Source of the DNA: Acidobacteriota bacterium
GTDB lineage: Bacteria > Acidobacteriota > Blastocatellia > UBA7656
DNA: 64,000 bases
Assembly: GCA_038040445.1 (NCBI GenBank)
Contig: JBBPIG010000002.1
Span: forward strand, 186,001-250,000
Direction of reading: 5' to 3'
The notes under the pieces: model-generated
Seen by the model: the letters and a program-made list of their open reading frames with translations, nothing else
Database searches by the model: none
Told to the model about the DNA's origin: nothing
Shown: piece after piece, positions 1 through 64,000 of the stretch
Layout: every line of letters starts with the position of its first letter
How positions within the stretch are numbered: the stretch's first letter is position 1
Made by a program: the position numbers and the translations under genes

Positions 1-987
1 GACCACCGACGTTTTACCGATCACTTCGCCGAGGCTGGCGTTCAATTGCTTCTCGTACTCGCGGACGACGGCTGCGACCTCCGGATCGTCCGGAACGCTG
101 TCGGTCACCGGGATCGCCTGAAAGTCGGCTGATTGAAGCTTGTATCGCGCGCGCGAAACGCTCGATCGCGAGTTCCGCGAGGCCGCCAAACGAACGACAT
201 TCAAATCAATGCGGCCGAGATTGCGAGCGTCGGAGCCCATCTTCATTATGAGCGCGCGGCCGGCGAACGACTCGAGCAACTCGTGCTCGTGGCCTCCGAC
301 AATCAGGTCAACATCAGCTTCAGCGGCGAGCCGCTTGTCGTCGCGCATCGGCAGATGCGTCAACGCGATTACGATGTCCGCGCCTCGCCTGCGAAGCTCG
401 CGGGACAGTTGCCTGCCCACAGTGACTGGGTCGTCAAACCGAACTCCCGGTCCGGGCGCGGACACCGAAGCGGTTTCAGCCAGCAACAACCCGAAGATCG
501 CCACGCGCACGCCGCCCAGGTCGCGGATGATGTACCGGCTTGCACCGCCAAACGGCTTGCCGGTTCGCCTGTCAAACACGTTGGCGATCGTATAGGCGAA
601 CCGCGACTCTCTCATTCGTTCGCGCAACACCTCTGGCCCGAAGTCGAATTCGTGATTGCCCAGAGTGGCGATGTCCAAACCGGCGGCGTTGAGCGCAGCT
701 ACCATCTGCTTCCCTTTGAACAGGCGCGACGCAACCGACGGCGAAATGAAATCACCCGAAAGCAGAAACAACGTGTGCGGCGACTGAGCGCGAATCTGTT
801 TTTGAAGAGTTCCCACGCGAGCCATGCCGCCGCGCTTACCTCTGTCAACCGGTGAGATTTGATAGACGTCGTTTAGCTGAAGAATAGTGATTGTTGTTTC
901 AGGCGGCGATTGCTTGAGCTGCGCGATCGCGTGCGCCGGTAACACTACAACGCTACAAAGAACCCAAAGAGCTATTCTGATTCGCAT
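1..987 (-). CDS. 5'-nucleotidase / UshA-like metallophosphatase, 3' end outside window
   Basis: The frame is open for 329 codons from ATG at 987 to the window edge, so the C-terminal part is missing. It begins with a Sec signal peptide ending near AHA-IAQ, and an AGGAG-like site lies upstream of the start. Metallophosphatase motifs appear in order: LNDVYQ (usually NDxH), GDFISPS, GNHEFDFG, and GGHEHE. This is the dinuclear-metal catalytic half of the 5'-nucleotidase family, which removes phosphate from nucleotides in the periplasm; the substrate-specifying C-terminal domain is not visible. The Tyr where most members carry His in the first motif is unusual, so the substrate is left open. Confidence 0.85.
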   Translation of the reverse strand, partial: MRIRIALWVLCSVVVLPAHAIAQLKQSPPETTITILQLNDVYQISPVDRGKRGGMARVGTLQKQIRAQSPHTLFLLSGDFISPSVASRLFKGKQMVAALNAAGLDIATLGNHEFDFGPEVLRERMRESRFAYTIANVFDRRTGKPFGGASRYIIRDLGGVRVAIFGLLLAETASVSAPGPGVRFDDPVTVGRQLSRELRRRGADIVIALTHLPMRDDKRLAAEADVDLIVGGHEHELLESFAGRALIMKMGSDARNLGRIDLNVVRLAASRNSRSSVSRARYKLQSADFQAIPVTDSVPDDPEVAAVVREYEKQLNASLGEVIGKTSVV

Positions 988-1170
988 CAACTGTTCTCCT
1001 CGCCGCGCCTTGTTGCGAATGAAACAAAGGCGGTTAATTCTACAAGGCTCGGCAGCGGAATCGAAATCGAAACTTGGATCCGAGTAGACCTTAGCTCGGA
1101 GGCTCGATTTCAATCGTGCAGTGTGCGGAAAGACTGAGAGTGATTTGAGGAACGGCACCAAATCCGCGTC

Positions 1171-1665
1171 TCAATCGCTATGCCGGTAAGGATCCCTTGT
1201 CGGGTCGAGCTGACGCGTGGTCTGTTCGGTAACGCTGGGTGGCGGGAAGAGGACTTCATTGCGAGGAGGTGGAAGTTCTCCAGTCCTAGCCCCCGCCGGC
1301 ATAGCGGTTTGGTTCGCTCCCGGCGCCAGGTGGGAGCCGTATTTTGCGCTGACGATTTCGGCGACGCCTTTGCCAAGCGAGGCGAACGCGGGAATGAGCA
1401 TCCAAAACCACCATCCCCTCCCGGCATTGCTCAGCCCGAGGGCAAGGGATACAAGCAGGAACCCGAGGCCGACAAACACCTTGGTTATTCCGTTGGCCAA
1501 ACTGGCCGGGCCGCCGCGCTCAAAGTCGTGCCGGCCACGTCTCCTTGAACGAGCCTCGGGCAAACGCCCAGTCAAAGCTTGCGGCACCAGGCTTAAGTTG
1601 CTTCCGCACGAGCGGCAGAACTTCGTGTCGTCGCCGTTTTGCGTTGCGCATTTCGGGCAATACAT
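1171..1665 (-). CDS. zinc-ribbon protein with two hydrophobic segments
   Basis: A 164-residue protein starting MYCPKCATQNGDDTKFC with a CxxC-(10)-CxxC zinc ribbon at residues 3-20, then a basic linker and two hydrophobic stretches (about 57-80 and 87-105) that look membrane-embedded, then a Pro-rich tail. GAGGTC lies 8 bases before the ATG. Such zinc-ribbon membrane proteins are common in this type of genome and usually uncharacterised. It sits between the phosphatase and the OmpA-type gene on the same strand. No specific function can be assigned. Confidence 0.75.
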   Translation of the reverse strand: MYCPKCATQNGDDTKFCRSCGSNLSLVPQALTGRLPEARSRRRGRHDFERGGPASLANGITKVFVGLGFLLVSLALGLSNAGRGWWFWMLIPAFASLGKGVAEIVSAKYGSHLAPGANQTAMPAGARTGELPPPRNEVLFPPPSVTEQTTRQLDPTRDPYRHSD

Positions 1666-1743
1666 TGATGTTGACCTCGAGCTGAAGTTGCGGAAGGCGA
1701 TTACGCTTCTAGAGGCTAATCTGTTCTGCGCGGTATTTCAATG

Positions 1744-1785
1744 AGAAAACCGTCCCGCCAGACGCCAACCATACGTCTGGCGGGA
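1744..1785 (-). terminator. Rho-independent terminator of the OmpA-type gene
   Basis: A perfect 12-bp stem (1753-1764 with 1774-1785) with a 9-base loop lies just past the stop codon of the OmpA-type gene. Read on the minus strand it is followed after three bases by TTTTCTC. This is a textbook intrinsic terminator for minus-strand transcription. Confidence 0.85.
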
Positions 1786-1809
1786 TCCGGTCCAGCCTGT
1801 CATGGCTTA

Positions 1810-3396
1810 TCAGGGCGCCACAAATACAAGTTCTACTCGCCGGTTCATCGCGCGCGCAGCCAATGTCTTTCGCGCCGAGACCGGAATCGTCGCGCCGCGT
1901 GATTCGACTCTGAAGCTCGAACGCGAGACGCCGAGCGCCGCCAAATAGTCTGCTACTGCCTGTGCGCGGCCCAGCGCAAAAGCGTCCGCGTTGGGCCGCG
2001 AGTCTGAATGGCTCTCGATAGAGAACGCGGCGTCCGCATGAGCTGCGATGAATCTCGCAAGCGCGTCCATCTTCGACTTCACTCTCACGTGTAGAGTCGT
2101 CTGGTTCAGCACGAAGAATGAATCGCTCAGCGTAGCTGCAAAGCCGTTCCCGCTTGGCTTCACAGTGATGAGCGCGGCAACTCCCGCCTGCAACGCGGCG
2201 AAGTCCCGGCGGCGACCTTCGGCTAGCTGCTTTTCGCGCTCAGCCCGCTCCATTGCTTCGACTCTTGTGGAGGTTTCGTTCAGCTTCGCGTTTGTCGAAG
2301 AATACTGCGACTGCAACTCGGCAACGCGCCCGCGCGCTTCCGTGAGGTCCTGGCTCAGGCGATCAGCCTGGTTGCGCAGCCTGTCGGTCTCGGATTTGAG
2401 TGAGCGATTTTCCGCTCGCGCATCAGCGGCTTCACGCATCACCCGATCGAGTTGGTCTTGCGCGTTCTCGCGAGCGATCTCGGAAGCCCTCAATCGCGAC
2501 TGGGTGTCGGCCAACTGCGAGCTGAGATCGGAAGCTGTATCGGTCGCGCGGCGCACCTCGGCATCGCGCCGGGAGATCTCGGCCCGCCGCTCGGCCGCTA
2601 GCGCGCGCTCTTCGGCGATGTCCCGGGTGCGGACGGCCATCGTTATGGACTCGCGCGCGATTCGGCCTACGTCGTGGACCTTCGCGCCGTGACGAAACGC
2701 GTCTTCAGCTTGATTGAGCAAGTTCGCCGCTTGATTGAAGTCGTTGGGGGCGTAACGCTCGCCGTCAGCCAGCCGGGCGATTTGCACCGCTCGTCTTGCT
2801 TGCAGAAGTTCCATCGGAGTCTTGTTGTAGTCTCGCTCGGCAAGCGCCGGCACGCTCGTATCGGTGTAGTACTTGCCCGAGTCGCCGGCGAAGGAGATCT
2901 CCGAGACTTGCACCTGAACGTTTTTGGATGTTGGCGCCAGGTTCTCGAGCACTACCATGCGAGAGGGCAGCTTCACCAGATAATGAGGCTCGGCGGTTAC
3001 GATCATTGCGAAGGTCTGTTGCGGAGTCGCCGTTTTGAGCCGAGCCGAGCTGCCCGAAAGACGAAACTCTCCCAGGTTATCCACCTGCCCAGCGGGCGTG
3101 ATGGCCCACAACACATAAGTCGTATAGTCGGCTCCGTAGTTGAATGCCGGGTTCATGTTTTGAATGGTGATATCTATCTCGCTCTCGTTTCGTTTGCGCC
3201 ACCGTTCGACTGTAGCTTCGCCGCGCGCGGTCGGTTTGAGAGTGGTGCCGGCCAATTGCACGGAGACAGGATCTTTCAAGTAAGTGACTGCTATGGTTCG
3301 ACGGCGAACGTCGCCCCCGGCTTGCCCAAAGGCGAGTGAGCCGAGCGCCAACGCCGCCAGCAGAACGCTGATCGAGATCGTGGGAGACTTTTTCAT
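1810..3396 (-). CDS. OmpA-family envelope protein with coiled-coil rod
   Basis: A signal peptide (MKKSPTISIS...) leads into a beta-rich N-terminal half, then a DUF4398-like helical part (about 200-270, containing LLQARRAVQIARLADG and FNQAANLLNQAEDAF), a long charged coiled coil (about 270-390) and a C-terminal OmpA-like peptidoglycan-binding domain (SHSDSRPNADAFALGRAQAV, ending NRRVELVF). The start at 3396 is chosen because AGAGG lies 6 bases before it; an in-frame ATG two codons earlier would overlap that site. Expected role: outer-membrane or periplasmic protein tethered to peptidoglycan. A strong terminator follows. Confidence 0.85.
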   Translation of the reverse strand: MKKSPTISISVLLAALALGSLAFGQAGGDVRRRTIAVTYLKDPVSVQLAGTTLKPTARGEATVERWRKRNESEIDITIQNMNPAFNYGADYTTYVLWAITPAGQVDNLGEFRLSGSSARLKTATPQQTFAMIVTAEPHYLVKLPSRMVVLENLAPTSKNVQVQVSEISFAGDSGKYYTDTSVPALAERDYNKTPMELLQARRAVQIARLADGERYAPNDFNQAANLLNQAEDAFRHGAKVHDVGRIARESITMAVRTRDIAEERALAAERRAEISRRDAEVRRATDTASDLSSQLADTQSRLRASEIARENAQDQLDRVMREAADARAENRSLKSETDRLRNQADRLSQDLTEARGRVAELQSQYSSTNAKLNETSTRVEAMERAEREKQLAEGRRRDFAALQAGVAALITVKPSGNGFAATLSDSFFVLNQTTLHVRVKSKMDALARFIAAHADAAFSIESHSDSRPNADAFALGRAQAVADYLAALGVSRSSFRVESRGATIPVSARKTLAARAMNRRVELVFVAP

Positions 3397-3727
3397 ACAC
3401 ATCCTCTCGCTGCGGAGAAATCTAACAAAGCCGCGCCCGGGGCTATCGGAGATGCGCCTTGTTGTTGAGTTTAACGCCGGTAGCAGAGTGAGGTTTCACA
3501 ACGCGAATTCTAGCAAGCGCGCGTTGACGCTCACAAGCCAGCAGAACACCGGGCAAACTGCCCGGGATGATCCTTAAGAGCTTTGGCGACCAAGCGACTT
3601 GAATGTCGGGCGAGAGATCCAACAGTGGTGTCGTTCTCCGGGTCAGCGAGCGAACCCGTAGGTACCTCCCTTTCTGCTCACTGAACGTTCGTTATCAAGC
3701 TAGGAGCACTAACCGGTTTCATCACAA

Positions 3728-3786
3728 CTCGCTTGCATAGGCTTCTCGGTAAGCATTCGTACCCCGGTGAAGCCTATTCAAGCGAG
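3728..3786. repeat. large hairpin in the 3403-3801 spacer
   Basis: An 18-base arm at 3728-3745 (CTCGCTTGCATAGGCTTC) is matched in reverse complement at 3769-3786 with one mismatch; the 23-base interval contains a further short GGTA/TACC pairing. It starts 16 bases after the stop codon of the cytochrome gene, so it may protect or end that transcript, but no T-run follows on either strand. The rest of the 399-base spacer has no gene I can support. Confidence 0.6.
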
Positions 3787-3801
3787 CTAGCCTTCACTCA
3801 G

Positions 3802-5304
3802 CTAAAGCGACAATAGGTACTGAACCAGATCATTTTTCTCTTGATTGGTCAGACCCAAGGTGAAGCAAGTGTTATAGTGATTAACGACATCCAGCAAAGT
3901 CGCAAAGCGACCATCGTGGAAGAAGCCGCCTTTCTGGTGCGACCACAATCCTTTCAAGGGCGATGTGCGGTACCGCCTGTCCGGGCCGCGATTGGCCTGA
4001 AAATCATCAATGCAAACATCTGCCGCCGTGTGCAGGTTCCAGCCAGGTTCCGTGTAGATTGGGCTCACGTGACAGTTGTTGCATCCCGCCTTGCCTTCAA
4101 ACAGCTTGTCGCCGCGGTCTGCTGCGGCTTGGTCAAAGCTACCATCCGGGGGCTTCGGCGCGGGAATCGCAAGTTGATAAAAGTGGAGCGCCGGAAGCTT
4201 GGCTGTAATCAGGTCATCGTCAGGATTAATGTGTGGCAGATCGGCGAAGCCGTGCGATGCGGCGATAGGAAATTGCGCAGCGTTATTCAAGCGAGGATCG
4301 AAGAACCTGCCCTTTCCGTGCATCTCAAGATTAGCCACGAAGGCATTCCAGTGTGTCACCGATCCCCATCCGGTCCAGGTGTGAAGGTTCACTCCTACAA
4401 GTCCGAACGCGGGCGGTATCAACGTAGCGCCAGGCACATTCGTGCCTGTCACAACACGGTTGGAGATCTGTTGCGGATTGAATGCCTTGCCGTCCAGGAA
4501 TAACTCTGCATCAAACTTTCCCGGCCCCCAACTGTGAAGCACCTGTCTGACAGTGTCCTGGCTCACGCCAAGAAGATTCGCAACCGAACTGAGGTCGGGG
4601 GCAAGAGCGATGACTGCGCCTACATTGAGGTCGCGGTTGGCCCACCCATCAAGGCGATGGCCTATACCCGAAGCCAGCGAGTTATCAACCGAGGAGTGAC
4701 AAATAGCGCACGTGATCCCAACTGATTTCAACCTGTCGCCCTGAAAGATTCCCTTCACTCCTATTACAGCATTGAGTTTCAGCAGAGCAAGCGTGGTGGC
4801 AGAGTTGTTGAGATCAACGCGGCCCTTTTCCAAGTCCTTCCGTAACTGTTTGGGAAGGGCGTCGAGGTCTACTTTCAAGCCGAGACCGAGCGCTGCCGTC
4901 GGAGTCAAGCCCGGCCCAACGCCTCCCAAGCTTGCACCCTCAATTGCCTGATGGAGCTTAAGCAGATCGCCCCAGAAAGCTTCATCACCGAAAGTATCAA
5001 ACCGAAAAGTTTGCCTGCCTTCGTCCATCATCCTCTCTGCATTAGCAGTGATCTGATCGTCGAAACTTTTCACTTTCGCTTTTTGGAGCTGTACCTGAGC
5101 GGCTGATTGATCCTGGGCTCGGCCCCTGTCAATGTACAGGAACAGAAATGCAACGCCGGCCAGCAGGATCACCACTAAAGAGACAAGTTTTTTGAAGTGC
5201 ATAGCGCGGGCTTTGTGAGGTGAGATTTCTTGTTGTCCGTGGCCTTGCAACGCAAAGTCGCGGTGCTGCGTGGATGTGTTGATTTGCTTGACGTCGTCAT
5301 CCAT
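3802..5304 (-). CDS. membrane-anchored di-haem cytochrome c (CcP/MauG-like)
   Basis: A 500-residue protein with two CxxCH haem c sites, CAICH near residue 200 and CNNCH near residue 410, in the arrangement of di-haem cytochrome c peroxidase/MauG relatives; the C-terminal region (RTSPLKGLW, FFHDGRF, LVQYLLSL) matches the second haem domain of that group. A hydrophobic anchor (about 39-57, MHFKKLVSLVV...) follows a 34-residue polar leader. GGAGG lies 9 bases before ATG 5304, and no such site precedes the internal Met at 5202, so the longer start is preferred although the shorter one would give a normal signal peptide. Likely a periplasmic redox enzyme; the substrate is unknown. It is divergent from the HTH gene. 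Confidence 0.85.
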   Translation of the reverse strand: MDDDVKQINTSTQHRDFALQGHGQQEISPHKARAMHFKKLVSLVVILLAGVAFLFLYIDRGRAQDQSAAQVQLQKAKVKSFDDQITANAERMMDEGRQTFRFDTFGDEAFWGDLLKLHQAIEGASLGGVGPGLTPTAALGLGLKVDLDALPKQLRKDLEKGRVDLNNSATTLALLKLNAVIGVKGIFQGDRLKSVGITCAICHSSVDNSLASGIGHRLDGWANRDLNVGAVIALAPDLSSVANLLGVSQDTVRQVLHSWGPGKFDAELFLDGKAFNPQQISNRVVTGTNVPGATLIPPAFGLVGVNLHTWTGWGSVTHWNAFVANLEMHGKGRFFDPRLNNAAQFPIAASHGFADLPHINPDDDLITAKLPALHFYQLAIPAPKPPDGSFDQAAADRGDKLFEGKAGCNNCHVSPIYTEPGWNLHTAADVCIDDFQANRGPDRRYRTSPLKGLWSHQKGGFFHDGRFATLLDVVNHYNTCFTLGLTNQEKNDLVQYLLSL

Positions 5305-5359
5305 TTCCTCTTACCTCCATTGAAACTGGTACGCATTCCCTGCGAGCGTCCACCTGAGT

Positions 5360-5381
5360 AAATGCCTTCCGGCATTTTTGG
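5360..5381. repeat. small hairpin between divergent cytochrome and HTH genes
   Basis: AAATGCC and GGCATTT (5360-5366 and 5371-5377) enclose a TTCC tetraloop and are followed by a T-run on the plus strand. No plus-strand gene ends here, so on the minus strand it would lie in the 5' leader of the cytochrome transcript. Role unproven. Confidence 0.4.
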
Positions 5382-5480
5382 TCGCGGCTGTAATCAGCTA
5401 GTATTAACTCTTAACTGGCGTCGCCTTAGCCGCAACGCTATTAGCATGCATCCTAATACTTGAATTGTAAAGGAGCTTTG

Positions 5481-6080
5481 ATGACCGATCCGAATGAATA
5501 CAAGGGGCTACGATTCGCCTGCGAGTGTGTGTCGTCGCAGAGTGGGTACGGTGATCCATGGGCTAGTATCTCTCAAAAGAAGCTGCTCCCTGACGGCACA
5601 AAGGAAAGCATCATAAACTCGGTAGGTAAGGAGCCGAAGACAATAGCGCAGCTTGCCAAGGAACTCGATCTTTCGCAACCAAGTATTCATAGGCACATCG
5701 GTGAAATGATGGCCAGTGAGCTCTTACGTGAATCTGAAGAGTGGGAGAGGAAGTATCCCACCGAGCGTTATTACGAGCCTAACTTTCCTGTCGTGAGAGC
5801 GGATGAACGCGCCGAGTTTGAAGCTGCTTGCCAAGAGATGGCCGAGCGTGTGGCTGACCTGTTTGAAAAGCGGCGCAAACAACTCGAAAGCGCTTTCAAT
5901 AAGACCGATCTGGCTAATCGGGGATGGATGTTTGCAGATATTGCACAATACCTCTACGCTAGCGTACAACGCGGCGCGCGCGAGTTGCTCGAACAACGTG
6001 GCACGCTTCAGCCGCGCGAAAAACACCGCAATGGCGTAGAGTGGGTTTTCTGGGCAGAGGAAGCAGACGCAAACAAATAA
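5481..6080 (+). CDS. ArsR-like winged-helix transcriptional regulator
   Basis: A 199-residue protein with an N-terminal winged helix (KESIINSVGKEPKTIAQLAK, LDLSQPSIHRHIGEM; about residues 35-80) typical of ArsR-type regulators, followed by a helical C-terminal part. AAGGAG is placed 6 bases before the ATG at 5481, so an upstream in-frame TTG at 5460 is rejected. It is transcribed away from the cytochrome gene, sharing a 176-base control region, so local control of that gene is possible. The effector is unknown; no metal-binding Cys cluster is evident apart from CEC near residue 15. Confidence 0.75.
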   Translation: MTDPNEYKGLRFACECVSSQSGYGDPWASISQKKLLPDGTKESIINSVGKEPKTIAQLAKELDLSQPSIHRHIGEMMASELLRESEEWERKYPTERYYEPNFPVVRADERAEFEAACQEMAERVADLFEKRRKQLESAFNKTDLANRGWMFADIAQYLYASVQRGARELLEQRGTLQPREKHRNGVEWVFWAEEADANK

Positions 6081-6127
6081 TAAGAACCAGCCTCGGCGCG
6101 CGGTCTCTTGCGAAAGCCCGCTGCGTT

Positions 6128-6653
6128 TGATCAGGAAAGCACATGGCTCAGCGTCGAGTTGAGGTCGTCAAACAGGATTGGCTTGAAGATCACCTCGCTC
6201 ACAAGCTCACGGTTGTCGTCAACGGTCTCAGCCGGAACGGCGTGGCCGGTTATCAATACCACCATTACACCTGGCCAGCGGCGCACTTCGCTCGCCACCG
6301 CCCAGCCTTCCATCTCGGGCATCGAAAGATTGGTGAACACCAGATCGAATTGGTCACGCTCGAGCTTGGCAAGAGCCTCGTGCCCGCTTCCCGCATGATC
6401 GGTGCGATGACCAGCCGAGTTCAGCATGCCTACCAGCGCTTCGCGAACCCGCTGATCGTCGTCTACCACGAGCACATTTGCCGACCGCGGGCGAGCCCTG
6501 CGATCGCGCTTCGCTTGCTTCTGAACGCTATCGGCTACCGGCAGCCTTATGGTGAACGTAGTGCCTCGGCCCGGGCTGCTGCGCGCTTCGATGCGGCCGC
6601 CGTGCCGTTCGATGATGCTGTAGCTCACCGCCAGCCCCAGCCCTATTCCTCAG
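6128..6653 (-). pseudogene. truncated copy of the hybrid-kinase 3' end (HATPase tail plus REC)
   Basis: The translation from 6652 down ([15 protein letters not shown], then a whole REC domain ending VLS) parallels the last about 175 residues of the kinase at 9865-14373, in the same orientation. It has no N-terminal kinase part. The phosphoacceptor Asp of the full copy (LVFTDLSMPE) is Asn here ([10 protein letters not shown]), and one Arg of RRRWPG is missing. A 127-base stretch I compared by eye differs at 11 positions. Upstream it runs straight into the maturase remnant at about 6650. Judged a dead fragment, though an internal ATG at 6628 could still give a 165-residue product. Confidence 0.8.
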
Positions 6654-7135
6654 CCGTGTCTTGATCCGTGGCCGTGGCCCCTCGAAATGATCCAACAGGT
6701 CTTTGAAGCCTTGCCAGTTTGAAACTCAAACGTTGGCTTCCTCTGTTCAACCACTCCAGCAGAATCTCCATTGCCCTGCCGTAGAACTCTTGGATTCCGG
6801 CAGCATACCCTTTCACTCCAGAGTAGTTGTAATACCCACGGAGCTTCCGGTTCAGCAGCGGGAAGAGCACACGGAGCCTGACGTTGCGCTTCTGCTTGCA
6901 CCACTGGGTGAAGTTGGCGATCGAGGAGTTTCTTTCTGGAAGTTCGGCGCGCTACGTGAGGCTTGCCCGCGCGGTCTTTGTCCCAGAGAAACTCGAACCC
7001 GAGAAAGTCGAATCTCGATGAGCCTGGCTTGTTGCTTCGACTGAAGTGAATCACTCTCGTCTTGTCAGCAGCCAGGTAGAAACCTACGTTTTCGAGCCGA
7101 AACGGGTCAAGCGCCTGTTTGATTAAGCGGCGTGG
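6650..7135 (-). mobile_element. group II intron reverse transcriptase/maturase remnant
   Basis: Three minus-strand frames read in order give the C-terminal part of a group II intron-encoded protein: LIKQALDPFRLENVGFYLAA, SSRFDFLGFEFLWDKD, RRTSRKKL, then IANFTQWCKQKRN, LFPLLNRKLRGYYNYSGVKG, EWLNRGSQRLSF, then NWQGFKDLLDHFEGPRPRIK. The frame changes near 6945 and near 6720 (one extra A before the NWQG segment), so it cannot be functional. The RT catalytic YADD part is absent. The reading frame collides with the truncated kinase copy at 6650. Confidence 0.85.
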
Positions 7136-7160
7136 TTAGACGGCTTCGTGAAAGCAAGCC

Positions 7161-7517
7161 TCACGCCTGAGTTGGCAAGCTTATCTCGGGCGCAATGTGT
7201 GCCTCCGCGACACACGGCCATTTGCGAATAACATCGACATAATCCGCAGGCGATTCGCCCGGCGGCAGAATCACCTGAACATAGCGTTGTAACTCCCGTT
7301 CGTGCTTCGACAGCTTCGACGGGTCGGCCCCGGCGAGAGTCGGCACCTTGTAGACTATTCTGCTGTTCTTAGGCAGATCGCCACGTGGTGTAAACTTCTC
7401 GCCAGAGTCCGACTCGAAGACGCGGCGGCTCCGGTCAAGCCTCCATCCGGTCTTCAATTTCAAATCCACAGGAATCCTGATCTTGCTATCAGAGGGCAAC
7501 GTCACCGGTGGAATCAT
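7161..7517 (-). CDS. small propeptide-like partner of the downstream-paired subtilase
   Basis: A 118-residue soluble protein without signal peptide, 16 bases after the stop of the subtilase on the same strand. Its C-terminal third (RYVQVILPPGESPADYV, VIRKWPCVAEAHIAPEI) aligns by eye with the subtilase's own pro-region (GFVQVVPKNS, NRKEAVWKAYVAPRPVP). This suggests an I9-like inhibitor or chaperone module supplied separately, but the function is inferred only. No stronger family is recognised. It borders the maturase remnant. Confidence 0.65.
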   Translation of the reverse strand: MIPPVTLPSDSKIRIPVDLKLKTGWRLDRSRRVFESDSGEKFTPRGDLPKNSRIVYKVPTLAGADPSKLSKHERELQRYVQVILPPGESPADYVDVIRKWPCVAEAHIAPEISLPTQA

Positions 7518-7533
7518 CTCAGCACCATCCAGA

Positions 7534-9027
7534 TCAGACTTTCTTCATCGCCATCGGGAGATTCGGCAGCGGACCAATGTTCTGCGTCAACGGCACGCCT
7601 GGACCGGGTTCTTGGGGGGTGCCCGTATTCATAAGGAACTTTCTGACTTTGTGCGGCGGGAGTGGCGAGCCATTCTTGGCTTTCGCCCGGCCTTGAAGAC
7701 ACGCGACGGCTCCAGTGATGATCGGTGAAGCGCTTGAAGTGCCCGAGAATCGAAGAGTGTACCAGGAGTTCTCTGAAGCGCCGCCTTGTGCGTCACCATA
7801 TCCCAGCGTCGTAACATGCCAACCCCAGCCTTGGACGTTGACGATCTTACCATAGTTCGAAAAGAAGATGCGCGAACGCGGTACGCCGAGCGAAGTGTAC
7901 GAGGGGAGCGACGCTCCGAATCCATCAAAGTCAACGTGATTCGCCGGAGGAACACCTGCGCCTACTACTATCGCGCCGCTGTCTTTTTGCAAACCGGTTC
8001 CATTAAAGATCGCCAGATCGAAGTTCTCATCTCCGTTGCCCGCCGCTTCAACGACGGTAATCCCCTTAGCGGTGGCTGCCACAATGGCAGAAAAGATGTC
8101 GCCCCAGAACTGCATAGCAACGAATTTTCCGTTTGGCCCGGTGGCCTGCAACTCGATGAGGATTACGTCCCCGGCCTTCAAGAAATTCGCCGCGTTATTG
8201 ATTGCAGCGGCCGTATTGAACACTCCGCCGACTATAGCCGAATGAACGACGGCCTTTGCCTGGTGGCTGATGCCAACTGTCCCTTTGTTGTTGGGTATGG
8301 AAATCATCTCGCCCAGCACCGCGGTGCCGTGGTTTCGCCAGCCCAGATCATCGATCACGGTGCCGCCGATGAGTTGAATGCCCGAAGGCAAATCTTCGTG
8401 CTGCCGGTTCCAGTTGCCTTCGATATCGCAGATTGTGATGCCCTTGCCTTTCGCTCCTGCGAGGCTCCATACTTCGGCGGCTCCGATGCCATTTGGGGGC
8501 GCGTAAAGATAGCCCTGTGCCGGTTCGAAGTTGCGGCTTCCGGGGGCTGTACCGGCAGGCATCGCGGGCACGGGACGCGGTGCGACGTACGCCTTCCAGA
8601 CCGCCTCCTTCCGGTTAAGCTCTCTTGCGATCTTGCCGGCATCGCGGCTGTTCTTTGGAACGACCTGGACGAAACCGCTTTGAATGAACTCAGTGTCCAT
8701 TCCTTTGTCCTTGAACTTGTCAGGGTCGGGCTCCGGAGGCAAAGCCGCCGCGATTCCAACCCGCGCACGAACCGCGGCTGATTTCAAGCCGAAATGGGAG
8801 CGTATGGCCGCGACATCATACTTCGCCAGAACCTCGTTAAGCTTCTCCGACTGCGGAGCGGCGGCGGCAGGCGCCGCAAATCTCGACGCTGTGAATGCAA
8901 CAGGGCTCTCGTAACGCAGTTCGACCACGACGTAATCAGGGACGTCGGGCGCTTCAAACCTGGTGCCGACAAACCCCTCTTTGGTCTGCTGGCCTGTTTG
9001 TACCTTGGCTTTCTGTTTCTTTGGCAT
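7534..9027 (-). CDS. cytosolic S8 subtilisin-like serine peptidase
   Basis: A 497-residue protein with the catalytic triad of family S8: Asp in ITICDIEGNW (about 210), His in WRNHGTAVLGE (about 240), Ser in FSGTSSASPI (about 440), plus the oxyanion Asn in EAAGNGDE. There is no signal peptide (MPKKQKAKVQTG), and a pro-like region precedes the catalytic domain (VQVVPKNSRD..., about 122-155). AAGGAG lies 6 bases before the ATG. It is followed at 16 bases by a small protein resembling its pro-region, suggesting a peptidase/inhibitor pair. It lies in the island flanked by duplicated kinase tails. Confidence 0.88.
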   Translation of the reverse strand: MPKKQKAKVQTGQQTKEGFVGTRFEAPDVPDYVVVELRYESPVAFTASRFAAPAAAAPQSEKLNEVLAKYDVAAIRSHFGLKSAAVRARVGIAAALPPEPDPDKFKDKGMDTEFIQSGFVQVVPKNSRDAGKIARELNRKEAVWKAYVAPRPVPAMPAGTAPGSRNFEPAQGYLYAPPNGIGAAEVWSLAGAKGKGITICDIEGNWNRQHEDLPSGIQLIGGTVIDDLGWRNHGTAVLGEMISIPNNKGTVGISHQAKAVVHSAIVGGVFNTAAAINNAANFLKAGDVILIELQATGPNGKFVAMQFWGDIFSAIVAATAKGITVVEAAGNGDENFDLAIFNGTGLQKDSGAIVVGAGVPPANHVDFDGFGASLPSYTSLGVPRSRIFFSNYGKIVNVQGWGWHVTTLGYGDAQGGASENSWYTLRFSGTSSASPIITGAVACLQGRAKAKNGSPLPPHKVRKFLMNTGTPQEPGPGVPLTQNIGPLPNLPMAMKKV

Positions 9028-9309
9028 ATCGATTCTCCTTCAGTGGATTCTTTTCTCTTAACTGGAATAGACGGAACTTCGTCATGCCACGATGCAGAAC
9101 TTTTTGAATGGTACGATTTTTTTCCGCGAGTGAGGTGTAGCAGAAGAGCGGCTGCTGCGCGACGCCGCGGCAATTCGGCTCGGGTTCTTTTAGTCAAGCG
9201 CGGTCATAGTGTATGTTCAACGGCGACTTGCGTGGCCGCTCGGGTCGGGTCTGAGGGAGAGGGTGCCCAGGCCGCGTCGAAGTCTTAACACGTTTAGGCG
9301 CCAGCCTCT

Positions 9310-9693
9310 TCAAAATGAGTGTCGCCCCATATACCCTTCCATTGCTTCTTTTGGGACGAAGCTCTCCAGCGGGAAGTCTTCACCAAACGCTGCCCTGCTG
9401 TATTGTTCTATCCCTACCGGCTCCTCGAGCATCGGATCATAGACTAGGCCCTCGCAGCAGCACACATAATGCTTTGTCCAGGTGATACTGCCGTAATACT
9501 TCTTCGGAATGAGAGGGTGGTGAAATCGATATCCTGGTCTGACCGTTTCCTTATGCAAGCACGCAATGAAAGGCTGATGTCCAACATCGATCAGCAATCT
9601 GGCAATATCACGTGCTATTGCCAAACAGTTGGCTTCATAGCTGTCTGCGAGCAGGCGTCGTTTGTCGGTTAAGTAACTTAACAGCGATGACAT
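9310..9693 (-). CDS. small papain/transglutaminase-fold protein
   Basis: A 127-residue protein with a probable catalytic Cys in a helix (SYEANCLAIARDIARLL, Cys23), a His after a beta strand (TWTKHYVCCCEG, about 80) and Asp in GLVYDPMLEEPV. The order Cys-His-Asp and the GLVYDP segment recall papain-like or transglutaminase-like domains used both in peptidases and as effector or toxin tips. No signal peptide and no clear Shine-Dalgarno site are seen. It is the last gene of the island between the kinase-tail copies. Activity is inferred. Confidence 0.55.
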   Translation of the reverse strand: MSSLLSYLTDKRRLLADSYEANCLAIARDIARLLIDVGHQPFIACLHKETVRPGYRFHHPLIPKKYYGSITWTKHYVCCCEGLVYDPMLEEPVGIEQYSRAAFGEDFPLESFVPKEAMEGYMGRHSF

Positions 9694-9822
9694 ATATCGT
9701 TACTCTGGACGCGGTTGAGTATACGGCAAGTCTTACAATGCGGTAAGGCGGAGTTGATCAGGTTGCGGGCTTTACTCTGCTCGCCGTGGCTCCTTGCGGA
9801 TCTGTGCACCCGGAGCTCAACG

Positions 9823-9851
9823 CGGAACCCTGAACCCGGAACTCTGAACCG
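9823..9851. repeat. 29-base dispersed repeat, copy 1
   Basis: A 29-base sequence beginning CGGAACCCTGAACC is identical base for base at 29470-29498. It lies between the papain-like gene and the hybrid-kinase stop codon, just outside the duplicated kinase tail. Confidence 0.8.
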
Positions 9852-9864
9852 CGAAGCGTTCAGA

Positions 9865-12800
9865 TCAGGAGAGCACCTGGCTCAGCGTCGAGCTGAGATC
9901 GTCAAAGAGGATTGGCTTGAAGATCACCTCGCTCACAAGGTCGCGATTGTCGTCAACGGTCTCAGCCGAAACGGCATGCCCGGTTATCAATACCACCTTT
10001 ACTCCCGGCCAGCGGCGGCGCACTTCGCTTGCCACCGCCCAGCCATCCATCTCGGGCATCGATAGATCGGTGAACACGAGATCGAATTGAGCATGCTCGA
10101 GCTTGGCAAGAGCCTCGTGCCCGCTTCCCGCATGATCGGTGCGATGACCGGCCGAGTTCAGCATGCCTACCAGCGCGTCGCGAACCCGCTGATCGTCGTC
10201 CACCACCAGCACATTTGCCGATCGCGGGCGAGCCCTGCGATCGCGCACAACTTGCTTCTGAACGCTGTCGGCTACCGGCAGACTTATGGTGAACGTAGTG
10301 CCGCGGCCCGGGCTGCTGCGCGCTTCGATGCGGCCGTTGTGGCGTTCGATGATGCTGTAGCTTACCGCCATCCCCAGTCCTATGCCGCTCGTGCCCTTGG
10401 TCGTGAAGAACGGCTCGAATACGTGCTCACAAACGTCGCTGGTCATTCCAATTCCGCTGTCGGTCAAGCTCGCGTGGATGAAGCCGTCTTTTAGGTCAGT
10501 GGCGATTCGCAGGCGGCCTCCTTGCGGCATCGCGTCCAGCGCGTTGAGGATGATGTTTACGAACACCTCGCGCAACTCCGACCCCGACCCTCTCACGCCG
10601 GGAATTGTGTGAAGGTCCAGGTCGACGTCGTACTGCAGGCCGCGCGCTTGCGCTTCGTCGCACCATCGAGCCTTGGTGAGCGTGGTCGAATCTTGAATCA
10701 GTTGATTGACATCAATCGCCTCGTTCAACCCTTCGTTTTGCTGAACTCCAAACGCCTGAATGCGCTTCACCGTTTGGGCGCCGTCTAGCGCGGCCTGCTC
10801 GATGATATCGATGCGCTGGGCCAGCCCTTCATCCGGACAATCGCGCTTTATCAGTTGAGCGTGTCCCAGTATCGCGGCAAGTATGTTATTGAAGTTGTGC
10901 GCTACCCCGGACGCCAGTTGACCCAGCGCGCGCAGCTTATCAGCCTGGGCCGCGCGCTCGCTCGCCACGCGGTCCTCGGTGATGTCGCGAGCAATCGAAA
11001 GGATGCTGGTAACTCGCCCTTCGTCGTAGATCGGCGTGTGGGTGAGCAGGAGCAGCCGGTTCTCGCCGCTCTTCCTAGCGACGTTCATTTCGAACGTCTG
11101 AGCTTCGCCTTCGAGCGCGCGCGTGAATCGCTCGATCGCGACCTTCTTCTGATCGCCGAAAACAAACAGCCGATAGTCACCCGATTCAAGTTCCTGCCGC
11201 GAGTATCCGGATTGCTTGATCAACTGTTCGTTAAACCAGATCAGGCGGCCTTCAGGCGAGAACGCAAGTATCGCGTCATTGGCGTGCTCGATCAGCTTGA
11301 CGAGGAAGCTGCGCTGCTCGCGGGCGACCGCCTCCGCGGCTCGCAGCTCTGACAGATCTCTTACTATGCAGACCGCGCCGCGCGGACCGGCATGATCGCC
11401 GTTATCGCGCAAGCTATCGCCGAGGCCAAAATGGTTTCTGGAGCCATTTGTGACTGGAGAGATGGTAACCAGGACGGGCCGCGACAACCGCTCTGGCACA
11501 AGCTCAAAGGTGGCGGGTCTTCCTGTCTTCATCACCTGCGCGACGCGGCACGTTTCGCCCTCAACACCTTGCAGGAGGGTGCAACACCTCCGGCCGATCA
11601 ACTCGCGCACGTCAGCGCCTTCAAATGCCGCAGCCGCCGCATTGATGCGCCGCAGCACCCCGTTTTGATCGAAGATGAAGATTCCATCGCTAAGCGCATC
11701 GAAGGTGGCTTCCCACTGTACCTTGCCGTGCGAAACCAGCTCGAACAGCTCCGCGCGCTGCAGCGCGATGACGACCTGGGCGGCGGCGGCGCGCACCACT
11801 TCCGCTTCGTCGTCGGTCCAGTTGCGCGGCCCCGACTTCATGATAGCCGTGATCACCAGGCGCGGCGCGCCTTCGTAGGAGAGCCGCGCCGACATGAACG
11901 AGTGGGCGCCGGCCGCGCGAAGCGATTCCTGAGCGCGCCTATCCAGGCGCTCGTCCTCTTCGGAGTTGCAGCACAGGATCACGTCGTTTCCCACGAGGTC
12001 GGCGAACGTCATCAAGTCTTCACTGCGGTATGCCGTATCAGGCCTACAAACCTTCCCGTCGCTGTATTCGCATTCGGCTTTCCATTCCCTGCTCAGCTCA
12101 TTGAACCGCGTTACGAGAATTCTGTCCGCCGCAAGATGCTCCCCGAGCTCGCGCGCTACAACCGGGAATATTTCATCCAGCCGGTTTGACTGGTTGATGC
12201 CGTGAATGATGTGACTGATAAGCGCCGCGCGTTCGGCCGACTGCTTCGTCTCCTGAAACAGATTGCTGTGGCTGACTGCGACCTCGACCTGCGCAACGAC
12301 CGTTTCTATTAGCGCAATATCGCTTGCGGTCCACTTGCGAACGCGGTCGGTCTGATTGATCGAGAGACCGCCCCAACATGATCCATTGACAAATATCGGA
12401 CACACGATCTGCGAAAGGGTGAGTGGCTCGGTCTGCCACGTTCTAACCGTCGATGCCAGATCGGGGTATGCCGCCGCGAAAGCGCGCACGTCGTCTATGA
12501 TCAGCGTCCGCCGGGCCTCAAGCACGTAATTGCCAATATAGTCGTTGGCTGATGTCCAAACGTGACTTAATGACAGAGCCGGGTCGCTCAAATGCTCGGC
12601 GACGATGACGCTCTCATTTCGGATCAACTTGCGGAAGTAGGTTCGGTTCGCTCCCAGCGCGCGGCCGACTTCTTGCACCGCCACCCGTAGGGTCTCTTGC
12701 AGGTCCAGCGAGCGTCGAATGGAAGCGACGATTTGATTGACCAGAGAGGCGCGCTGGGCCGATTCGCGAACCTCGCGATACAGCTCAGCCTGGCGTATGG

Positions 12801-14373
12801 CCACGGCCGCTTGATCAGCAACCGATTTTACAAGATCGACTTCCCATGGCGTCCACGTGTGGGGTTGGTCGCAGTGATGAAGGCTCAGTATTCCGATCGG
12901 CTTGCCATGGACACGAATTGCCGTCGTGAGAATCGCCTTCACGCTGCCGGCCGCGATTCGGATTCGCAGCGGAGCAAGGGTCGGGTCGTTCGAAGGATCG
13001 CTTACCGCCACTGGTCTATCCGACGAGAGTACCGACTGCAAAAACGGATTGTTCACCGTTTGAATCTCGTTCAACACTGGTGGGCGGGCAGAGCAGCACT
13101 CGGCCACGTACACGTGGGTGACGGGAACCATCTCGGGCAAGGGGCTAGGAAGCAGCGCCAGGCGGCAGCGGCAAACGGAAAGCGCGACGCCCAGCTCGTT
13201 GACGATCGCTTGCAACACCGCATCCGAATTGAGCGAGCTGTGAATGGCTGAACCGATCTTGCTGATGAGCGCATCGCGTCGCGCTGCCTCTTGCGCTTCG
13301 CGATAAAGCTCAGCCTGATAGAGAGCCACCGCAGTCTGTTCGGTCACCAACTCGAGGAGCTTCATCTCATCTTTCGAGAACACCCGCGGGTTGTCGAACT
13401 GCTCGAGCGCAATTGTGCCTACGGTGTGTCCGTCGTAGCTGATCGGAGCCAGCGCTATTGCGCGCACGCCGAGCCGTACGCAGACCGCGCGCATTATGGG
13501 ATCGCTCTCGTTGGTGTCGGGTACGTCTATGATCTGGCCCGAAAGCAACTGGGCCAGCAGCGGGCTCCCTTCAAGGTCGAGCTCGCTGTCTTTCAGGGTC
13601 GGCACCAGCACGCTTGATCGGTACTCGGCTCGAGCAAGAAAGCGGGAGTCTCCGCTCGAGTCGCCGGCGCGGTGCTTATAGATCACGACTCGGGTCATTT
13701 TTAGCGTCGTCCCGATGCCGTCGACGGCGAGCTTCAATATTTCATCAACGCGGGCCGCGCTCCTGATGGCGGTCAACAACCGGTTTATGAGTGCTTCGCG
13801 GCCGGCGGCGCTTGTTGCCCGCTCCTGTGACTGAAAGTGGTGTATGGTGAGGCTCAGCGTAGACGCCGCGGCTTGCGCGAGGTGCTTGTCTTGAGCGGAC
13901 CAGCGCCGCTTGCTGCCCTGATAGAGAAGGACCGCGCCGGCGGTTTCTGAATCGATCACAAGCGGAACTAACAGGATCGACTTGATGGCCGACTCTTCCC
14001 CTCTATTGGCTCCGCGCGCGAGCCACCGGCTCACCCGTGGGTCTAATGTCGCATCCGATATTTCCAGCACTGAAGCGTGCGAGCCGACGTCCCGCGCAAT
14101 CTCGATGTCAAGCTGTCGAAGCTTCTCCCTTTCGACGGGGCCGATGCCGCTCGCGCAGTAGTCCCCCGTTCGCCTCATTCCGCTTTCATCTCGAATGAGG
14201 ATGGCTACGCGCTCAAGCCTTAGTGTGCCGCCGATCTCGTCGGCAGCGCTGCGCAGCGCGGTGCTTAAGTCGGATGATGACTGAGCAAGCGCAACTATCT
14301 TGTCGATAAGCGCGCATCCGCGCGCCTGATCTTCGCGGCGCGAGAAAAATCGGTTCTTGAAAGAGAGTCTCAT
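9865..14373 (-). CDS. five-GAF, two-PAS hybrid sensor histidine kinase with REC domain
   Basis: A 1502-residue soluble protein with no membrane segment. Five GAF-type repeats (about 20-180, 195-355, 370-540, 550-715, 725-885; several end in ...VAVALYQAELYRE-like helices), two PAS domains (about 895-1000 and 1030-1150), HisKA with the phosphorylatable His in ASGVAHNFNNIL, HATPase with N box (VNIILNALDAMP) and G boxes (DSGIGM, GTSGIGLGM), and a C-terminal receiver with DDD and LVFTDLSMPEMDG. It senses cytoplasmic signals and can pass phosphate to its own REC. It follows a REC-HD-GYP gene on the same strand, a likely partner. Its 3' end is duplicated at 6128-6653. Confidence 0.92.
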   Translation of the reverse strand: MRLSFKNRFFSRREDQARGCALIDKIVALAQSSSDLSTALRSAADEIGGTLRLERVAILIRDESGMRRTGDYCASGIGPVEREKLRQLDIEIARDVGSHASVLEISDATLDPRVSRWLARGANRGEESAIKSILLVPLVIDSETAGAVLLYQGSKRRWSAQDKHLAQAAASTLSLTIHHFQSQERATSAAGREALINRLLTAIRSAARVDEILKLAVDGIGTTLKMTRVVIYKHRAGDSSGDSRFLARAEYRSSVLVPTLKDSELDLEGSPLLAQLLSGQIIDVPDTNESDPIMRAVCVRLGVRAIALAPISYDGHTVGTIALEQFDNPRVFSKDEMKLLELVTEQTAVALYQAELYREAQEAARRDALISKIGSAIHSSLNSDAVLQAIVNELGVALSVCRCRLALLPSPLPEMVPVTHVYVAECCSARPPVLNEIQTVNNPFLQSVLSSDRPVAVSDPSNDPTLAPLRIRIAAGSVKAILTTAIRVHGKPIGILSLHHCDQPHTWTPWEVDLVKSVADQAAVAIRQAELYREVRESAQRASLVNQIVASIRRSLDLQETLRVAVQEVGRALGANRTYFRKLIRNESVIVAEHLSDPALSLSHVWTSANDYIGNYVLEARRTLIIDDVRAFAAAYPDLASTVRTWQTEPLTLSQIVCPIFVNGSCWGGLSINQTDRVRKWTASDIALIETVVAQVEVAVSHSNLFQETKQSAERAALISHIIHGINQSNRLDEIFPVVARELGEHLAADRILVTRFNELSREWKAECEYSDGKVCRPDTAYRSEDLMTFADLVGNDVILCCNSEEDERLDRRAQESLRAAGAHSFMSARLSYEGAPRLVITAIMKSGPRNWTDDEAEVVRAAAAQVVIALQRAELFELVSHGKVQWEATFDALSDGIFIFDQNGVLRRINAAAAAFEGADVRELIGRRCCTLLQGVEGETCRVAQVMKTGRPATFELVPERLSRPVLVTISPVTNGSRNHFGLGDSLRDNGDHAGPRGAVCIVRDLSELRAAEAVAREQRSFLVKLIEHANDAILAFSPEGRLIWFNEQLIKQSGYSRQELESGDYRLFVFGDQKKVAIERFTRALEGEAQTFEMNVARKSGENRLLLLTHTPIYDEGRVTSILSIARDITEDRVASERAAQADKLRALGQLASGVAHNFNNILAAILGHAQLIKRDCPDEGLAQRIDIIEQAALDGAQTVKRIQAFGVQQNEGLNEAIDVNQLIQDSTTLTKARWCDEAQARGLQYDVDLDLHTIPGVRGSGSELREVFVNIILNALDAMPQGGRLRIATDLKDGFIHASLTDSGIGMTSDVCEHVFEPFFTTKGTSGIGLGMAVSYSIIERHNGRIEARSSPGRGTTFTISLPVADSVQKQVVRDRRARPRSANVLVVDDDQRVRDALVGMLNSAGHRTDHAGSGHEALAKLEHAQFDLVFTDLSMPEMDGWAVASEVRRRWPGVKVVLITGHAVSAETVDDNRDLVSEVIFKPILFDDLSSTLSQVLS

Positions 14374-14388
14374 AGCGAAAGCAAAAGT

Positions 14389-14416
14389 AAAAAGTTGGGG
14401 ACGTGTAACGTGTCCC
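14389..14416 (-). terminator. weak hairpin with T-rich tail between regulator and kinase genes
   Basis: On the minus strand GGGAC and GTCCC (14412-14416 and 14398-14402) enclose nine bases and are followed by CCAACTTTTTACTTTTG. The stem is only 5 bp, so it may be a partial terminator between the HD-GYP regulator and the kinase. Confidence 0.35.
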
Positions 14417-14506
14417 TCGGGGCGCCCGTCAGTCGAAAAACGCTCGTGCGACGCGAGGAGAGCGATCCCGGAAAAAAGCTTTGCAGGTTCACCCTTTTGT
14501 TTTGTT

Positions 14507-15709
14507 TCATCTGGCCCATCCGCTCGCGACCTGTTCTCCCGACATGGTTAGAACAGAGTAGCGAATATCGACGCCGGTTCTGGCGTCCTTCATCGTCAGC
14601 CCCGGCTCCGTTGAGAGATGCCGAATCTCTCGCCAGCCGTCGAGCGGCACCTCGGTGAACGCTTGCACGATAACCGGGTCGAAGTGCGCGCCCGAGCACC
14701 GCGTCAACTCCTCCGCAGCGTCGTCGAAAGAACGCGCGGCTCGGTAAGGTCTATCGGAAGTCATGGCATCGACCGCATCGGCAACTGCGAATATGCGAGC
14801 GCCCAGGCATATCTGATCGCCCTCGATTCGGCTGGGATATCCGCTCCCGTCGCAGCGCTCGTGATGCTGCGCTACGATATCAGTCGCGCCTTCGAGGAAA
14901 TCGATCCCTCGCAGGATCTGCGCGCCGAACTCTACGTGGCGACGCATATACCTCCACTCGTCTTCCGTAAGTGCGTCACGTTTGAGCAGTATTCCGTCGG
15001 GGACGCCTATTTTGCCGATGTCGTGAAGCAGCGCGCCGTTTTCCAGAGTGATCAACTCACGGTCATTCAGTCCGATTTGTTTGCCGAGGCGGAGGCAGTA
15101 CGACACCACTCGATCAGAGTGGCCCTTGGTCTCCACGTCTCTGGCTTCGAGGGCGGCCGCGAGCGCGCGGAGCGTTGCGCGATAGTTCAGATACAGTTTC
15201 TCCAGCGTCGAGTTTAGATTCGTGTTTGCGACGGTCAGCTCGCTAGTGCGCAGACTAACGAGATGCTCGAGGTGCTGCTCGTACTGATGATTAGCTCTTA
15301 GCAGCGAGCGGTGGCGAAGCGCGCGAGCAACGGCGGACTCGACGTCAGACAGATCGAACGGTTTGGTCACATAGTCGAACGCGCCGCGCCGCATGGCTTC
15401 AATTGCGCTCTGGATGTTCAGGTTGCCTGAAATCAGTATGACTACAGTGTCGCGCGAGTGTCTGGTGATTTCCGCCAGGAGCTCGAGCCCGCTCATACCT
15501 GGCATCACTATGTCTGATAGGACAAGGTCATACGTCGTTTCCTTCAGGTATTCCATCGCCTCGACCGCGCTGGTGGCGGTCTTGCAATGATGCGTGGCGC
15601 CCAGCAAGGAGTTGAGCACTGAAAGAACATTCGGCTCATCGTCGATAATGAGTACTTTGGCGGGCCGATTCTGAGTGAGGCTCAGCGGCGCGCCGATCAG
15701 TCCAGTCAT
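14507..15709 (-). CDS. response regulator with HD-GYP c-di-GMP phosphodiesterase output
   Basis: A 400-residue protein: REC domain (about 17-135; acidic pair in LIIDDEPN, acceptor Asp in LVLSDIVMPGMSG, Lys in VTKPFD), a linking coiled region (about 140-190) and an HD-GYP domain (about 190-360; HSDRV, LLHDIGKIGVPD, QHHERCDGSGYP, FAVADAVDAMTSDRPYR). HD-GYP domains hydrolyse c-di-GMP. The motif reads GSGYP with all HD-core residues present, so an active enzyme is expected. It lies between the FHA fusion gene and the large kinase, which is the probable phosphodonor. Confidence 0.93.
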   Translation of the reverse strand: MTGLIGAPLSLTQNRPAKVLIIDDEPNVLSVLNSLLGATHHCKTATSAVEAMEYLKETTYDLVLSDIVMPGMSGLELLAEITRHSRDTVVILISGNLNIQSAIEAMRRGAFDYVTKPFDLSDVESAVARALRHRSLLRANHQYEQHLEHLVSLRTSELTVANTNLNSTLEKLYLNYRATLRALAAALEARDVETKGHSDRVVSYCLRLGKQIGLNDRELITLENGALLHDIGKIGVPDGILLKRDALTEDEWRYMRRHVEFGAQILRGIDFLEGATDIVAQHHERCDGSGYPSRIEGDQICLGARIFAVADAVDAMTSDRPYRAARSFDDAAEELTRCSGAHFDPVIVQAFTEVPLDGWREIRHLSTEPGLTMKDARTGVDIRYSVLTMSGEQVASGWAR

Positions 15710-15851
15710 CGGTTTTGACCTGAGATTGTGAGTAAAGTAGGGGCACAGCCCTTGATGCAGGCTGGGTCTAAAGTCCGGGGAACGGCACGATCTTAGTACA
15801 ATGAAGGGTTACGTGCAACACTTTTCTCGCCGAAATTGGAGAACTGACGAG

Positions 15852-18533
15852 CTATTGCGATTCGGCATAGTCGAGCTTGAAGTAAACACTGTCGTCGCAG
15901 ACAACGAATATGAATTTCCGTCCGCCGATCTCGACGTGAGTTATTCCCTCGGGCTTCATCTTCGGGTCGAGATCCTGCTCCCTGCGAAGCGCAGCCTCGG
16001 ATCCGCCTTGGTCGCCCGTCCATTCCCACAGAGTGAACTCGCTCTTGTCGACATTTTCGGGCGCCCCGGAAATGATCAGGAATGAGTTGGACTCCGGGTC
16101 GTACTGGATGTCGCGGACGCCAAGCCCCCCAAGCTTCAACGGGATGGCACTCGGTTCGGCAAGCTGAAGATTATCCACTGAGAATGAGCCGGCTGGGTTA
16201 CGCAGCTTGATGGCCACGATGAACGCGCTTCCATCTTTTCCGAGGGGCCCGCGCAGGCCAAGCAGCCAGCGCCCGCGTTTGAAGTCCCAGGCGATTCCTT
16301 CAATGTTTAGACCGCCTGCGCTGCCTTTCTTATCTGCATCTTTCAACTCTGGGACGTTGGCAATCAAAAAGTCGCGGAGGTTCGTCATTGTTTCTGCCTT
16401 CGGTACACTCTGACTCGCCGCATCAAAGGCGAATCTCACCAGCGCATTGCGCTCTCCGGCGTTTGGCTGAGATTGGGAGCCCACGATGTAGAAGAAGTTT
16501 CCGTCCGATGTAATGCCTTCAGGATTTTCAACCACCGCTCCAAGCGGAATCGGCTTGATCTGGCCAACCTGCTGCCCCGATTCGTCGACTTGCATCCATA
16601 GAACTTCGCCCGGCCTGCCGTCGTCAACAATGAGAACGCCGTTGCTTCCCGGAACGTGCACGGCGCCTGAGGCTTCAAAGCGCCCGCCTTGAAACGGGAT
16701 GCCTGCGCCCTGAAGCTTCATTTTAGCTTTGCCCTTCGTGCCGGTTTCGATGACCGGCTTCTCAGGTCCCGATCGCATCCAAATTGGCAACAACACCGCC
16801 AGCAACACAGCCAACACAACGCTCATCACCTGAGCAACTATTCGACTCGTGGCGCCGATGTAGGCGGCCTTCATCCGCTCGTCGCCACCTTTTTTCTTCT
16901 TTTTCTTTTTCTTCTTTTCAGCCTTCTCGGCCTCGGTAGTGCCGTCACCTGCGACGACCGCGTCCGACTTCCCTTGCGCGGGAGGCGCGCCATCAGGCGA
17001 GGCCGCCAATGCTCCAAGAGCATTCTCGGCCGGAGCCGAAGCCTCCGGCTTGGATTCGTCAGCAGCCTTCGCGAGCTTTTCCCTTTCTCCGGTATCGCCT
17101 TTCTCGCCTTTCGCAGCCGCTATTCCAGCGAGTCTTCTCACTTCTTCCAACGCTTCGCCGGACAATACCGCGGTAACGTTAGCAGAAGTCTCGCCCGGAT
17201 TTCTGAAGGTGAACACCGTCTGCCCCAGTTGAATTTTGTCGCCGTGTCTGAGCGTGTGCGCTTGCGAACCGAGCCGCTCGCCGTTGATGAAAGTACCGTT
17301 GCGGCTGCCCAGGTCGACAATGGTGTAGCCAGCGTCTCGGGCTATCACGATCGCGTGAGTGTTGCTCACGGTCGGATCAGACAGCGCGATATGGTTGTGC
17401 GCGGCCTTCCCTATTCCGACTTCGTGTTTGTCGATTAGGTACTCGAGCTTTTCTCCAGACGGCAGCACACCGATCAGCCTCGGCCCATAGTAATGATCTG
17501 CTTTTTCTCGTATCTGCGTTGCGGTAGCGAGGCGAATGCTTATCTGCGAACGAACCTCACGCCGTACTTTTTCGACAGCGCCGGTGTCGGTAGGGTCGGC
17601 CACTGCAAGGAGAGTCGTATCCGCTTCTTTCGCGAAAGGGAACAACTGGTGCTCGCGCGCGAGCCTGGGAGGAAACTCCGCAACGACGGCTTCGTCAATC
17701 TGCGTCTTGTTCAAATCGACTACCGGAATCTGAAACGTGCGGCTCATCAGATCGCGCAAGCTTTCTTCATCTGTCAGCCGCTCTTCGATCAACGCGAGGT
17801 AGAGCGTCCGGCCGCTCTTACCGCTGCGAACGCGATCAACATCGGCTTTTGAGGCAAGTCCAGCAGCCACCACAGCGAGGGCGAGCGATTCCCCGGTCAA
17901 CGGTGGGGGCGCTGCGGGTTTGCCTGCGGCCGCAGCCTGCTCAATCTCAAACGCGCCGGTCTCGCTGTAGTCAGTAATCCGGAAGGTCAGCTTCGAGAGC
18001 CCCATTCCGATCACGTCGCCGTGATTGAGTTGTCGCGGCGCGGTGACTCGCTCGCCGTTGACGACGGTGCCGTTGCGGCTCCCGATGTCATTGATCGTGT
18101 ATCCACTGCCCTCGAGGCGAACCATCGCATGAGCGCTGGACACTGCCGGATCGGCGATCACTATGTCGTTGCGCGGCCCCTTGCCGATTTGAGTTTCCTC
18201 GTTCTTGAGTTCTCGATCAAACACATCGCCCGTCGGAAGGAGAATCTTCAGGCTCGCCTTCGGCGGGGTGGCCGGTGCAGCCGGGTCCGCGCTGCCGAAT
18301 GCATTCGCATCCAGGACCACAGTGCTTGCGGGCAACGGCTTCTTGCCTGCGAGAGCCTCGGATTGCACGTTTGCACTTGAGCCGGGGTCGCTCAGTACAG
18401 GGACCGGCTCCGAAGGATTGATCTTCAATTTCAGCGAATCGTAATAGGCGTTCAGCTCCTGCCCGCACCGATAGCAAAAGCGCTGCCCTTCGCGAGCAAC
18501 GGGAGAGTTACACTTAGGGCATTCAAGAGGCAT
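15852..18533 (-). CDS. zinc-ribbon/FHA/T2SSE-N/FHA/TM/DUF3616 fusion protein
   Basis: An 893-residue protein. In order: zinc ribbon (CPKCNSP...CYRCG, 5-24), FHA domain (about 95-180; GSRNGTVVNG), GspE N-terminal-like domain (about 205-350; EERLTDEESLRDLMS, LAVADPTDT), second FHA (about 365-455; GSRNGTFINGE), charged linker with nine consecutive Lys (about 540-550), one TM (about 570-590) and an extracytoplasmic beta-propeller-like DUF3616 region (IEGIAWDF, GGLGVRDIQYD). FHA domains bind phosphothreonine, so the cytosolic part may receive a Ser/Thr kinase signal and link it to a periplasmic sensor. No Ser/Thr kinase gene is in the window. Confidence 0.85.
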   Translation of the reverse strand: MPLECPKCNSPVAREGQRFCYRCGQELNAYYDSLKLKINPSEPVPVLSDPGSSANVQSEALAGKKPLPASTVVLDANAFGSADPAAPATPPKASLKILLPTGDVFDRELKNEETQIGKGPRNDIVIADPAVSSAHAMVRLEGSGYTINDIGSRNGTVVNGERVTAPRQLNHGDVIGMGLSKLTFRITDYSETGAFEIEQAAAAGKPAAPPPLTGESLALAVVAAGLASKADVDRVRSGKSGRTLYLALIEERLTDEESLRDLMSRTFQIPVVDLNKTQIDEAVVAEFPPRLAREHQLFPFAKEADTTLLAVADPTDTGAVEKVRREVRSQISIRLATATQIREKADHYYGPRLIGVLPSGEKLEYLIDKHEVGIGKAAHNHIALSDPTVSNTHAIVIARDAGYTIVDLGSRNGTFINGERLGSQAHTLRHGDKIQLGQTVFTFRNPGETSANVTAVLSGEALEEVRRLAGIAAAKGEKGDTGEREKLAKAADESKPEASAPAENALGALAASPDGAPPAQGKSDAVVAGDGTTEAEKAEKKKKKKKKKGGDERMKAAYIGATSRIVAQVMSVVLAVLLAVLLPIWMRSGPEKPVIETGTKGKAKMKLQGAGIPFQGGRFEASGAVHVPGSNGVLIVDDGRPGEVLWMQVDESGQQVGQIKPIPLGAVVENPEGITSDGNFFYIVGSQSQPNAGERNALVRFAFDAASQSVPKAETMTNLRDFLIANVPELKDADKKGSAGGLNIEGIAWDFKRGRWLLGLRGPLGKDGSAFIVAIKLRNPAGSFSVDNLQLAEPSAIPLKLGGLGVRDIQYDPESNSFLIISGAPENVDKSEFTLWEWTGDQGGSEAALRREQDLDPKMKPEGITHVEIGGRKFIFVVCDDSVYFKLDYAESQ

Positions 18534-18729
18534 ATGAACGTATTCCAGGTCCTCGCGAGCAAAGCGAGACTAGTTAGAATCCCTGGTTTCTTTGAAGCGT
18601 TTCCTGGCCGTCTGTCTAAAGCGCCGCGCCGGTCACGAGGACTTGGCCTGATGCGCGGATTATGATAGCGGCTCACAATATCAAAAGCAAGAAACGGCTC
18701 GAGAGAATAGACGGCTCAAGGGTTTATGT

Positions 18730-18758
18730 TTGACACGCCTTGAGGCGAGGTCTAGAAT
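18730..18758 (+). promoter_or_regulatory. sigma-70 promoter of tatA with palindromic spacer
   Basis: TTGACA at 18730-18735 and TAGAAT at 18753-18758 are separated by exactly 17 bases. The first 12 spacer bases (CGCCTTGAGGCG, 18736-18747) form a palindrome that could be an operator. Transcription would start near 18765, about 28 bases before the tatA start. Confidence 0.75.
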
Positions 18759-18792
18759 CGCTTCATCAGATATTCTTGTTAAGGAGCACAAC

Positions 18793-19017
18793 ATGCCTGG
18801 AATGCCCGAGATACTGATCATCCTGCTGATAATCATAATCCTGTTCGGCGCGCGTCGAATACCGGAGCTCGCTAAAGGTCTTGGTGAAGGCATCCGTCAC
18901 TTCAAGACGGGAATACGCGAAGTTCCTAACGAGATCGACGATCGCAAGTATGGCGACGACGACCGCAAGCATCGCGACGAGCCGGAGCGCAGAGAAGAAT
19001 CCCGCACGTCGGTATAA
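18793..19017 (+). CDS. tatA: Sec-independent translocase subunit TatA/TatE
   Basis: A 74-residue protein with the TatA pattern: short N-terminal TM (ILIILLIIIILFGARR), Gly-Ala hinge, amphipathic helix (IPELAKGLGEGIRHFKTGI) and a charged tail. TatA polymers form the Tat pore for folded proteins at the inner membrane. AAGGAG is 6 bases before the ATG at 18793; an upstream in-frame start at 18730 would lie inside the promoter and is rejected. tatB and tatC are not in the window, so the gene stands alone here. Confidence 0.93.
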   Translation: MPGMPEILIILLIIIILFGARRIPELAKGLGEGIRHFKTGIREVPNEIDDRKYGDDDRKHRDEPERREESRTSV

Positions 19018-19429
19018 GCATAAGCTTGGTTCAGGCCCCTTCTCCCCGCATCCGAATTTGGTTCCGCCAACCTCCTGATAGTAGAGTTGTCAGTGGCTCG
19101 CAATGACAGCCAGTACAATCGAACACCGGCCGCAGTGGGGCAGGCAAACTGTTCTCGACTTTTGTTCGTCTAAGCTCAGGGACAATGCGAAGCTCGCTTT
19201 GAACCATCTCCAAGCTGGGTTCCTTGACACTCGAAGCTTGCTATGTTTCAATGCGCGCCTGACGACAAGAAATCGATCAACAAGCTGATGCCTCTTTTGA
19301 TACAGCAGATATTGGTCTTCATTAGAGGGTGTTTTCGGACTGTCTGCGACGAAAGTTCGCTGCGCACACGAGTTAAATAACCGACCCGTTTCCGGGTGGG
19401 ACTGTTCTTATTGAGATGAAAGGTTGTGA
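19018..19429. other. 412-base spacer without a supported gene
   Basis: Only short unconvincing frames occur here. A small ACCCG/CGGGT hairpin (19384-19397) lies 30 bases before the matrixin start. No promoter of good quality was found. Confidence 0.5.
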
Positions 19430-21226
19430 ATGTTTATGAAGCAGTTTGACGTAAAACTGCCCAAGGTTGTTCTGTACCCAATCCTCCTCTGTCTTTTCAC
19501 CCTGCCCGTCAAAGCGACAACGGCGGTGATGCTCACTGACACCGAATTGATCGTGAACTCGCGGTTGATTGTCAGCGGCAGAGTCGTCTCGGTGACTAGC
19601 GCTTGGGACGACCCAGGCGCGATTGTGTGGACCTATGTTGAAGTGCTCACAGACCGGGTGCTGAAGGGAGAGATAACCGAAAGGACGATTGTGCTGAAGC
19701 AGCTCGGAGGGGCGGTCGGCGAATCAGGCATCCGCGTCTTTGGACAACCCGAATTTCGAGTGGGTGGGCGCGTGCTTTTGTTCCTGAATACGGGAGCCGA
19801 TGGCAGCCTCCATGCCGCTCACGCCTCCATCGGCAAGTTCTCGGTCATAGAAGACACAACCGGGAAAGAATTTGTCGAGCGCGCCATCCGGGCGAATGAG
19901 ATCGAGTTTCTCGCCAGTCACAGCACTGGCGACATCACAAATCTGGCTCCCTTGGATGTCTACATCCGGAAGATCAAGCAAACGCTCCGGCGAGAGGCGA
20001 CTCGCATAGCTGAAGTGGAATCCGAGCAGCGCACGCAACCTTTGCTTGAAATCCCTCCCGAGTACGTGCGCAAGAAAAAGCAATCGCCCGGCTTCACGCC
20101 TGAGTTTGCGTTTTTTAGCGGCGGCGTACGGTGGATGGAAGCCGACGCGGGTCAGGCGATACCTTACCGTGTCAATCCGAGCGGGTCACCGGTTGCAGGA
20201 GGAGGCGCCGCTGAGATTGCGCGAGCGATGGACGCCTGGCCTAACCAGAGCGGCGCGGCGATCCGGCTTCAGACTGCCGGTCAGTCAGGCAGTTGCGGGA
20301 TTTCAATTGACGGCACCAACACCGTCTCGTTCGGGGATTGTTTGAATCAGTTGGATCGGGCGGTCGGCTGCTCCGGTATCGTGGCATTGACCGCGATCAG
20401 TTGGACCCGCGAGTCGAAGGTCATTGCCGGAACGACGTTCAACAGACTCCTCGAAGCGGACATAATATTCAACCGAGGTATGGATTGTTTCCTCGCAAAC
20501 TCGGCGAATCTAGCCGAGGTTGCGTGCCACGAACTAGGACATTCGATAGGGCTCGACCATTCAGCCGATCCATCGGCAATCATGTGGGCTTCGTCGCGTG
20601 GGCGCGGACGCGATGCTACGCTGGGTACGGACGACAAGGCAGGTGCGGCGGCGATCTATCCAGCATCAAGCGGAAGCGGGCCCGCTCCCGGAGGCACGCC
20701 GGTAAGCATCACGACCGTTGGCGTGAACGAGGGTGTCGTCGGCCGGCTCTATAACACAACGCTGACCGCAGCCGGGGGAACGCCGCCGTATCGCTGGAGT
20801 CTTGTTGGAGGCGCGTTACCGCCCGGACTGAATCTTGCGACAAACGGCACTATTGACGGTGTTCCTTCGCTTGCTAGTTCGTACTCTTTCGCGGTTCAAG
20901 TGTTCGACTCCGGCAGCCCACTACGCGTGGATGGGAAGTGGTTCTCGATAAACATCCGTGCGAGTGAAGGGGCAGGCTTGCCGTCGGTCCCGGCGATCAC
21001 CCGCGTGAAAGTAAAGGGAGTAAAGAAGCTGTGGGTCTTCGGCGAGAACTTCCGGGCAAACTCTCTTATCCTAATCAACGGTCTGATCTTCGAGCCTGTA
21101 ATTTTCGAGCAAGACGGATCCCTCGGACAGTTTCTGGCTAAAGGAAAACTCAATCTTGGGCCGGAAGGAACAAACGTCGTCGTTGTTCTTACCAGTGAAA
21201 GTAGATCCGCGCCTTTCGTGTTCTAG
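19430..21226 (+). CDS. secreted matrixin-type metalloprotease with Ig-like tail
   Basis: A 598-residue protein with a signal peptide (cleavage near VKA-TTA), an uncharacterised N-terminal beta domain (about 30-200), and a metzincin catalytic domain with the zinc motif HELGHSIGLDH near residue 367 followed by the Met-turn region (SAIMWASS). C-terminal to it are a putative Ig domain (PPYRWSLVGGALPPGLNL, about 440-510) and a TIG-like beta domain (about 520-598, VKKLWVFGENF). Expected to act outside the cell as a zinc endopeptidase. AAAGG precedes the ATG by about 7 bases. An unpaired Cys pair (SGSCGIS, FGDCLNQ) may form a disulfide. Confidence 0.88.
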   Translation: MFMKQFDVKLPKVVLYPILLCLFTLPVKATTAVMLTDTELIVNSRLIVSGRVVSVTSAWDDPGAIVWTYVEVLTDRVLKGEITERTIVLKQLGGAVGESGIRVFGQPEFRVGGRVLLFLNTGADGSLHAAHASIGKFSVIEDTTGKEFVERAIRANEIEFLASHSTGDITNLAPLDVYIRKIKQTLRREATRIAEVESEQRTQPLLEIPPEYVRKKKQSPGFTPEFAFFSGGVRWMEADAGQAIPYRVNPSGSPVAGGGAAEIARAMDAWPNQSGAAIRLQTAGQSGSCGISIDGTNTVSFGDCLNQLDRAVGCSGIVALTAISWTRESKVIAGTTFNRLLEADIIFNRGMDCFLANSANLAEVACHELGHSIGLDHSADPSAIMWASSRGRGRDATLGTDDKAGAAAIYPASSGSGPAPGGTPVSITTVGVNEGVVGRLYNTTLTAAGGTPPYRWSLVGGALPPGLNLATNGTIDGVPSLASSYSFAVQVFDSGSPLRVDGKWFSINIRASEGAGLPSVPAITRVKVKGVKKLWVFGENFRANSLILINGLIFEPVIFEQDGSLGQFLAKGKLNLGPEGTNVVVVLTSESRSAPFVF

Positions 21227-21349
21227 TTCTTGCGAAGGGCGAAAGCCATACCGTGCCTCGCAGATGCACATACCGCCTAGAGGGTAGTAGGAATAGCTCG
21301 TCTCCGGTGGAAATCCGTGATGGCATCTGCTAACCTTTTCCCCCTTAAA

Positions 21350-21422
21350 GGGCGCTTAGCTCAGTTGGTAGAGCACTGTGTTCACACCGCAGGGGTCACT
21401 GGTTCGAGTCCAGTAGCGCCCA
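21350..21422 (+). tRNA. tRNA-Val (anticodon CAC)
   Basis: Cloverleaf read by eye: acceptor GGGCGCT pairs with AGCGCCC; D arm GCTC...GAGC; anticodon stem CTGTG/CGCAG with loop TTCACAC, giving anticodon CAC for codon GUG; five-base variable loop; T arm ACTGG-TTCGAGT-CCAGT. Discriminator A is encoded; CCA is not encoded. Confidence 0.95.
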
Positions 21423-21470
21423 CTGTTTTCTGGCCCGCCTGCGTAGGATTTCAGGAAAGAGTTATTGGTT

Positions 21471-21836
21471 ATGATGAGACGCCCTACTAAAGCAATTAGC
21501 AGAAAAGCGGACTCAGTCCGCATCATCAAGATAACCGGGCGCCTTGACCCCGGCGAAGGACCCGATCAGCTCTTCGAAATGGTACAAGGCTTTTTGGAGG
21601 AAGACGAGATCAGTTTCTTGCTTGATCTGCGGAGCGTGACTTACATCAGCAGCACCGGGGTCGGTAGTCTGATCAAGTCCTACCGTTCGGTGCTAAAACA
21701 GAAAGGCCATCTGAAGTTGCTTTCTCCTTCGCAGTCGGTGAGAAACATTCTGGCTATTTCGAGGCTTGATGGTGTGTTCGAAATCTTCTCTGACGAGAGC
21801 GAAGCGCTGGCGAGCTTTAAGGACACAAAGGCCTGA
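21471..21836 (+). CDS. STAS-domain anti-anti-sigma factor
   Basis: A single-domain STAS protein of about 121 residues (IIKITGRLDPGEG, ...FLLDLRSVTYISSTGVGSLI). The Ser in YISSTGVG is at the position phosphorylated by RsbW-type kinases in SpoIIAA/RsbV proteins. Such proteins sequester anti-sigma kinases when unphosphorylated. The start is uncertain: ATG at 21471 or 21474, or TTG at 21465 which is better spaced from AGGA at 21453. It lies 48 bases after the tRNA and converges, with a 2-base gap, on the next gene. No cognate kinase is adjacent. Confidence 0.88.
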   Translation: MMRRPTKAISRKADSVRIIKITGRLDPGEGPDQLFEMVQGFLEEDEISFLLDLRSVTYISSTGVGSLIKSYRSVLKQKGHLKLLSPSQSVRNILAISRLDGVFEIFSDESEALASFKDTKA

Positions 21837-21838
21837 CC

Positions 21839-22048
21839 TTATGAGGGCTTTTTGTCTTTCCTGGGAGGCGGTTCCTTCGGCCTGTCTTGCTTTCCCTTGT
21901 CCCTTATGACGGGCGGTCCCGGAGGGTCTTTCTTCTTCTCGTCCTTGTCCTTCTTCTGTGCAAAGACGGTAGAACCGCTCCCTGGAGCCCCGACCATTGC
22001 GGTCGCACCGAATAGCGAGAGCGTGATTATGAGGAAAACTTTCTTCAT
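21839..22048 (-). CDS. small secreted Lys/Pro-rich protein
   Basis: A 69-residue protein with a signal peptide (MKKVFLIITLSLFGATAMVG...VFA) and a mature part of about 39 residues made mainly of Lys, Asp, Pro and Arg (KKDKDEKKKDPPGPP). Low-complexity charge-rich mature proteins of this kind have no known enzymatic role. It converges on the STAS gene. Real but unrecognised. Confidence 0.6.
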   Translation of the reverse strand: MKKVFLIITLSLFGATAMVGAPGSGSTVFAQKKDKDEKKKDPPGPPVIRDKGKQDRPKEPPPRKDKKPS

Positions 22049-22412
22049 ACAACCTTAGTCCGTCTAGAATAGCACCATCAGTGCTCGTGCAAAACACCTT
22101 TCTATGCTGGGCGCGATGAAAACTCTTACGCTGGCCGCGCTGGAACCTACTTGCTTCGACCTCTAGTCCCGCAACATCTATTCCACTTTTGCCGCTTAGT
22201 CAACTTGGAAAATAACAGGGCTTACGTTGAACTCGCGAAATGTCGCCTATTGGGCTTCAACCTTTCAGTTCAATCGCGCACCTTTTAGTGCATTAGCTGG
22301 ATGCTGGGGGCGGCGGTCGCGTTGCTGGCAGGTTGCTGATGGTTTATCGACGAGACGGCTATGCCTGGCTTATGAAACTGGATACCTGGACTGCTCCGCG
22401 GTTGTGTTCCAA
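22049..22412. other. 364-base spacer without a supported gene
   Basis: The stretch holds the 5' region of the small secreted-protein gene and the 3' flank of the HU gene. Only short unconvincing frames are present, and no terminator-like hairpin with a T-run was seen. Confidence 0.45.
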
Positions 22413-22697
22413 CTATTTCTTCCGCTTGTTGACGGCTTCTTTGAGCTGCTTCCCCGCGCTGAATCTGACCGCCTTGGTAGCCGGTATTCTTATTCGCTCC
22501 GCCGTGTACGGGTTATGTCCCCGGCGCGCTCTGCGATGTGATACAGCGAATGTGCCAAAGCCGACCAGAGTTACCTTGTCGTTTTTTCGCAGACTATCAG
22601 CGATTGCCTCCTTCACCGCATTGATCGCTCTTTCGGCCTCCGCCTTGCTGATCGAGGCCCGCTTTGCCACCTTCTCGATCAAATCGCCCTGGTTCAT
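22413..22697 (-). CDS. hup: HU-family DNA-binding protein
   Basis: A 94-residue protein with the full HU/IHF fold: LIEKVAKRASISKAEAERAI, VTLVGFGTF, the arm sequence RRARRGHNPYT and IPATKAVRFSAGKQLKEAVN. It bends and compacts DNA as a dimer. AGGAGG lies 5 bases before the ATG at 22697, and a strong promoter lies upstream at 22764-22792, which rules out a longer frame starting at 22883. Confidence 0.95.
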   Translation of the reverse strand: MNQGDLIEKVAKRASISKAEAERAINAVKEAIADSLRKNDKVTLVGFGTFAVSHRRARRGHNPYTAERIRIPATKAVRFSAGKQLKEAVNKRKK

Positions 22698-22763
22698 CGT
22701 GCCTCCTAAATATCGTAGGTCCTTTAGCCGCCTAGCCCAAGATATGGTAGACGTTTCGCCGGG

Positions 22764-22792
22764 TTTATAACATTGGGCCTTCGCGCTGTCAA
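22764..22792 (-). promoter_or_regulatory. sigma-70 promoter of the HU gene
   Basis: On the minus strand TTGACA (22792-22787) and TATAAA (22769-22764) are separated by 17 bases. It is 67 bases before the start codon, leaving a leader of about 60 bases. Confidence 0.8.
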
Positions 22793-22879
22793 TAAGTTTC
22801 TTCGCTCGATGTTCCCTGGAATGGGTTCTGGTAGCCGGATTCAAGGCAGGCGGGTCTTTAGCGGCGCTGTCGTTGATAC

Positions 22880-23845
22880 TCAAGCAATTTGTAAGATGAC
22901 CTTCATGTTCTCCTTGGCTGCCGCCTCTTCGAATGCAAGCAAGCCGTCTTCAAGCGGCAGTCGCCGCGATATCAACGGGCTCAAATCTACGCGGCCGCTG
23001 GCAATGAGTTCTATCGCCGGTTGGAAGCGCCCGCAACGCGAGCCGACTATGGTCACTTCGTTAACGACGATTTTAGACGTGTCCAGCGATGTAGCTCCAT
23101 GATGTGTGGACTTCAGGACAACTGTTCCTATTGGCTTAACAATCTCCAACGCAGTCGCAAGTCCTGACGGCGATCCGCTTACATCTATTGCAACGTCGAA
23201 CCGCGCTTTGCATTCCTGATTGAGTGCGCGGGCGTCCATCGTGGAGCAATGAGCGTAAAAGCTTCGCGCAAGGTCCAACTTGTTTTTGTGCTTTCCGACG
23301 ACGGTCAGCGAGCACCCCGTCTGAGCCATCACCAATACGACGAGCTGCGCGAGCTTGCCGTCTCCTACCACCGCAACTTCGTGGGAACTGTTGATGTTAA
23401 CTCGGTCGAGAATGCTGAATGCGGCTGCAAGCGGCTCAACGAACACGGCTGCTTCATCGCTCACCGATTCTGGTAGCTCAACCAGATTGCAAACCGGAAG
23501 CGACAAGAACTCAGCGAAGGCCCCATCGCGCCCCTTGATTCCAAGCACCGTCCGGGCCGCGCAGTGTCTGGGGTCGCCTTCCAGACACAACGCACACTGG
23601 CCGCACCCGGCGTTGATCTCTCCTACAACTCTCCGCTCATTAAGCGAGGGATCGGGCGAGTCAACCACGCGGCCTACGAACTCGTGCCCCAACGTTCCCC
23701 TGAACGCGGCGTAGCCTTTCGCGATTTCAAGGTCGGTATTGCAAATGCCGGCGCAGATCACTTGGACCAGCGCTTCTCCCTCGCGCCGTGGGACCGGCGC
23801 GTCGCGTACAAGCTTGAGACTTTCATCGAACCTTAGAGCTTTCAC
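22880..23845 (-). CDS. zinc-dependent MDR-family alcohol dehydrogenase
   Basis: A 321-residue medium-chain dehydrogenase. Catalytic-zinc ligands are seen in CAGICNTD (Cys about 35) and GHEFVG; the structural zinc site is GCGQCALCLEGDPRHC; the Rossmann part has VAVVGDGKLAQLVV. It oxidises or reduces a polyol, sugar or alcohol with NAD(P); the substrate cannot be read. The start is GTG at 23845, which overlaps the stop of the upstream decayed frame as GTGA. The protein is shorter than the usual about 340-350 residues but contains all core motifs. Confidence 0.88.
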   Translation of the reverse strand: MKALRFDESLKLVRDAPVPRREGEALVQVICAGICNTDLEIAKGYAAFRGTLGHEFVGRVVDSPDPSLNERRVVGEINAGCGQCALCLEGDPRHCAARTVLGIKGRDGAFAEFLSLPVCNLVELPESVSDEAAVFVEPLAAAFSILDRVNINSSHEVAVVGDGKLAQLVVLVMAQTGCSLTVVGKHKNKLDLARSFYAHCSTMDARALNQECKARFDVAIDVSGSPSGLATALEIVKPIGTVVLKSTHHGATSLDTSKIVVNEVTIVGSRCGRFQPAIELIASGRVDLSPLISRRLPLEDGLLAFEEAAAKENMKVILQIA

Positions 23846-24220
23846 ACCCGATTTCCATCACCGAGTAAAAAAGAACGAATTCGACACATTTTCGCGTCCA
23901 GCAGGGCTTTCGACGCGAACAAGCTTATCAGGCCGCTCCACCACGACCGGCCTTCATCTGACGAAAAATAGTTCGCCACCAGGTTGTCGGCTCGTCCTGC
24001 AGTTCCACCGCCTGAAATCACTTTTGACGCGCCGACTATCACATGGTCGTTCTTCGCGACTACGGCTATTGCGGTCTTCATCGCGAGGATCAAGATCGGC
24101 GGCCGGGCTGACGGTTACCTCGAAGTGCGATGGTCCCTCCGCCCTTGGAGAATTCAGACCGTATCCCGCGAGAGCAACGAGCGCGCCGCCAATCGAGAGT
24201 ATGCGTGCAAGGTTTGACAT
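23842..24220 (-). pseudogene. frameshifted BNR/sialidase-like secreted protein remnant
   Basis: From ATG 24220 a signal-peptide-like start (MSNLARILSIGGALVALAGY) runs in one frame to about ADLDPRDED; the coding character then continues one frame over (AIAVVAKNDHVIVGASKVIS, ANYFSSDEGRSWWSGLI) to a stop that overlaps the dehydrogenase start. SSDEGRSW is an Asp-box as found in BNR/sialidase-like propellers. A full protein of that type would be several hundred residues, so this is a short, shifted leftover. Its stop/start overlap with the dehydrogenase suggests a former operon. Confidence 0.5.
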
Positions 24221-24307
24221 GAAAGAGTTCACGGTTCGGACGCACAAAGGTTGCGCCGAAATTCTTCCATACACACAGACGCGGTGCAAGTGATTGGCCC
24301 GTAAAAC

Positions 24308-24336
24308 TTTTCAAGAAGAGTCCGCACCGCTATACT
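24308..24336 (+). promoter_or_regulatory. possible promoter of mpl
   Basis: TATACT at 24331-24336 is preceded at 17 bases by TTTTCA (24308-24313), four of six matching the -35 consensus. The start codon is about 30 bases downstream. Confidence 0.45.
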
Positions 24337-24365
24337 CTGACTCGATTTGATCGGGAGGAGAGTAT

Positions 24366-25793
24366 CTGGAAAAGAAGCACTACCACTTGATTGGGATATG
24401 CGGCACGGCCATGGCCTCGCTCGCTGGGGTGCTCGTCGAACAAGGACACAAAGTCACCGGTTCAGATGAGAACGTTTACCCACCGATGTCGCTCGAGTTG
24501 CAACGCCTCGGGATTCCAGTGCGCGAGGGCTACAACCCGGAGAACCTTTCCGAGCGGCCCGATGTCGTCGTCGTAGGCAACGCAATCACGCGGGGCAATC
24601 CTGAACTCGAGTTCGCGCTCAACGAGAGGATGTTCTACACCTCGATGGCCGCAGTCGTTAAGGACAACTTTATTCGAGGCCGCCACTCAATCGTTGTTGC
24701 CGGGACGCATGGCAAGACTACGACGACTTCATTGATGGCATGGGCCATGGAACGCGCCGGTGCACGGCCGTCGTTTCTGATCGGTGGTGTAGCGGAGAAC
24801 TTCAACTCCTCGTTCCGCGTTGCAGACGGCCCTTACTTCATAATCGAAGGCGATGAGTACGACACCGCGTACTTCGACAAAGGGCCGAAGTTCATGCACT
24901 ATCTGCCTGACACCGTAATCCTGAACAACGTCGAGTTCGATCACGCGGATATCTACCGCGATATCGATGCAGTAAAATTCGCATTTAGCCGCCTGGTCAA
25001 TCTGATTCCCGGGCGTGGGCAATTGATAGCGGGATGGGACTCTGATCTGGTGAGAGAGCTTGCGCCGCGCGCATTCTGCCGCGTAGAGAGCTTTGGTATC
25101 GATGGTGACGCAAGGTGGCGCGCGGACGATGTTAGTTTTTCAACCGAGATGACGGAATTCACGGTGCGAGTCGAAGGACGCGAGTTCGGCCGCTACACAT
25201 GCCCCCTCGCCGGTCTGTTCAACGTGCGCAACTGCCTGGGCGTCATAGCAGCCTGCGAGGTGCTTGGCCTCGATCGAAACGCAGTCACCGAGGCAATCGC
25301 GGAATTCAAAAGCGTCAAGCGCCGCCTGGAAGTCCGAGGACACGTTCGCGGAATCACAGTGATCGATGACTTCGCGCATCACCCAACCGCGGTGCGCGAG
25401 ACTCTACTAGCCGCCCGCGCAAAATATCCTGGCCGCCGCATCGTCGCGATTTTCGAGCCTCGCTCTTACACGGCGCAGATAAGGCTTTTTCAGCAGCAGT
25501 TCGAAATCGCGCTTGCTGAAGCTGACGAAATAATTATCGCCCGCCTGTTTCACCCCGAGCGTTACACGGCGGAAACCGCGATCTCGCCCGCCGAGATGTT
25601 AGAGCATCTCCGCATCCGCGGTCGTGAAGCTCACTACATTGCTTCGCCTGATGAGATCGTCCTCGATCTCGCGCCACGCCTGAGAGGCGACGAGGTTGTG
25701 GTGATAATGTCGAACGGCTCGTTTGGCGGGATCCACGACAAGATGCTCAACGCGCTTCGTGAGACTCAGGCAAGCGCGCAAGTGGAAGGCTAA
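24366..25793 (+). CDS. mpl: UDP-MurNAc:tripeptide ligase (murein peptide recycling), CTG start
   Basis: A Mur-ligase family protein of about 475 residues: N-terminal UDP-binding motif GICGTAMASLAG, ATP-loop AGTHGKTTTTSLM, ENFNSSFR and YDTAYFDKGPKF typical of Mpl rather than MurC, and IDDFAHHPTAVRET. Mpl joins UDP-MurNAc to L-Ala-gamma-D-Glu-mDAP recovered from the wall. The conserved start region KKHYHLIGICGT extends upstream to CTG 24366, which sits 5 bases after GGGAGGAG; the next in-frame candidate (TTG 24387) is too far from that site and would cut the family's first strand. Confidence 0.92.
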   Translation: MEKKHYHLIGICGTAMASLAGVLVEQGHKVTGSDENVYPPMSLELQRLGIPVREGYNPENLSERPDVVVVGNAITRGNPELEFALNERMFYTSMAAVVKDNFIRGRHSIVVAGTHGKTTTTSLMAWAMERAGARPSFLIGGVAENFNSSFRVADGPYFIIEGDEYDTAYFDKGPKFMHYLPDTVILNNVEFDHADIYRDIDAVKFAFSRLVNLIPGRGQLIAGWDSDLVRELAPRAFCRVESFGIDGDARWRADDVSFSTEMTEFTVRVEGREFGRYTCPLAGLFNVRNCLGVIAACEVLGLDRNAVTEAIAEFKSVKRRLEVRGHVRGITVIDDFAHHPTAVRETLLAARAKYPGRRIVAIFEPRSYTAQIRLFQQQFEIALAEADEIIIARLFHPERYTAETAISPAEMLEHLRIRGREAHYIASPDEIVLDLAPRLRGDEVVVIMSNGSFGGIHDKMLNALRETQASAQVEG

Positions 25794-25809
25794 CTTGTAA
25801 GCTCGCCCT

Positions 25810-26241
25810 TTAGCTAGGGCCCCCGGCCGGCGCATCGGCGACGACAGTCAGCGGGCTTTTTGGCTCTATGCGCCCTCGTAAGACATTCTTGACCGGCTTC
25901 GGCAGGAAGAACTCGGCGATCCGCGCGATGCTATCGACCAGTTCCTTTATGTTGCCCTGACCCTTCCAGTGATCCATAACAACTCTGCGGTCGGCGCGGT
26001 TCAAGAGCCTCAATATTGAAATCGCAAGAAGGTAAGAATCGTCCACCTGGCCGATGAAGGGAATGAAGTCGGGAATAATGTCAATCGGGACGATTACGTA
26101 CATGACTATGCCCGCAAGGATTGCTTTGTCGGCTTGAGAAACGCGCTCATCTCGTAACAAGCCGATCAACAATCCCATCAGGTTTGGAATGAAGAGCAAC
26201 AGCTCCCGCATCTTTTTTCTCATCTTCCGCTTATCGGACAT
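25810..26241 (-). CDS. DUF1232 (YkvA-like) membrane protein
   Basis: A 143-residue protein with the DUF1232 core: ILAGIVMYVIVPIDIIPDFI followed by PFIGQVDDSYLLAISILRLL. A first hydrophobic part (LLLFIPNLMGLLIGLL) precedes it. GGAGGAG is 5 bases before the ATG. The family is widespread, membrane-associated and without an established function. It converges on mpl with a 16-base gap. Confidence 0.85.
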   Translation of the reverse strand: MSDKRKMRKKMRELLLFIPNLMGLLIGLLRDERVSQADKAILAGIVMYVIVPIDIIPDFIPFIGQVDDSYLLAISILRLLNRADRRVVMDHWKGQGNIKELVDSIARIAEFFLPKPVKNVLRGRIEPKSPLTVVADAPAGGPS

Positions 26242-26426
26242 CCATCTCCTCCCAGGGGCGGCTTTTGGGGTTCGTTTTGTATTCTAAAGCCGCAGGTGTC
26301 CGGCGTCAATTTTTGTCGCGCACGCGTTCACAGATTCCGATATTGGTTAAAACTCGTGATGGACTGAAAGACCCTGTTAGCTTCGCGCGTTGAGTTGACG
26401 TGAACTGTCTGGACCGGCACGGCTCT

Positions 26427-26458
26427 GCGTCAGTGATCGCACTAGCGATCACTGACGC
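26427..26458. repeat. perfect 14-bp hairpin downstream of a secreted-protein gene
   Basis: GCGTCAGTGATCGC (26427-26440) and its exact complement (26445-26458) enclose the loop ACTA. It lies 29 bases past the stop of the minus-strand gene at 26487. No T-run follows on the minus strand, so it is a transcript-end stabiliser or a site for a protein rather than a classic terminator. Confidence 0.6.
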
Positions 26459-26486
26459 GGCATATGCCATTCCTTGCTGAGGTCTC

Positions 26487-27272
26487 TTACAACTCGCCGT
26501 TGTCCGGGCTGGCTGCTGGTGGCGCGCTGGTCAGACATGCTCGCTCGAGCTCGAGCCCTCGTGCAGACGCCAGCGCAGCGCGCACTCTGGTCTCGGCCGA
26601 TTTGGTTGCAGAAGGAGTAACCGGAGGCTTCACTCGAACAAACATCCTGAAGCCCTGCCGTATCGGCAGGGTCTTGACGGTTTCAAAGCTCCGCTCGACC
26701 ATGCGCTTCTCAATATTCTTCAGGAGTTCCTCTCGCGTCACCGTCTCTAGCTTGATGGCACTCAGCGCTTCAAACGCTCGCGCATGCTTTTGGAGCCTGA
26801 TCTGAATCGCTGCGGACTCGATGCCACGCTGGACAATTGCCGCCGCAGCGAAGCCGAGCTCGACTCGACTCGCGCTTGCAGATGAGCGCGACGCGGCGGC
26901 GGGACACTTGCCCCGCTCGGAACTCGCCTTCACGACCAGCACGGGGGGGACATCCTGCACGCTCCCCGATGACTCCACATTCTCACGCGCACACGCAAGT
27001 TCGTTAGGCGGGCAAGCGGAATCGTCGTCGGCTTTCAACGGTTCTCGGCCTGAGTCACTTGGCATAGCCAAATCGGACGTGCGGGCCGGTTGATACCCCG
27101 CGCCAAACACATCGGCTATCTGCTGCCAGGCATCCGATGCTGCGGAGAGACTTGGATTGAAACTGACTTGAAACCCTGCGGCCCTTAGCGAGAGCGGCAC
27201 GATGGCAAGGCCTAAGAACAAAAAGAACGCCGGGCCTTTTGGTGCGTGTCCTGATCTGTTGAGTCTTTGCAT
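26487..27272 (-). CDS. secreted hypothetical protein
   Basis: A 261-residue protein not recognised as any family. It has an N-terminal hydrophobic segment (about 14-32, PAFFLFLGLAIVPLSLRAAG) read as signal peptide or anchor, a Ser/Ala-rich middle with two Cys (ACPPNELAC) that may form a disulfide, and a C-terminal helical part (about 150-200, IQIRLQKHARAFEALSAIKL). ATG 27272 is preferred over GTG 27275 because GGAG is 6 bases upstream of it. It lies downstream of ruvB on the same strand but separated by about 300 bases. Confidence 0.6.
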   Translation of the reverse strand: MQRLNRSGHAPKGPAFFLFLGLAIVPLSLRAAGFQVSFNPSLSAASDAWQQIADVFGAGYQPARTSDLAMPSDSGREPLKADDDSACPPNELACARENVESSGSVQDVPPVLVVKASSERGKCPAAASRSSASASRVELGFAAAAIVQRGIESAAIQIRLQKHARAFEALSAIKLETVTREELLKNIEKRMVERSFETVKTLPIRQGFRMFVRVKPPVTPSATKSAETRVRAALASARGLELERACLTSAPPAASPDNGEL

Positions 27273-27570
27273 CACTATCTCCGAACCGCCTGATCACTGC
27301 CCGCCTCGGTGCTTGCGTTCCAAAACGGCCTGGTAGATTGAAAGTTCAACTTTTTCTCCGTCTTGGTGCTTGCTTAGTTCACTCGTAGGTGGCAGGTGAA
27401 TCGAAAAGGTTGCAGGGAAAATGAGCCACGGGATCGTTCCGTCTCGGCTGCCCCGGGGAGCGCGGCCGTCTCGGCCGCTCTGGTCTAACTGACTGACGAA
27501 CCCCCGGGTGTGGAGGCTTTCGTTCCTACTGTTCGCAATTCTCTGACTTGATCGCCGTCGGAGACCGACG

Positions 27571-28608
27571 CTAGAACAGCGTCGCCTGGTCGGCGTGGCC
27601 GCCGGTCTTCCTGAAATCCAGCCCGAGGTGTTCGTAGGCGAGGCGGGTAGCCGTGCGCCCGCGCGGCGTGCGATTCAGAAACCCGATCTGTAAAAGGTAA
27701 GGTTCGTAGATCTCCTCGATCGCATCTTTTTCTTCGCTGATGGCGGCCGAAAGCGTTCCCAGTCCCACCGGCCCGCCGTCAAACTTCTCTATGATCGTTA
27801 GCAGAAGTTTGCGATCAACTTCATCGAGCCCGAACGTGTCCACCTCCATGCGATCAAGCGCCCTGGCAGCCACATCGCCGGTTACGTCTCCGTCGTGAAG
27901 CACCTCGGCAATGTCACGGACGCGGCGCAGCAAGCGATTTGCAATTCGCGGAGTGCCGCGCGACCGCCTGGCTATCTCGAGCGCACCTGTGGCGTCGACC
28001 TTTACACCGAGGATGTCGGCTGAGCGGTTCACTATCACTTCCAAATCAGCGACGGGATAGAAATCCAGATGGAGCGGAATGCCGAATCGCCCACGCAGCG
28101 GCGCGCTGATGAGCCCGGCGCGGGTGGTTGCCCCTACCAGCGTGAACTTCGGCAGTTCCAACTTTATGGATCGAGCCGAAGGTCCCTGCCCGATAATAAT
28201 GTCCAACTGATAATCTTCCATCGCCGGGTACAACACTTCTTCGATGGTCGGGTTGAGCCGGTGAATCTCGTCTATGAACAACACGTCGCCCTCGCCGAGA
28301 TTCGTCAACAGCGCCGCAAGGTCACCGGCCCTCTCGATCACCGGCCCGGCGGTGGATTTAATGTCGCTGCCCATCTCGTTGGCGATGATGTGCGCGAGCG
28401 TTGTTTTCCCCAATCCCGGCGGACCGTAGAGCAGAACGTGATCAAGAGCTTGTCCGCGTTTGCGAGCCGCTTGAATGAAGATCGATAGATTCTCTTTGGC
28501 CTTGTGTTGCCCGATGTACTCGCGCAGCCATTTGGGTCGCAGGCTCAACTCAAACTGTTTCTCCTCGTCGCCATCAGCGCCTGCGGAAATGATCCTGTCT
28601 TCCACCAT
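27571..28608 (-). CDS. ruvB: Holliday junction branch-migration helicase RuvB
   Basis: A 345-residue AAA+ ATPase with Walker [13 protein letters not shown], Walker [11 protein letters not shown], sensor 1 ([12 protein letters not shown]), arginine finger region ([16 protein letters not shown]) and the C-terminal winged helix ([13 protein letters not shown]). With RuvA it drives branch migration of Holliday junctions. AGGAG lies 9 bases before ATG 28608; a longer frame to 28662 adds 18 non-conserved residues. ruvA and ruvC are not in the window. The spacer 27273-27570 beyond its stop shows no gene. Confidence 0.96.
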
Positions 28609-28710
28609 TCGGACAAACTCCTGCGCGCGAGTGCGGGTTTTTCTGATCGCGCAGTTTACCATAAGTTGTGGTCCGGCCGAATAGCGTTACAACATCTGGC
28701 GCCAGTCGCT

Positions 28711-28716
28711 TATAAT
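28711..28716 (+). promoter_or_regulatory. -10 element giving a near-leaderless transcript
   Basis: A perfect TATAAT lies 16 bases before ATG 28732; the predicted 5' leader would be about 9 bases and no Shine-Dalgarno sequence is present. The -35 (TTACAA at 28687-28692, spacing 18) is weak. Confidence 0.5.
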
Positions 28717-28731
28717 TATCCCAACGCACCG

Positions 28732-29352
28732 ATGACAAAGTCTCCAGAAGAAGGAAAGATTTGGGAGTGGCGGGCGTTTGGGCCAATCAGCAAGAGCCTC
28801 GCCGCAAAGGTACGCGCTTATCCGATCAGGCTTGGGTTGAGCGATCTTCGCGGCGAAGACATTTACCTGGTTGCGCCGCACAGCGATCAGAACGTCAAGC
28901 TGCGCCGATACGTAAGCGGGTGGGTTCTAAAGCTCAAGCTGCTATTCGAAACCCGGCCAGGACTGTTCGAGCTGTACAACGAAAGCGCCGAGTTTACCTA
29001 TCCGTTTCCGGTCTCGCTCGACAGGTTGAAAGACGCTGCGCGGTTGTTGAGCGTCGAGCTGCCGGAATCTGTTCTCTCAACCGCGAGCTTTAGTGAAGAG
29101 GACTTCGTTAAGGCGCTCGCCGCATCGTCGCCCGCCGTCGCTGAAACCAGAGTAACCAAGAGGCGATCGCAGTATCAGTTTGAAAATGGATGGCTGGAGC
29201 TGGCTAAAGTGACATTCGCAACACACAAGGTCGAAACGATATCGGTCCATTCGCGGGACATCGAGGTCGTAAGCGAAATGGTCAATCGCCTGCAGGTCGC
29301 CGGCGAGCTGGAGCCCATGAACTACATCGAGGCGTGCAGACGTTGGGGATGA
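28732..29352 (+). CDS. CYTH-like hypothetical protein
   Basis: A 206-residue soluble protein, divergent from ruvB. Alternating charged strands (EWRAFG, DQNVKLRRY, WVLKLKLLFETR) in the first half and RRSQYQFENGWLELAKVTF plus VETISVHSRD in the second half resemble the triphosphate-tunnel (CYTH) fold, which binds polyphosphate-type ligands. The canonical ExExK start is not exact, so the fold is only a suggestion. The start is ATG 28732; the longer open frame overlaps ruvB antisense and is rejected. Confidence 0.6.
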   Translation: MTKSPEEGKIWEWRAFGPISKSLAAKVRAYPIRLGLSDLRGEDIYLVAPHSDQNVKLRRYVSGWVLKLKLLFETRPGLFELYNESAEFTYPFPVSLDRLKDAARLLSVELPESVLSTASFSEEDFVKALAASSPAVAETRVTKRRSQYQFENGWLELAKVTFATHKVETISVHSRDIEVVSEMVNRLQVAGELEPMNYIEACRRWG

Positions 29353-29360
29353 TCGATGGT

Positions 29361-29498
29361 TCCGCGTTCAGGGTTCAGGGTTCAGGGTTTTGGTTGAGAC
29401 TCATTCGGACGCGCTGTCGAACCTCACTTACATAACCCCGAAATTCCGAACACTTGAACTTCGAGAACTCGGAACCCTGAACCCGGAACTCTGAACCG
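29361..29498. repeat. inverted pair of the GAACCCTGAACC word repeat
   Basis: At 29365-29390 the word TTCAGGG is repeated three times; at 29470-29498 lies the complementary family member identical to 9823-9851. The two arms could pair across about 80 bases just past the metG stop codon. Confidence 0.65.
29470..29498. repeat. 29-base dispersed repeat, copy 2
   Basis: Identical in all 29 bases to 9823-9851, at the metG 3' end. The distance between copies is about 20 kb. Confidence 0.8.
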
Positions 29499-29501
29499 TC
29501 A

Positions 29502-31553
29502 TTACTTCAACCGCGCGCCGTTCGGCACCTCTTCACCGAATGTCGCCAGCACCGGCCGTCCGCTCTCTTCAATCGAGGCTGCCAACAGCATTCCGTTAGA
29601 CTCGAGTCCGCGCAGCTTGCGAGGAGCCAGGTTCGCCACGACGATTATCTTGCGGCCCACAACATCCTCCGGCGTGTAGTGCTCCGCTATGCCGGCGAGA
29701 ATCTGTCGCGGCTGCGCTTCACCAACATCAACAATCAATCGCAGCAGCTTGTCGGCCTTGGGGACCTTCTCTGCCTCGAGCACAGTCGCCGCCCGCAACT
29801 CCACCTTAGCGAAATCATCGATAGTGATTATTTGCCCTGGGAGCGCAGGCATCCCTGCCTGCCGGTCAGCCGTCGCAGAGCCTTCGCTTGTCGCTGCTTG
29901 TTGCCCTGTGGGTGCGGCACTTTCACTTGCCGCTTGTTGCCCGGCGCTCTCTTGTGGCTTAGCCTGCTCACCGACTGGCGCCGCGCTTTCGTTTTCGATC
30001 TCTGCCATTATTTTTCCCTTATCGAGTTTTGGAAATGCCGGACTGATGCGATCGATCTTTGACGCGTCAACGGACTCGCCCCACTTTGCTTCGTTCGGAT
30101 CGATTCGGAGCGGATCACCCGCGAGCCCCATCTGACTCCATATCTCACGCGATGTCGCCGGCAAAGCCGGAGCAACAACCAAAACGAGATGGCGCAACGC
30201 TTCGTACGCGGTTGCAAGCACGCTTTCGAGCTGGGGCCGCGCAGAAGCATCCTTCGCGAGCTTCCACGGCTGGTTGTCGCTGATGAACTTGTCCACTCCT
30301 GCAATCCCCGTCCATGCAGCTTCGAGCGCGCGTGAAAAATTCAGCGCGTTGAATTCTTCGTCGAACTTTCGCTTCGCGTCATTTATCCGCAGCCTGACGT
30401 CCGTGGGCTCTTCGGCACTATCACACCCAGGACGCGGCGGGACCCCACCGAAATAGTTCTTGATCATCGTGAGCGTGCGGCTCGCCAGATTTCCCAGCCC
30501 ATCTGCAAGGTCTGAATTGACGCGATCGATCAGCGCTTGATACGTGACCTCGCCATCCTGACCGAACGCGACTTCTCTGAGGAGGAAGTAGCGGATTAGA
30601 TCCGGAGCGAAATGTTTCTTGAGCACGCCCAGGTCGATGGCGTTGCCCAGCGTCTTGCCCATCTTCTGCCCGCCGCGCAGCAACATTCCGTGTGCAAAGA
30701 CCGTGCGCGGCAACTCGATGCCCGCCCCCATCAAGAACGCAGGCCAGTAGACTGCATGAAACCTGAGAATGTCTTTTCCGACCAGGTGCAATGCCGGCCA
30801 ATAACGATCCATCAACTCGTGTTGATCGCTGCCCCATCCAAGCGCGGTGATGTAGTTGGATAGCGCATCCAGCCAAACATATATCGTGTGGGCCGGGTCG
30901 CCGGGAACCGGAACTCCCCACTTCACCGAAACGCGGCTTATCGAGAGGTCCTTGAGCCCGCCCGCGACAAACGAGATCACTTCATTGCGCCGGACATCCG
31001 GCTGCACAAACTCAGGGTGCTTCTCGTAGTGTTCGAGCAACGGCCTCTGAAACTCAGACAGTCTGAAGAAGTAACTTTCCTCGGCAAGCCGTTCAAGCGG
31101 CCGTTCATGGATCGGACAGAGCGGCTCGGCGATCTTGTCATCCACATCTTTGTACTCATTGCAGTTTCCGCAGTACCATCCCTCGTATCTCGATTTGTAG
31201 ATGTGGCCGCGTTCGTCGAGTATTCGCCAGAGCTTTTGAACGGCAGCCTCGTGCCGCGGATCGGTGGTGCGAATCCACTGGTCATATTCGATTCCAAGTG
31301 AAGCAAACGCACTTTTGAACTCGTCGACGATTTCATTGACCTGCTGCTTGACCTCGATACCGCGCGCAGCGGCAGCTCGCTCGATGTTGATGCCGTGTTC
31401 ATCGGTGCCGGTCAGGAAGTATGAATCGATTCCGCGCTGCCGGTAGAACCTCGTGAGAGTGTCGGCGACCAGGGTCGGATACGCGTGTCCGATATGTGGC
31501 TTCGCATTAACGTAGTAGATCGGCGTTGTTACGTAGAAGGTGTTCTCTCCCAT
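29502..31553 (-). CDS. metG: methionyl-tRNA synthetase with C-terminal tRNA-binding domain
   Basis: A 683-residue class I synthetase. HIGH motif in NAKPHIGHAYPT, zinc-binding insert (WYCGNCNEYKD...LCPIHERP), KMSKS-loop as KMGKTLGNAID (Ser replaced by Gly), anticodon domain, a low-complexity linker (about 540-585, Gln/Ala/Ser-rich) and a C-terminal OB-fold tRNA-binding domain (DFAKVELRAATVLEAEKV, LAPRKLRGLESNGM). It charges tRNA-Met in the cytosol. Fusion with the OB domain supports dimerisation. It follows the small GTG-start gene at 31590 by 36 bases on the same strand. Confidence 0.96.
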   Translation of the reverse strand: MGENTFYVTTPIYYVNAKPHIGHAYPTLVADTLTRFYRQRGIDSYFLTGTDEHGINIERAAAARGIEVKQQVNEIVDEFKSAFASLGIEYDQWIRTTDPRHEAAVQKLWRILDERGHIYKSRYEGWYCGNCNEYKDVDDKIAEPLCPIHERPLERLAEESYFFRLSEFQRPLLEHYEKHPEFVQPDVRRNEVISFVAGGLKDLSISRVSVKWGVPVPGDPAHTIYVWLDALSNYITALGWGSDQHELMDRYWPALHLVGKDILRFHAVYWPAFLMGAGIELPRTVFAHGMLLRGGQKMGKTLGNAIDLGVLKKHFAPDLIRYFLLREVAFGQDGEVTYQALIDRVNSDLADGLGNLASRTLTMIKNYFGGVPPRPGCDSAEEPTDVRLRINDAKRKFDEEFNALNFSRALEAAWTGIAGVDKFISDNQPWKLAKDASARPQLESVLATAYEALRHLVLVVAPALPATSREIWSQMGLAGDPLRIDPNEAKWGESVDASKIDRISPAFPKLDKGKIMAEIENESAAPVGEQAKPQESAGQQAASESAAPTGQQAATSEGSATADRQAGMPALPGQIITIDDFAKVELRAATVLEAEKVPKADKLLRLIVDVGEAQPRQILAGIAEHYTPEDVVGRKIIVVANLAPRKLRGLESNGMLLAASIEESGRPVLATFGEEVPNGARLK

Positions 31554-31589
31554 GTTGGCGATTATGTGGGTTGAATGAGATGGCGCGAC

Positions 31590-31799
31590 CTAGGGCCTCG
31601 GCCACTGTTCCGGCCAGTCATCAAAACTCAGAACTTCTTCATCATTCACCATAAGGGTGTAGAGGCTCTGTTCGGGAAAGTCGTTCAGCCGTATCAGAAG
31701 CTTGTCGCTATCGAACTCGGCCTCAAAAGGATAGCTGGGGTCAACGCCTCGCCTCCAGGCTACCCTCTCTTCAAGATAACTGCGCACATTTGCGGTCAC
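31590..31799 (-). CDS. small acidic protein, candidate immunity protein
   Basis: A 69-residue acidic protein starting at GTG 31799 with GAGGTG 5 bases upstream. The C-terminal segment LYTLMVNDEEVLSFDDWPEQW resembles the end of small immunity proteins that follow polymorphic-toxin tips, where a YTL...DFDDWP pattern is common. It lies 14 bases downstream of a toxin-tip-like frame and upstream of metG. The assignment rests on context and remembered family resemblance only. Confidence 0.5.
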   Translation of the reverse strand: MTANVRSYLEERVAWRRGVDPSYPFEAEFDSDKLLIRLNDFPEQSLYTLMVNDEEVLSFDDWPEQWPRP

Positions 31800-31813
31800 G
31801 TTTCACCTCGCGC

Positions 31814-32074
31814 TCACAAATCCAGCTTCTGGTCTAATTCTGCATCTGTTCTGCATGCCTGGTCAATTATTGCCTCATAGACCGCGTCGCCTGCAAGACC
31901 GGCCTCGTTGAGGCGTTCGATGAGGAAGTCGAATGTTGGTCCATCGGGGCTGCCGAACTTGGCGATATCTCTTTCTCTAAGCAGTTCGACTTCACTAGAA
32001 TCGGCCATCATCGACCGTGCGTCCCTGCGCGCATCGTGGCGGATTTGCCACGAGCGTTCAGCTCTCTCGCGCAC
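31814..32074 (-). CDS. orphan polymorphic-toxin tip-like domain
   Basis: From GTG 32074 an 86-residue product; the same frame is open up to 32182 with coding character (TNAEIRRWYLRRVATIREL, VEQWVKQGLS) but without ATG, GTG or TTG, so the true start is non-canonical or the N-terminus has been cut off. The segments RHDARRDARSMMADSSEVEL, RERDIAKFGSPDGPTFDFL and GDAVYEAIIDQACRTDAEL resemble C-terminal tips of Rhs-type polymorphic toxins as I remember them. No secretion leader or delivery gene is present. A small immunity-like gene follows at 14 bases. Confidence 0.5.
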   Translation of the reverse strand: MRERAERSWQIRHDARRDARSMMADSSEVELLRERDIAKFGSPDGPTFDFLIERLNEAGLAGDAVYEAIIDQACRTDAELDQKLDL

Positions 32075-32240
32075 CGAGAGGCCTTGTTTGACCCATTGTT
32101 CAACCAGTTCGCGAATTGTAGCTACGCGGCGCAGATACCATCGACGTATCTCCGCATTCGTCGTGAGTCCTTGATTATTGATTCAGGTCCCCCACTGCTG
32201 ATCGATTGCTCGTTGGTCGGCGGTCGTCCGTCGTCGGTCC

Positions 32241-32864
32241 TTACCTGTCGTGATCCCGAATAAGCGCCATCGCTTCCGCGCGTGTGCGTTGGTCCTTCAA
32301 GAAGCCTCCTCGCAACGCGCTTGTGACCGCCTTCGCTCCCGGCTTCTTGATGCCCCGCATCTCGATGCACATATGCTCGGCTTCGATGACGACCATCACT
32401 CCAGTCGGGCGCAGCATCTCGTCCAGCAAGTCGGCAATCTCGGTGGCCAGCCGTTCTTGAATCTGAGGCTTTCGCGCCATCAGGTCGGCTACGCGAGCGA
32501 GCTTTGACAGCCCCACGATTCGCCCGTCCTTCGGTATGTAAGCGATGTGCGCCACTCCAAAGAACGGCAACAGATGATGCTCGCAGATCGAATACAGAGG
32601 TATGTCTTTGACGATCACCATCTCGTCGTGAGTCTCAGAGGGCAACACGTGAAGGAACTCGCGCGGATCGTTGTGCAAGCCGGCGCATATCTCTTCATAC
32701 ATGACCGCAACTCGTCGCGGCGTCCCCTCAATGCCAGGGCGGGCCGGGTCTTCGCCGATGCCTTCGAGGATCAACCGCACGCCCGCTTCGACCTTCGATC
32801 CATCAAAGGCATTCCGCTTCGCCAGCCCCTCCCGTTCGATTGCTTTCTTCGAGTTCGTCATCAT
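32241..32864 (-). CDS. folE: GTP cyclohydrolase I (FolE)
   Basis: A 207-residue protein with the type I signatures: [16 protein letters not shown], zinc ligands in [12 protein letters not shown] and Cys in [10 protein letters not shown], and the GLSKLARV and [13 protein letters not shown] regions. It forms 7,8-dihydroneopterin triphosphate from GTP, the first step to folate. It is nine bases downstream of larC, same strand, so the two are probably co-transcribed. The start at one of two tandem ATGs cannot be decided. Confidence 0.95.
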
Positions 32865-32873
32865 CTGCTCGTC

Positions 32874-34112
32874 TTAATCGAGTTGGTTCAATTTGTTTCT
32901 ATACGCGGCGCTAGCGGCCGCTTGCACTTCAAGCAGCGGCGTATTCGTCTCAACCGCCAGTCGCGCGCAATCATCGTATTCAGGCTGAAAGTGTAGCGTG
33001 CGAGCGCCGTCACGCGCTACCTTTATGCGCACCCGCCCGTACTCAGTGTCGACTTCTTCGATTGCGCGCTCCAGCACACGTCGCTTCGCTTCGTAGTAGC
33101 GAACGCCCAGCGTTGTAGTCTCAACAAGCAGCAGCTCGATCATTGCCTCCGACGCTTCAGGCCGGCACAGAATCGTGAAAAGAACACCCGGCCTGTCTTT
33201 TTTCATCTGAGCCGGAATCATGAACACATCAAGCGCTCCGAGCGCGAACGCGCGCTCCATCACGAAGCCGTAGACCTGCGGGTTCATGTCATCGATGTTG
33301 GTCTCGACGACTGCAATCGTCTCGTCTACTTTCAACGCGGCATTCCCTTCCCCGGCGTTTTCAGAAATCCCGCCGACACCACTCTTCGGCTCTTCCATCT
33401 CACCAATCATCAGTCGCAACGCATTCGGAAAACTTTTAGGATCGCGAGTTCCGGCGCCATACCCGACGCCGGCCACCTTAATCTGCGGCATCGCCCCAAA
33501 CTCTTCGCAAAGAGTCGCCACGATCGCGGCGCCGGTCGGCGTGACAAACTCGCCTTCAATTTCACCCGCGTACACCGTGACGCCGCGTAGAAGTTCCGCC
33601 GTAGCCGGAGCAGGAACCGGCAATCGTCCATGTTGCGTCTGCACTGACCCGCTTCCGACCCTCAGTGGCGAGCAGAAGAACCGCTCGACGCCGAGCAGCT
33701 CGAAACCGACCATCGCGCCTACGATGTCGATGATCGAATCAACCGAGCCCACTTCGTGAAAGTGAACTTTGTCTGGCGTCGTCCCGTGAACTCGGGCTTC
33801 AGCTTCGGCCAGGCGTTCAAAGACTCGAACCGCTCGATCCTTCACCTGCTCCGATACGCTCGATCCGAGTATCAGCGACCGAATGTCGGCAAGCGTTCTC
33901 TCCGGCTGCGCTCTCTGATCGATTTCGACATCGAACTTGGTCGCCGCGATCCCGCTTCGCTGCACGCGCCGGCTGTTTAGTTCATAACCAGAAAGTTGGA
34001 GCGACGAGAGTTGTTGCTTGAGCGATTCGAGATCGACGCCCAGATCTATCTGCGCGCCGATTGTCATATCGCCGCTCACCCCAGCAAAGCAGTCGAAGTA
34101 CACGACTCGCAT
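32874..34112 (-). CDS. larC: LarC/DUF111 nickel-pincer cofactor biosynthesis-type protein
   Basis: A 412-residue protein with the diagnostic start VVYFDCFAGVSGDMTIGAQI, FHEVGSVDSIIDIVGAM, GRLPVPAPATAELL, GEFVTPTGAAI and the C-terminal IDDMNPQVYGFVME/DRPGVLFTILCRPE regions. LarC inserts nickel into the pincer nucleotide used by lactate racemase and relatives. ATG 34112 is preferred over TTG 34115 because GAGGAG lies 8 bases upstream. larA, larB and larE are not in the window. Confidence 0.9.
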   Translation of the reverse strand: MRVVYFDCFAGVSGDMTIGAQIDLGVDLESLKQQLSSLQLSGYELNSRRVQRSGIAATKFDVEIDQRAQPERTLADIRSLILGSSVSEQVKDRAVRVFERLAEAEARVHGTTPDKVHFHEVGSVDSIIDIVGAMVGFELLGVERFFCSPLRVGSGSVQTQHGRLPVPAPATAELLRGVTVYAGEIEGEFVTPTGAAIVATLCEEFGAMPQIKVAGVGYGAGTRDPKSFPNALRLMIGEMEEPKSGVGGISENAGEGNAALKVDETIAVVETNIDDMNPQVYGFVMERAFALGALDVFMIPAQMKKDRPGVLFTILCRPEASEAMIELLLVETTTLGVRYYEAKRRVLERAIEEVDTEYGRVRIKVARDGARTLHFQPEYDDCARLAVETNTPLLEVQAAASAAYRNKLNQLD

Positions 34113-34572
34113 CAAGCTCGCTCCTCAGAATGTCCCTTTGCGTCTTCGCGTCTTTGCGTTTTCGCGTGTCTTTGCGTCTTTGCGCGAAACGACCAACCTG
34201 TGCGGGCGCAGTCGAACAGGAATCGAAGTTCATCGGTGATGCAAGTGAGCACAGTCGACAAGTTGGCACCTCGGCAAGACGGAGATGCTATAAACCGGCA
34301 TCTGTGCAAGTCAAGCGATCTGATTTTTTGCTAGTGCTGGAATTTCATTTGGAGTTAAGACAGTCTCACCGCCGAGGCGCCGAGGACGCGCAGGTAGCGC
34401 AGAGGCTGAAGCGCTTTTTCTATGCGTGATCTCCGGGTTCTTTCTCTGCGTGATCTCTGCGTTCTTTGCGCCTTTGCGGTGATGGTTTTGTCAGCAAGGT
34501 TTGAATGATGTACTTTACGGGCAGGCTGCGGACGCTGGCCAAACTTGCTCGAGCTCGAGAGGAATGAATTGA
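34113..34572. repeat. spacer with CTTTGCGTCTTTGCG word repeats
   Basis: No gene is supported in these 460 bases. Degenerate copies of a word like CTTTGCGTC fill 34136-34190 and related words (CTGCGTGATCTCTGCGTTC, CTTTGCGCCTTTGCGG) fill 34430-34485; GCCGAGGCGCCGAGGACGCG at 34372-34391 is a further variant. The 22 bases at 34171-34192 recur with one mismatch in reverse orientation at 60069-60090 and 60547-60568. Confidence 0.7.
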
Positions 34573-35145
34573 ATGGCGCTCATTGCAGCCAACGAACTAA
34601 AACGCAAACTACTGATCGAGGTTGACGGGCAGCCCTATGTGGTCCTCGACGTTTTCTTTGCATCGCCGACGGCGCGCGGCGCAGCGACGATGGTACGTAC
34701 GAAGTTGCGTCACTTATTGACGGGCGCGGTCCTGGAAAAGAGCTTCCGTTCGAGCGAGAAGTTTGGGGAACCGGATGTTGAGCTAGCGCCCGCCTCTTTT
34801 CTTTACAGTGACGCGGACGGTTTTCATTTCATGGATGAGAAGAGTTACGAGCAGTTTACGTTCTCAGCCGAAGCGGTCGGCGCTGATGCCGGCTATCTCA
34901 AAGAGGGTGTGACTCTAGAGGTATTGAGATACAACGGCACTCCTGTTTCGCTTCAACTGCCGCAGTTCGTCGATCTCGCGGTAGCCACTGCAGAGTTAGG
35001 GCTCCGCGGCGACACGGCAGCCGGAGGAGCAACCAAGCAAGCGACATTGGAGACCGGTCTCGCCGTGCGGGTTCCGCTTTTTATCAAAGAGGGTGAAGTC
35101 GTCCGCGTTAACACACAAACGGGCGAAGTGTCCGGCCGAGCGTAG
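34573..35145 (+). CDS. efpL: EF-P paralogue of the EfpL/YeiP type
   Basis: A 190-residue three-domain EF-P fold (KOW-like N domain, OB domains; ending VPLFIKEGEVVRVNTQTGE). The loop that reaches the peptidyl-transferase centre reads FASPTARGAATM; this SPTARGA sequence with Arg at the tip is the hallmark of the EfpL (YeiP) subfamily, not of canonical EF-P with a modified Lys in PGKG. EfpL rescues ribosomes stalled at proline and other difficult motifs. GAGAGGAA lies before the ATG. No EF-P modification genes are near, which fits an unmodified Arg tip. Confidence 0.9.
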   Translation: MALIAANELKRKLLIEVDGQPYVVLDVFFASPTARGAATMVRTKLRHLLTGAVLEKSFRSSEKFGEPDVELAPASFLYSDADGFHFMDEKSYEQFTFSAEAVGADAGYLKEGVTLEVLRYNGTPVSLQLPQFVDLAVATAELGLRGDTAAGGATKQATLETGLAVRVPLFIKEGEVVRVNTQTGEVSGRA

Positions 35146-35282
35146 TTGAAGGAGAAGCGAGACTAGAAAACGGACTTGTTCAGCGAGGCGATTCGGACGC
35201 GTGGATGGAAGGCTGACAATAGTCGGTGAAGCCCTTGCTGATTCTTACCGCGTACTCCACTGCGTCTTCATTGGCGGCGTGG

Positions 35283-35549
35283 TTACCGCTCCTTAACGAT
35301 CCCGCCACATGCAGGACAGCTGAACTTGCCTTCAGCAAGCTCCTTGAAGCGGAGTCCCGTATCCTGACCTTCAGCACCGGCGTGGTAAGTTATCAGTTTT
35401 CCGCCCATCAAAACATCCTCGAGCAGTCCACATTTCGGGCACTCGAGCAGCTCCCGATCGCCCGGGAAAAGGCCCAGCGATCGGGCCTGTTCCTGCACCG
35501 CAACCACGCGTTTGGTGAGCTCGCGAATGTTGTTTCGGGTTGGACTCAT
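35283..35549 (-). CDS. small zinc-ribbon protein in a HigBA-like operon
   Basis: An 88-residue protein with two CxxC pairs (LECPKCGLLED and FSCPACGGIV) far apart, a zinc-ribbon pattern, and a helical N-terminal part (IRELTKRVVAVQEQARSLG). Its ATG overlaps the stop of the XRE antitoxin gene (ATGA, 35546-35549), so it is a third, translationally coupled gene of the toxin-antitoxin operon. Function unknown; a regulatory or Zn-responsive partner is conceivable. Confidence 0.65.
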   Translation of the reverse strand: MSPTRNNIRELTKRVVAVQEQARSLGLFPGDRELLECPKCGLLEDVLMGGKLITYHAGAEGQDTGLRFKELAEGKFSCPACGGIVKER

Positions 35550-35911
35550 TTCCGTTTTGCTGCTGCACGCTTCGCGCCGTACTTCGCGGCGGATTCTGCT
35601 ACCCGCTTTTCCTTTCTACTCGTCGCCGGTTCGAATACGATGCAAACCCGCGCCTGCAGCGCGTCGGCAACGCGGCGCAGCATACTAAGGGAGTGGCCTT
35701 CGTAGACGGGGGACTCAAGGCGGCTGATCTGCTGCTGCGAGGTCTTGAGAAGCTTGGCTAGGTCCTTCTGAGAAAGTCCGGCCTGCTGGCGGAGCGCGGC
35801 GATTTGCAGCGCCACATCCCAAGCCTCGCCGGCGCGCTCGAAGCGGGCTGCAAAAGCTGGGTCCCTTAGTTGCTCCTTGAGGTAACGGTCGAAATTGGTC
35901 TTCTTAGTCAT
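35546..35911 (-). CDS. XRE-family HigA-like antitoxin
   Basis: A 121-residue protein with a helix-turn-helix of the XRE/Cro type (QIAALRQQAGLSQKDLAKLL, KTSQQQISRLES; about residues 35-70) and a Lys/Arg-rich tail. ATG 35911 overlaps the toxin gene stop (ATGA), so the order is toxin then antitoxin, as in HigBA. A longer frame to 36037 lies antisense-like within the toxin gene and is rejected. It should bind the toxin and repress the operon, perhaps through the palindrome at 36268. Confidence 0.88.
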   Translation of the reverse strand: MTKKTNFDRYLKEQLRDPAFAARFERAGEAWDVALQIAALRQQAGLSQKDLAKLLKTSQQQISRLESPVYEGHSLSMLRRVADALQARVCIVFEPATSRKEKRVAESAAKYGAKRAAAKRK

Positions 35912-36258
35912 TCTGCTCTCTTGCGCCACTGGCGCATCCGTTCCCTCGCGAGCCGCAGATCGCGAGCCGGGATGGCCCGGGCTTTGTTGCGGATCCCGTG
36001 CGCCGCGACGATCCGGCGATTCTTGGCGAAGAACCACAACACGCGGGTATTGAGCTCGCCCACGTGGCGCAGTTCAAACAGCCCGTCCCCAACCGCCTTG
36101 GACAATGGCTCCCGGTGATACTGGCGGCTCCGCAACTTTGCAAGACCTGCGACGACCGCCGCGAAGTCCTCTGGATCGCTAGCTTTCAAGTCGTCCAGAA
36201 ACTCACGCACGGGACACGTTCCTGCTTCGGTCTCGTAAAACTCTACTATGAAGTCCAT
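35908..36258 (-). CDS. RelE/HigB-type (Gp49-like) toxin
   Basis: A 116-residue protein of the phage-derived Gp49-like/HigB group: VREFLDDLKASDPEDFAAVV, LFELRHVGELNTRVLWFFAK, IVAAHGIRNKARAIPARD. Members are ribosome-dependent mRNA endonucleases of the RelE superfamily; the basic residues of the C-terminal strand are present. It is coupled to the XRE antitoxin by a 4-base overlap. The start lacks a clear Shine-Dalgarno site; a perfect palindrome sits 9 bases upstream. Confidence 0.85.
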   Translation of the reverse strand: MDFIVEFYETEAGTCPVREFLDDLKASDPEDFAAVVAGLAKLRSRQYHREPLSKAVGDGLFELRHVGELNTRVLWFFAKNRRIVAAHGIRNKARAIPARDLRLARERMRQWRKRAE

Positions 36259-36267
36259 GTGAATACA

Positions 36268-36283
36268 ACATCAGATTTGATGT
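36268..36283. promoter_or_regulatory. palindromic operator upstream of the HigBA-like operon
   Basis: ACATCA-GATT-TGATGT is a perfect 6-4-6 inverted repeat, 9 bases upstream of the toxin start codon. Its position fits an autoregulatory site for the XRE antitoxin. Confidence 0.6.
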
Positions 36284-36391
36284 GCCGCGCCCAGCAACGT
36301 CCGCTGTCTGCTATACAGTGCTAAAGATTTATCCTACTTTACAACCGCCGGGCCCACGAGTGCGAAAAACAAATCTGGCCATTCATATCGA

Positions 36392-38311
36392 TCACAACCG
36401 TGCACGCGGTTCCACCGACACGGTCACCGATGAGCTCAGACTCCGTGAGCGGTAGACCCTCTGCGTGGCTTTTTGAAAGTCTGAAGCCGTCGCTTTCGGG
36501 ATGTCCATGAACTTCTGCGGATTGCGGTCAACCAGCGGAAACCAACTGCTCTGGATCTGCACCATCACCTTATGACCCTTGCGAAAAGTGTGATACATGT
36601 CCGGTAGATCGTAGCTGATCTGTGTAGGCCTGTTGGGGATCATTGGCACTGGGGCCTCCGGGCGCTCGAAGCCGTTCCGGAATTTTGCGCGAAAAGGTTC
36701 GCCGCGCACCAACTGCTGATAACCTCCCATCTTCACCGCGTTGGCTGGCACTGGCTGATTCGGAGGCGGTGCAGGCGTCGGATAGCTGCCAGGATAAACA
36801 TCTATCAACTTGACTACGAAGTCCGAGTCCGTGCCTGAGGTTGAAACCTGCAGAGTCACTTTGATCGCTCCGGCTATGGTCAGATCGTCTTCGAGCGGCT
36901 CGGTCTCATAAACCAGAACATCCGTGCGCGAAGCCGCGAACCGCTGATCTTCAGTCATGTAGTCTCGCGTCATTCCGTCCGCGACGTAGCCAACATAAGG
37001 CACAGGCTTGTTCGGGTCGCTGATGTATTCATCAAAGGCGCTACGGTCGTCTTCCACCGGCGCGTCGCTGCTCAAGCGTCCGCCGGCGCGAAAGTAGAGC
37101 GTCTTCGGTTGCAGACCTTTTGGCGGCCAAGCATCAAGCTTTCGCCATTCGTTTAGCCCGGTTAAGAACATCCACGCTTCGGGCATATCCATCGGCTTAT
37201 CTTTCAAGTAGTGCATAAAGAACGGAAATTGAATCTGCTCGCGAAAAAACGCCGCTGTCTTTACGTTGAAATTCAAATTGCCCAACTTGTCGCCGTCGCC
37301 GCGCCCCCAGCAGCCGTGACACCACGGTCCCATCACCAGAAGGTTCGTTGTGTTCGGGTTGTGCTTTTCCACTGCGCGGTAGATGTGAAGGGGCCCCATC
37401 GGGTCTTCAGCATCGAACCATCCGCCTACGTTGAGAACGGCGGGCGTGACGTTGTTCATGAATTTCCATAGCGACCGGGACTGCCAGAACTCGTCATAGT
37501 TTGGATGATCGACGATCTCCTGCCAATAAGCCGCTTCGCCGCTGAAGTATTTCTTGCTGGCCTCGGCGAGCGGACCCATCTTCAAGAAGAATTCGTAAGC
37601 GTCGGGGGTGCCGAAATCAAAATCAAGTCGCTGCTTCGGCACGGTGGGTTCGCCTTTTCGCGGAGTGAAGAAGCCATAGAACCCGAAATTCGCTCCGAGC
37701 ATGAAGGCGCCGTTGTGATAGACGTCGTCGCCCATGTAATAGTCGGCAGTCGGCGCCTGCGGCGAGGCCGCTTTGAGCGCCGGATGCGCGTCCATCAAGC
37801 TTGCGGCGACGTGAAAGCCCGGTTGCGAAATGCCTACCATGCCGACTCTGCCGTTGTTGTTTGGAATGTTCTTGAGCAGCCATTCGATGGTGTCGTAGGT
37901 GTCGGTGCTTTCGTCGATATCTTTATTGGACTTCTTGTTCGGCTGATAAGGGCGCACTTGCAGGAACTCACGTTCGGACATATGCCGTCCACGCGCGTCC
38001 TCATAGACGAATATGAAACCCTCTTTCTCAAAATGCTCTGATGGTCCTAACGAGGCTCGATAGTTATCGACACCATAGGGCGCGATGCTGTAAGGCGTGC
38101 GCGTCAAAAGAAACGGATATTTTTGCGAAGTGTCTTTTGGGACATAGACGGCGGCGTAGAGCCGAGCTCCATCGCGCATGGGAATCTGATATTCATATTT
38201 TGTGTACCGCTCCTTCACCCTTGCTGCGTCTTGGGCTGGGTCCTGGGCCGCAAGTGGGATGTGTAGGGCTGTGATTAAAAGGATGAGTGAGGCAAAGCGT
38301 CGAAGCGTCAT
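36392..38311 (-). CDS. secreted CocE/NonD-family serine hydrolase
   Basis: A 639-residue protein with a signal peptide (cleaved near LAA-QDP) and the X-Pro dipeptidyl-peptidase S15/CocE fold: nucleophile Ser in MVGISQPGFH (about 170), Asp in GGWFDAEDPMG, His in GPWCHGCW, and a C-terminal jelly-roll (ITVTLQVS-like IKVTLQVSTSGTDSDFVVKL). Likely a periplasmic or exported acyl hydrolase or peptidase for acylated substrates. AAGGAG lies 10 bases before the ATG. The nucleophile motif GISQPG lacks the usual Tyr after Ser. Confidence 0.9.
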   Translation of the reverse strand: MTLRRFASLILLITALHIPLAAQDPAQDAARVKERYTKYEYQIPMRDGARLYAAVYVPKDTSQKYPFLLTRTPYSIAPYGVDNYRASLGPSEHFEKEGFIFVYEDARGRHMSEREFLQVRPYQPNKKSNKDIDESTDTYDTIEWLLKNIPNNNGRVGMVGISQPGFHVAASLMDAHPALKAASPQAPTADYYMGDDVYHNGAFMLGANFGFYGFFTPRKGEPTVPKQRLDFDFGTPDAYEFFLKMGPLAEASKKYFSGEAAYWQEIVDHPNYDEFWQSRSLWKFMNNVTPAVLNVGGWFDAEDPMGPLHIYRAVEKHNPNTTNLLVMGPWCHGCWGRGDGDKLGNLNFNVKTAAFFREQIQFPFFMHYLKDKPMDMPEAWMFLTGLNEWRKLDAWPPKGLQPKTLYFRAGGRLSSDAPVEDDRSAFDEYISDPNKPVPYVGYVADGMTRDYMTEDQRFAASRTDVLVYETEPLEDDLTIAGAIKVTLQVSTSGTDSDFVVKLIDVYPGSYPTPAPPPNQPVPANAVKMGGYQQLVRGEPFRAKFRNGFERPEAPVPMIPNRPTQISYDLPDMYHTFRKGHKVMVQIQSSWFPLVDRNPQKFMDIPKATASDFQKATQRVYRSRSLSSSVTVSVEPRARL

Positions 38312-38394
38312 TATCGATGAATCTCCTTTCTGATCAGGTAAGGGTTTGACAGCCAGCCTTGGTTCCCGGGCATGGTGCGGGCTGAATGATATCA

Positions 38395-38462
38395 GAAGTC
38401 AGAAGTAGAGGTCAGAAGCCGGAGGTCAAAACTGAGAGGTCAGACCTCAGAGGTCAGAGGTA
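38395..38462. repeat. degenerate AGGTCAGA tandem repeat
   Basis: The words AGAAGTCAGAAGT and AGGTCAGA recur about eight times; GAGGTCAGACCTC at 38438-38450 is locally palindromic. It lies between the CocE gene and the Phd/PIN operon. Confidence 0.6.
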
Positions 38463-38476
38463 ACGTAGGGAGGATC

Positions 38477-38535
38477 TTGCACTTGCCGTCTTAATGAAGC
38501 TATTATGGCCATCTAGGGAATCCCTTATGGCCATA
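38477..38535 (+). promoter_or_regulatory. promoter with overlapping palindromic operator for Phd/PIN operon
   Basis: TATTAT at 38501-38506 with TTGCAC 18 bases upstream is a plausible promoter. It overlaps a long near-palindrome (38504-38535): TATGGCCAT, then AGGGA-A-TCCCT, then TATGGCCAT again. This layout fits autorepression by the antitoxin. Confidence 0.6.
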
Positions 38536-38564
38536 TGCCGTTTGCGGTTTTCGAGGTCGGAACT

Positions 38565-38852
38565 ATGAAGACCGTCAATATCGCAGAACTGAAAAACCGG
38601 CTCAGTCTCTACCTAAATGAGGTCAGAGCGGGCGAGGAAATCGTGATACGTGATCGGAATCTACCTATTGCCAGGATCGTGCCCCTGGCTCGTTCTGCTC
38701 ACCAGGATGACGAACTGAAGGCGCTTGCCGCGCAGGGAAAACTTCGTCTCGGCGAAGGAGTCATTGACGATTCTTTCTGGGACCTCCCAGCACCGAGGGT
38801 AGCACCCGCGCTTTTGCGAACAGCTCTTGAGAAGGAGAGGGATGAGGACTAA
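38565..38852 (+). CDS. Phd/YefM-type antitoxin
   Basis: A 95-residue protein starting MKTVNIAELKNRLSLYLNEV with IVIRDRNLPIARIVPL, the Phd/YefM DNA-binding fold; the C-terminal part (DDSFWDLPAPRVAPALLRTA) would wrap the toxin. GAGG lies before ATG 38565; a longer frame from 38535 overlaps the operator and is rejected. Its stop lies inside the next gene's start region, giving an 11-base overlap with the PIN toxin gene. Confidence 0.88.
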   Translation: MKTVNIAELKNRLSLYLNEVRAGEEIVIRDRNLPIARIVPLARSAHQDDELKALAAQGKLRLGEGVIDDSFWDLPAPRVAPALLRTALEKERDED

Positions 38853-39315
38853 GCGCCAACGCAAGGCTGCGGCTGCTACTCCTCTCACCGCCTTTTGGGA
38901 TACCAGCGGAATTGTTCCCTTGTGTTGTTACCAGCCGCAGTCGGCGCGCGCACGACAGACCTCTCGCATCCACGCCAGGCAGCTTGTGTGGTGGGCAACG
39001 GCTGTCGAAGCCGTTAGCTCATTCAACCGTCTGAAACGCGAAGGGCACATTACGCCCAGTGAATGCAGGCAAGCATTGGAGCGGCTTGAACACCTTCGCC
39101 ATCGATGGAATGAAATCCAGCCAACGGAGGAGGTGAGGCATCGGGCCGAGCGTCTGTTGAGCAGCCACCAGCTTAGGGCGGCTGATGCGCTTCAGTTGAG
39201 TGCGGCCCTGGTGTGGTGCGGCAATCGCCCACGTGGTCGAGTGTTCATCGGGGCCGACGGCAATCTGTCGAATGCCGCGGAAGGCGAAGGCTTCACCGTT
39301 ATCCGTCTTTTGTGA
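38842..39315 (+). CDS. PIN-domain (VapC-like) ribonuclease toxin
   Basis: A 157-residue protein with PIN acidic residues in TAFWDTSGIVPL (Asp), WATAVEAVSSF (Glu), RAADALQLSAAL (Asp) and GADGNLSNAAEGEGF (Asp), the order found in VapC-type RNases that cut tRNA or rRNA. ATG 38842 follows GGAGAGG and overlaps the antitoxin gene; a TTG 15 bases upstream is less likely. The N-terminus is basic (MRTKRQRKAAAA). With the Phd-type antitoxin it forms a type II toxin-antitoxin pair. Confidence 0.88.
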   Translation: MRTKRQRKAAAATPLTAFWDTSGIVPLCCYQPQSARARQTSRIHARQLVWWATAVEAVSSFNRLKREGHITPSECRQALERLEHLRHRWNEIQPTEEVRHRAERLLSSHQLRAADALQLSAALVWCGNRPRGRVFIGADGNLSNAAEGEGFTVIRLL

Positions 39316-39456
39316 GGGCTGCGCGCGAGTCTCCTTTCGCTTCCCGTACCGAACGAAAGCACACACCTTTCAAAAGCAATTCCCCGCTGATAAGATTTCC
39401 GGCTTCGACACTCAGCAGAAATTTTTCTGCGCGCGACACGGAGCGCCGTTTAGCCA

Positions 39457-41439
39457 ATGACCATCCAGGAAACAATGCGCGAGCAAGTGCGCGCCGCTAT
39501 CAACAAGGCCTTCGATATCGACCTGGCCGAGATTCAAGTCGAAGTCCCGCCTCGTACCGAGCTTGGCGATCTGGCGTTTCCTGTGGCGTTCGAACTCGCC
39601 AAACGATTGAAAGCCTCGACCGGTCAGAAACAGAATCCCAGAGACATCGCCACCCGGCTCGCCGATGAGATGCGCAGCGTGCCGGGAGTCGTCCGCGTTG
39701 AAGTCGCCGGCGCGGGATACTTGAATCTCTATCTGGATAGAGCTGACTTCGTGCTGCGCTCGCTTGGCGAGCCCCAACCGGTTTCGCCTCAGTTGGGCGG
39801 AAAGATCATCGTCGAACATACCGCCGTCAATCCCAACAAGGCCGCGCACATCGGTCACGTGCGCAATGCCGTGCTGGGCGACACAACAGTCCGAATGCTC
39901 CGCGCCGCTGGAGAAACTGTTGAAATACAGAACTACATCGACAACACCGGAGTTCAGGTCGCCGATGTGGTCGTCGGCTTCAAGCACCTCGAACACATGA
40001 CCCTTGAAAAGATCAAAGCCATCGAGGAGAAGTTCGATTACTACTGCTGGGACCTCTACGCGCGAGTCGGGAGTTTTTACGAGGAAGATGCTTCGCGGTT
40101 GGCGTTTCGAACCGAAGCGCTGCACGGTCTTGAAGCCGGTGACGGCGAGATCTTCGAGATGGCCGAATACATCTCGATGCGGATACTCGAATGTCACTTG
40201 AACACGATGGCCCGGGTGGGAATCGAATACGATTTGCTGCCGCGCGAGTCGGACGTGCTGCACATGAACCTGTGGAGCCGTACCTTTGAGTTGCTCAAAG
40301 AACGTGGCGCCCTCGAGTACGTGACCGAAGGTAAGCTCGCCGGATGCTGGGTGATGAGGTCAAATGACGAATCGGACGAAGCCGAAGACGGCGAGCACGA
40401 ACTCGATAAGGTTATCGTGCGCTCGAACGGCACGGTGACTTACACCGGCAAGGACATCAGTTTTCACCTTTGGAAGCTGGGACAGCTCGACATTGATTTC
40501 TACTACAGGAAGTTTCACACGTATCCAGACAACCACGTCGCGTGGATCACCAGTTCTGACCCGAACAAGAATGACCCCGCGCATCCTCAGTTCGGAAACG
40601 GCGCGGCTTTCTTCAATGTGATCGACATCGGCCAGGCGTACCCGCAGCACTACGTAAAGCTCGGGGTGATGGCGGTGGATCACGACGAGCGAGTCGAACG
40701 CAGCGCGCATCTCGGTTATGAAAAAGTCGTGTTGACCACGGCTACCGCGGAGCAGCTTGGGCAACAGGTGTCAGAGGAAGATCGCAAGCGCGGCGTGGTT
40801 AGCATGTCCGGACGCAAGGGACTCGGCGTGAAGACGGATGATTTCATAGATCAGCTCGAGGCGAATGCTCTGGCTGAAGTAGCGAGCCGTCATCCCGAGT
40901 TAAGCGCCGAAGAACAACGCCAGGCGGCGCACAAGATTGCGGTCGGAGCGCTGCGGTATTTTCTGCTCAAGTTCACGCGCAATTCGATAATATCTTTCGA
41001 CTTCAAAGAAGCGTTGGCCTTCGACGGTGAAACAGGGCCGTACCTTCAGTACTCGGTCGTGCGAGCCAACTCGATCTTCCGCAAGCTGACTGATGCCGGC
41101 ATAGACGTGAGCGCATCGGAGCTTCAGCAAGTGCCGCGCGAACGGTTGGGCGAACTGCTCGGCGGCGAAGACGGCGATGATCTGTGGCCGGTTCTCTATC
41201 TGGCGGAGCGGCTTGCGGATGTTGTGCGTATCGCGGTCGCCGCGCTCGAGCCAGCGGTTGTCGCGAAGTGGGCCTTCCAGCTCGCGCAGCGGTTCAACAT
41301 CTTTTATCACAATCATCACATGCTGTCGGAACAGGACGCGGCGCGGCGCGCATTGCTGGTTGCGATCACGACGGTGGTGCGGAGGCAGTTGATCCTCGCG
41401 TTGGATGTGCTGGGTATTGAAGCGCCCGAGAGGATGTGA
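39457..41439 (+). CDS. argS: arginyl-tRNA synthetase
   Basis: A 660-residue class I synthetase. N-terminal additional domain ([20 protein letters not shown]), HIGH motif in [28 protein letters not shown]-equivalent as [16 protein letters not shown], and the DALR anticodon-binding C-terminus ([20 protein letters not shown]). The MSGRKG form of the signature is a known ArgS variant. It is longer than the about 580 residues of the E. coli enzyme owing to a charged insertion near residue 310 ([14 protein letters not shown]). aroF follows after 4 bases. Confidence 0.95.
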
Positions 41440-41443
41440 AGCA

Positions 41444-42469
41444 ATGCTAATCGTAATGAAACCCGGCGCCACCGAAGCTCAGGTGGAAGAAGTGCTCAAA
41501 GTCATACGCGGGCTCGGCTTCAAGCCGCATCCGATGCCCGGAGCTACACGCACGGCGATTGGCATAACCGGCAATCCTGGGGCGATCGATCCCACTCACT
41601 TCGAGATGCTGTCCGGGGTCGCCGAAGCGATCAGAGTCTCAAAGCCTTACAAGCTCGTCGGCCGGGATCTCAAACACGACGACACGATCGTACGCGCCGG
41701 AGATGTAGAGATCGGCGGGCCCGAGCCGGCAATCATCGCAGGACCGTGCGCGGTTGAGTCTTATGAACAGACGATGGCGATAGCTGAAATAGTCGCCTCT
41801 GCCGGGGTGAAGCTCTTTAGAGGCGGCGCGTTCAAGCCCCGCACGTCGCCTTACGCGTTTCAGGGACTGGGTGAGGAGGGATTGAAGATTCTGGCTGAGG
41901 CGCGCGAGCGATTCGGGCTTAGCATTGTGACCGAGGTGTTGGACACCGACACGGTTGATCTGGTCGAGGCCTATGCGGACATCGTGCAAATCGGCGCGCG
42001 AAACATGCAGAACTTCTCGTTGCTGCGCCGGGTGGGACAAGGGCATAAGCCGGTGATGCTCAAGCGTGGAATGTCGGCGACGCTCGATGAGCTGTTACTT
42101 GCAGCCGAGTACATAATGGCCGAGGGCAATTACAACGTGATTCTTTGCGAGCGGGGCGTGCGCACTTTCGCTGACCATTCGCGCAATACGCTGGACCTGT
42201 CGATTGTTCCCGCGGTGCAGAACCGCTCTCATCTTCCAATCATCGTCGATCCGTCTCACGGAACGGGCAAGCGCCATAAAGTCATTCCGCTTGCGCGCGC
42301 AGCAATCGCTGCCGGCGCCGACGGTATCATGGTCGAAGTCCACAATCATCCCGAGCAGGCTCTATCGGACGGCCCGCAAGCGCTGCTGCCCGATATGTTC
42401 AGGCAGCTAGTCGCCGAGGTGCATGCAATACACAGAGTGATCGCCGAGGCAGAGGCGAGCTTTATGTGA
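41444..42469 (+). CDS. aroF: 3-deoxy-7-phosphoheptulonate synthase (DAHP synthase, type I-beta)
   Basis: A 341-residue enzyme with an N-terminal ferredoxin-like regulatory domain ([20 protein letters not shown], about 1-70) and the TIM barrel: [62 protein letters not shown] and [11 protein letters not shown]. It condenses PEP and erythrose 4-phosphate, the entry step to aromatic amino acids; the N domain usually gives feedback control by Tyr/Phe. It starts 4 bases after argS, so both are one transcript. Confidence 0.95.
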
Positions 42470-42470
42470 A

Positions 42471-42560
42471 ATGGAAAATGGAGAATGAACTAAGCAACTC
42501 ATCGCCGATTCGGTCTATTTTCCATTTTCCATTTTCCATTTGTAATTTATCATTTGTCCA
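42471..42560. repeat. inverted TTTTCCATTTTCC word repeats before the glycosyltransferase
   Basis: ATGGAAAATGGAGAATGAA (42471-42489) faces TTTTCCATTTTCCATTTTCC and variants at about 42519-42560, which can pair. The same words recur at 61908-62002. If the following gene is read from ATG 42466, this repeat becomes its N-terminus, which is unlikely to be genuine. Confidence 0.7.
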
Positions 42561-42588
42561 TCAGTATAAGGCTCTTCACGGAGGGACT

Positions 42589-44175
42589 CTGGCTTCAAAG
42601 GTCAGTCCGCTTCTTGCGGTAGCAATCATCGCCGCGATTCTATCCATCTTAGCGTTCCTGTACTTTTTCGCCAACGATATGACCAACGTTTATGGCGATG
42701 GAGTCGCGCACGTCAACATCGCTCGGAAGGTCGTAGACTCACCCGACGACACGGTGTGGCGACGATATATTCAAATTGGCTCTCCCTGGCTTCCGCTTCA
42801 GACGGTATTGATGTTGCCGCTGGTAACCAACGACTGGATGTGGCGCAGCGGCGCGGCGGGCAGCGTAGTTTCGATGATCTCGTTTGTCATCGCCGCATTG
42901 TCGCTCTACATGCTGGCGAGGACCTTCTATCGCAAAGAGGACGGGGCATGGAGAGAAGCACTGCCCGCGCTGACGGCCGGGATCTTCCTGTTCAATCCCA
43001 GCGTGCTGTATATGCAGTCGACACCGATGGCCGAGCTGGTACTTATGGGAGCGCTGGTTGCGGCGGTTTATCTGCTGCAGAGATGGGTCGACGAGCAGAC
43101 CACGAAACGGCTGATGGCCGGGGCCGTTGCAATGACCGTGGCTACTCTGGCCCGCTACGAAGCGTGGCCGGTCGCCGCACTTTCGGTTCTCGTCGTCGCT
43201 CTCGCTTCACGCGGTGACTGGAAGCAGAAGCTCAAAATGAGTGCGATCTTCTCGGGGATTGTCGCAGTCGGTCCCTTGTACTGGTTGTGGCACAACTGGG
43301 CGATCTATGGAAACGCGGTCGAGTTCCTCACCGGACCGAACTCGGCGCGCGGGATATCATTCCAGAATCGGGTCAACTTCGGCTGGTCGACGATGTTCAC
43401 CGGGCACGCCGGACTGGATGTTCTGGTGATGGCGGCGTCTACAGCGGTATGCGCCGGGCCGTTTGTTCTATTGCTGAGCGCGGCGGGCTTAACAAGATCG
43501 CTCATCGCAAAGCGGAAGTCGTTTGTAGAACATTCGCCGTTAGCCTTGCTGATTCTACCCTTCTTCTTTCACGCCTTCAGTCTGTATCGAGGAGAAATTC
43601 AGGTATTCCCGTTGAGCGCCTTCGGGCTCCTCAACATTCGATATGGCTTGCCTCACGTGCTCGGCGTTGCGCTGTTTGCGCCAGCGGCGATTCTGGCGTT
43701 CAAAGGCTCGGCGCGCCGATGGGCCGGCGCCGTAGTATGCCTGATTGTTGCCGCGCAATACTGGCATTTGATTTCGGAGGGACCCGCGCAGCTTGCTGTC
43801 TATCAAGAAGGCTATCGCAACGGAGTGAACGCACGGCCGGCGCGGGAACGCGCGCGAGTGGCTTCGTTTCTGACAGCGAATCCACCCGGTCGATTCATAT
43901 TGATGCACACGGGCGCACTTGGGCCGCTTGTGTCACAGGGAGGATTGCGCTTTTCGGACGTAGTCCACGAAGGTTCGCTGCGGTGGCATCAACTCGATAA
44001 CGGCATTCCTGCAGATATCGCGACGGTACTGATACAGAAGGGCGACCCGCTCGATCTGCGAATTCGGGAAAACGCGTGGCTAGCGCGGGATTTGGAGAGG
44101 GAGTTTGATGAAAAGCTTTTGGTTGGGAACATCAAGGTGTTTTCGCGGAGAGGCAAGTTGAGAATTGAGAATTGA
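42589..44175 (+). CDS. multi-pass membrane glycosyltransferase-like protein, probable CTG start
   Basis: About 528 residues with an N-terminal TM (SPLLAVAIIAAILSILAFLY), then the first loop with YGDGVAHVNIARKVVDSPD, which carries the acidic residues expected of the GT-C fold (PMT/ArnT-like), and about ten further hydrophobic segments. Such enzymes move a sugar from a polyprenyl donor to lipid or protein on the outer face of the membrane. CTG 42589 lies 4 bases after GGAGG; no ATG, GTG or TTG lies between the repeat and this codon, and the 41 residues upstream are translated repeat. Confidence 0.7.
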   Translation: MASKVSPLLAVAIIAAILSILAFLYFFANDMTNVYGDGVAHVNIARKVVDSPDDTVWRRYIQIGSPWLPLQTVLMLPLVTNDWMWRSGAAGSVVSMISFVIAALSLYMLARTFYRKEDGAWREALPALTAGIFLFNPSVLYMQSTPMAELVLMGALVAAVYLLQRWVDEQTTKRLMAGAVAMTVATLARYEAWPVAALSVLVVALASRGDWKQKLKMSAIFSGIVAVGPLYWLWHNWAIYGNAVEFLTGPNSARGISFQNRVNFGWSTMFTGHAGLDVLVMAASTAVCAGPFVLLLSAAGLTRSLIAKRKSFVEHSPLALLILPFFFHAFSLYRGEIQVFPLSAFGLLNIRYGLPHVLGVALFAPAAILAFKGSARRWAGAVVCLIVAAQYWHLISEGPAQLAVYQEGYRNGVNARPARERARVASFLTANPPGRFILMHTGALGPLVSQGGLRFSDVVHEGSLRWHQLDNGIPADIATVLIQKGDPLDLRIRENAWLARDLEREFDEKLLVGNIKVFSRRGKLRIEN

Positions 44176-44270
44176 AGACTTGAGATTTCCGATTGCCGAT
44201 TGGCGATTGTCGATTGCGGATCTCAGAAATTTCAGATTGCAGATTGCAGACTTCAGACCTCTCACCTAAC
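44165..44270. repeat. degenerate GATTGCCGATTG / CAGATTGCAGA tandem repeat
   Basis: The words GAGAATTGAGAATTGA, CCGATTGCCGATTGGCGATTG and CAGATTGCAGATTGCAGAC follow one another between the convergent glycosyltransferase and GGDEF genes. It reaches into the 3' ends of both. Confidence 0.65.
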
Positions 44271-45923
44271 ATCGATTCCCGAGTAGCTTCGGTGAGCGAG
44301 CGTCCGCACTCGGTTGCGTCCCGCAGCTTTTGCCAGATACATCGCCCGGTCGGCCATCTCCACCAACTCCTCTTTGTTCTTTGCGCCCGTCGGGTAAGTA
44401 GCCACGCCAATGCTCGCGGTCACCTGACCGAGTTTTTGAATCGACGTCGAAGCTATTGATTCCCGTAGCCGCTCGGCGACCTCTATGGCGCTTTCGCGAT
44501 CGCACCCAGGGAGAATCACTACAAACTCCTCGCCCCCGTATCGAGCACAAACGTCAACTTCGCGCACGGCGGTTTGCATTAGCGAAGCGACGTGGCACAG
44601 CGCCGCGTCCCCGGCGCGATGACCATGGGTGTCGTTGATGCGCTTCAAATGATCCAGATCAAGCAGAATGAGCGAGACCTGCTCATTGTTGCGATCCGCA
44701 AGCTTCGTTTCACGATCGAGCCGGTCCTGGAAGTACCCGTGGTTAAACAGGCCGGTAAGCCCATCGGTCATCGCTTGCGTCTGCACCGAACGAAACAGGC
44801 GCGCGTGACTTATGGCGACCGCGAGCTGATCGGCAACGGTTTTCGTCATCAACAATTCTTCGTCTTCCCAGTTGCGAAAGGCTGTATCGTCTTCGATAAC
44901 CAACGAACCGATGATATCGTTGCGATATGAGATCGGCACTTCCAGTGAGCACGGCGTAGCTAGCCGGCGATCGTTACTTTCGCCGTCCGTCTGCGCGACC
45001 AACGACTCCTCGCTGTTCGCCTGATCGGCGGCGCGCGAGGCAGAAGGCGCCTCTTTATTATGGTTGTTCGCCGAGTCTCCGCCGGAGGCGCCGAGATGCG
45101 AGTCAGTTCCATCGTCAAACCGGGACACTTCAGGCCGCTCGTAGATACTCATTCCCTCGGGCAGGTTTGTTCCCTCTTGCCATAGCACGAGAGCCGCCCG
45201 GCGCACCCTCAACGCGCGGCCCACTTCCTCGACCGCAGACTGAAGTATCGGCTCGATCTCAAGCTTGCTTGAGATCGCCGAGCTTATGCGATTGGTAGCC
45301 ATCTCGAGCTCGTTCTGGCGCTGCATAAGCATCGTCACCTTGGTCATGAAAGCAAGCGCGAGCCTCAGCGATGAACTGCGAGGTGTGCAGGCGTTTAAAT
45401 ACGCTTCAAAACGCTCGCGCTCCTGTGGCTTCTGAGCGTTAACCCGCGCCATCAGATATTCGATCGCCGTGAACACGACATTGAGATCGAACGTCCACAC
45501 CATATCATAGGCTTTGGTGTGATTGTTCCCATCATCGGGGAGGGCGCACGAAGCTAGCAAGCCGCAGAAGCGCGGCTCCATTACGAGTATGAACGGGCCA
45601 GTTTCGATTCCGTGATAATCTTGCTCCTCCAGCGCCGTGAGCCTCAAGGAAGGCTCGGGATCCCACGCGTGCGCGCGACACCCAGAGTCGCAAGAAAACA
45701 AATAAACGCGGCGCGAGGCTGAGGCCAGATTCGCCAGACGCGTTGTCTCTCGTGACGGCTCGCCGCTTAGACAACGCCCCTCGATCACCAGAGCCGGCAG
45801 TTTGTTTTCAGTTACAACGTCCTCAAAATAACGCACCAAACGCGACACCGTTTGCTCGTTGCATCGAACCGGAGCGAACTCCTCCCGGTGCTGGTCAGTA
45901 AGCACATAATAAAGTGAATGCAT
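44262..45923 (-). CDS. DICT-GAF-GGDEF diguanylate cyclase
   Basis: A 553-residue protein. The N-terminal region (about 1-160; EGRCLSGEPSRETTRLANLA, VYLFSCDSG) matches the DICT sensory pattern, followed by a helical part, a GAF-like domain (about 215-375, interrupted by a low-complexity insert near 270-320), and a GGDEF domain (about 385-545) with the active-site motif YGGEEFVVILPG and MTDGLTGLFNHGYF. It should make c-di-GMP from two GTP. No membrane segment, so it senses cytosolic cues. It converges on the glycosyltransferase gene and is divergent from the ECF sigma operon. Confidence 0.9.
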   Translation of the reverse strand: MHSLYYVLTDQHREEFAPVRCNEQTVSRLVRYFEDVVTENKLPALVIEGRCLSGEPSRETTRLANLASASRRVYLFSCDSGCRAHAWDPEPSLRLTALEEQDYHGIETGPFILVMEPRFCGLLASCALPDDGNNHTKAYDMVWTFDLNVVFTAIEYLMARVNAQKPQERERFEAYLNACTPRSSSLRLALAFMTKVTMLMQRQNELEMATNRISSAISSKLEIEPILQSAVEEVGRALRVRRAALVLWQEGTNLPEGMSIYERPEVSRFDDGTDSHLGASGGDSANNHNKEAPSASRAADQANSEESLVAQTDGESNDRRLATPCSLEVPISYRNDIIGSLVIEDDTAFRNWEDEELLMTKTVADQLAVAISHARLFRSVQTQAMTDGLTGLFNHGYFQDRLDRETKLADRNNEQVSLILLDLDHLKRINDTHGHRAGDAALCHVASLMQTAVREVDVCARYGGEEFVVILPGCDRESAIEVAERLRESIASTSIQKLGQVTASIGVATYPTGAKNKEELVEMADRAMYLAKAAGRNRVRTLAHRSYSGIDVR

Positions 45924-46516
45924 GAAAACAGAAGTCTCTAGGGGAATTCGGCGTTGGGCGCGTGTGTAGGGACTGAATCAGCTTCGGTCCAATTTTACCT
46001 TGCGTGCGCAGGCGGTCAATTCTTTTTCACGCGGCTTCCGCCTCTGAGTTTCGTCAACATCACGCACACGCCTGGAGTTCCTCGGCAACGCTGTCCAGTC
46101 TTTTGGCTATGCGATTGTTTGCCGTCGGTTTCGGCGCTTCGCGGCCTTCGATGCAGAATGCCTCCACCAGAGAAGCAGCTACTAACATGCAAACTCTGCC
46201 TCGCCGTGTTGAGATTCATCTGCTTACCAATGCTGCGGTCGAAAGCATGCCGGCCAGGACGACGACGTCCGGGGCGGGCGCGCGCTCATCCAGAAACCCA
46301 TAATCGCGGTTGCCGCCCACCCTGATATTGGTGAAGCTGGCGGTTGTCACTGAATGTTGCCGGTGGAACCGCCAGCTTAGATATTGTTTCCTTCCTGCCG
46401 TGAATCTCGCTGAAATGCAGCATATCCTTCCCCTAACGAATTCAATTCATCCGGTTTAAGTGCTATTATCCTGGAGCAACCGGATTTAGGGCCATCGCAT
46501 CACAAGCTGTGAGGTC
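45924..46516. other. 593-base intergenic region before the sigma operon
   Basis: No gene is supported. It contains a perfect 12-bp inverted repeat (AAGCTGGCGGTT 46334-46345 and its complement 46367-46378) with a further CAC/GTG pairing inside the 21-base loop, and a possible promoter for the sigma gene (TTCAAT 46441-46446, 17 bases, TATTAT 46464-46469). Confidence 0.5.
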
Positions 46517-47110
46517 ATGGCTTACATCACGAACACGTTGACGATGACCGTGACCGGCGAACGAATCAAACCAGCGTCGGACCTCGAACTGGCTAGAGCG
46601 GCGGCGGCTGGTGATTCGGCAGCCTTTGAAAAACTGTATGAGCAGCACCACAGGCGAGTCTACTCGCTCTGTCTTAGAATGCTCGGGAACGACTCGCTGG
46701 CTGAAGATCTTACTCAGGAGGTCTTCCTGCAAGTCTACAAGAAGATCGGAAGCTTTCGCGGCGATTCAGCGTTCACCACCTGGCTGCACCGCCTGACGGT
46801 TAATCAAGTGCTGATGCACTTTCGCAGACGTGGAGTAAAGCTCGAGCATACGAGCGAAGAGGGCGACTTCAACAATGTCGTCGAAACGCCGCTTCAGAGC
46901 ACTCGCCGGATCTCGATGGTCGACAGGCTTGCACTCGAGAAGGCTGTATCGCAACTGCCCCCGGGCTACAGAACTGTGTTTGTGCTGCACGACGTAGAGG
47001 GCTATGAGCACGAGGAAATATCTGATTTGCTGGACGTCACCATCGGCACCTCGAAGTCGCAATTGCACAAAGCGCGTATGCGCCTGCGCGAGCTTTTGAC
47101 CAAGCGGTGA
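46517..47110 (+). CDS. ECF-type RNA polymerase sigma factor
   Basis: A 197-residue sigma-70 family protein with region 2 ([38 protein letters not shown]) and region 4 ([40 protein letters not shown]); region 3 is missing, as in ECF sigmas. GAGG precedes the ATG. It is followed by a zinc-finger anti-sigma gene, so its activity is probably held at the membrane until a stress signal arrives. The promoters it reads are unknown. Confidence 0.93.
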
Positions 47111-47155
47111 CCGGGATTGTGTCGCTGGCCGAGATTTGGATCAGGAAAAGATCAA

Positions 47156-47830
47156 ATGGTTTGTAAGCACTCTCAAGAACTACTATCTGAATACATCGAC
47201 GGCGCGCTTGAGCTGGGCGAACAAGTCAACATCGAACGGCATCTCGCCGACTGCGAGCCGTGCCGCGCTGTCCGCGACGACCTGCTCCAGATCGTTCACT
47301 TCAGCCAGCAGCTTCCACTGCAATCGCCGGCTACACCGTTGTGGCCGCGGATTCAATCCGGGGTCGAAGAGCTCAAGCCGCGCTTCTGGTCATGGCCGCT
47401 GAGATGGTTGGCCAGTCTTAGGACGGTTAACTTCAATCTGTCGGTCCCGCAAATCATCGCGGGCGCAGCAGCCCTGGTTATAGTCGTTTCGATCAGCGTG
47501 ATGGTCTCGCGGCGCGACGGTGGGACTCTTGAGTCACCCACAGCCGGGGCGAATGTGCCGCCCTCGGTTGTCACGCCTCTCTCAAAAGCGGATATGCAGC
47601 AGATCGAGAAGCAGATCAGCCGTCTGAGTGAAACGGTCGAGCAGCGCAAGAACTCCTGGGACCCGGAGCTTCGGACCGCGTTTGAGCGAAACCTTTTATA
47701 TATCGACCAATCGCTGGTCGAGTGCCGCCATCAGTTGAAAGACAACCCGGCCGACGACGTGTCGCAGGAGTTGATGCTCACTGCCTACCGGGAGAAGGTT
47801 CGCTTGCTCGAAGGCTTTGAAAAGTTTTAA
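47156..47830 (+). CDS. membrane anti-sigma factor with zinc-finger (ZAS) domain
   Basis: A 224-residue protein: ZAS domain (MVCKHSQELLSEYIDGAL, HLADCEPCRAVRDDL with the HxxxCxxC zinc motif), one TM (IIAGAAALVIVVSISVMV, about 100-120) and a periplasmic helical domain (about 150-224, EKQISRLSETVEQR). AGGAAAAG lies before ATG 47156; the upstream in-frame ATG 47117 is ignored. It should bind the ECF sigma encoded just upstream and release it on an envelope signal. Confidence 0.9.
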   Translation: MVCKHSQELLSEYIDGALELGEQVNIERHLADCEPCRAVRDDLLQIVHFSQQLPLQSPATPLWPRIQSGVEELKPRFWSWPLRWLASLRTVNFNLSVPQIIAGAAALVIVVSISVMVSRRDGGTLESPTAGANVPPSVVTPLSKADMQQIEKQISRLSETVEQRKNSWDPELRTAFERNLLYIDQSLVECRHQLKDNPADDVSQELMLTAYREKVRLLEGFEKF

Positions 47831-47907
47831 TACTAAGCACTAAGCTCCTACGTTGAGGTCTGGTGTTCCCACCGATGGTTCAGAAGAGCTACACGAGACG
47901 CGCAACG

Positions 47908-48621
47908 ATGAAGTATTCGATCCTGCTTGCTGCCCTCGCCTTCTTTTGTTTCGCAATCGTTCCGATCTCGGCTGACTCGTCTCAGCGGTTCGAAAGAACC
48001 TACACCCCACAACATCCGGCTCATTTGACACTCTCGAATGTGAATGGCAGGATTCGCGTTGTCGCATGGGAAAAGAAGACAATCCTTGCGCGCGCCACCG
48101 CCGCCGAGTCCGTTCGGATCGAAGACCGGGTAATAGGTGACGAGATTGCCATCTCGACGAAACCCAACCTCAGGTTGGGCCGGGCGGACTTCGACGTTTC
48201 CGTGCCGCCCGACACATCAGTGACTATCAAGAACTACATGGGAGAGATCGAGATCCGAGGGATCACCGGACACGTCAGCGTCACCTCTATCGGTAGCGAC
48301 GTTCACCTTATGAAGATGAGCAGCCCCGCCGTCGACGTCGTGGTAACCAGCGGTGACATATTCTTCGATGGTGAGCTGCACGAAGGCGGTTCCTACAGCC
48401 TTCAATCGATGCGTGGCGACCTCGATGTGACTCTGCCGAGCGCGACATCGTTCAACCTAAATGCTCGCGCTTTCAGCGAGAACATAAGCCTCGGATCGTT
48501 TTTGTCAGGCATGAGCGGGTCATCTCGCGGGCCAAAGGGCGTCTCGGGCACGTATCTCAAAGGCGGCTCGCGCCTTTCTCTCACGGCTTACACCGGGCGC
48601 ATCTCGCTCCATAAGAGGTGA
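47908..48621 (+). CDS. secreted DUF4097-type beta-helix protein
   Basis: About 237 residues with a signal peptide (MKYSILLAALAFFCFAIVPISA) and a repetitive beta-strand protein (LSNVNGRIRVVAW, IKNYMGEIEIRGITGHVSV, SGDIFFDGELH, GDLDVTLPSATSF) of the DUF4097/adhesin-like class. Third gene of the sigma/anti-sigma cluster, so it is a candidate target or sensor component. The start is ATG 47908, giving a clean signal peptide; GTG 47863 and ATG 47875 are alternatives. Function not established. Confidence 0.78.
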   Translation: MKYSILLAALAFFCFAIVPISADSSQRFERTYTPQHPAHLTLSNVNGRIRVVAWEKKTILARATAAESVRIEDRVIGDEIAISTKPNLRLGRADFDVSVPPDTSVTIKNYMGEIEIRGITGHVSVTSIGSDVHLMKMSSPAVDVVVTSGDIFFDGELHEGGSYSLQSMRGDLDVTLPSATSFNLNARAFSENISLGSFLSGMSGSSRGPKGVSGTYLKGGSRLSLTAYTGRISLHKR

Positions 48622-48797
48622 TCGCGCGAGGCTCCCTCTTCGCTCACGACAGTTCCCTTCCGTACCTGCGATCATCCGGTTGTGCGCAACTCCGATCCGA
48701 TGCTGTGCGAGTCAATGCTTGAAGGCAAAGGCTTGTTGTGCTAGAAAGGGCCTCGAAGCAATTCAATAGCTCAGCCCCGGGTTCGTATGTCATCCCT

Positions 48798-49232
48798 ATG
48801 TCATCTCTAAGGAAGACTTGCCACGAATGTGCAATGCCGCTCAGCGTTGGCGTGGCCACCTGCTCGCACTGCGGCGCAACGGTTGGTACGTTGTTCTCCG
48901 AGACTGACGGTCCGGTTGTCGGCGCCAAAACCAAACGTCACGGCGGGATCATCCAACAGGTAGACTACCATTCCAGAATCGAGAAGGCGCAGGAGAGGGC
49001 GAACAATTCGGTCATTCTTGCGCTCACAAGTTTTTTCCCGTTCATCGGTCTAATCATGGGTGTGGCCGCCATTGCTCTCGCTGCGATGGCGGCCCGAACT
49101 CTGAAAGCTGCTTACGTGGAAGACGGGCGTGGTTCGGCGACGGCGGGTCTGGTAATCGGCGTTTTGGGATTGATCGCCCAAGGTGGTTACGTCGTGTACG
49201 TGATCAAGTCTGGAACGCCTTTCGGGGGATGA
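48798..49232 (+). CDS. zinc-ribbon membrane protein with DUF4190-like tail
   Basis: About 144 residues: zinc ribbon (KTCHECAMPLSVGVATCSHC), polar linker, and two hydrophobic segments (SVILALTSFFPFIGLIMGVA and SATAGLVIGVLGLIAQGGY) joined by a loop with GRGSATAGLVIG, the DUF4190 pattern. The start is uncertain: ATG 48798 gives the conserved part only; GTG 48738 adds 20 residues. No function known; such proteins often stand alone. Confidence 0.7.
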   Translation: MSSLRKTCHECAMPLSVGVATCSHCGATVGTLFSETDGPVVGAKTKRHGGIIQQVDYHSRIEKAQERANNSVILALTSFFPFIGLIMGVAAIALAAMAARTLKAAYVEDGRGSATAGLVIGVLGLIAQGGYVVYVIKSGTPFGG

Positions 49233-49272
49233 TTGCACTCGCCTGCCGAAGCGCGGTTTAGCCGAGTGGGGG

Positions 49273-50103
49273 CTACTGTTGAACGAATCCTCCTATCTTC
49301 AGTCCCACGATCACCGCAGCTTTGATTGATACCTCGAATGCGGCGTCGTGCCGCTCGCGATCGATGATCGATACGAGGTGTCGGCGAACCTCGTCGCGGG
49401 TTGCCTTTGGCACGATCTCGAGCCACTCGGAAAGTAAAACATCCTTGATCAGCGGCGACTCCAGGAAATCCTCCGCGGTCGCGTAGCTGAACTCTTCTCT
49501 ACTGATGAAGCTCTCGACCTTGCGCAACCCTAGGCGCCCGGCCATACCCTCGGCGTCAGACACCGTGAGCCGCTCATTGATCAATAGTTCGAGCGCCGCC
49601 CACACCTCATCGGCCATTCCGACCTCGAGCAGAGCCTCCCAATAAACCGAGAAGAACTCTTCGAAGCTTCCACGCGTAGAGAGTTTGAGAATTACGCGGC
49701 CTTCGGGTTGAGCCACCCTCGCCATCTCAGCAAGCACATCCTGGATCTCGTTCGCCGGCAGCATGGAGGCGTCCCCGATAATCGCACTAAACTCGTTACT
49801 GTCGAAAGGCAGGTCGGAAGCACTGCCCTGCTCAAAGGTGACATAATCCGCTTTCGCGACCTGGGCCTTCGCACGAGCAAGCGCGATGCGCTCAACGCTC
49901 GGATCAACTCCTATCACTTCGCATTTGCCGCGCAGGCGCTCGGCGAGTTCCAGCGTGTGACCACCGGTGCCGCAGTTGACGTCGAGAATGCGTCCCTCGA
50001 GCGGCAGTTTGATACTGTCGTTGATCAGCGCGTCGAATCGGTCGCGCCAGTCCGGCGTGATAAACAGGTCGTAGCGGAATGCTCGCTCCTTGGCGTCGTT
50101 CAT
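49273..50103 (-). CDS. class I SAM-dependent methyltransferase
   Basis: A 276-residue protein with SAM-binding motif I ILDVNCGTGGHTLELAERL (about residues 37-55), motif II acidic end (VIGVDPSVER), and post-motif ADYVTFEQGSASDLPFDSNEFS. The C-terminal region (about 180-276) is helical and not typical of small methyltransferases. The substrate cannot be read. ATG 50103 has no clear Shine-Dalgarno site. It converges on the zinc-ribbon gene. Confidence 0.85.
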   Translation of the reverse strand: MNDAKERAFRYDLFITPDWRDRFDALINDSIKLPLEGRILDVNCGTGGHTLELAERLRGKCEVIGVDPSVERIALARAKAQVAKADYVTFEQGSASDLPFDSNEFSAIIGDASMLPANEIQDVLAEMARVAQPEGRVILKLSTRGSFEEFFSVYWEALLEVGMADEVWAALELLINERLTVSDAEGMAGRLGLRKVESFISREEFSYATAEDFLESPLIKDVLLSEWLEIVPKATRDEVRRHLVSIIDRERHDAAFEVSIKAAVIVGLKIGGFVQQ

Positions 50104-50388
50104 AAGCTTTATTGGTGAACTGAAATGATAGCACGTGGCAAACAGACCGCTGGAACGGGTGCCCTCTTCCGAGGTGTCTTAATTCAAACCTCTTATCAAC
50201 CGCTCCCAGTCCAAAGCGACGATTGCTGCTCATTCGATCAAATTAAGACAACCACCCCTCCATTATTTCGTTGCGGTGAGGATTAGCATTGGGCTTAAAG
50301 CACGATGGTATCCAACGGACAACTCTGTTTGCAGCCGGCCTCCCCCATAGCTAGAATAGCCAATTGCTTTTCCATTAAGGTGAATCCC

Positions 50389-51744
50389 ATGCAGCCACTC
50401 TCAGCTTACTGTCCTGTCTGCCGGCGTGAGGTAGACGTCGAGCAGATCGCCGGTTCGGGCGCCGTCCACGACTCGCTCCACCCTCTGCTGGCGGTCAATA
50501 TGCACTCATGGGAGCCGGGCAAACCGATTTGCATAGATTGTGTTCTCCGATACTCGAGGCTCCACGACGAGCTCTGCGCCGCCTTTCCGCAATTCGCCGC
50601 GCAGGAGCTCAAGGTCGTGCCTACACCTATGCGGCTCGACGCGCCGGACGAGGTTCGCGGGCGCGGCGTCACGATCGCTTTCCTCGACTCAGGCTTCTAT
50701 GGGCATCCCGATCTCGCATTGCCGCGCGATCGGGTGCTGAAATACGTAAACCTGGTTGAGCGGGCAAAACCGAGCGACCTGACCACTCCGCAAGCTTCTT
50801 CGTGGCACGGGATGATGACCTCAGTAGTCGCCGCCGGCAACGGGTATCTGTCGGGCGGGCTCTATCGAGGCATCGCGTCCGAAGCGAACCTTGTGCTAGT
50901 GAAAGTGGGGGTGTCCTCGCGCGTGCGTCACACCGACATAGCGCGCGGGCTTCGCTGGGTGATCCGGCATCGCGAAGAGTTCAACATTCGAATCGTGAAC
51001 ATCTCGGCGGGAGGCGACTACGAAGCAAGTTACCTTTCCGACGAACTGTCGAGAATTGCGGAAGACGCGACTCGCGCAGGTTTGCTTGTTGTCGCAGCCG
51101 TCGGCAACTCCGGCCATCTGGCGAATCACCCGGTACTGCCGCCCGCATCGGCGCCTTCGGTGATAGCAGTAGGCGGACTCGACGATAAGAACAATCTCGA
51201 CTTCGGGGACAACGATATGTATCGCTCGAGCTACGGTCCGACGATTGACGGCCTGCAGAAGCCCGAAGTCATCGCGCCCGGCATCTGGATAGCCGCCCCG
51301 ATACTGCCCGGCACTCCGACCGCCGAACAAGCGATGCTCCTGTCGCAGCTTGAAAACGCAGCCGACTCAGCGTTGCGCGAGATAATCAGGCAGCACCCTG
51401 GTGTGGACGAAGACCTCGACCACGCAACGGAACTTGCGCCTTACCTCTTGCGTCAGGTGGTGTGGATCAAGATACGCGACAACAAGGTGATCAGCGGTCA
51501 CTACAAGCATGTCGACGGGACCAGCTTCGCCGCGCCGATCGTTTCATCCATCGCGGCTCAAATGTTAGAAGCCGTTCCCGACTTGAAGCCCCACGAAATC
51601 AAACTCGCATTGATCAGGACCGCGGTAAGGCTTCCTCACGTTGAAGTCGACCGGCAGGGATGGGGAATGGTGAATCCGCGAGCCGCAATCGCCGCAGCTA
51701 TGGCGATGCGCGAAGCGGGGCATCACCCGGTTTCTCCACATTGA
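50389..51744 (+). CDS. cytosolic S8 subtilase with N-terminal zinc ribbon
   Basis: A 451-residue peptidase with an N-terminal CPVCRREV...CIDC zinc-ribbon-like part (about 7-55) in place of a signal peptide. Triad: Asp in IAFLDSGFYGHPDL (about 105), His in SSWHGMMTSVVAAG (about 145), Ser in HVDGTSFAAPIVSS (about 390); oxyanion Asn in AAVGNSGHL. AAGGTG is 8 bases before ATG 50389. An extra helical insert (about 330-370, AMLLSQLENAADSALREI) lies before the Ser. Presumed intracellular, so its target is likely a protein of the cell itself. Confidence 0.9.
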   Translation: MQPLSAYCPVCRREVDVEQIAGSGAVHDSLHPLLAVNMHSWEPGKPICIDCVLRYSRLHDELCAAFPQFAAQELKVVPTPMRLDAPDEVRGRGVTIAFLDSGFYGHPDLALPRDRVLKYVNLVERAKPSDLTTPQASSWHGMMTSVVAAGNGYLSGGLYRGIASEANLVLVKVGVSSRVRHTDIARGLRWVIRHREEFNIRIVNISAGGDYEASYLSDELSRIAEDATRAGLLVVAAVGNSGHLANHPVLPPASAPSVIAVGGLDDKNNLDFGDNDMYRSSYGPTIDGLQKPEVIAPGIWIAAPILPGTPTAEQAMLLSQLENAADSALREIIRQHPGVDEDLDHATELAPYLLRQVVWIKIRDNKVISGHYKHVDGTSFAAPIVSSIAAQMLEAVPDLKPHEIKLALIRTAVRLPHVEVDRQGWGMVNPRAAIAAAMAMREAGHHPVSPH

Positions 51745-51954
51745 AGCGATCCGCATCAGAGGCGACGACGTTGAATAACGAACTTTCTCTGTGGTAGAAA
51801 TGCTGAGGTTGATGCGCTTGCGAAATCTGATGACACTTCAAAGAGTTTTTTGAGACTCTCGAGGCGGCTCGCGCGTATAAGCGTTACGATGGTCAGCGGC
51901 GGCGGGCGCTGACGGTGACGCTCTAGGAATTTCAAGCTAAGGAGACGAGTGAGT

Positions 51955-52380
51955 ATGGACAGCAAGTTGGCGCCACAGGCTGATGCAAGAAAGGAAGCGG
52001 CCGAACCCGAGATCCCGGTTTCCAATCCTCAAGAGAAGAAAGACGGCAGGCCGTCATCGTACTCGATGCTGGAGCCGAAGATGCGCCGCATTTATGGCGA
52101 GTTCTACCGCGAGATCTACTTCTCGGAAAAGAAACACATCGACACAAAGACACAGGAGTTGATCTCGATCGCCGCGTCGCTGGTGGCCAAGTGTCAGGGC
52201 TGCATCGACGGCCACCTCAAAAAAGCGCTGGAGGCCGGCGCAACACCGGAGGAAATCAGCGAGACAATCGCCATCGCAGCCGCCATCAACGCTGCTGCGA
52301 TCATAGATCTTTCCGACGCCGCCGCGGCAAACGTCAACGTCAATCACTTCCCAAGCGACGGACCGCGGTTCAGAGGTTAA
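51955..52380 (+). CDS. carboxymuconolactone decarboxylase/AhpD-like protein
   Basis: A 141-residue protein with an extended polar N-terminus and a CMD-fold domain containing CQGCIDGHLKKALEAGATPE, the CxxC...H arrangement of AhpD-like peroxidase partners that reduce hydroperoxides or serve as disulfide reductases. The start can be ATG 51955 or GTG 51949, because AAGGAG lies 10 or 4 bases before them. The esterase gene follows after 3 bases, so they form one transcript. Confidence 0.88.
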   Translation: MDSKLAPQADARKEAAEPEIPVSNPQEKKDGRPSSYSMLEPKMRRIYGEFYREIYFSEKKHIDTKTQELISIAASLVAKCQGCIDGHLKKALEAGATPEEISETIAIAAAINAAAIIDLSDAAAANVNVNHFPSDGPRFRG

Positions 52381-52383
52381 CAA

Positions 52384-53370
52384 ATGGATCTTCTCATGCA
52401 GCTCGCCATCGGAATTCTTTCCGTGATGATCACTCTGGTTGCGAACGTCGCCGCGCACTTGATGCCGCGACAGGCCGCCGCAACCCCGCAAACTTCTTCT
52501 TCCGCGCAACCAACCCCGGGCGGCGTGCAGTACAGCTCGCTTCCATCGGAGTCGCTGGGCAAGGAGCTGAAGTTCGCTATTGTGCTGCCTCCTTCATACG
52601 AACGCGACACCAAGCGGCGTTATCCCGTGCTCTACTTCCTTCACGGGATGAACGGTAACGAGCGAGAGTTCGAGCGCCGTGGCGTCGCGGCCGCAATCAG
52701 CAAATTGCGCGACGAGGGCAAGATCGGCGAGTTCATCATAGTCTCGCCTGCGGGCGAGAACAGCTTCTACTTGAACGCGAAGAACGGCCTGCGCTACGAG
52801 GACGCGATAATCAAAGACCTGATTCCCTACGTTGAGAAGACCTATCGCGCCATCGGGACCCCGGCGACGCGCTCCATTCAGGGCATCTCAATGGGCGGCT
52901 GGGGTGCGCTGCTGCTTGCGTTCAAGCACCCGGAGATGTTTTCAACCGTGACCACTCACTGCGCCGCTCTCGTCCCCGAGCTGCCGCATCCGCAGGGCGG
53001 CGACCAGCGCTCGATGTTTGTTTCTCGACTCGTCGGAAAAATCTTTGGCGATCCGCCCGACGAGCAATATTTCCGTGCCGCGAATCCGGTGTTCGTAGTC
53101 GAACAGAATCTGGCGGCGATCAAGAAATCGGGCATCAAGATTTACTTCGACTGCGGCGAGCAGGATCGGTATGGATTTCAGGAGCCCAACAAATCTTTTG
53201 ACGAGAAGCTGACAAAACTCGGTCTCGCACACGAGTTTCACATGTATCCCGGCGGCCACGGATGGGAATACATGATCTCGGTGGCGGACCACTCGTACAC
53301 ATTCTTGTGGACGAACTTCAAGACCGACGGCAAGCATTCGGCGCCGGTTCGCTCGCGCGCCGGCGACTGA
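52384..53370 (+). CDS. exported alpha/beta-hydrolase esterase (esterase D-like)
   Basis: A 328-residue protein with an N-terminal anchor (LLMQLAIGILSVMITLVANV, about 3-25) and an esterase domain: YFLHGMNGNE, nucleophile in GISMGGWGALL (Ser about 165), Asp in CGEQDRYGF, His in YPGGHGWEYM. Relatives cleave carboxylesters such as feruloyl or S-formylglutathione esters. It is coupled to the AhpD-like gene and ends before a terminator at 53403. Confidence 0.9.
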   Translation: MDLLMQLAIGILSVMITLVANVAAHLMPRQAAATPQTSSSAQPTPGGVQYSSLPSESLGKELKFAIVLPPSYERDTKRRYPVLYFLHGMNGNEREFERRGVAAAISKLRDEGKIGEFIIVSPAGENSFYLNAKNGLRYEDAIIKDLIPYVEKTYRAIGTPATRSIQGISMGGWGALLLAFKHPEMFSTVTTHCAALVPELPHPQGGDQRSMFVSRLVGKIFGDPPDEQYFRAANPVFVVEQNLAAIKKSGIKIYFDCGEQDRYGFQEPNKSFDEKLTKLGLAHEFHMYPGGHGWEYMISVADHSYTFLWTNFKTDGKHSAPVRSRAGD

Positions 53371-53402
53371 AGCACGACCGCTGCGTCCGTGATAATATTC
53401 GA

Positions 53403-53431
53403 GGGCTGACGCTACAACCGTCAGCCCTTTT
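53403..53431 (+). terminator. Rho-independent terminator of the esterase operon
   Basis: GGGCTGACG (53403-53411) and CGTCAGCCC (53419-53427) form a 9-bp stem with a 7-base loop, followed by TTTT and ATTT. It lies 33 bases after the esterase stop. Confidence 0.9.
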
Positions 53432-53445
53432 GATTTGGACCTAAC

Positions 53446-54288
53446 GTGTCAACGCAAAGTGGAAAGCACGCGCGAATTCTATTCGCCGAGATGGTTTCGC
53501 GCGACGATGAGCAGGTCAATCTGGCAGAAGCTGCGCTGCTCATCGCCGCAGAGGAGTATCCGCGCCTGGACGTTGAAGCCTATCTCGAAAAGCTCGATCT
53601 CTTCGGAGATCTCGCGCGCGACCGCGCCGAAGATGCAAGCGACACAATTGGCATGATCACTGCCCTGAATGCCACATTGTTTGAACGCCTGGGCTTTCAC
53701 GGCAACCGGGAAAGCTACTACGATCCTCGGAACAGCTTTCTGAACGAAGTGATCGATCGGCGAACTGGCATACCAATCGCGCTGACAATTGTGTACATGG
53801 AAGTTGCCCGGAGACTCGGATTCCCGGTCAAGGGCGTGGGGATGCCGTTCCACTTCATCGCTAAACACGAAGCTGAGAGTGGGGATGTTTTCATCGACCC
53901 CTTCAATGGAGGCCGGCTCCTCGGCGATGCCGGATGCGCGGAGTTGATAGCGGAAATGAGCGGCGGCAAAATCGAGCTGCAGCCCGCGCACCTCCAACCG
54001 GTGACTAATAAACAAATCCTTACCCGGATGCTGTCGAACCTTCTCGGCATCTACGCGGCAAGCGATCATCGCAGAGCGCTGGCAGCGATTGAGCGAATGT
54101 TGCTCATCGATCCGCACTCGGCGACTCACATAAGAGATCGAGGATTGCTTCTCGCATCAGTCGGCGACACCGCCAACGCGATCACCGAGCTTAAGCGGTA
54201 CCTCGAACTTGCTCCCTACGCCGCGGACGCCAACACGATCCGCGAACATCTGAAGTCAATCCGCCAGAACCAGGCAAAGCTGAACTGA
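53446..54288 (+). CDS. SirB1-family transglutaminase-like/TPR protein
   Basis: A 280-residue protein with the SirB1 N-terminal domain (FAEMVSRDDEQVNLAEAALL, IDRRTGIPIALTIVYMEVAR, PFHFIAKHEAESGDVFIDPF) and C-terminal TPR-like helices (about 210-280, AIERMLLIDPHSATH, AITELKRYLELAPYAADA). The domain is related to transglutaminases but commonly lacks the catalytic Cys, as here. GTG 53446 is the only start of the frame. It is independent of the esterase operon, separated by the terminator. Confidence 0.85.
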   Translation: MSTQSGKHARILFAEMVSRDDEQVNLAEAALLIAAEEYPRLDVEAYLEKLDLFGDLARDRAEDASDTIGMITALNATLFERLGFHGNRESYYDPRNSFLNEVIDRRTGIPIALTIVYMEVARRLGFPVKGVGMPFHFIAKHEAESGDVFIDPFNGGRLLGDAGCAELIAEMSGGKIELQPAHLQPVTNKQILTRMLSNLLGIYAASDHRRALAAIERMLLIDPHSATHIRDRGLLLASVGDTANAITELKRYLELAPYAADANTIREHLKSIRQNQAKLN

Positions 54289-54337
54289 TTGCGATGTCCG
54301 GCAGTTTCAGGTTGTCGTGATGCGGAACCGGATGATT

Positions 54338-54528
54338 TCTAGTGACTTGTAACGGCCGTTTCGCTAGCGATCAAATCGGTGCGAATCCGTCAAACCCGCG
54401 TCATCCGTGGTCTATGAGTTCGTAAGAAATCGCATTGCCAGCGCCCATAGACCACGGATGACACTGATTCGACCGATTTGCGCGGATATCCGCCTTCACT
54501 AGAGAAGCGCATGTTACAGGTCACTAGA
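54338..54528. repeat. 191-base imperfect inverted repeat (MITE-like)
   Basis: Outer arms TCTAGTGACTTGTAAC (54338-54353) and GTTACAGGTCACTAGA (54513-54528) match at 15 of 16 positions; inside, 17 bases at 54400-54416 are perfectly complementary to 54446-54462, and CAAATCG (54372-54378) pairs with CGATTTG (54474-54480). It could fold as one long hairpin. About half of it recurs inverted at 55853-55903, on the other side of the metallophosphoesterase gene. Confidence 0.75.
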
Positions 54529-54631
54529 TTGCCCACAAACTCAGTCGATGTCCGGCTTTTCCTTGCCACCTTCTGCGAGCCGAAGTAACCTCTTGCCTTG
54601 TTCTATTCGACCGACCGAAAGGGGAATGCCT

Positions 54632-55834
54632 ATGCTTCGCCGCCTCGCCATCTTGCTATCGCTCCTTGTTGGCTTCTGGGTACAGCTCGCTCTAGACGAA
54701 CCGGCGATTGGGCGAGCGGCACAACCAGCACGCCAACAGCCCGCCGCCTCAGCCCAAACGGCGCCGCCTCCCGAGCAAGTGCGCGCGATCGCGGCTCCTG
54801 TTAATCCGCTTCCCGCAGAGGCGGCTTCGGCTGAAGTAACGCGTTTTTCATTCATCGTCTACGGTGACACTCGCGGGCGACGCGACGGCGTTCAGGAGCA
54901 GTACGAGCATTCGCTTATCGTCGATTCGATGGTCGCCACAATCAAACGGCTAGCGAGCGGTCCGTTTCCGGTGCGCTTCGTTCTACAGAGCGGCGATGCC
55001 GTAGTAAACGGCAGAGACGCGCGGCAGTGGAACAAGAGCTTCGTGGATCTGATCAATCGAATCACCACCGAGGGCGGCGTCCCCTACTCCCTGGCGCCCG
55101 GCAATCACGACGTGAGTGGGTCTGACGCACTGGAGTCTCCGATGCGAAAGGAAGGACTTCGGAACTACCTCGCGGCAATCGCCAATCTGATCCCGCCAAA
55201 TGGCGCGGCGCGCCGGCTGGATGGCTATCCGACTTATGCGTTCGGCTATGGCAACGCGTTCTTCATCGCGCTTGATTCGAACATAGCAACCGACGATAAG
55301 CAGTTCGAGTGGGTAAAGTCTCAACTCGAAGGATTGGATCGCAAGCGCTATCGCCACATAGTAGCCTTCTTCCATCACCCACCCTTCTCCTCCGGCCCGC
55401 ACGGTGGCGCAGTAGTCGAGCCGCCGTCCGCGGCGTTGAGAGCGAGATACATGCCTTTGTTCCGGCGTCATCACGTGGCGATTCTTTTCACCGGACACGA
55501 GCACTTGTTCGAGCACTGGGTCGAACGTTACGAAGACTCGGACGGAAACAAACGCCGTATCGATCAGATCGTGACCGGCGGAGGCGGCGCGCCGCTTTAT
55601 CCATATCGCGGCGAGCCTGACTTGCGGGAGTATTTGAAGACGTATGCTTCGGAGAAGGTATCGCTGGATCACGTGGTAAGACCCGGAATGAATCCCGGCG
55701 ACAACCCCTATCATTTCCTGGTCGTGCAAGTGGACGGCGACCGAATTCGCCTCGAGATCATAGGCGTCGACTGGGGACGCGGCTTCCAGCCCTATCGCAG
55801 CAACAGGACGGAGCTTCAGGACGCGAACCGCTAG
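54632..55834 (+). CDS. secreted calcineurin-like metallophosphoesterase
   Basis: A 400-residue protein with a signal peptide (MLRRLAILLSLLVGFWVQ), a Gln/Pro/Ala-rich linker, and metallophosphoesterase motifs FIVYGDTRG, LQSGDAVVNG, APGNHDVSG, FFHHPPFS and TGHEHLFEH that bind two metals. The substrate is unknown; purple-acid-phosphatase or phosphodiesterase activity would fit. ATG 54632 is chosen because AAAGGGG lies 7 bases before it, rather than 54626 or the longer frame. It is flanked by related inverted repeats. Confidence 0.88.
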   Translation: MLRRLAILLSLLVGFWVQLALDEPAIGRAAQPARQQPAASAQTAPPPEQVRAIAAPVNPLPAEAASAEVTRFSFIVYGDTRGRRDGVQEQYEHSLIVDSMVATIKRLASGPFPVRFVLQSGDAVVNGRDARQWNKSFVDLINRITTEGGVPYSLAPGNHDVSGSDALESPMRKEGLRNYLAAIANLIPPNGAARRLDGYPTYAFGYGNAFFIALDSNIATDDKQFEWVKSQLEGLDRKRYRHIVAFFHHPPFSSGPHGGAVVEPPSAALRARYMPLFRRHHVAILFTGHEHLFEHWVERYEDSDGNKRRIDQIVTGGGGAPLYPYRGEPDLREYLKTYASEKVSLDHVVRPGMNPGDNPYHFLVVQVDGDRIRLEIIGVDWGRGFQPYRSNRTELQDANR

Positions 55835-55852
55835 TGAATCGCCCACGAATAG

Positions 55853-55903
55853 CCTGTAACATGCGCTTCACTAGTGAAGGAGCGTATCCGCGCAAATCGG
55901 TCG
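55853..55903. repeat. half copy of the 54338-54528 element, inverted
   Basis: CCTGTAACATGCGCTTC, then ACTAGTGAAGG, then ATCCGCGCAAATCGGTCG correspond in reverse complement to 54471-54520. The gene between the copies is thereby bracketed. Confidence 0.7.
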
Positions 55904-55927
55904 TCGGTCCGCGAGGACAGCACGTCG

Positions 55928-55978
55928 AAAAACTCCGGGATTACCACCCACTTCCGTGGGTGGTATTCCCTGAGTTTT
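55928..55978. terminator. bidirectional terminator
   Basis: AAAAACTC..ACCACCCAC (55928-55951) and GTGGGTGGT..GAGTTTT (55956-55978) form a 20-base stem with two mismatches and a TTCC loop. A-run on one side and T-run on the other make it effective for either direction. It ends the metallophosphoesterase transcript. Confidence 0.85.
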
Positions 55979-56068
55979 CATAGTCGCTGTCAGAGGTGAT
56001 GCGCAAAAAGCTGACGCGCACCCGTCGGCACGTTGCCTTTGCCATCCTGCTTCTCTATGATTGGCACT

Positions 56069-58957
56069 ATGGAAGACGACCCACTGTTCACCCCCAAGCT
56101 GATCGACATCAAGCCCCGCAAGCGACGAGTCGGACTTATCGTCGCAGTTCTGATAATCGTCGCGGCTATGTTATTCGGCTCGCAGCTTCTGAACATCTAC
56201 ATCGACTCGCTGTGGTTCTCGGCAGTCGGTTATGCAAGAGTATACTGGTACAAGTTCCGTCTGGGCGGTCTGCTCTTCCTCATCTTTTTCGTTCTGTCAT
56301 TCTTGATCGTTCGCGTGCCGTTCCTATTCTTGAACCGTGTATTACCCGAGCTTACCGAGCGTCCCAGGTTCCATTTCACCTCAGTCGAAGACATCAAAGA
56401 CGTAAACTTCCTGCCATGGATCTATCGTCCCGGTGTATGGGTGCTGGCGGCTGCCATCGCGTTGCTGTCGGGCATCAGCATGAGCCAGGAGTGGCCTCAG
56501 TTCGCGTTGTACCTTCACTCACAGCCGGCTCAGTTGAGCGATCCGATCTTTGGGCGCGATGTCAGCTTCTACTTATTCAAGCTGCCCGTGCTCGAGCTTG
56601 TAGCCGGCTGGCTGCAAACGGTCTCGGTGGTCATGTTGATCGCCATCGGGGCGGCGTCGGGTTATGTCTGGTACTTCGAGCAAGCGAGGGGCACGATAAC
56701 CCAGGACATTCGCCGCCGGGCTACTTCTGCAATCAGTCTCGCTGTCGCGTTCTTCGGCCTGACGCTTGCCGCGAGGACCTACTTCGACCGATTCGATCTC
56801 TTGCACAGCCGTCACGATTTGTTCACCGGAATCGACTACACCGACGCGAACGTGCGGTTGACGGCGATGAACATAATGATCGGTCTTCTGGTGCTGGCTT
56901 CGATCGTGGCAGCGAGCAATGCATTCGTCATGAAGCGAGTGCGAACAATCGTGTCGCTTGCGGTGATCGTCGCGGTGGCGTGGGTGCTTGGCCTCGGGAT
57001 CATCCCTTCCATCTTCCACTCGCTTTCCGTAAAGCCCAATGAGCTGGCGAAGGAAGCAGCGTTCATCGACCACAACATACAGATGACCCGTCACGCATTC
57101 GCGATCGATCGCTTCGAGGAACGGCCCTTCGAGCCCAAAGCGACTCTGACAGCGGAGCAGGTTCAGGCTAATCGCGACACGCTGGACAACGTCAGGCTGT
57201 GGGACAGACGCGCGCTTCAGTCGACGCTGGCTCAGATTCAAGAGATTCGGACCTACTACGATTTCAATCTGCCCGATGTAGATCGATACGTGATAAACGG
57301 CAGGCTACGCCAGGTGATGCTGTCCGCGCGCGAGATGAACGTCGAACAGCTGCCTGACCAGTCGAGGAACTGGATCAATCAGCACGTCGTCTACACTCAC
57401 GGCTACGGCGTGACAATGAACACCGTCACCGAATTCACTCCCGAAGGAATGCCGAACCTGGTGCTCAAGAACATGCCGGTCGAGAGCTCGGTTCCCGAGA
57501 TCAAAGTCACCCGGCCGGAGATCTACTTCGGCGAGGGGAGCAACACGCATGTATACGTGCACACCAAGCCTCAGGGGGCGACACCTCCGGAGTTCAACTA
57601 CCCGGCGCCCGGGAATGTCGATTCGTACACTACGTACGAATCGGACGCGGGGATACCGGTAGGCGGGCTCATGCGGCAGCTCGCGCTCAGCTTTTATCTG
57701 GGAGAGGGAACAAACCTGCTCTTCTCCGACTACATCAACTCTGAAAGCCGGGTGTTGATGCGCCGCAACGTGCGCGACCGAGTTCAGCAGATTGCGCCGT
57801 TCCTTATGTTCGAAGACGACCCCTACATTGTCATAGGCCGCGACGGGAAGCTCTACTGGATCATCGATGCCTTTACGCATTCGGATCAGTTTCCTTACTC
57901 AGCCGCTCATCAGGTCGGCGATCGCAGCGTCAACTATATGCGCAATTCAGTGAAGGCGGTGGTCGACGCGTACGAAGGGAGCGTCAGGTTCTATGTCTTC
58001 GAGCCCGATGACCCGATCATCAGCGCTTATCAAGACATCTTCCCTGAACTCTTTCACCCGAAGAGCGAGATGCCCGATGATCTGATGGCGCACGTTCGCT
58101 ACTCGATCCTGCTTGTAAACGCGCAAGCTCGCGTCTACGCGCTGTATCACATGCAGAACACCCAGACGTTTTACAATCACGAGGATCTGTGGGCTATCGC
58201 CACCGGCGAGGCTGCGCAAGGCGCTGAAGCTCCGCCGATGCAGCCTTATCACGTGCTGATGAAGTTGCCCGCCGAGCAAAATGCTTCGCTCGAGTTCGTG
58301 AACATCCTCCCGTTCACCCCGTCTGGTCCGGGCCGCAGCAATATGATTGGATGGATGGCAGCTCGCAGCGATGGAGCTAACTACGGACGTACACTTGTAT
58401 ACACCTTTCCGAAGAACGTGACCGTGAACGGACCGGGGCAAATCAGGGCTCGCGTCAATCAGGACCCGGTGCTCTCGCAACAGATGACGTTGTGGAATTC
58501 AACGGGTTCGGAGCTGCTGCGCGGCAACCTCCTGGTCATTCCCATCGCCGACTCTCTGTTGTACGTCGAGCCATTCTATCTGCAAGCCGAGGGAGCTGCA
58601 TCGAAGCTTCCGGAGTTGAGACAAGTGGCGGTCGCAACGCAAGACCAACTGAAAGCGGCAAAGACTTTTGACGAAGCGCTCAGCCTGCTCATTCCCGGGC
58701 TGGCGCCTGGACAAGCAACACAGTCGGGAAAGCTGACTCAGGCTGACGCTCAGACGCCGTCGAAGGAACCGCTGCCGGGTGCACCGACCGCGCAAGCCAG
58801 TTCATCCGACATCGACCGCCTTGTAAAGCAAGCGCAGCAACTAATCTCGGACTACGAGCGGCTGTCCGCCGAGGGTAAGCATCGAGACGCCGGCGAGAAG
58901 TTCGATCAATTGAAGGCTACGCTCGCGGAACTAAATCGCAAACGCGGCGGCACGTAA
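56069..58957 (+). CDS. UPF0182 family multi-pass membrane protein
   Basis: A 962-residue protein. Seven hydrophobic segments fill about residues 20-310 (e.g. VGLIVAVLIIVAAMLFGS, GLLFLIFFVLSFLIV, RTIVSLAVIVAVAWVLGLG); the remaining about 640 residues form a soluble domain with the UPF0182 signatures GAAPIYFGE-like EIYFGEGSNTHVYVHT, ILLLFSDYIN-like LLFSDYINSESR and VGDRSVNYMRNSVKAVVDAY. Function unknown in all members. The start is taken at ATG 56069; ATG 56057 is also possible, neither with a good Shine-Dalgarno site. Confidence 0.9.
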   Translation: MEDDPLFTPKLIDIKPRKRRVGLIVAVLIIVAAMLFGSQLLNIYIDSLWFSAVGYARVYWYKFRLGGLLFLIFFVLSFLIVRVPFLFLNRVLPELTERPRFHFTSVEDIKDVNFLPWIYRPGVWVLAAAIALLSGISMSQEWPQFALYLHSQPAQLSDPIFGRDVSFYLFKLPVLELVAGWLQTVSVVMLIAIGAASGYVWYFEQARGTITQDIRRRATSAISLAVAFFGLTLAARTYFDRFDLLHSRHDLFTGIDYTDANVRLTAMNIMIGLLVLASIVAASNAFVMKRVRTIVSLAVIVAVAWVLGLGIIPSIFHSLSVKPNELAKEAAFIDHNIQMTRHAFAIDRFEERPFEPKATLTAEQVQANRDTLDNVRLWDRRALQSTLAQIQEIRTYYDFNLPDVDRYVINGRLRQVMLSAREMNVEQLPDQSRNWINQHVVYTHGYGVTMNTVTEFTPEGMPNLVLKNMPVESSVPEIKVTRPEIYFGEGSNTHVYVHTKPQGATPPEFNYPAPGNVDSYTTYESDAGIPVGGLMRQLALSFYLGEGTNLLFSDYINSESRVLMRRNVRDRVQQIAPFLMFEDDPYIVIGRDGKLYWIIDAFTHSDQFPYSAAHQVGDRSVNYMRNSVKAVVDAYEGSVRFYVFEPDDPIISAYQDIFPELFHPKSEMPDDLMAHVRYSILLVNAQARVYALYHMQNTQTFYNHEDLWAIATGEAAQGAEAPPMQPYHVLMKLPAEQNASLEFVNILPFTPSGPGRSNMIGWMAARSDGANYGRTLVYTFPKNVTVNGPGQIRARVNQDPVLSQQMTLWNSTGSELLRGNLLVIPIADSLLYVEPFYLQAEGAASKLPELRQVAVATQDQLKAAKTFDEALSLLIPGLAPGQATQSGKLTQADAQTPSKEPLPGAPTAQASSSDIDRLVKQAQQLISDYERLSAEGKHRDAGEKFDQLKATLAELNRKRGGT

Positions 58958-59012
58958 AACGTTGAAGCTTGCATATCCCCGAAGCTGTTGAGTAAGGTGT
59001 TGAAGCAAGTAT

Positions 59013-59261
59013 AACCCCGAAGGGGTTGCATCCTTCAGCCCAAGGTTGCTGTACTCAGCTACCTTGGGAACGAGGGGTCATCGGTTTCAGGCAACCCCAA
59101 CGGGGTTGCGGCTTCTGGTCGCGCTACGGGTAGGATAGATTGTTGATTATTCGAATCGCCTGAGCCACAACCCCTTCAGGGTTGGGCCACTCCCGCGTCA
59201 TCGGTCCCAAGGTAGCCGAGTACGGCAACCTTGGGCTGTGAGATGCAACCCCTTTGGGGTT
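59013..59261. repeat. mirror-image pair of three-hairpin repeats
   Basis: Copy 1 (59013-59108) holds hairpins AACCCC-GAA-GGGGTT, CCCAAGGT...ACCTTGGG (59039-59068) and CAACCCCAACGGGGTTG. Copy 2 (59168-59261) holds the same three in reverse order on the other strand. Sequence between corresponding hairpins also matches (TGTACTCAGCT against CGTACTCGGCT). No coding frame is convincing; the whole 558-base spacer 58958-59515 is otherwise empty. Confidence 0.8.
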
Positions 59262-59515
59262 GACCTCAAGTATCTGACCTCCACTCATCAACTCCACTCG
59301 GGTCACACCTAGGAATCAGTGAGACCTTCATGAGTTCCACGCGGGGACGGATGCTGAAAGTCATTGAGATCTGCCTTGATTGGCTTTACCTATAAGCGGT
59401 AACTCAGTGATAGCGGAATATCAATTTCGTGACCTGAGGCCCGGAGCGTCCAAGTTAGACGGCCATCAGTACCTTGTGCTAGATTCGGGTGTATGTTCAG
59501 GAAGTGAGGCGAGAT

Positions 59516-59731
59516 ATGAAAGTAACAACATACGAAGGCCTCGTAGAGAATGGTCGAATCCGGTTGCCCGCCGACGCGCGGTTACCCGACAAGGCAAGAG
59601 TGTATGTCATCGTCCCGGATGTCGAAACGCCGCCTATCGCTTACGTTGGGAGTCCCCGCTTTGCGCATCCCGAACAGACCGAGCACTTCAGGAAAGAGGT
59701 TCTTGAGGAAAACAATGATGCCCGAGTATGA
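59516..59731 (+). CDS. small AbrB/DUF104-like antitoxin-type protein
   Basis: A 71-residue protein beginning MKVTTYEGLVENGRIRLPAD, a swapped-hairpin-like pattern (VENGRIRLP) used by small antitoxins of the AF2212/DUF104 kind, with a charged C-terminal half. GAGG is 7 bases before the ATG at 59516. Another start (ATGATG at 59715) overlaps its 3' end, the arrangement of a two-gene operon, but that second frame stops after eight or nine codons. Confidence 0.65.
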   Translation: MKVTTYEGLVENGRIRLPADARLPDKARVYVIVPDVETPPIAYVGSPRFAHPEQTEHFRKEVLEENNDARV

Positions 59732-59741
59732 CGCGACTTAG
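59715..59741 (+). pseudogene. stub of a partner gene (MMPEYDAT)
   Basis: An ATG overlapping the end of the antitoxin-like gene opens MMPEYDAT and then TAG. A partner gene commonly follows such antitoxins; here only its first codons remain. Confidence 0.35.
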
Positions 59742-59759
59742 GCCAACAAGGAGCAGCAA

Positions 59760-60014
59760 ATGGGCGTGACCCTCATCATTCCAGAGACCATCTTCGAGCA
59801 AAGCCGCGGCGAAATCGCCCGCGAGCTATTGGAGACAGCCGTGCTCGAAGCTTTTCGCGCCGACGCCATTAGCCTCGGCCGGCTGGCGGAGATTCTGGAT
59901 TTGACCATCGATGAAGCGAACGGATTTCTCAAGTCTCACAACGTGCATTCTAGAATGGATGCTGAAGACATCGAGGAAGGCCGCGCGACCTTAGGAACTC
60001 TTATCTCCCAATGA
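59760..60014 (+). CDS. UPF0175-family antitoxin-like protein
   Basis: An 84-residue protein with the UPF0175 helical pattern: LLETAVLEAFRADAISLGRL, AEILDLTIDEANGFLKSHNV. Members are HTH-type antitoxins usually followed by a PIN-like (DUF3368) gene. AAGGAG lies 6 bases before the ATG. The next start overlaps its stop as ATGA at 60011, and the following frame begins IIIADTT, as expected for that partner, but degenerates at once. Confidence 0.78.
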   Translation: MGVTLIIPETIFEQSRGEIARELLETAVLEAFRADAISLGRLAEILDLTIDEANGFLKSHNVHSRMDAEDIEEGRATLGTLISQ

Positions 60015-60187
60015 TCATCATCGCCGATACAACCTGTCCATTAGTTTCACGCAGGAAAAGGATTGATTTCGTTTCGCGCAAAGGCGCAAAGACGCCGCGA
60101 AGACGCAAAAAACTAACGCCCTTCTTGGTCACTCCTCATCGTCGTGTTATCTTCTTGACGATTACTTTGCTTGGGCTAAACAGATAA
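60011..60187 (+). pseudogene. DUF3368/PIN-like toxin stub overwritten by a repeat
   Basis: The frame (58 codons) begins MIIIADTTCPLVSR, whose first residues match the start of DUF3368/PIN partners of UPF0175 (the first acidic residue is present). From about residue 17 it is the translated CGCAAAG word repeat (60069-60110; SRKGAKTPRRRKK). No other PIN residues follow, so the toxin has been lost. Confidence 0.5.
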
Positions 60188-60239
60188 AGCCCAAACTGCG
60201 GTTCGTCCACCTGGGGGGGACGATTGAAGGAGCATACAA

Positions 60240-60842
60240 ATGAATGCCACGATCTACCCCACAATCCTTACTGGCTTGGGCGTCGTCATCACGTTGATTG
60301 TGACGATGCACAATCTGGCGAAAACCACTCAGCAAGAGACCAATCGCCGCATTGATGACCTGAAGAGCGATCTCAAGGAGTTGCTGGACGCAAAGTTCAA
60401 AGTGATTGACTCGCACTTTGAGGTCGTCAACATCAGGTTTCAGAAGCTTGAAGGAGACGTGGCGGACGTTCGCCAGGAAGTGCAAGAAATCAAACGTGTG
60501 ATCTTCAAGCCCGCTGCCCGAAGCGTCGCCCAAAATGCCCTGAACTTCGTTTCGCGCAAAGTCGCAAAAGACGCTAAGCCGCAAAGAAATCACGACGCTG
60601 CTGACCGGTACTGTGGCTTCGATCCATCCAGCTCTGCAAGCATCGAGTCGAGCGTTGCCGTTATCGCTACTCGATCGAATTTCAAACCGATCATCGGAAT
60701 GAATACCCGGTCGCGAGTCGTGCCGTTGATCTCTTTCAATAACAGCCGGCAGAACGCCGCGACTACTTCTCCATCAAACTGCTTATCGGTGTGCTTTCGC
60801 AAATCCGCCAGCGTCTGTTCCAACGACAAACGGGAGCGATAA
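60240..60842 (+). CDS. small membrane-anchored coiled-coil protein with repeat-extended tail
   Basis: The first about 95 residues look genuine: one TM (YPTILTGLGVVITLIVTM) and a coiled coil (RRIDDLKSDLKELLDAKFKV, FQKLEGDVADVRQEVQEIKR). A CGCAAAG repeat at 60547-60587 then encodes residues 102-117, after which the frame runs antisense to the HD-GYP gene (60590 onward) to 60842, so the final 85 residues are probably accidental. An original stop codon was likely lost on repeat insertion. Function unknown. Confidence 0.55.
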   Translation: MNATIYPTILTGLGVVITLIVTMHNLAKTTQQETNRRIDDLKSDLKELLDAKFKVIDSHFEVVNIRFQKLEGDVADVRQEVQEIKRVIFKPAARSVAQNALNFVSRKVAKDAKPQRNHDAADRYCGFDPSSSASIESSVAVIATRSNFKPIIGMNTRSRVVPLISFNNSRQNAATTSPSNCLSVCFRKSASVCSNDKRER

Positions 60843-61852
60843 GGTCGATCGGTCATCATCGCGTCGAATGAATCGGCTAGCGTCACGATCTTTGAGCCCA
60901 GCGGTATCTCGTCGCCTCTCAGCCCTTGCGGATACCCTGTGCCGTCAACTTTTTCGTGATGACACTTGGTCATGTAAGCGATCTCGTCCCACGGGTGACG
61001 GATGTTCGACAATATCTCGAAGCCGGTCGTCACATGCTTGTTCAGCTCGCCGAATTCCTTGTCGGTTAGCGGACGAGGGTTGTTGATAATCGCGCGATCC
61101 ACTGTAATCTTCCCGATGTCGTGCAGGTAGCCGGCTACGCTGATGTGTTCCAGGTCCTGGCCGGTCACCCCCATCTCCCGGGCTAAGGCTTCGGCATACC
61201 TCGCGACGCGATCCGAGTGTCCGCTGGTATAGGCGTCTTTCAAATCGATGGCTGCGCCGAAAGCGCGAACCGTGTCGCGGTAGATCTGGCGCATCTCGGC
61301 ATAGAGCCGCCGGTTTTCTTCCGCTTTGCGTTTGTGCATGACCATCAGCCGGTGGTTGTAGAAAGCGATTGCGATGTTTCGCGAGATCGCGCCGATGATC
61401 TCGATGTCTTCGTCGCTGTACGCTTCGCGAGTGAACTTCTCGGACAGGAATATCAAACCCATCAGCTCGCCGCGCGCGATCATCGGCACAGAGATGTGCG
61501 CTCGCAAGCGGGTGAGCATCTCGCCGTTACGCTCGACAAAGTGCGCAAGCCCATCGCTTTCGGCGTGGATCGATATTGGCTGCGCGCGCCTGGTGAGACG
61601 CTCGACTTCATCGCGGTCGAGAGCGATGCGCAGGCCCACAGCTCCGGCGATTCCCTTCGCTGCCGTGATCTTCAATTGGCGAGGCCGAGCCGTGTACCGT
61701 GCAATCGCCCCGCGTGGAATCGCCAGAGCGCCAAGCAGAGTGTGAAGCGATGCGCGAGTGACCTCTTCGAAGTTGTGGGTCGAGCTGATCTCGCTTGCGA
61801 GGTCGGTTAGCGCGCTGAAGTTGTGCAGCATCTTCCTGAGCGTGAGGTTCAT
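60590..61852 (-). CDS. GAF-HD-GYP c-di-GMP phosphodiesterase
   Basis: A 420-residue cytosolic protein: a GAF domain (about 20-175; ALTDLASEISSTHNFEEVTR, RARIALDRDEVERL-like region) and an HD-GYP domain (about 205-400; HSDRVARYAEAL, AGYLHDIGKITVDR, CHHEKVDGTGYPQGLRGDEI, LADSFDAMMTDRPYR). The GYP motif is intact, so c-di-GMP hydrolysis is expected. ATG 61852 follows AGGAG at 6 bases; the longer frame runs into the TTTTCCATT repeat. It is the last gene after a STAS and an RsbW-like gene. Confidence 0.93.
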   Translation of the reverse strand: MNLTLRKMLHNFSALTDLASEISSTHNFEEVTRASLHTLLGALAIPRGAIARYTARPRQLKITAAKGIAGAVGLRIALDRDEVERLTRRAQPISIHAESDGLAHFVERNGEMLTRLRAHISVPMIARGELMGLIFLSEKFTREAYSDEDIEIIGAISRNIAIAFYNHRLMVMHKRKAEENRRLYAEMRQIYRDTVRAFGAAIDLKDAYTSGHSDRVARYAEALAREMGVTGQDLEHISVAGYLHDIGKITVDRAIINNPRPLTDKEFGELNKHVTTGFEILSNIRHPWDEIAYMTKCHHEKVDGTGYPQGLRGDEIPLGSKIVTLADSFDAMMTDRPYRSRLSLEQTLADLRKHTDKQFDGEVVAAFCRLLLKEINGTTRDRVFIPMIGLKFDRVAITATLDSMLAELDGSKPQYRSAAS

Positions 61853-61905
61853 TTGGTCTCCTAAGTTAATAATCGCGAGAAGTCTCGAGAGAGGGAGAAC
61901 GATTG

Positions 61906-62004
<99 letters not shown>

Positions 62005-62016
62005 AGAAATCCCCTC

Positions 62017-62385
62017 TTAGCTCGCAGCTTGCAAAGCTTCGCCACCCAGCTTCAGAAGCGCGATCTCTTCGGTGTCCACCATCTCGACGTGCGACATCAA
62101 ACCGAGCATCTCAAACAACTCGCGATTCGAAGCGTTCAGATTCGACAGCACCAGCGCGCCTTGCGCGCGGTTCACCGACTCGATCACTCCGAGGAGTATC
62201 GAGATGCCGATGCTGTTGATCAACTCGGTCTCCTCGAAGTTGATTACGATGCGCCGCACGCCGCTCGCGAGAAACTCCTGACACTGGCTTTCGATGCTTT
62301 CTCCCCTGAGTTGATTGAGGTACGGGCCGGGATAAATTACCGCCGCGTCCTCAATAAGCCTGGCTCTGATCTCGGCAGCACTCAT
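62017..62385 (-). CDS. STAS-domain anti-anti-sigma-type protein
   Basis: A 122-residue STAS protein (AAVIYPGPYLNQLRGESIES, VINFEETELINSIGISILLG). The segment ELINSIGISILL holds Ser at the position used as phosphoacceptor in SpoIIAA/RsbV. GGAGGAG is 5 bases before the ATG. It lies between an RsbW-like ATPase protein and a c-di-GMP phosphodiesterase, so it probably shuttles between them as a switch. Confidence 0.9.
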   Translation of the reverse strand: MSAAEIRARLIEDAAVIYPGPYLNQLRGESIESQCQEFLASGVRRIVINFEETELINSIGISILLGVIESVNRAQGALVLSNLNASNRELFEMLGLMSHVEMVDTEEIALLKLGGEALQAAS

Positions 62386-62464
62386 GGCGTCTCCTCCACA
62401 AAAACAGCGGGCGCCGGCGCGAATGCGGCCGGCTCCGGCTTACTGCTATCAGTGATGTTTCCTG

Positions 62465-64000
62465 CTATTGACTGCGGGGGCGTTTGAGGTACTTGGTCAT
62501 CACCAGGCGCGTGCCGTCGTCGGTGCGTTCGAATTCGACCTCATCCATCAGTGCGCGGATGATGTGAAGTCCGCGGCCGCGCGCGCCCTTCGCCGGCTGG
62601 GCTGCAATCGAGGGGGTCGATTGTCCGTTCGCCCTGCCGAACATTTTTCCCTTGTTCGAGACGGTGATTATAAGCTTATCTTCGTCAATTGCGAAGCGCT
62701 GATGGATCTTTCGGTCAGGACTGTCGCCGTGCTCGGCCGCGTTGATGCACGCCTCGATCAGAGCGGTCTTGATCTGATTGATCGACTCCTGATCGAAATC
62801 TGCCGCGCGAGCTATTTGCTCGGCGGTGCGCGCGGCGATCAACTCAGCTTCGTCTTCGATGGGAATCACCAGCTCGAACTCACTCGCCGGGCGCGCTTCT
62901 GCGCCAAGCGCAAGCCTGGTCAGGTAGTCCTGAATCAGATCGAGATGAGAAAACGTCGAGCGGTATGCGTGCAAGCTCGCTAGCCACTCAGACCCGAGCG
63001 CCGAGAAGCCTTCCTTGCCGATGTACCAGCGAACAGCCTGGGGCTCCAGACCGGATCTTGCTCTACGGGCGCGCAGCGCCGCCTCGAGCGGCTGATCGAT
63101 CCGGCCCAGCGTCTCAACGTCGAGCGGCTCTTTCGAGTTGATCAGCGCGACCAGCCAAAGCACTTCGTTGGCTTCAGTGTAGATGCCGCCTTCAAACCCG
63201 GTCGCGGCGAACAATCGCCAACTGACGCCGGGTTGCTCACCCGCCCCTGCATCGTGGACCACTACGATCTGCGGGATTCGCACTCGCTCCTGTTCATCGT
63301 CGAGCGCCCGGCGGACCTGCACGCGGCTCATCCCGCGATATCGCTTGTCATAAGCAGCTTGATCGAACAGGCTTGCGGGCACGTTCTGAAAGTCGAAGCG
63401 CGATAACAGCTCGACTAGCTGTGACTGAATCGCGCGATTGTAGCGCGACATCATCAGACGATACGAGTGCTTGAGCTTTTCGCCCAGAAGCTCTTCTCCA
63501 GCGGCGGGCCTCGGCGCGCCGGCAATCTCGCTGCGGTATCTCGCGTTTACATAATCCGATAGCACCGAATCTTGGGACGCGCTCACAAAGCCGTGGCTTG
63601 CTTCGAGAAGCTCGCGTGAGTGCATACGCGCCAGCAGCGCCTCTCCATCAGAGGTGTGTTCCGCAATGCGCTCGGCGACAGCATCGATGGGAACCCGAGA
63701 ACCCGCCTCCACCACAAGCGCGAGCGCTTCAAGCACGGCGCGCCCAGCACCGGGCTCGGGAGCAACTTCGTGTAAGAGTGAGTTCAGGTAGGCGCCGATT
63801 CGGCCGCCGAGGACTTCACCGGTGTAGAGCCGCTCAAACTCGATGAAAGTTTTCAGCGACGACCCGCGCGAAGCTGCCGCGTCGAGAATCGCGCGTGTGT
63901 AGAAGACGTCACAATTGAGCTGCTCTGTCATCAACTCAATCGTCGAGTCGCTGATTTCCACTCCAAGCAGTTCGGCCCGCCGGCGTATGAGCTCCTCGAG
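62465..64000 (-). CDS. RsbW-like HATPase fusion protein, 5' end outside window
   Basis: The frame stays open from the window edge (codons for LEELIRRRAELLG precede an internal GTG at 63961), so the gene starts upstream of the window. The N-terminal visible part (TRAILDAAASRGSSLKTFIE, AVLEALALVVEAGSR) is helical, resembling the C-terminal end of an ATPase domain. The last about 130 residues are an RsbW/SpoIIAB-type HATPase: IKTALIEACINAAEHGD (N box), NKGKMFGRA, GARGRGLHIIRALMDEVEF. It should phosphorylate or bind the STAS protein 79 bases downstream. Confidence 0.85.
   Translation of the reverse strand, partial: LEELIRRRAELLGVEISDSTIELMTEQLNCDVFYTRAILDAAASRGSSLKTFIEFERLYTGEVLGGRIGAYLNSLLHEVAPEPGAGRAVLEALALVVEAGSRVPIDAVAERIAEHTSDGEALLARMHSRELLEASHGFVSASQDSVLSDYVNARYRSEIAGAPRPAAGEELLGEKLKHSYRLMMSRYNRAIQSQLVELLSRFDFQNVPASLFDQAAYDKRYRGMSRVQVRRALDDEQERVRIPQIVVVHDAGAGEQPGVSWRLFAATGFEGGIYTEANEVLWLVALINSKEPLDVETLGRIDQPLEAALRARRARSGLEPQAVRWYIGKEGFSALGSEWLASLHAYRSTFSHLDLIQDYLTRLALGAEARPASEFELVIPIEDEAELIAARTAEQIARAADFDQESINQIKTALIEACINAAEHGDSPDRKIHQRFAIDEDKLIITVSNKGKMFGRANGQSTPSIAAQPAKGARGRGLHIIRALMDEVEFERTDDGTRLVMTKYLKRPRSQ

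Follow-up and report, generated by a model that had tools for sequence, protein, structure and literature searches.

A second copy of a histidine kinase 3' end within a composite insertion in an acidobacterium

In a 64,000-nucleotide stretch of an acidobacterial contig (here called the window), the 3' end of an intact hybrid histidine kinase gene recurs a few kilobases away, with genes of quite different kinds in between (Table 1). This raises the question of how the end of a signalling gene came to be present twice, and whether its two copies mark the limits of an island of foreign genes.

Table 1. Features of the kinase–OmpA region (window coordinates)
Feature	Position	Strand	Basis or remark
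OmpA-like gene, likely ancestral downstream neighbour of the kinase	1810..3402	-	Pfam OmpA E 1.2e-9; adjoins kinase in 4 of 6 relatives
Upstream region of OmpA-like gene; congener homology ends here (left insertion edge)	3403..3538	.	blastn and alignment to L015
Cassette A gene 1, MauG/di-haem cytochrome c peroxidase-like	3802..5304	-	NCBIfam TIGR03791 E 1.7e-7, NF040606 E 1.4e-5, each falling well short of its cut-off
Cassette A gene 2, winged-helix regulator facing away from gene 1 (divergent)	5460..6080	+	HTH_5 E 4.7e-5
Tail copy, displaced and decaying 3' end	6129..6649	-	codon 6329-6331 changed from Asp to Asn; one codon deleted in frame
Relic, C-terminal part of group II intron reverse transcriptase/maturase, frame-broken	6656..7135	-	TIGR04416, GIIM
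Cassette B companion of subtilase, 118 aa	7161..7517	-	70% aa match adjoining subtilase in G095
Cassette B subtilase (Peptidase_S8)	7534..9027	-	Pfam E 7e-13
127-aa ORF without family match	9310..9693	-	relatives in family f3 only
Dispersed short repeat of GAACCC/GGAACTCT type, immediately downstream of kinase stop	9799..9850	.	own-genome matches
Reference repeat copy, 3' end of intact kinase	9863..10386	-	phosphoacceptor Asp codon 10066-10068
Intact GAF/PAS hybrid histidine kinase, C-terminal receiver, 1502 aa	9865..14373	-	Pfam GAF, PAS, HisKA, HATPase_c, Response_reg

Two kinase tails and the changes in the copy

A local alignment matched window positions 6129–6649 to 9863–10386 in the same orientation, with 478 of 518 aligned bases identical, 40 mismatches and one 3-base gap, bearing out over its full length the recurrence described in a first-pass annotation of this DNA; the 11 differences in 127 bases given there are in line with this rate. 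BLAST placed the tail sequence at only two sites in the 6.75-Mb genome (the second at E 9.6e-216, 92%) and found no third kinase tail there. One edge of the repeat lies 2 bases past the stop codon; the other, 173 codons upstream, coincides with the ATPase-domain motif GIGLG. The sequences flanking the two tails showed no homology on either side, with scores within the shuffle range (downstream, a score of 23 against shuffles with a mean of 19.4, sd 2.8 and maximum 30). The mismatches are evenly spread (11, 11, 9 and 9 per quarter), the longest identical run is 55 against a shuffled expectation of 52, and no gene conversion tract or recent exchange between the tails is visible. A mosaic of derived changes within the tail, a possible trace of a crossover there, was not significant (position test, p = 0.23).

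The copy's reading frame is open from just past a stop codon to the natural stop, and 22 of the 37 codons that differ between the tails do so synonymously. Where the kinase has the receiver-aspartate motif FTDLSMPEMDGW the copy has Asn for that Asp, a replacement the first-pass annotation had recognized correctly. At positions identical in all six relatives the copy shows Asp to Asn, Asp to Glu, a lost Arg and Lys to Met, and its Ser to Asn and Gln to His changes fall at positions common to five relatives (L016 has Asn and Lys there). Judged by these changes at conserved positions, the copy is decaying.

Both tails are equally distant from that of the congener (77.7% and 76.9%). When the tails were given equal ages, omega was 0.155 for the kinase tail and 0.266 for the copy, and omega = 1 was rejected for the copy (p = 3.2e-4), which suggests that for the most part both were working genes while they diverged. 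This would be expected of a copy that had served as a real gene end before its displacement. With free tail ages the copy's omega was 0.88 and omega = 1 was not rejected; in the free-age fit that held the copy at background omega, the kinase tail hit a bound, so its p of 0.002 is soft. L016 is present in both omega fits and absent from the codon-change table, its motif not having been found, and L021 is in that table and was left out of both fits; the distant kinases L024–L101 (22–30% identity) were not used in comparisons, and L145 and L146 were examined for the 127-aa ORF and the kinase tails only. Among the best 80 of 210 loci in genome_contigs, in a search seeded by short exact patterns, none was nearer to the tail than the congener.

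A composite insertion between the kinase and the OmpA-like gene

In four of six family members 167–415 bases separate the kinase stop from the OmpA-like gene, and the stretch compared contains one tail. Empty sites with just one kinase tail, as anticipated in the first-pass annotation, do exist among relatives. The corresponding gap in this genome is 6.46 kb, which makes the insertion longer than was first thought. The other two relatives have different genes downstream of the kinase (in G006, ~1 kb past the kinase was covered). Compared with the relatives, the insertion spans about 3539 to 9862, with congener homology running up to its left edge (window 1818–3538 to L015 1111–2826 by blastn) and with outer flanks that are collinear with relatives on both sides. 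Midway along the insertion is the tail copy, with the cytochrome-like/HTH pair (cassette A) on one side and the subtilase cassette (cassette B) with the maturase relic on the other. The earlier view that the repeats bracket an island is right in that the bracketed genes look foreign and wrong in extent, as the insertion exceeds the repeats and cassette A (3802–6080) lies outside them. Nor does the proposal that loss of the island would restore a single kinase gene hold: the kinase was never broken, so there is nothing to restore, and looping-out through the tails would take only the middle 3.7 kb, giving the order kinase, cytochrome/HTH cassette, OmpA, which is present in none of the six relatives. 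No genome shows the intermediate predicted, cassette A without cassette B. The finding named beforehand as a refutation, island genes in related genomes without a kinase tail, is borne out in part: the subtilase and its companion occur in another family with neither tail nor maturase beside them, but at an unrelated locus.

The inserted genes seem, from their sequence matches, to have been acquired from distant relatives, the nearest of which are in another family, f3. The subtilase has 79% identity to a protein in G095, a genome of f3, versus 41–44% in five own-family genomes, and no match in the congener, the search having covered two genomes of the genus. The "subtilase pair" of the first-pass annotation contains one subtilase, its neighbour being a companion without a family match; that companion was considered as a possible propeptide-like inhibitor (BLASTP to its own subtilase, E 0.49; model pLDDT 65; no fold match at E <= 0.001). 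A viral origin of either protein was set aside, as a search of viral_contigs for close relatives confirmed none. The five inserted genes matched no phage families besides three profiles that hit the subtilase (protease, unknown function and tail fibre). The 127-aa ORF has relatives (44–47%) in two of 161 other genomes searched, G149 and G084, both of f3. Its description as papain-like is without family support, only the order Cys...His...Asp being conserved, in those two relatives, and its model (pLDDT 57) gave no useful fold match. In cassette A, the cytochrome-like gene, searched for in its own family only, has a 63% aa match adjoining an HTH gene in G131, again of f3, and the HTH gene has matches in 12 other genomes of the 162 searched, all in f3 and none in f1. 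GC content is weak evidence for foreignness, with 0.574 for the subtilase and companion against a window mean of 0.570, and lower values in the rest of the insert. For the short repeat beside the kinase stop, 53 of at least 56 own-genome matches fall on query bases 3158–3222 (40 of 149 candidates scored; a lower bound).

The decayed group II maturase reported earlier is real, although its match is weak and frame changes interrupt it (TIGR04416 E 5.9e-6 and 0.11 for two successive pieces, in each case well short of the family cut-off; GIIM E 0.085). By its match to contig C57 it ends 12 bases short of the tail, and the sequence matched there, in the same genome, is itself a short relic rather than an intact source. 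Rfam detected no intron RNA domains in 4000–16000, and PF08388 had no match across the genome; this search missed the known relic too, so that other relics could be missed. An active group II intron as the mover was rejected, with no RNA domains detected in that range and the maturase broken. The single-crossover origin taken up below does not explain the relic's place beside the tail.

Candidate origins of the second tail

By analogy the pattern appears to be one already known in kind, much like the phage site at icd/icdC in E. coli. In E. coli K-12, with prophage e14 in the isocitrate dehydrogenase gene, icdC is described as having 12 changes in 165 bp (PMC11148124), 10 of the 12 being silent according to PMC4759930. 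As far as those descriptions go, both loci have an intact gene and, past an insert, a displaced 3' fragment in direct orientation, with about 92–93% identity (here 40 changes in 518) and a frame kept to the natural stop with a silent majority (here 22 of 37 codons). The empty site with a single uninterrupted gene end that an e14/icdC-type element would predict is present here in four of six family members. They differ in that there is no integrase match on the contig here, the repeat is 521–524 bp, and the copy is without the phosphoacceptor.

In Campbell-type (insertion-duplication) integration a single crossover leaves the insert flanked by direct repeats of the homologous segment, of which one is truncated, and at this locus an insert lies between direct copies of a homologous segment whose flanks are otherwise unrelated. 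Our best reading, held tentatively and at somewhat less than even confidence, is that a one-sided homologous (Campbell-like) integration took place and moved the old 3' end away. Donor DNA, circular or one-sided, would have brought the subtilase cassette together with the 3' end of a kinase gene of a closely related lineage, and would have joined the resident kinase by one RecA-type crossover within the tail. The kinase gene would retain an intact 3' end, and the older, resident tail, moved beyond the insert, would have lost its gene and decayed. The kinase–OmpA junction would in this manner have acquired foreign DNA, of which the tail copy would be the scar, with the cytochrome-like/HTH pair inserted on the OmpA side as a second foreign pair. 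An arrangement of kinase, insert, tail and downstream DNA with no shared flanks is what one crossover gives in one step. What differs from Campbell-type integration is the 8% divergence between the repeats, which would imply that the donor tail belonged to another lineage. Neither a donor circle nor an integrase or plasmid gene was found.

A close rival, possible but in our view the less probable, is a tandem duplication of the whole kinase in which both copies worked for a time, until the front of the second was replaced by foreign DNA (maturase relic and subtilase cassette) and its last 173 codons were kept. The direct orientation of the tails, their equal distance from the congener, continued constraint over most of the period since they separated (if both are given equal ages) and the position of the copy on the OmpA side, where a second kinase would be, all suit erosion after duplication. 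Against it, a query with the whole kinase DNA finds only itself and the tail copy in its own genome, leaving no trace of a second front part, and at least three events are needed. The tandem duplication as invoked in the first-pass annotation also predicts matching DNA downstream of both tails, and those flanks share nothing. The same annotation pictured a fresh partial duplication of the tail made when the island arrived; that the copy was dead from the start would fit its changes at conserved positions and the free-age fit, but neutrality is rejected under equal ages and the copy is not at an insertion edge, and we consider this quite unlikely.

An element that integrated site-specifically at the kinase 3' end, bringing a replacement 3' end as e14 does in icd and later losing its integrase, would account for the anatomy shared with icd/icdC as described there. 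This is nonetheless unlikely, given no integrase between the repeats, nine PF00589 matches in the genome of which none is on contig C2, no PF00239 (resolvase) match in the genome, and a repeat three times the length of icdC. An assembly or binning chimera joining strains might be suspected in a draft of 72 contigs with inserted genes resembling another family; both outer flanks are, however, collinear with relatives, the cassettes match different f3 genomes and a chimera would require several switches in 6.3 kb, and the contamination estimate is 0.7, so we regard a chimera as very unlikely. We also raise as a highly improbable idea that the 3.7-kb unit of subtilase cassette and one kinase tail may be an integrase-less mobile cassette that loops out as a circle through the tails and re-enters the same kinase in other strains by homologous recombination, with this host signalling gene serving as its docking site and the receiver alleles (Asp or Asn) being swapped as well.

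Island-like features and meaning of the locus

In genomic islands at gene ends, foreign genes are set between neighbours that are conserved, and relatives have the empty site; this locus follows that pattern. It differs in that the insert is small (6.3 kb) and composite, the only mobility gene found in it is a dead maturase, and there is no tRNA site, the only tRNA in the window being at 21350. A literature search on acidobacterial islands and on partial duplications beside islands gave nothing on this locus among the matches listed.

The locus shows, in an acidobacterium whose relatives have empty sites, a clean scar left by the acquisition of genes. It also illustrates how reading a repeat as the brackets of an island can mislead, since the repeat here marks one step within a composite insertion. 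If the one-crossover reading is true, this would be a case of gene capture at a signalling gene in which no integrase took part, and exchange of tails could alter the kinase's own receiver.

Structure of the kinase-tail repeat

The first-pass annotation had claimed that the 3' end of the kinase recurs in the same orientation beyond an accessory island, and this repeat is present: the kinase tail and its copy align with 478 of 518 bases identical plus one 3-base gap, and the 6.75-Mb genome (72 contigs) has the tail sequence at these two places only. Downstream, similarity ends 2 bases past the stop codon; upstream, it reaches back 173 codons from the kinase end, to the GIGLG motif in the ATPase domain. 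Flanking sequence beyond either edge shows no resemblance above the level of shuffled controls. The mismatches are evenly distributed (longest identical run 55, expectation 52), and their distribution along the repeat yielded no tract of recent exchange between tail and copy. The kinase is intact (1502 residues; GAF, PAS, HisKA, HATPase_c and Response_reg domains); in the copy, Asn replaces the receiver aspartate and one Arg codon is missing relative to the kinase tail.

Features of the kinase-OmpA region (window positions)
Feature	Position	Strand
OmpA-like gene	1810-3402	-
Cytochrome-like gene	3802-5304	-
Winged-helix (HTH) gene	5460-6080	+
Tail copy	6129-6649	-
118-residue companion	7161-7517	-
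Subtilase	7534-9027	-
127-residue ORF	9310-9693	
Satellite	9799-9850; 29358-29497	
Kinase tail	9863-10386	-
Hybrid kinase	9865-14373	-

Between the tails lie a frame-broken group II reverse transcriptase/maturase relic (TIGR04416, E = 5.9e-6 for one piece and 0.11 for the next), the 118-residue ORF, the subtilase and the 127-residue ORF, which had no family match in profile searches. A short dispersed repeat sits right at the kinase stop, where 53 of the 56 own-genome matches of its segment fall. This repeat, a dispersed satellite, has units like GAACCCGGAACTCTGAACC and at least 53 own-genome matches; near 29.4 kb it forms two facing arrays. On the own-genome contig C57 (L103, G000:C57:16111-16232) a piece like 9222-9267 is joined directly to a maturase-end piece like 6662-6737; their window counterparts are separated by 2.5 kb that include the subtilase cassette, and the C57 fusion may show how this relic looked before the insertion.

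The kinase-OmpA junction and the origin of the inserted genes

Among six other members of the family, four have the kinase-OmpA junction with a single kinase tail within the stretch read, which supplies the empty-site comparison suggested by the first-pass annotation. With ORF starts set by a first-start rule, the distance from kinase stop to OmpA-like ORF is 415 (G001), 167 (G005), 217 (G002) and 193 (G004) bases, against 6,462 bases in the window; the stretches read in G003 and G006 gave no OmpA match, and there the kinase is followed by other ORFs (the G006 stretch extends only ~1 kb past the kinase). Read on the opposite strand, the contig of G001, the congener, is identical to L022 (JADGNW010000385.1, Blastocatellia bacterium Chersky_418). 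Homology to its intergenic DNA runs from OmpA to ~3538 and then ends, which, with the longer gap than in relatives, places the insertion at ~3539-9862 with the tail copy in its middle; the anatomy in the first-pass annotation was largely right, its island being drawn too short. At the same junction the congener carries different DNA (L015 2740-3069) with an ORF whose end resembles a DUF433-type antitoxin, a putative assignment; insertions may have landed at this junction more than once.

No subtilase match was found in the congener. When the class was searched (162 genomes, this one among them), 11 genomes gave subtilase matches at E ≤ 1e-20, the nearest in another family, f3 (79%), with five other own-family members at only 41–44%. 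Subtilase and companion match the f3 genome G095 as one 1.87-kb block of 72.7% DNA identity. They form a two-gene cassette that a genome of another family also has (7161-9027; L130 9174-11067; 70–79% amino acid identity), in which the companion may conceivably inhibit the subtilase or act as its chaperone. Outside this genome, the winged-helix gene finds matches in 12 genomes, every one of them f3, and in G131 it is divergent from a cytochrome-like gene in the same layout as here; the cytochrome-like gene, searched in the own family only, gave partial matches of 32–39%. Relatives of the 127-residue ORF occur in two genomes, both f3 (L145, L146), so that the family is present in 3 of the 162 genomes, own included; it conserves NCL close to the N terminus, followed later by THYVCCC-x-G-xx-YDP, a Cys-His-Asp order that would presumably suit a papain-like or transglutaminase-like enzyme, as a candidate only. 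No blastn match to kinase or tail copy was found beside insert-gene relatives in the 12 fetched stretches compared. GC is 0.533 in the cytochrome/HTH part, 0.544 in the maturase relic and 0.526 in 9028-9862 (kinase and OmpA 0.60); at 0.574 for subtilase plus companion, against 0.570 for the whole window, base composition says little on the subtilase.

Divergence of the two tails

Tail and copy differ at 37 codons, 22 of them silent, besides the codon deletion (dN 0.045, dS 0.217). In a custom likelihood branch model (~173 codons, seven sequences including five relatives, assumed tree) background omega was 0.041. With equal ages, the omega estimates were 0.155 (kinase tail) and 0.266 (copy), a non-significant difference (p = 0.36), and omega = 1 was rejected for the copy (LRT 12.9, p = 3.2e-4). 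With free ages, copy omega was 0.88 and omega = 1 was not rejected; background omega gave p = 0.002 for the copy alone, from a fit run to a bound, and p = 1.2e-4 for both tails. Equal age was not rejected (p = 0.49), and the similar identities to the congener (77.7% and 76.9%) suit the equal-age model. We read these results as divergence under constraint, followed by recent functional loss in the copy. At positions identical in all six relatives the copy has Asp to Asn, Asp to Glu, the lost Arg and Lys to Met; its Ser to Asn and Gln to His fall at positions common to five (Asn and Lys in L016, a kinase relative). The intact kinase has Leu to Met at an ATPase position identical in all six and Gly to Asn at one common to five (Ser in L016).

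Mode of acquisition

A single crossover joining a resident kinase tail to one carried by incoming DNA would, in one step, account for the full layout around the subtilase cassette, down to the abrupt edge just past the stop codon. A crossover-mosaic test was not significant. Nearly as likely is a tandem duplication with later erosion, which predicts shared downstream flanks; the flanks of the two tails show no such sharing, although later insertions could have erased it. In a genus sample of two genomes no intermediate is visible. The looping-out proposed in the first-pass annotation would, if it occurs, involve the middle 3.7 kb only and not the whole insertion, the tail copy lying mid-insert.

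The nearest parallel is that of prophage e14 and icd/icdC, with 165 bp, 12 changes and an intact frame (PMC4759930, PMC11148124). Unlike there, the defining integrase is absent here (tyrosine integrase has nine matches elsewhere in the genome and none on this contig; resolvase has none in the genome), and we therefore do not class the kinase-tail case as e14/icdC-type. It belongs with a known kind, the partial duplication of a gene next to an insertion. In the draft assembly as given, repeat and insert are a genuine and sharply delimited scar of gene acquisition, a further instance of a pattern already known.

What the first reader, a model, noticed from the sequence alone, without database searches (positions are those of the whole stretch)
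7161..9027. Cytosolic subtilase with a detached propeptide-like partner
The 118-residue downstream protein shares the block VQV...A..I....W..A..AP...P with the pro-region of the 497-residue S8 peptidase. Neither has a signal peptide. A free-standing copy of a pro-domain next to an intracellular protease suggests a protease/inhibitor switch, which could be a conflict or programmed-proteolysis system.
Basis: partly seen in the sequence, partly recalled or inferred. Interest (0 to 1): 0.65.

Follow-up and report, generated by a model that had tools for sequence, protein, structure and literature searches.

The report
Subtilase with a stand-alone propeptide-like partner
A bacterial protein-cutting enzyme with no export signal is always encoded next to a small separate protein that resembles the enzyme's own built-in safety cap, which suggests a protease kept in check by a detachable inhibitor; such pairs are known in a few eukaryotes and in two bacterial cases, but this widely scattered version appears undescribed.

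Summary
Taken alone, the 118-aa and 497-aa proteins show only an insignificant match (BLASTP E about 2). But the small protein's last 42 residues match the pro-domain ends of the wider S8 clade by profile comparison (94.7% probability, E 5.6e-8, 0 of 200 shuffles). The gene pair is rare and patchy, about 1 genome in 100-300, in at least five phyla. It is strictly linked: all 11 cross-phylum relatives of the protease have a small gene, or in one decayed locus its remains, directly downstream. No intact small gene was found away from a protease. Neither protein has a signal peptide, the catalytic triad is intact, the small gene is under purifying selection, and the two trees are correlated. The best reading is a two-gene cytosolic subtilase module in which the small protein is a stand-alone propeptide-like regulator (inhibitor and/or folding chaperone). 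It works like Aeromonas ASP/ORF2, Plasmodium SUB1/SUB1-ProM and Myxococcus PopC/PopD. Docking into the active site was tested by folding a natural read-through fusion, and the result was inconclusive. Nothing specifically supports a conflict or defence role. New variant of a known kind.

The parts
7534..9027 (-). S8 (subtilisin-like) protease, 497 aa, no signal peptide; residues 1-163 pro-like region, 164-497 catalytic domain
   Evidence: PF00082 E 7e-13; 11 relatives at 54-78% identity in genome contigs; hydropathy of N-terminus
8563..8685 (-). end of the protease's pro-like region (residues 115-155, EFIQSGFVQVV...VWKAYVAPRPVPA), the segment related to the small protein
   Evidence: profile comparison
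8425..8427 (-). catalytic Asp201 codon (CDIEGN)
   Evidence: invariant column in alignment A1; motif in 12 of 12 proteases; assignment by S8 motif, inference
8329..8331 (-). catalytic His233 codon (NHGTAV)
   Evidence: invariant column in A1; motif in 12 of 12
8035..8037 (-). oxyanion Asn331 codon (AAGNG)
   Evidence: invariant column in A1; motif in 12 of 12
7735..7737 (-). catalytic Ser431 codon (GTSSASP)
   Evidence: invariant column in A1; motif in 12 of 12
7161..7517 (-). stand-alone propeptide-like partner, 118 aa
   Evidence: kept directly downstream of the protease in all relatives; dN/dS 0.13-0.43; AlphaFold2 pLDDT 82, pTM 0.70
7173..7292 (-). pro-domain-tail-like part of the partner (residues 76-115, LQRYVQVI...VAEAHIAPEISLP)
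   Evidence: hhalign 94.7%, E 5.6e-8 against wider-clade pro-domain tails
7173..7181 (-). conserved SLP at or near the C-terminus of the partner, proposed active-site tail
   Evidence: (S/A)LP in 9 of 11 aligned partners and the very last residues in several; active-site role is inference

Best explanation
This is a self-contained two-gene module. Gene 1 makes a subtilisin-like protease without a signal peptide that keeps its own N-terminal pro-like domain. Gene 2, translated just after it, makes a small stand-alone propeptide-like protein. SHOWN: obligate adjacency, family-level homology of the small protein's last beta-alpha-beta segment to S8 pro-domain ends, intact triad, purifying selection, correlated trees. 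INFERRED: the small protein folds like a subtilase propeptide, packs on the protease, and lays its C-terminal tail (...P-x-x-SLP) into the non-prime side of the cleft as a cleavage-resistant, product-like inhibitor. It may also help the protease fold. The protease therefore stays silent in the cell until the partner is removed, titrated or degraded, or until the protease is exported without it.
For: All 11 relatives of the protease found across Acidobacteriota, Pseudomonadota, Verrucomicrobiota, Planctomycetota and Zixibacteria carry the small gene, or in L012 its frameshifted remains, directly downstream on the same strand. In Acidobacteriota samples the genomes with the small gene are exactly those with a close (>=53%) protease relative, and 8 genomes with more distant relatives (<=51%) lack it. 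Profile homology to S8 pro-domain tails. The model of the small protein aligns over whole subtilisin propeptides (3cnq_P Z 4.5, 69 of 71 residues; 2z57_B Z 4.3, 65 of 65, 23% identity), though tied with unrelated folds. No signal peptides. dN/dS of the small gene 0.13 between two Bradyrhizobium. Tree distances correlate, Mantel r 0.62, 1 of 5,000 permutations. The catalytic domain is conserved (71% median) and the partner varies more (32%). Published precedents: ORF2, encoded just downstream of asp, puts its C-terminus in the active site and inhibits with IC50 84 nM (PMC5638518); SUB1-ProM is a stand-alone propeptide-like inhibitor encoded next to subtilisin genes (PMC6993865).
Against: The fused mature protease plus small protein gave a poor catalytic domain (pLDDT 70, pTM 0.62), and the partner's tail stayed disordered (pLDDT 44), so docking is not supported by computation. 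The fold match to propeptides is not better than to ribosomal or RAM/ACT-like folds. No Pfam Inhibitor_I9 match. The N-terminal half of the partner has no detectable homology to pro-domains. The protease already carries its own pro-like domain, so a second inhibitor is not obviously needed. A Pro at the end of the Tk-subtilisin propeptide weakens binding (Uehara 2013, cited in PMC10580911), so a conserved C-terminal Pro might mean weak inhibition.
Confidence: 0.6

Rival explanations
1. External folding chaperone in the first place (ASP/ORF2-like): the partner is needed to make active protease, and inhibition is a side effect.
For: Same gene order as asp-orf2, with the chaperone gene just downstream of the protease (PMC5638518). 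Subtilase propeptides are usually both chaperone and inhibitor. Translation directly after the protease favours co-folding.
Against: ASP lacks a propeptide, whereas this protease keeps a conserved ~150-residue pro-like region, so it does not obviously need an external chaperone. No sequence relation to any PDB chain below E 0.7. G1062 keeps an intact partner beside a frameshifted protease gene, which is uninformative.
Confidence: 0.25
2. PopC/PopD-like control of export: the partner binds the full-length, uncleaved protease in the cytoplasm and blocks its secretion until a stress signal causes the partner to be degraded.
For: PopC is a 50.8-kDa subtilase with an N-terminal part of no recognised domain, no signal peptide, secreted full length, and held back by PopD until PopD is degraded (PMC6434023). 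Size and layout here are similar.
Against: No Myxococcus sequence could be reached with these tools, so homology to PopC or PopD is untested. Nothing shows that this protease leaves the cell. The partner's resemblance to a pro-domain predicts active-site inhibition as well.
Confidence: 0.2
3. Conflict or programmed-proteolysis module (protease toxin plus inhibitor antidote).
For: Rare, patchy, cross-phylum distribution in unrelated contexts. A Septu-like PtuA gene lies beside L012 and an AAA_21 ATPase beside L009. No case was seen of an intact protease with a lost partner.
Against: No PADLOC model matches either protein. Most contexts show no obvious defence genes. The module is not found in viral contigs, phages or plasmids at close identity. 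Only three decayed loci bear on the loss pattern.
Confidence: 0.1
4. The small protein is the protease's substrate or a precursor peptide rather than its regulator.
For: Cytosolic subtilases next to small genes are known in peptide maturation; distant PatA/PatG cyanobactin-protease matches of the catalytic domain.
Against: The partner is a folded alpha/beta domain (pLDDT 82) with conserved core and C-terminus, no leader/core layout, no modification enzymes seen nearby, and homology to pro-domains.
Confidence: 0.06
5. The resemblance is chance or convergence of a short beta-alpha-beta motif, and the neighbour has an unrelated function.
For: The two window proteins alone give E about 2; ferredoxin-like folds are common.
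Against: Family-level profile match E 5.6e-8, 0 of 200 shuffles, and clean ranking among 2,013 ORFs.
Confidence: 0.05

Closest known systems
Aeromonas sobria serine protease ASP and its external chaperone ORF2 (PMC5638518)
   Same: Subtilase gene with a small gene just downstream; partner inhibits; its C-terminal residues (including a Pro) sit at the catalytic site in the solved complex
   Different: ASP is secreted and lacks a propeptide, while this protease has no signal peptide and keeps a pro-like region; no detectable sequence relation between this partner and any PDB chain
Stand-alone I9-type propeptide-like inhibitors: POIA1, yeast IB2/Pbi2, Arabidopsis SPI-1, TgMIC5, Plasmodium SUB1-ProM (PMC6993865)
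   Same: Small separate gene product resembling a subtilase propeptide; SUB1-ProM gene also lies next to subtilisin genes; C-terminal tail proposed to enter the cleft
   Different: All are eukaryotic; the three classic ones lack significant sequence similarity to propeptides, whereas here family-level sequence homology is detectable; inhibition not tested here
Myxococcus xanthus PopC/PopD (PMC6434023)
   Same: Subtilase without signal peptide and with an N-terminal part of no known domain, held in a complex by a partner protein
   Different: Homology untestable with the tools at hand; PopD was not described there as propeptide-like
Bacillus intracellular subtilisin Isp1 and inhibitor IPI (BsuPI, PF12690) (PMC3901451)
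   Same: Intracellular subtilisin with a separate protein inhibitor
   Different: Isp1 has an 18-residue propeptide; IPI has an Ig-like all-beta fold and its homologues are not encoded near subtilisin genes

Membership tests
MEROPS S8 / Pfam PF00082 subtilases (the 497-aa protein) | Match to the family model above the curated cut-off | tested here: met
   PF00082 49 bits against cut-off 21.8
MEROPS S8 / Pfam PF00082 subtilases (the 497-aa protein) | Asp-His-Ser triad and oxyanion Asn | tested here: met
   CDIEG, HGT, AAGNG and GTSSASP in 12 of 12 proteases; D201, H233, N331, S431 invariant
Inhibitor_I9 / propeptide-like inhibitors (the 118-aa protein) | Match to the Pfam Inhibitor_I9 model | tested here: not met
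   No Pfam match for the window protein and no Inhibitor_I9 match in 11 family members; the clade's own pro-domains do not match it either
[quoted passage not shown]
   Model aligns over whole subtilisin propeptides at Z 4.3-4.5 but ties with unrelated ferredoxin-like folds; last beta-alpha-beta present
Inhibitor_I9 / propeptide-like inhibitors (the 118-aa protein) | Sequence homology to S8 pro-domains | tested here: met
   C-terminal 42 residues only: 94.7%, E 5.6e-8
Inhibitor_I9 / propeptide-like inhibitors (the 118-aa protein) | Inhibits a subtilase, tail in the active site | tested here: inconclusive
   Fused model uninformative: tail pLDDT 44, catalytic domain poor; needs biochemistry
ASP/ORF2 external chaperone system | Protease lacks its own propeptide | tested here: not met
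   Conserved ~150-residue pro-like region in all intact copies
ASP/ORF2 external chaperone system | Chaperone gene just downstream of the protease gene | tested here: met
   All intact loci
ASP/ORF2 external chaperone system | Partner homologous to ORF2 | tested here: inconclusive
   Profile of the partner finds no PDB chain but one at E 0.7, a streptococcal surface protein; the ORF2-ASP structure is published, but its entry was not checked by name
PopC/PopD | Subtilase without signal peptide, with a partner encoded with it | tested here: met
PopC/PopD | Sequence homology to PopC (Q1DFT5) and PopD | not testable with these tools
Bacillus ISP / IPI | Short N-terminal propeptide blocking the active site; Ig-fold inhibitor | tested here: not met
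   Pro-like region of about 150 residues; partner model is mixed alpha/beta
Known antiphage defence protein families | Match to a PADLOC-DB model | tested here: not met
   No family for either protein at E<=0.01

The most novel reading that the evidence does not exclude
A so far undescribed, horizontally scattered bacterial family in which a pro-domain-derived protein, living as a separate gene, acts in trans as the on/off switch of a cytosolic (or non-classically exported) subtilase that still carries its own pro-domain. This would be the first bacterial stand-alone propeptide-like inhibitor family with detectable descent from S8 pro-domains, and a generalisation of PopC/PopD-type regulated proteolysis across phyla.
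Probability: 0.35. Interest if true: 0.68.

Novelty: new variant of a known kind. Interest (0 to 1): 0.48.

Why it matters
Stand-alone propeptide-like inhibitors are documented almost only in eukaryotes, and the few bacterial partner proteins (ORF2, PopD, IPI) have been known as isolated cases. A conserved gene pair with traceable homology to S8 pro-domains would show how a cis-acting pro-domain can become a trans-acting regulator. It would also give a small, testable model for how bacteria keep a potent protease without a signal peptide under control. The prediction is directly testable in vitro with two small recombinant proteins.

Tried and rejected
Pairwise BLASTP of the two proteins: not significant, replaced by profile tests. 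The small family as a profile against viral contigs: no stretch conserved enough to search with. Protease profile against viral contigs: pattern matches but no relatives. The small protein in plasmids: no match. The weak small-protein hit in G234 (E 6e-4) is antisense or out of frame in a locus of alpha-amylase-like and fucosidase-like genes without any subtilase, so it is rejected as chance. Docking by AlphaFold2 on the naturally read-through fusion of the mature protease and partner (alignment A5): catalytic domain poorly predicted and tail disordered, so neither for nor against. Two earlier mixed alignments were discarded because MAFFT misplaced the partner rows. Foldseek on the partner gave no significant hit. 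The 127-aa gene upstream of the protease was considered as a third component and dropped: not seen beside other copies and absent from 28 related genomes. A conflict-system reading was considered and kept only as a low-probability rival. A search for the insertion-free site in sister genomes showed the kinase orthologue but none of the window genes downstream of it, so no clean empty site.

Full report
WHAT IS THERE. On the minus strand, 7534-9027 encodes a 497-residue S8 protease and 7161-7517 encodes a 118-residue protein that starts 16 nt after the protease stop. The protease matches PF00082 (E 7e-13) from residue 226 on; the small protein matches nothing in Pfam, NCBIfam, PHROGs or PADLOC. 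The protease's nearest solved relatives by sequence are intracellular subtilisins. Asp201, His233, Asn331 and Ser431 are invariant in the family. Neither protein has a hydrophobic N-terminal stretch (maximum 12-residue Kyte-Doolittle 0.62 and 0.21), nor do any of the relatives (protease maximum 1.1), whereas three distant clade members with obvious signal peptides score 2.0-3.4.

IS THE RESEMBLANCE REAL? Families decide the matter. A genome-wide search found 11 relatives of the protease at 54-78% identity (one partial copy, L012, at 87%) in Acidobacteriota, Bradyrhizobium, Rubrivivax, Woeseiaceae and another gammaproteobacterium, Verrucomicrobiota, a planctomycete and two Zixibacteria. Every one has a relative of the small protein, or in L012 its frameshifted remains, immediately downstream on the same strand. 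Against the pro-domain ends of ten more distant S8 relatives (Nostoc, Haloferax, Mycetohabitans, Paracoccus, a Paenibacillus plasmid, a Paenibacillus phage and four Acidobacteriota), none from this family, hhalign gives 94.7% probability, E 5.6e-8 over 42 columns, with 0 of 200 shuffles (max 16.5 against 39.7). An HMM of those tails run on 2,013 ORFs from all loci puts only clade subtilases and this family's small proteins in the first 43 places. The homologous part is the last strand-helix-strand plus tail; the N-terminal half of the small protein is not detectably related.

CONSERVATION AND DISTRIBUTION. The small protein is found in 3 of 396 Acidobacteriota (a fourth weak hit was shown to be chance), 1 of 299 Pseudomonadota, 2 of 132 Zixibacteria, 1 of 199 Planctomycetota and 3 of 118 Bradyrhizobium genomes, the centre genome of each sample included. 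Each carrier has one copy; a second partial match in G414 is a repeat beside a run of N in that assembly. In Acidobacteriota the three carriers are exactly the genomes with a protease at 53% identity or more; eight genomes with S8 relatives of 51% or less lack it. The neighbours differ at every locus outside Bradyrhizobium, so the pair is the unit. Three decayed loci are known. In G1065 a deletion of about 2.2 kb, between conserved flanks, removed the protease and the first half of the small gene. In L012 the protease lacks its pro-region and the small gene is frameshifted. In G1062 the protease is frameshifted and the small gene is intact. The small gene is under purifying selection (dN/dS 0.13 between two Bradyrhizobium, up to 0.43 for distant pairs). 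Protease and partner trees correlate (Mantel r 0.62, 1 of 5,000 permutations), and the Bradyrhizobium copy groups with Acidobacteriota, as expected of transfer between phyla. The partner evolves faster (32% median identity) than the catalytic domain (71%) and the pro-region (41%).

STRUCTURE. AlphaFold2 on 11 sequences gives the small protein a confident mixed fold (pLDDT 82, pTM 0.70) ending in strand-helix-strand and a disordered tail. Foldseek finds nothing significant. The second look aligns whole subtilisin propeptides (3cnq_P, Z 4.5, 69 of 71 residues; Tk-subtilisin propeptide 2z57_B, Z 4.3, 65 of 65, 23% identity), but at the same level as unrelated ferredoxin-like domains: compatible, not specific. 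To test docking I used the tool's read-through codes to fold the mature protease joined to the partner as the DNA encodes them. The catalytic domain came out poor (pLDDT 70, pTM 0.62) and the tail stayed disordered (pLDDT 44). This is inconclusive, and the central step of the mechanism stays inferred.

MECHANISM. The best-supported account is a stand-alone propeptide-like regulator of a subtilase that stays, at least at first, in the cytoplasm. Subtilase propeptides chaperone folding and then inhibit, with the C-terminal tail lying product-like in the cleft (PMC6993865, PMC10580911). The partner has the propeptide-type segment and a conserved tail: (S/A)LP in nine of 11 aligned sequences, and at the very C-terminus in several. 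A terminal proline would resist cleavage. It may also weaken binding, since a Leu-to-Pro change at the end of the Tk-subtilisin propeptide does so (cited in PMC10580911), which would suit a reversible regulator. Because the protease keeps its own pro-like region, a pure ASP/ORF2-type replacement of a missing propeptide is less likely, but a chaperone share cannot be excluded.

COMPARISON WITH THE KNOWN. The arrangement works like Aeromonas ASP/ORF2 (downstream gene, C-terminus at the catalytic site, inhibition with IC50 84 nM; PMC5638518), like Plasmodium SUB1/SUB1-ProM (stand-alone propeptide-like inhibitor encoded beside subtilisin genes; PMC6993865), and like Myxococcus PopC/PopD (subtilase without signal peptide, secreted full length once its partner is degraded; PMC6434023). 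Membership in none of these was established: Inhibitor_I9 is not matched, the ASP criterion of a missing propeptide is not met, and PopC/PopD sequences could not be reached. The Bacillus Isp1/IPI pair differs in fold and gene arrangement (PMC3901451). I found no paper describing this gene pair in the open library searched, which does not cover most subscription journals.

VERDICT. Observation confirmed. The inhibitor-switch idea is plausible and survives its own refutation test. The conflict idea is unsupported. New variant of a known kind, moderate interest.

Noticed in passing
window 6129-6649 and 9863-10386: A 524-nt direct repeat (91.6% identical, the 3' end of the sensor-kinase gene 9865-14373) flanks the segment holding the module, about 3.7 kb start to start, as if the module sits between a gene end and its duplicated fragment.
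   Followed up: partly
window 9310-9693 (-): 127-aa orphan ORF 283 nt upstream of the protease, same strand, with Cys, His and Asp spaced as in papain-like or transglutaminase-like domains (by eye only); no Pfam match and absent from 28 related genomes.
   Followed up: partly
window 6643-7054 (-): Broken frames that look by eye like the C-terminal part of a group II intron maturase; Pfam finds nothing, so unverified.
   Followed up: partly
L028 3609-4061 and 4016-5107 (Paenibacillus sp. 37 plasmid pART37): A clade subtilase annotated as two overlapping genes in different frames: a separate 150-aa pro-domain ORF and a catalytic ORF, either a frameshift or a pro-domain caught in the act of detaching.
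   Followed up: no
L012 6877-8127 and 8124-9011: A PtuA (PADLOC E 6e-140) and a possible HNH-type gene, i.e. a Septu-like pair, next to a decayed copy of the module.
   Followed up: partly
L050 about 6050 (G1065) against L009 5469-7660: A deletion in one Bradyrhizobium removed the protease and half of the small gene between conserved flanks; in G1062 (L049 about 6738) the protease gene carries a frameshift.
   Followed up: yes
window 50659-51666 (+), and further matches in G000: The host genome has about 20 Peptidase_S8 matches, including another 481-aa open frame inside this window.
   Followed up: no
L031 2743-4833 (Paenibacillus larvae phage phiERICV): A distant clade subtilase in a phage record, fused to fibronectin and ricin-type lectin domains and annotated as a GlcNAc-binding protein.
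   Followed up: no
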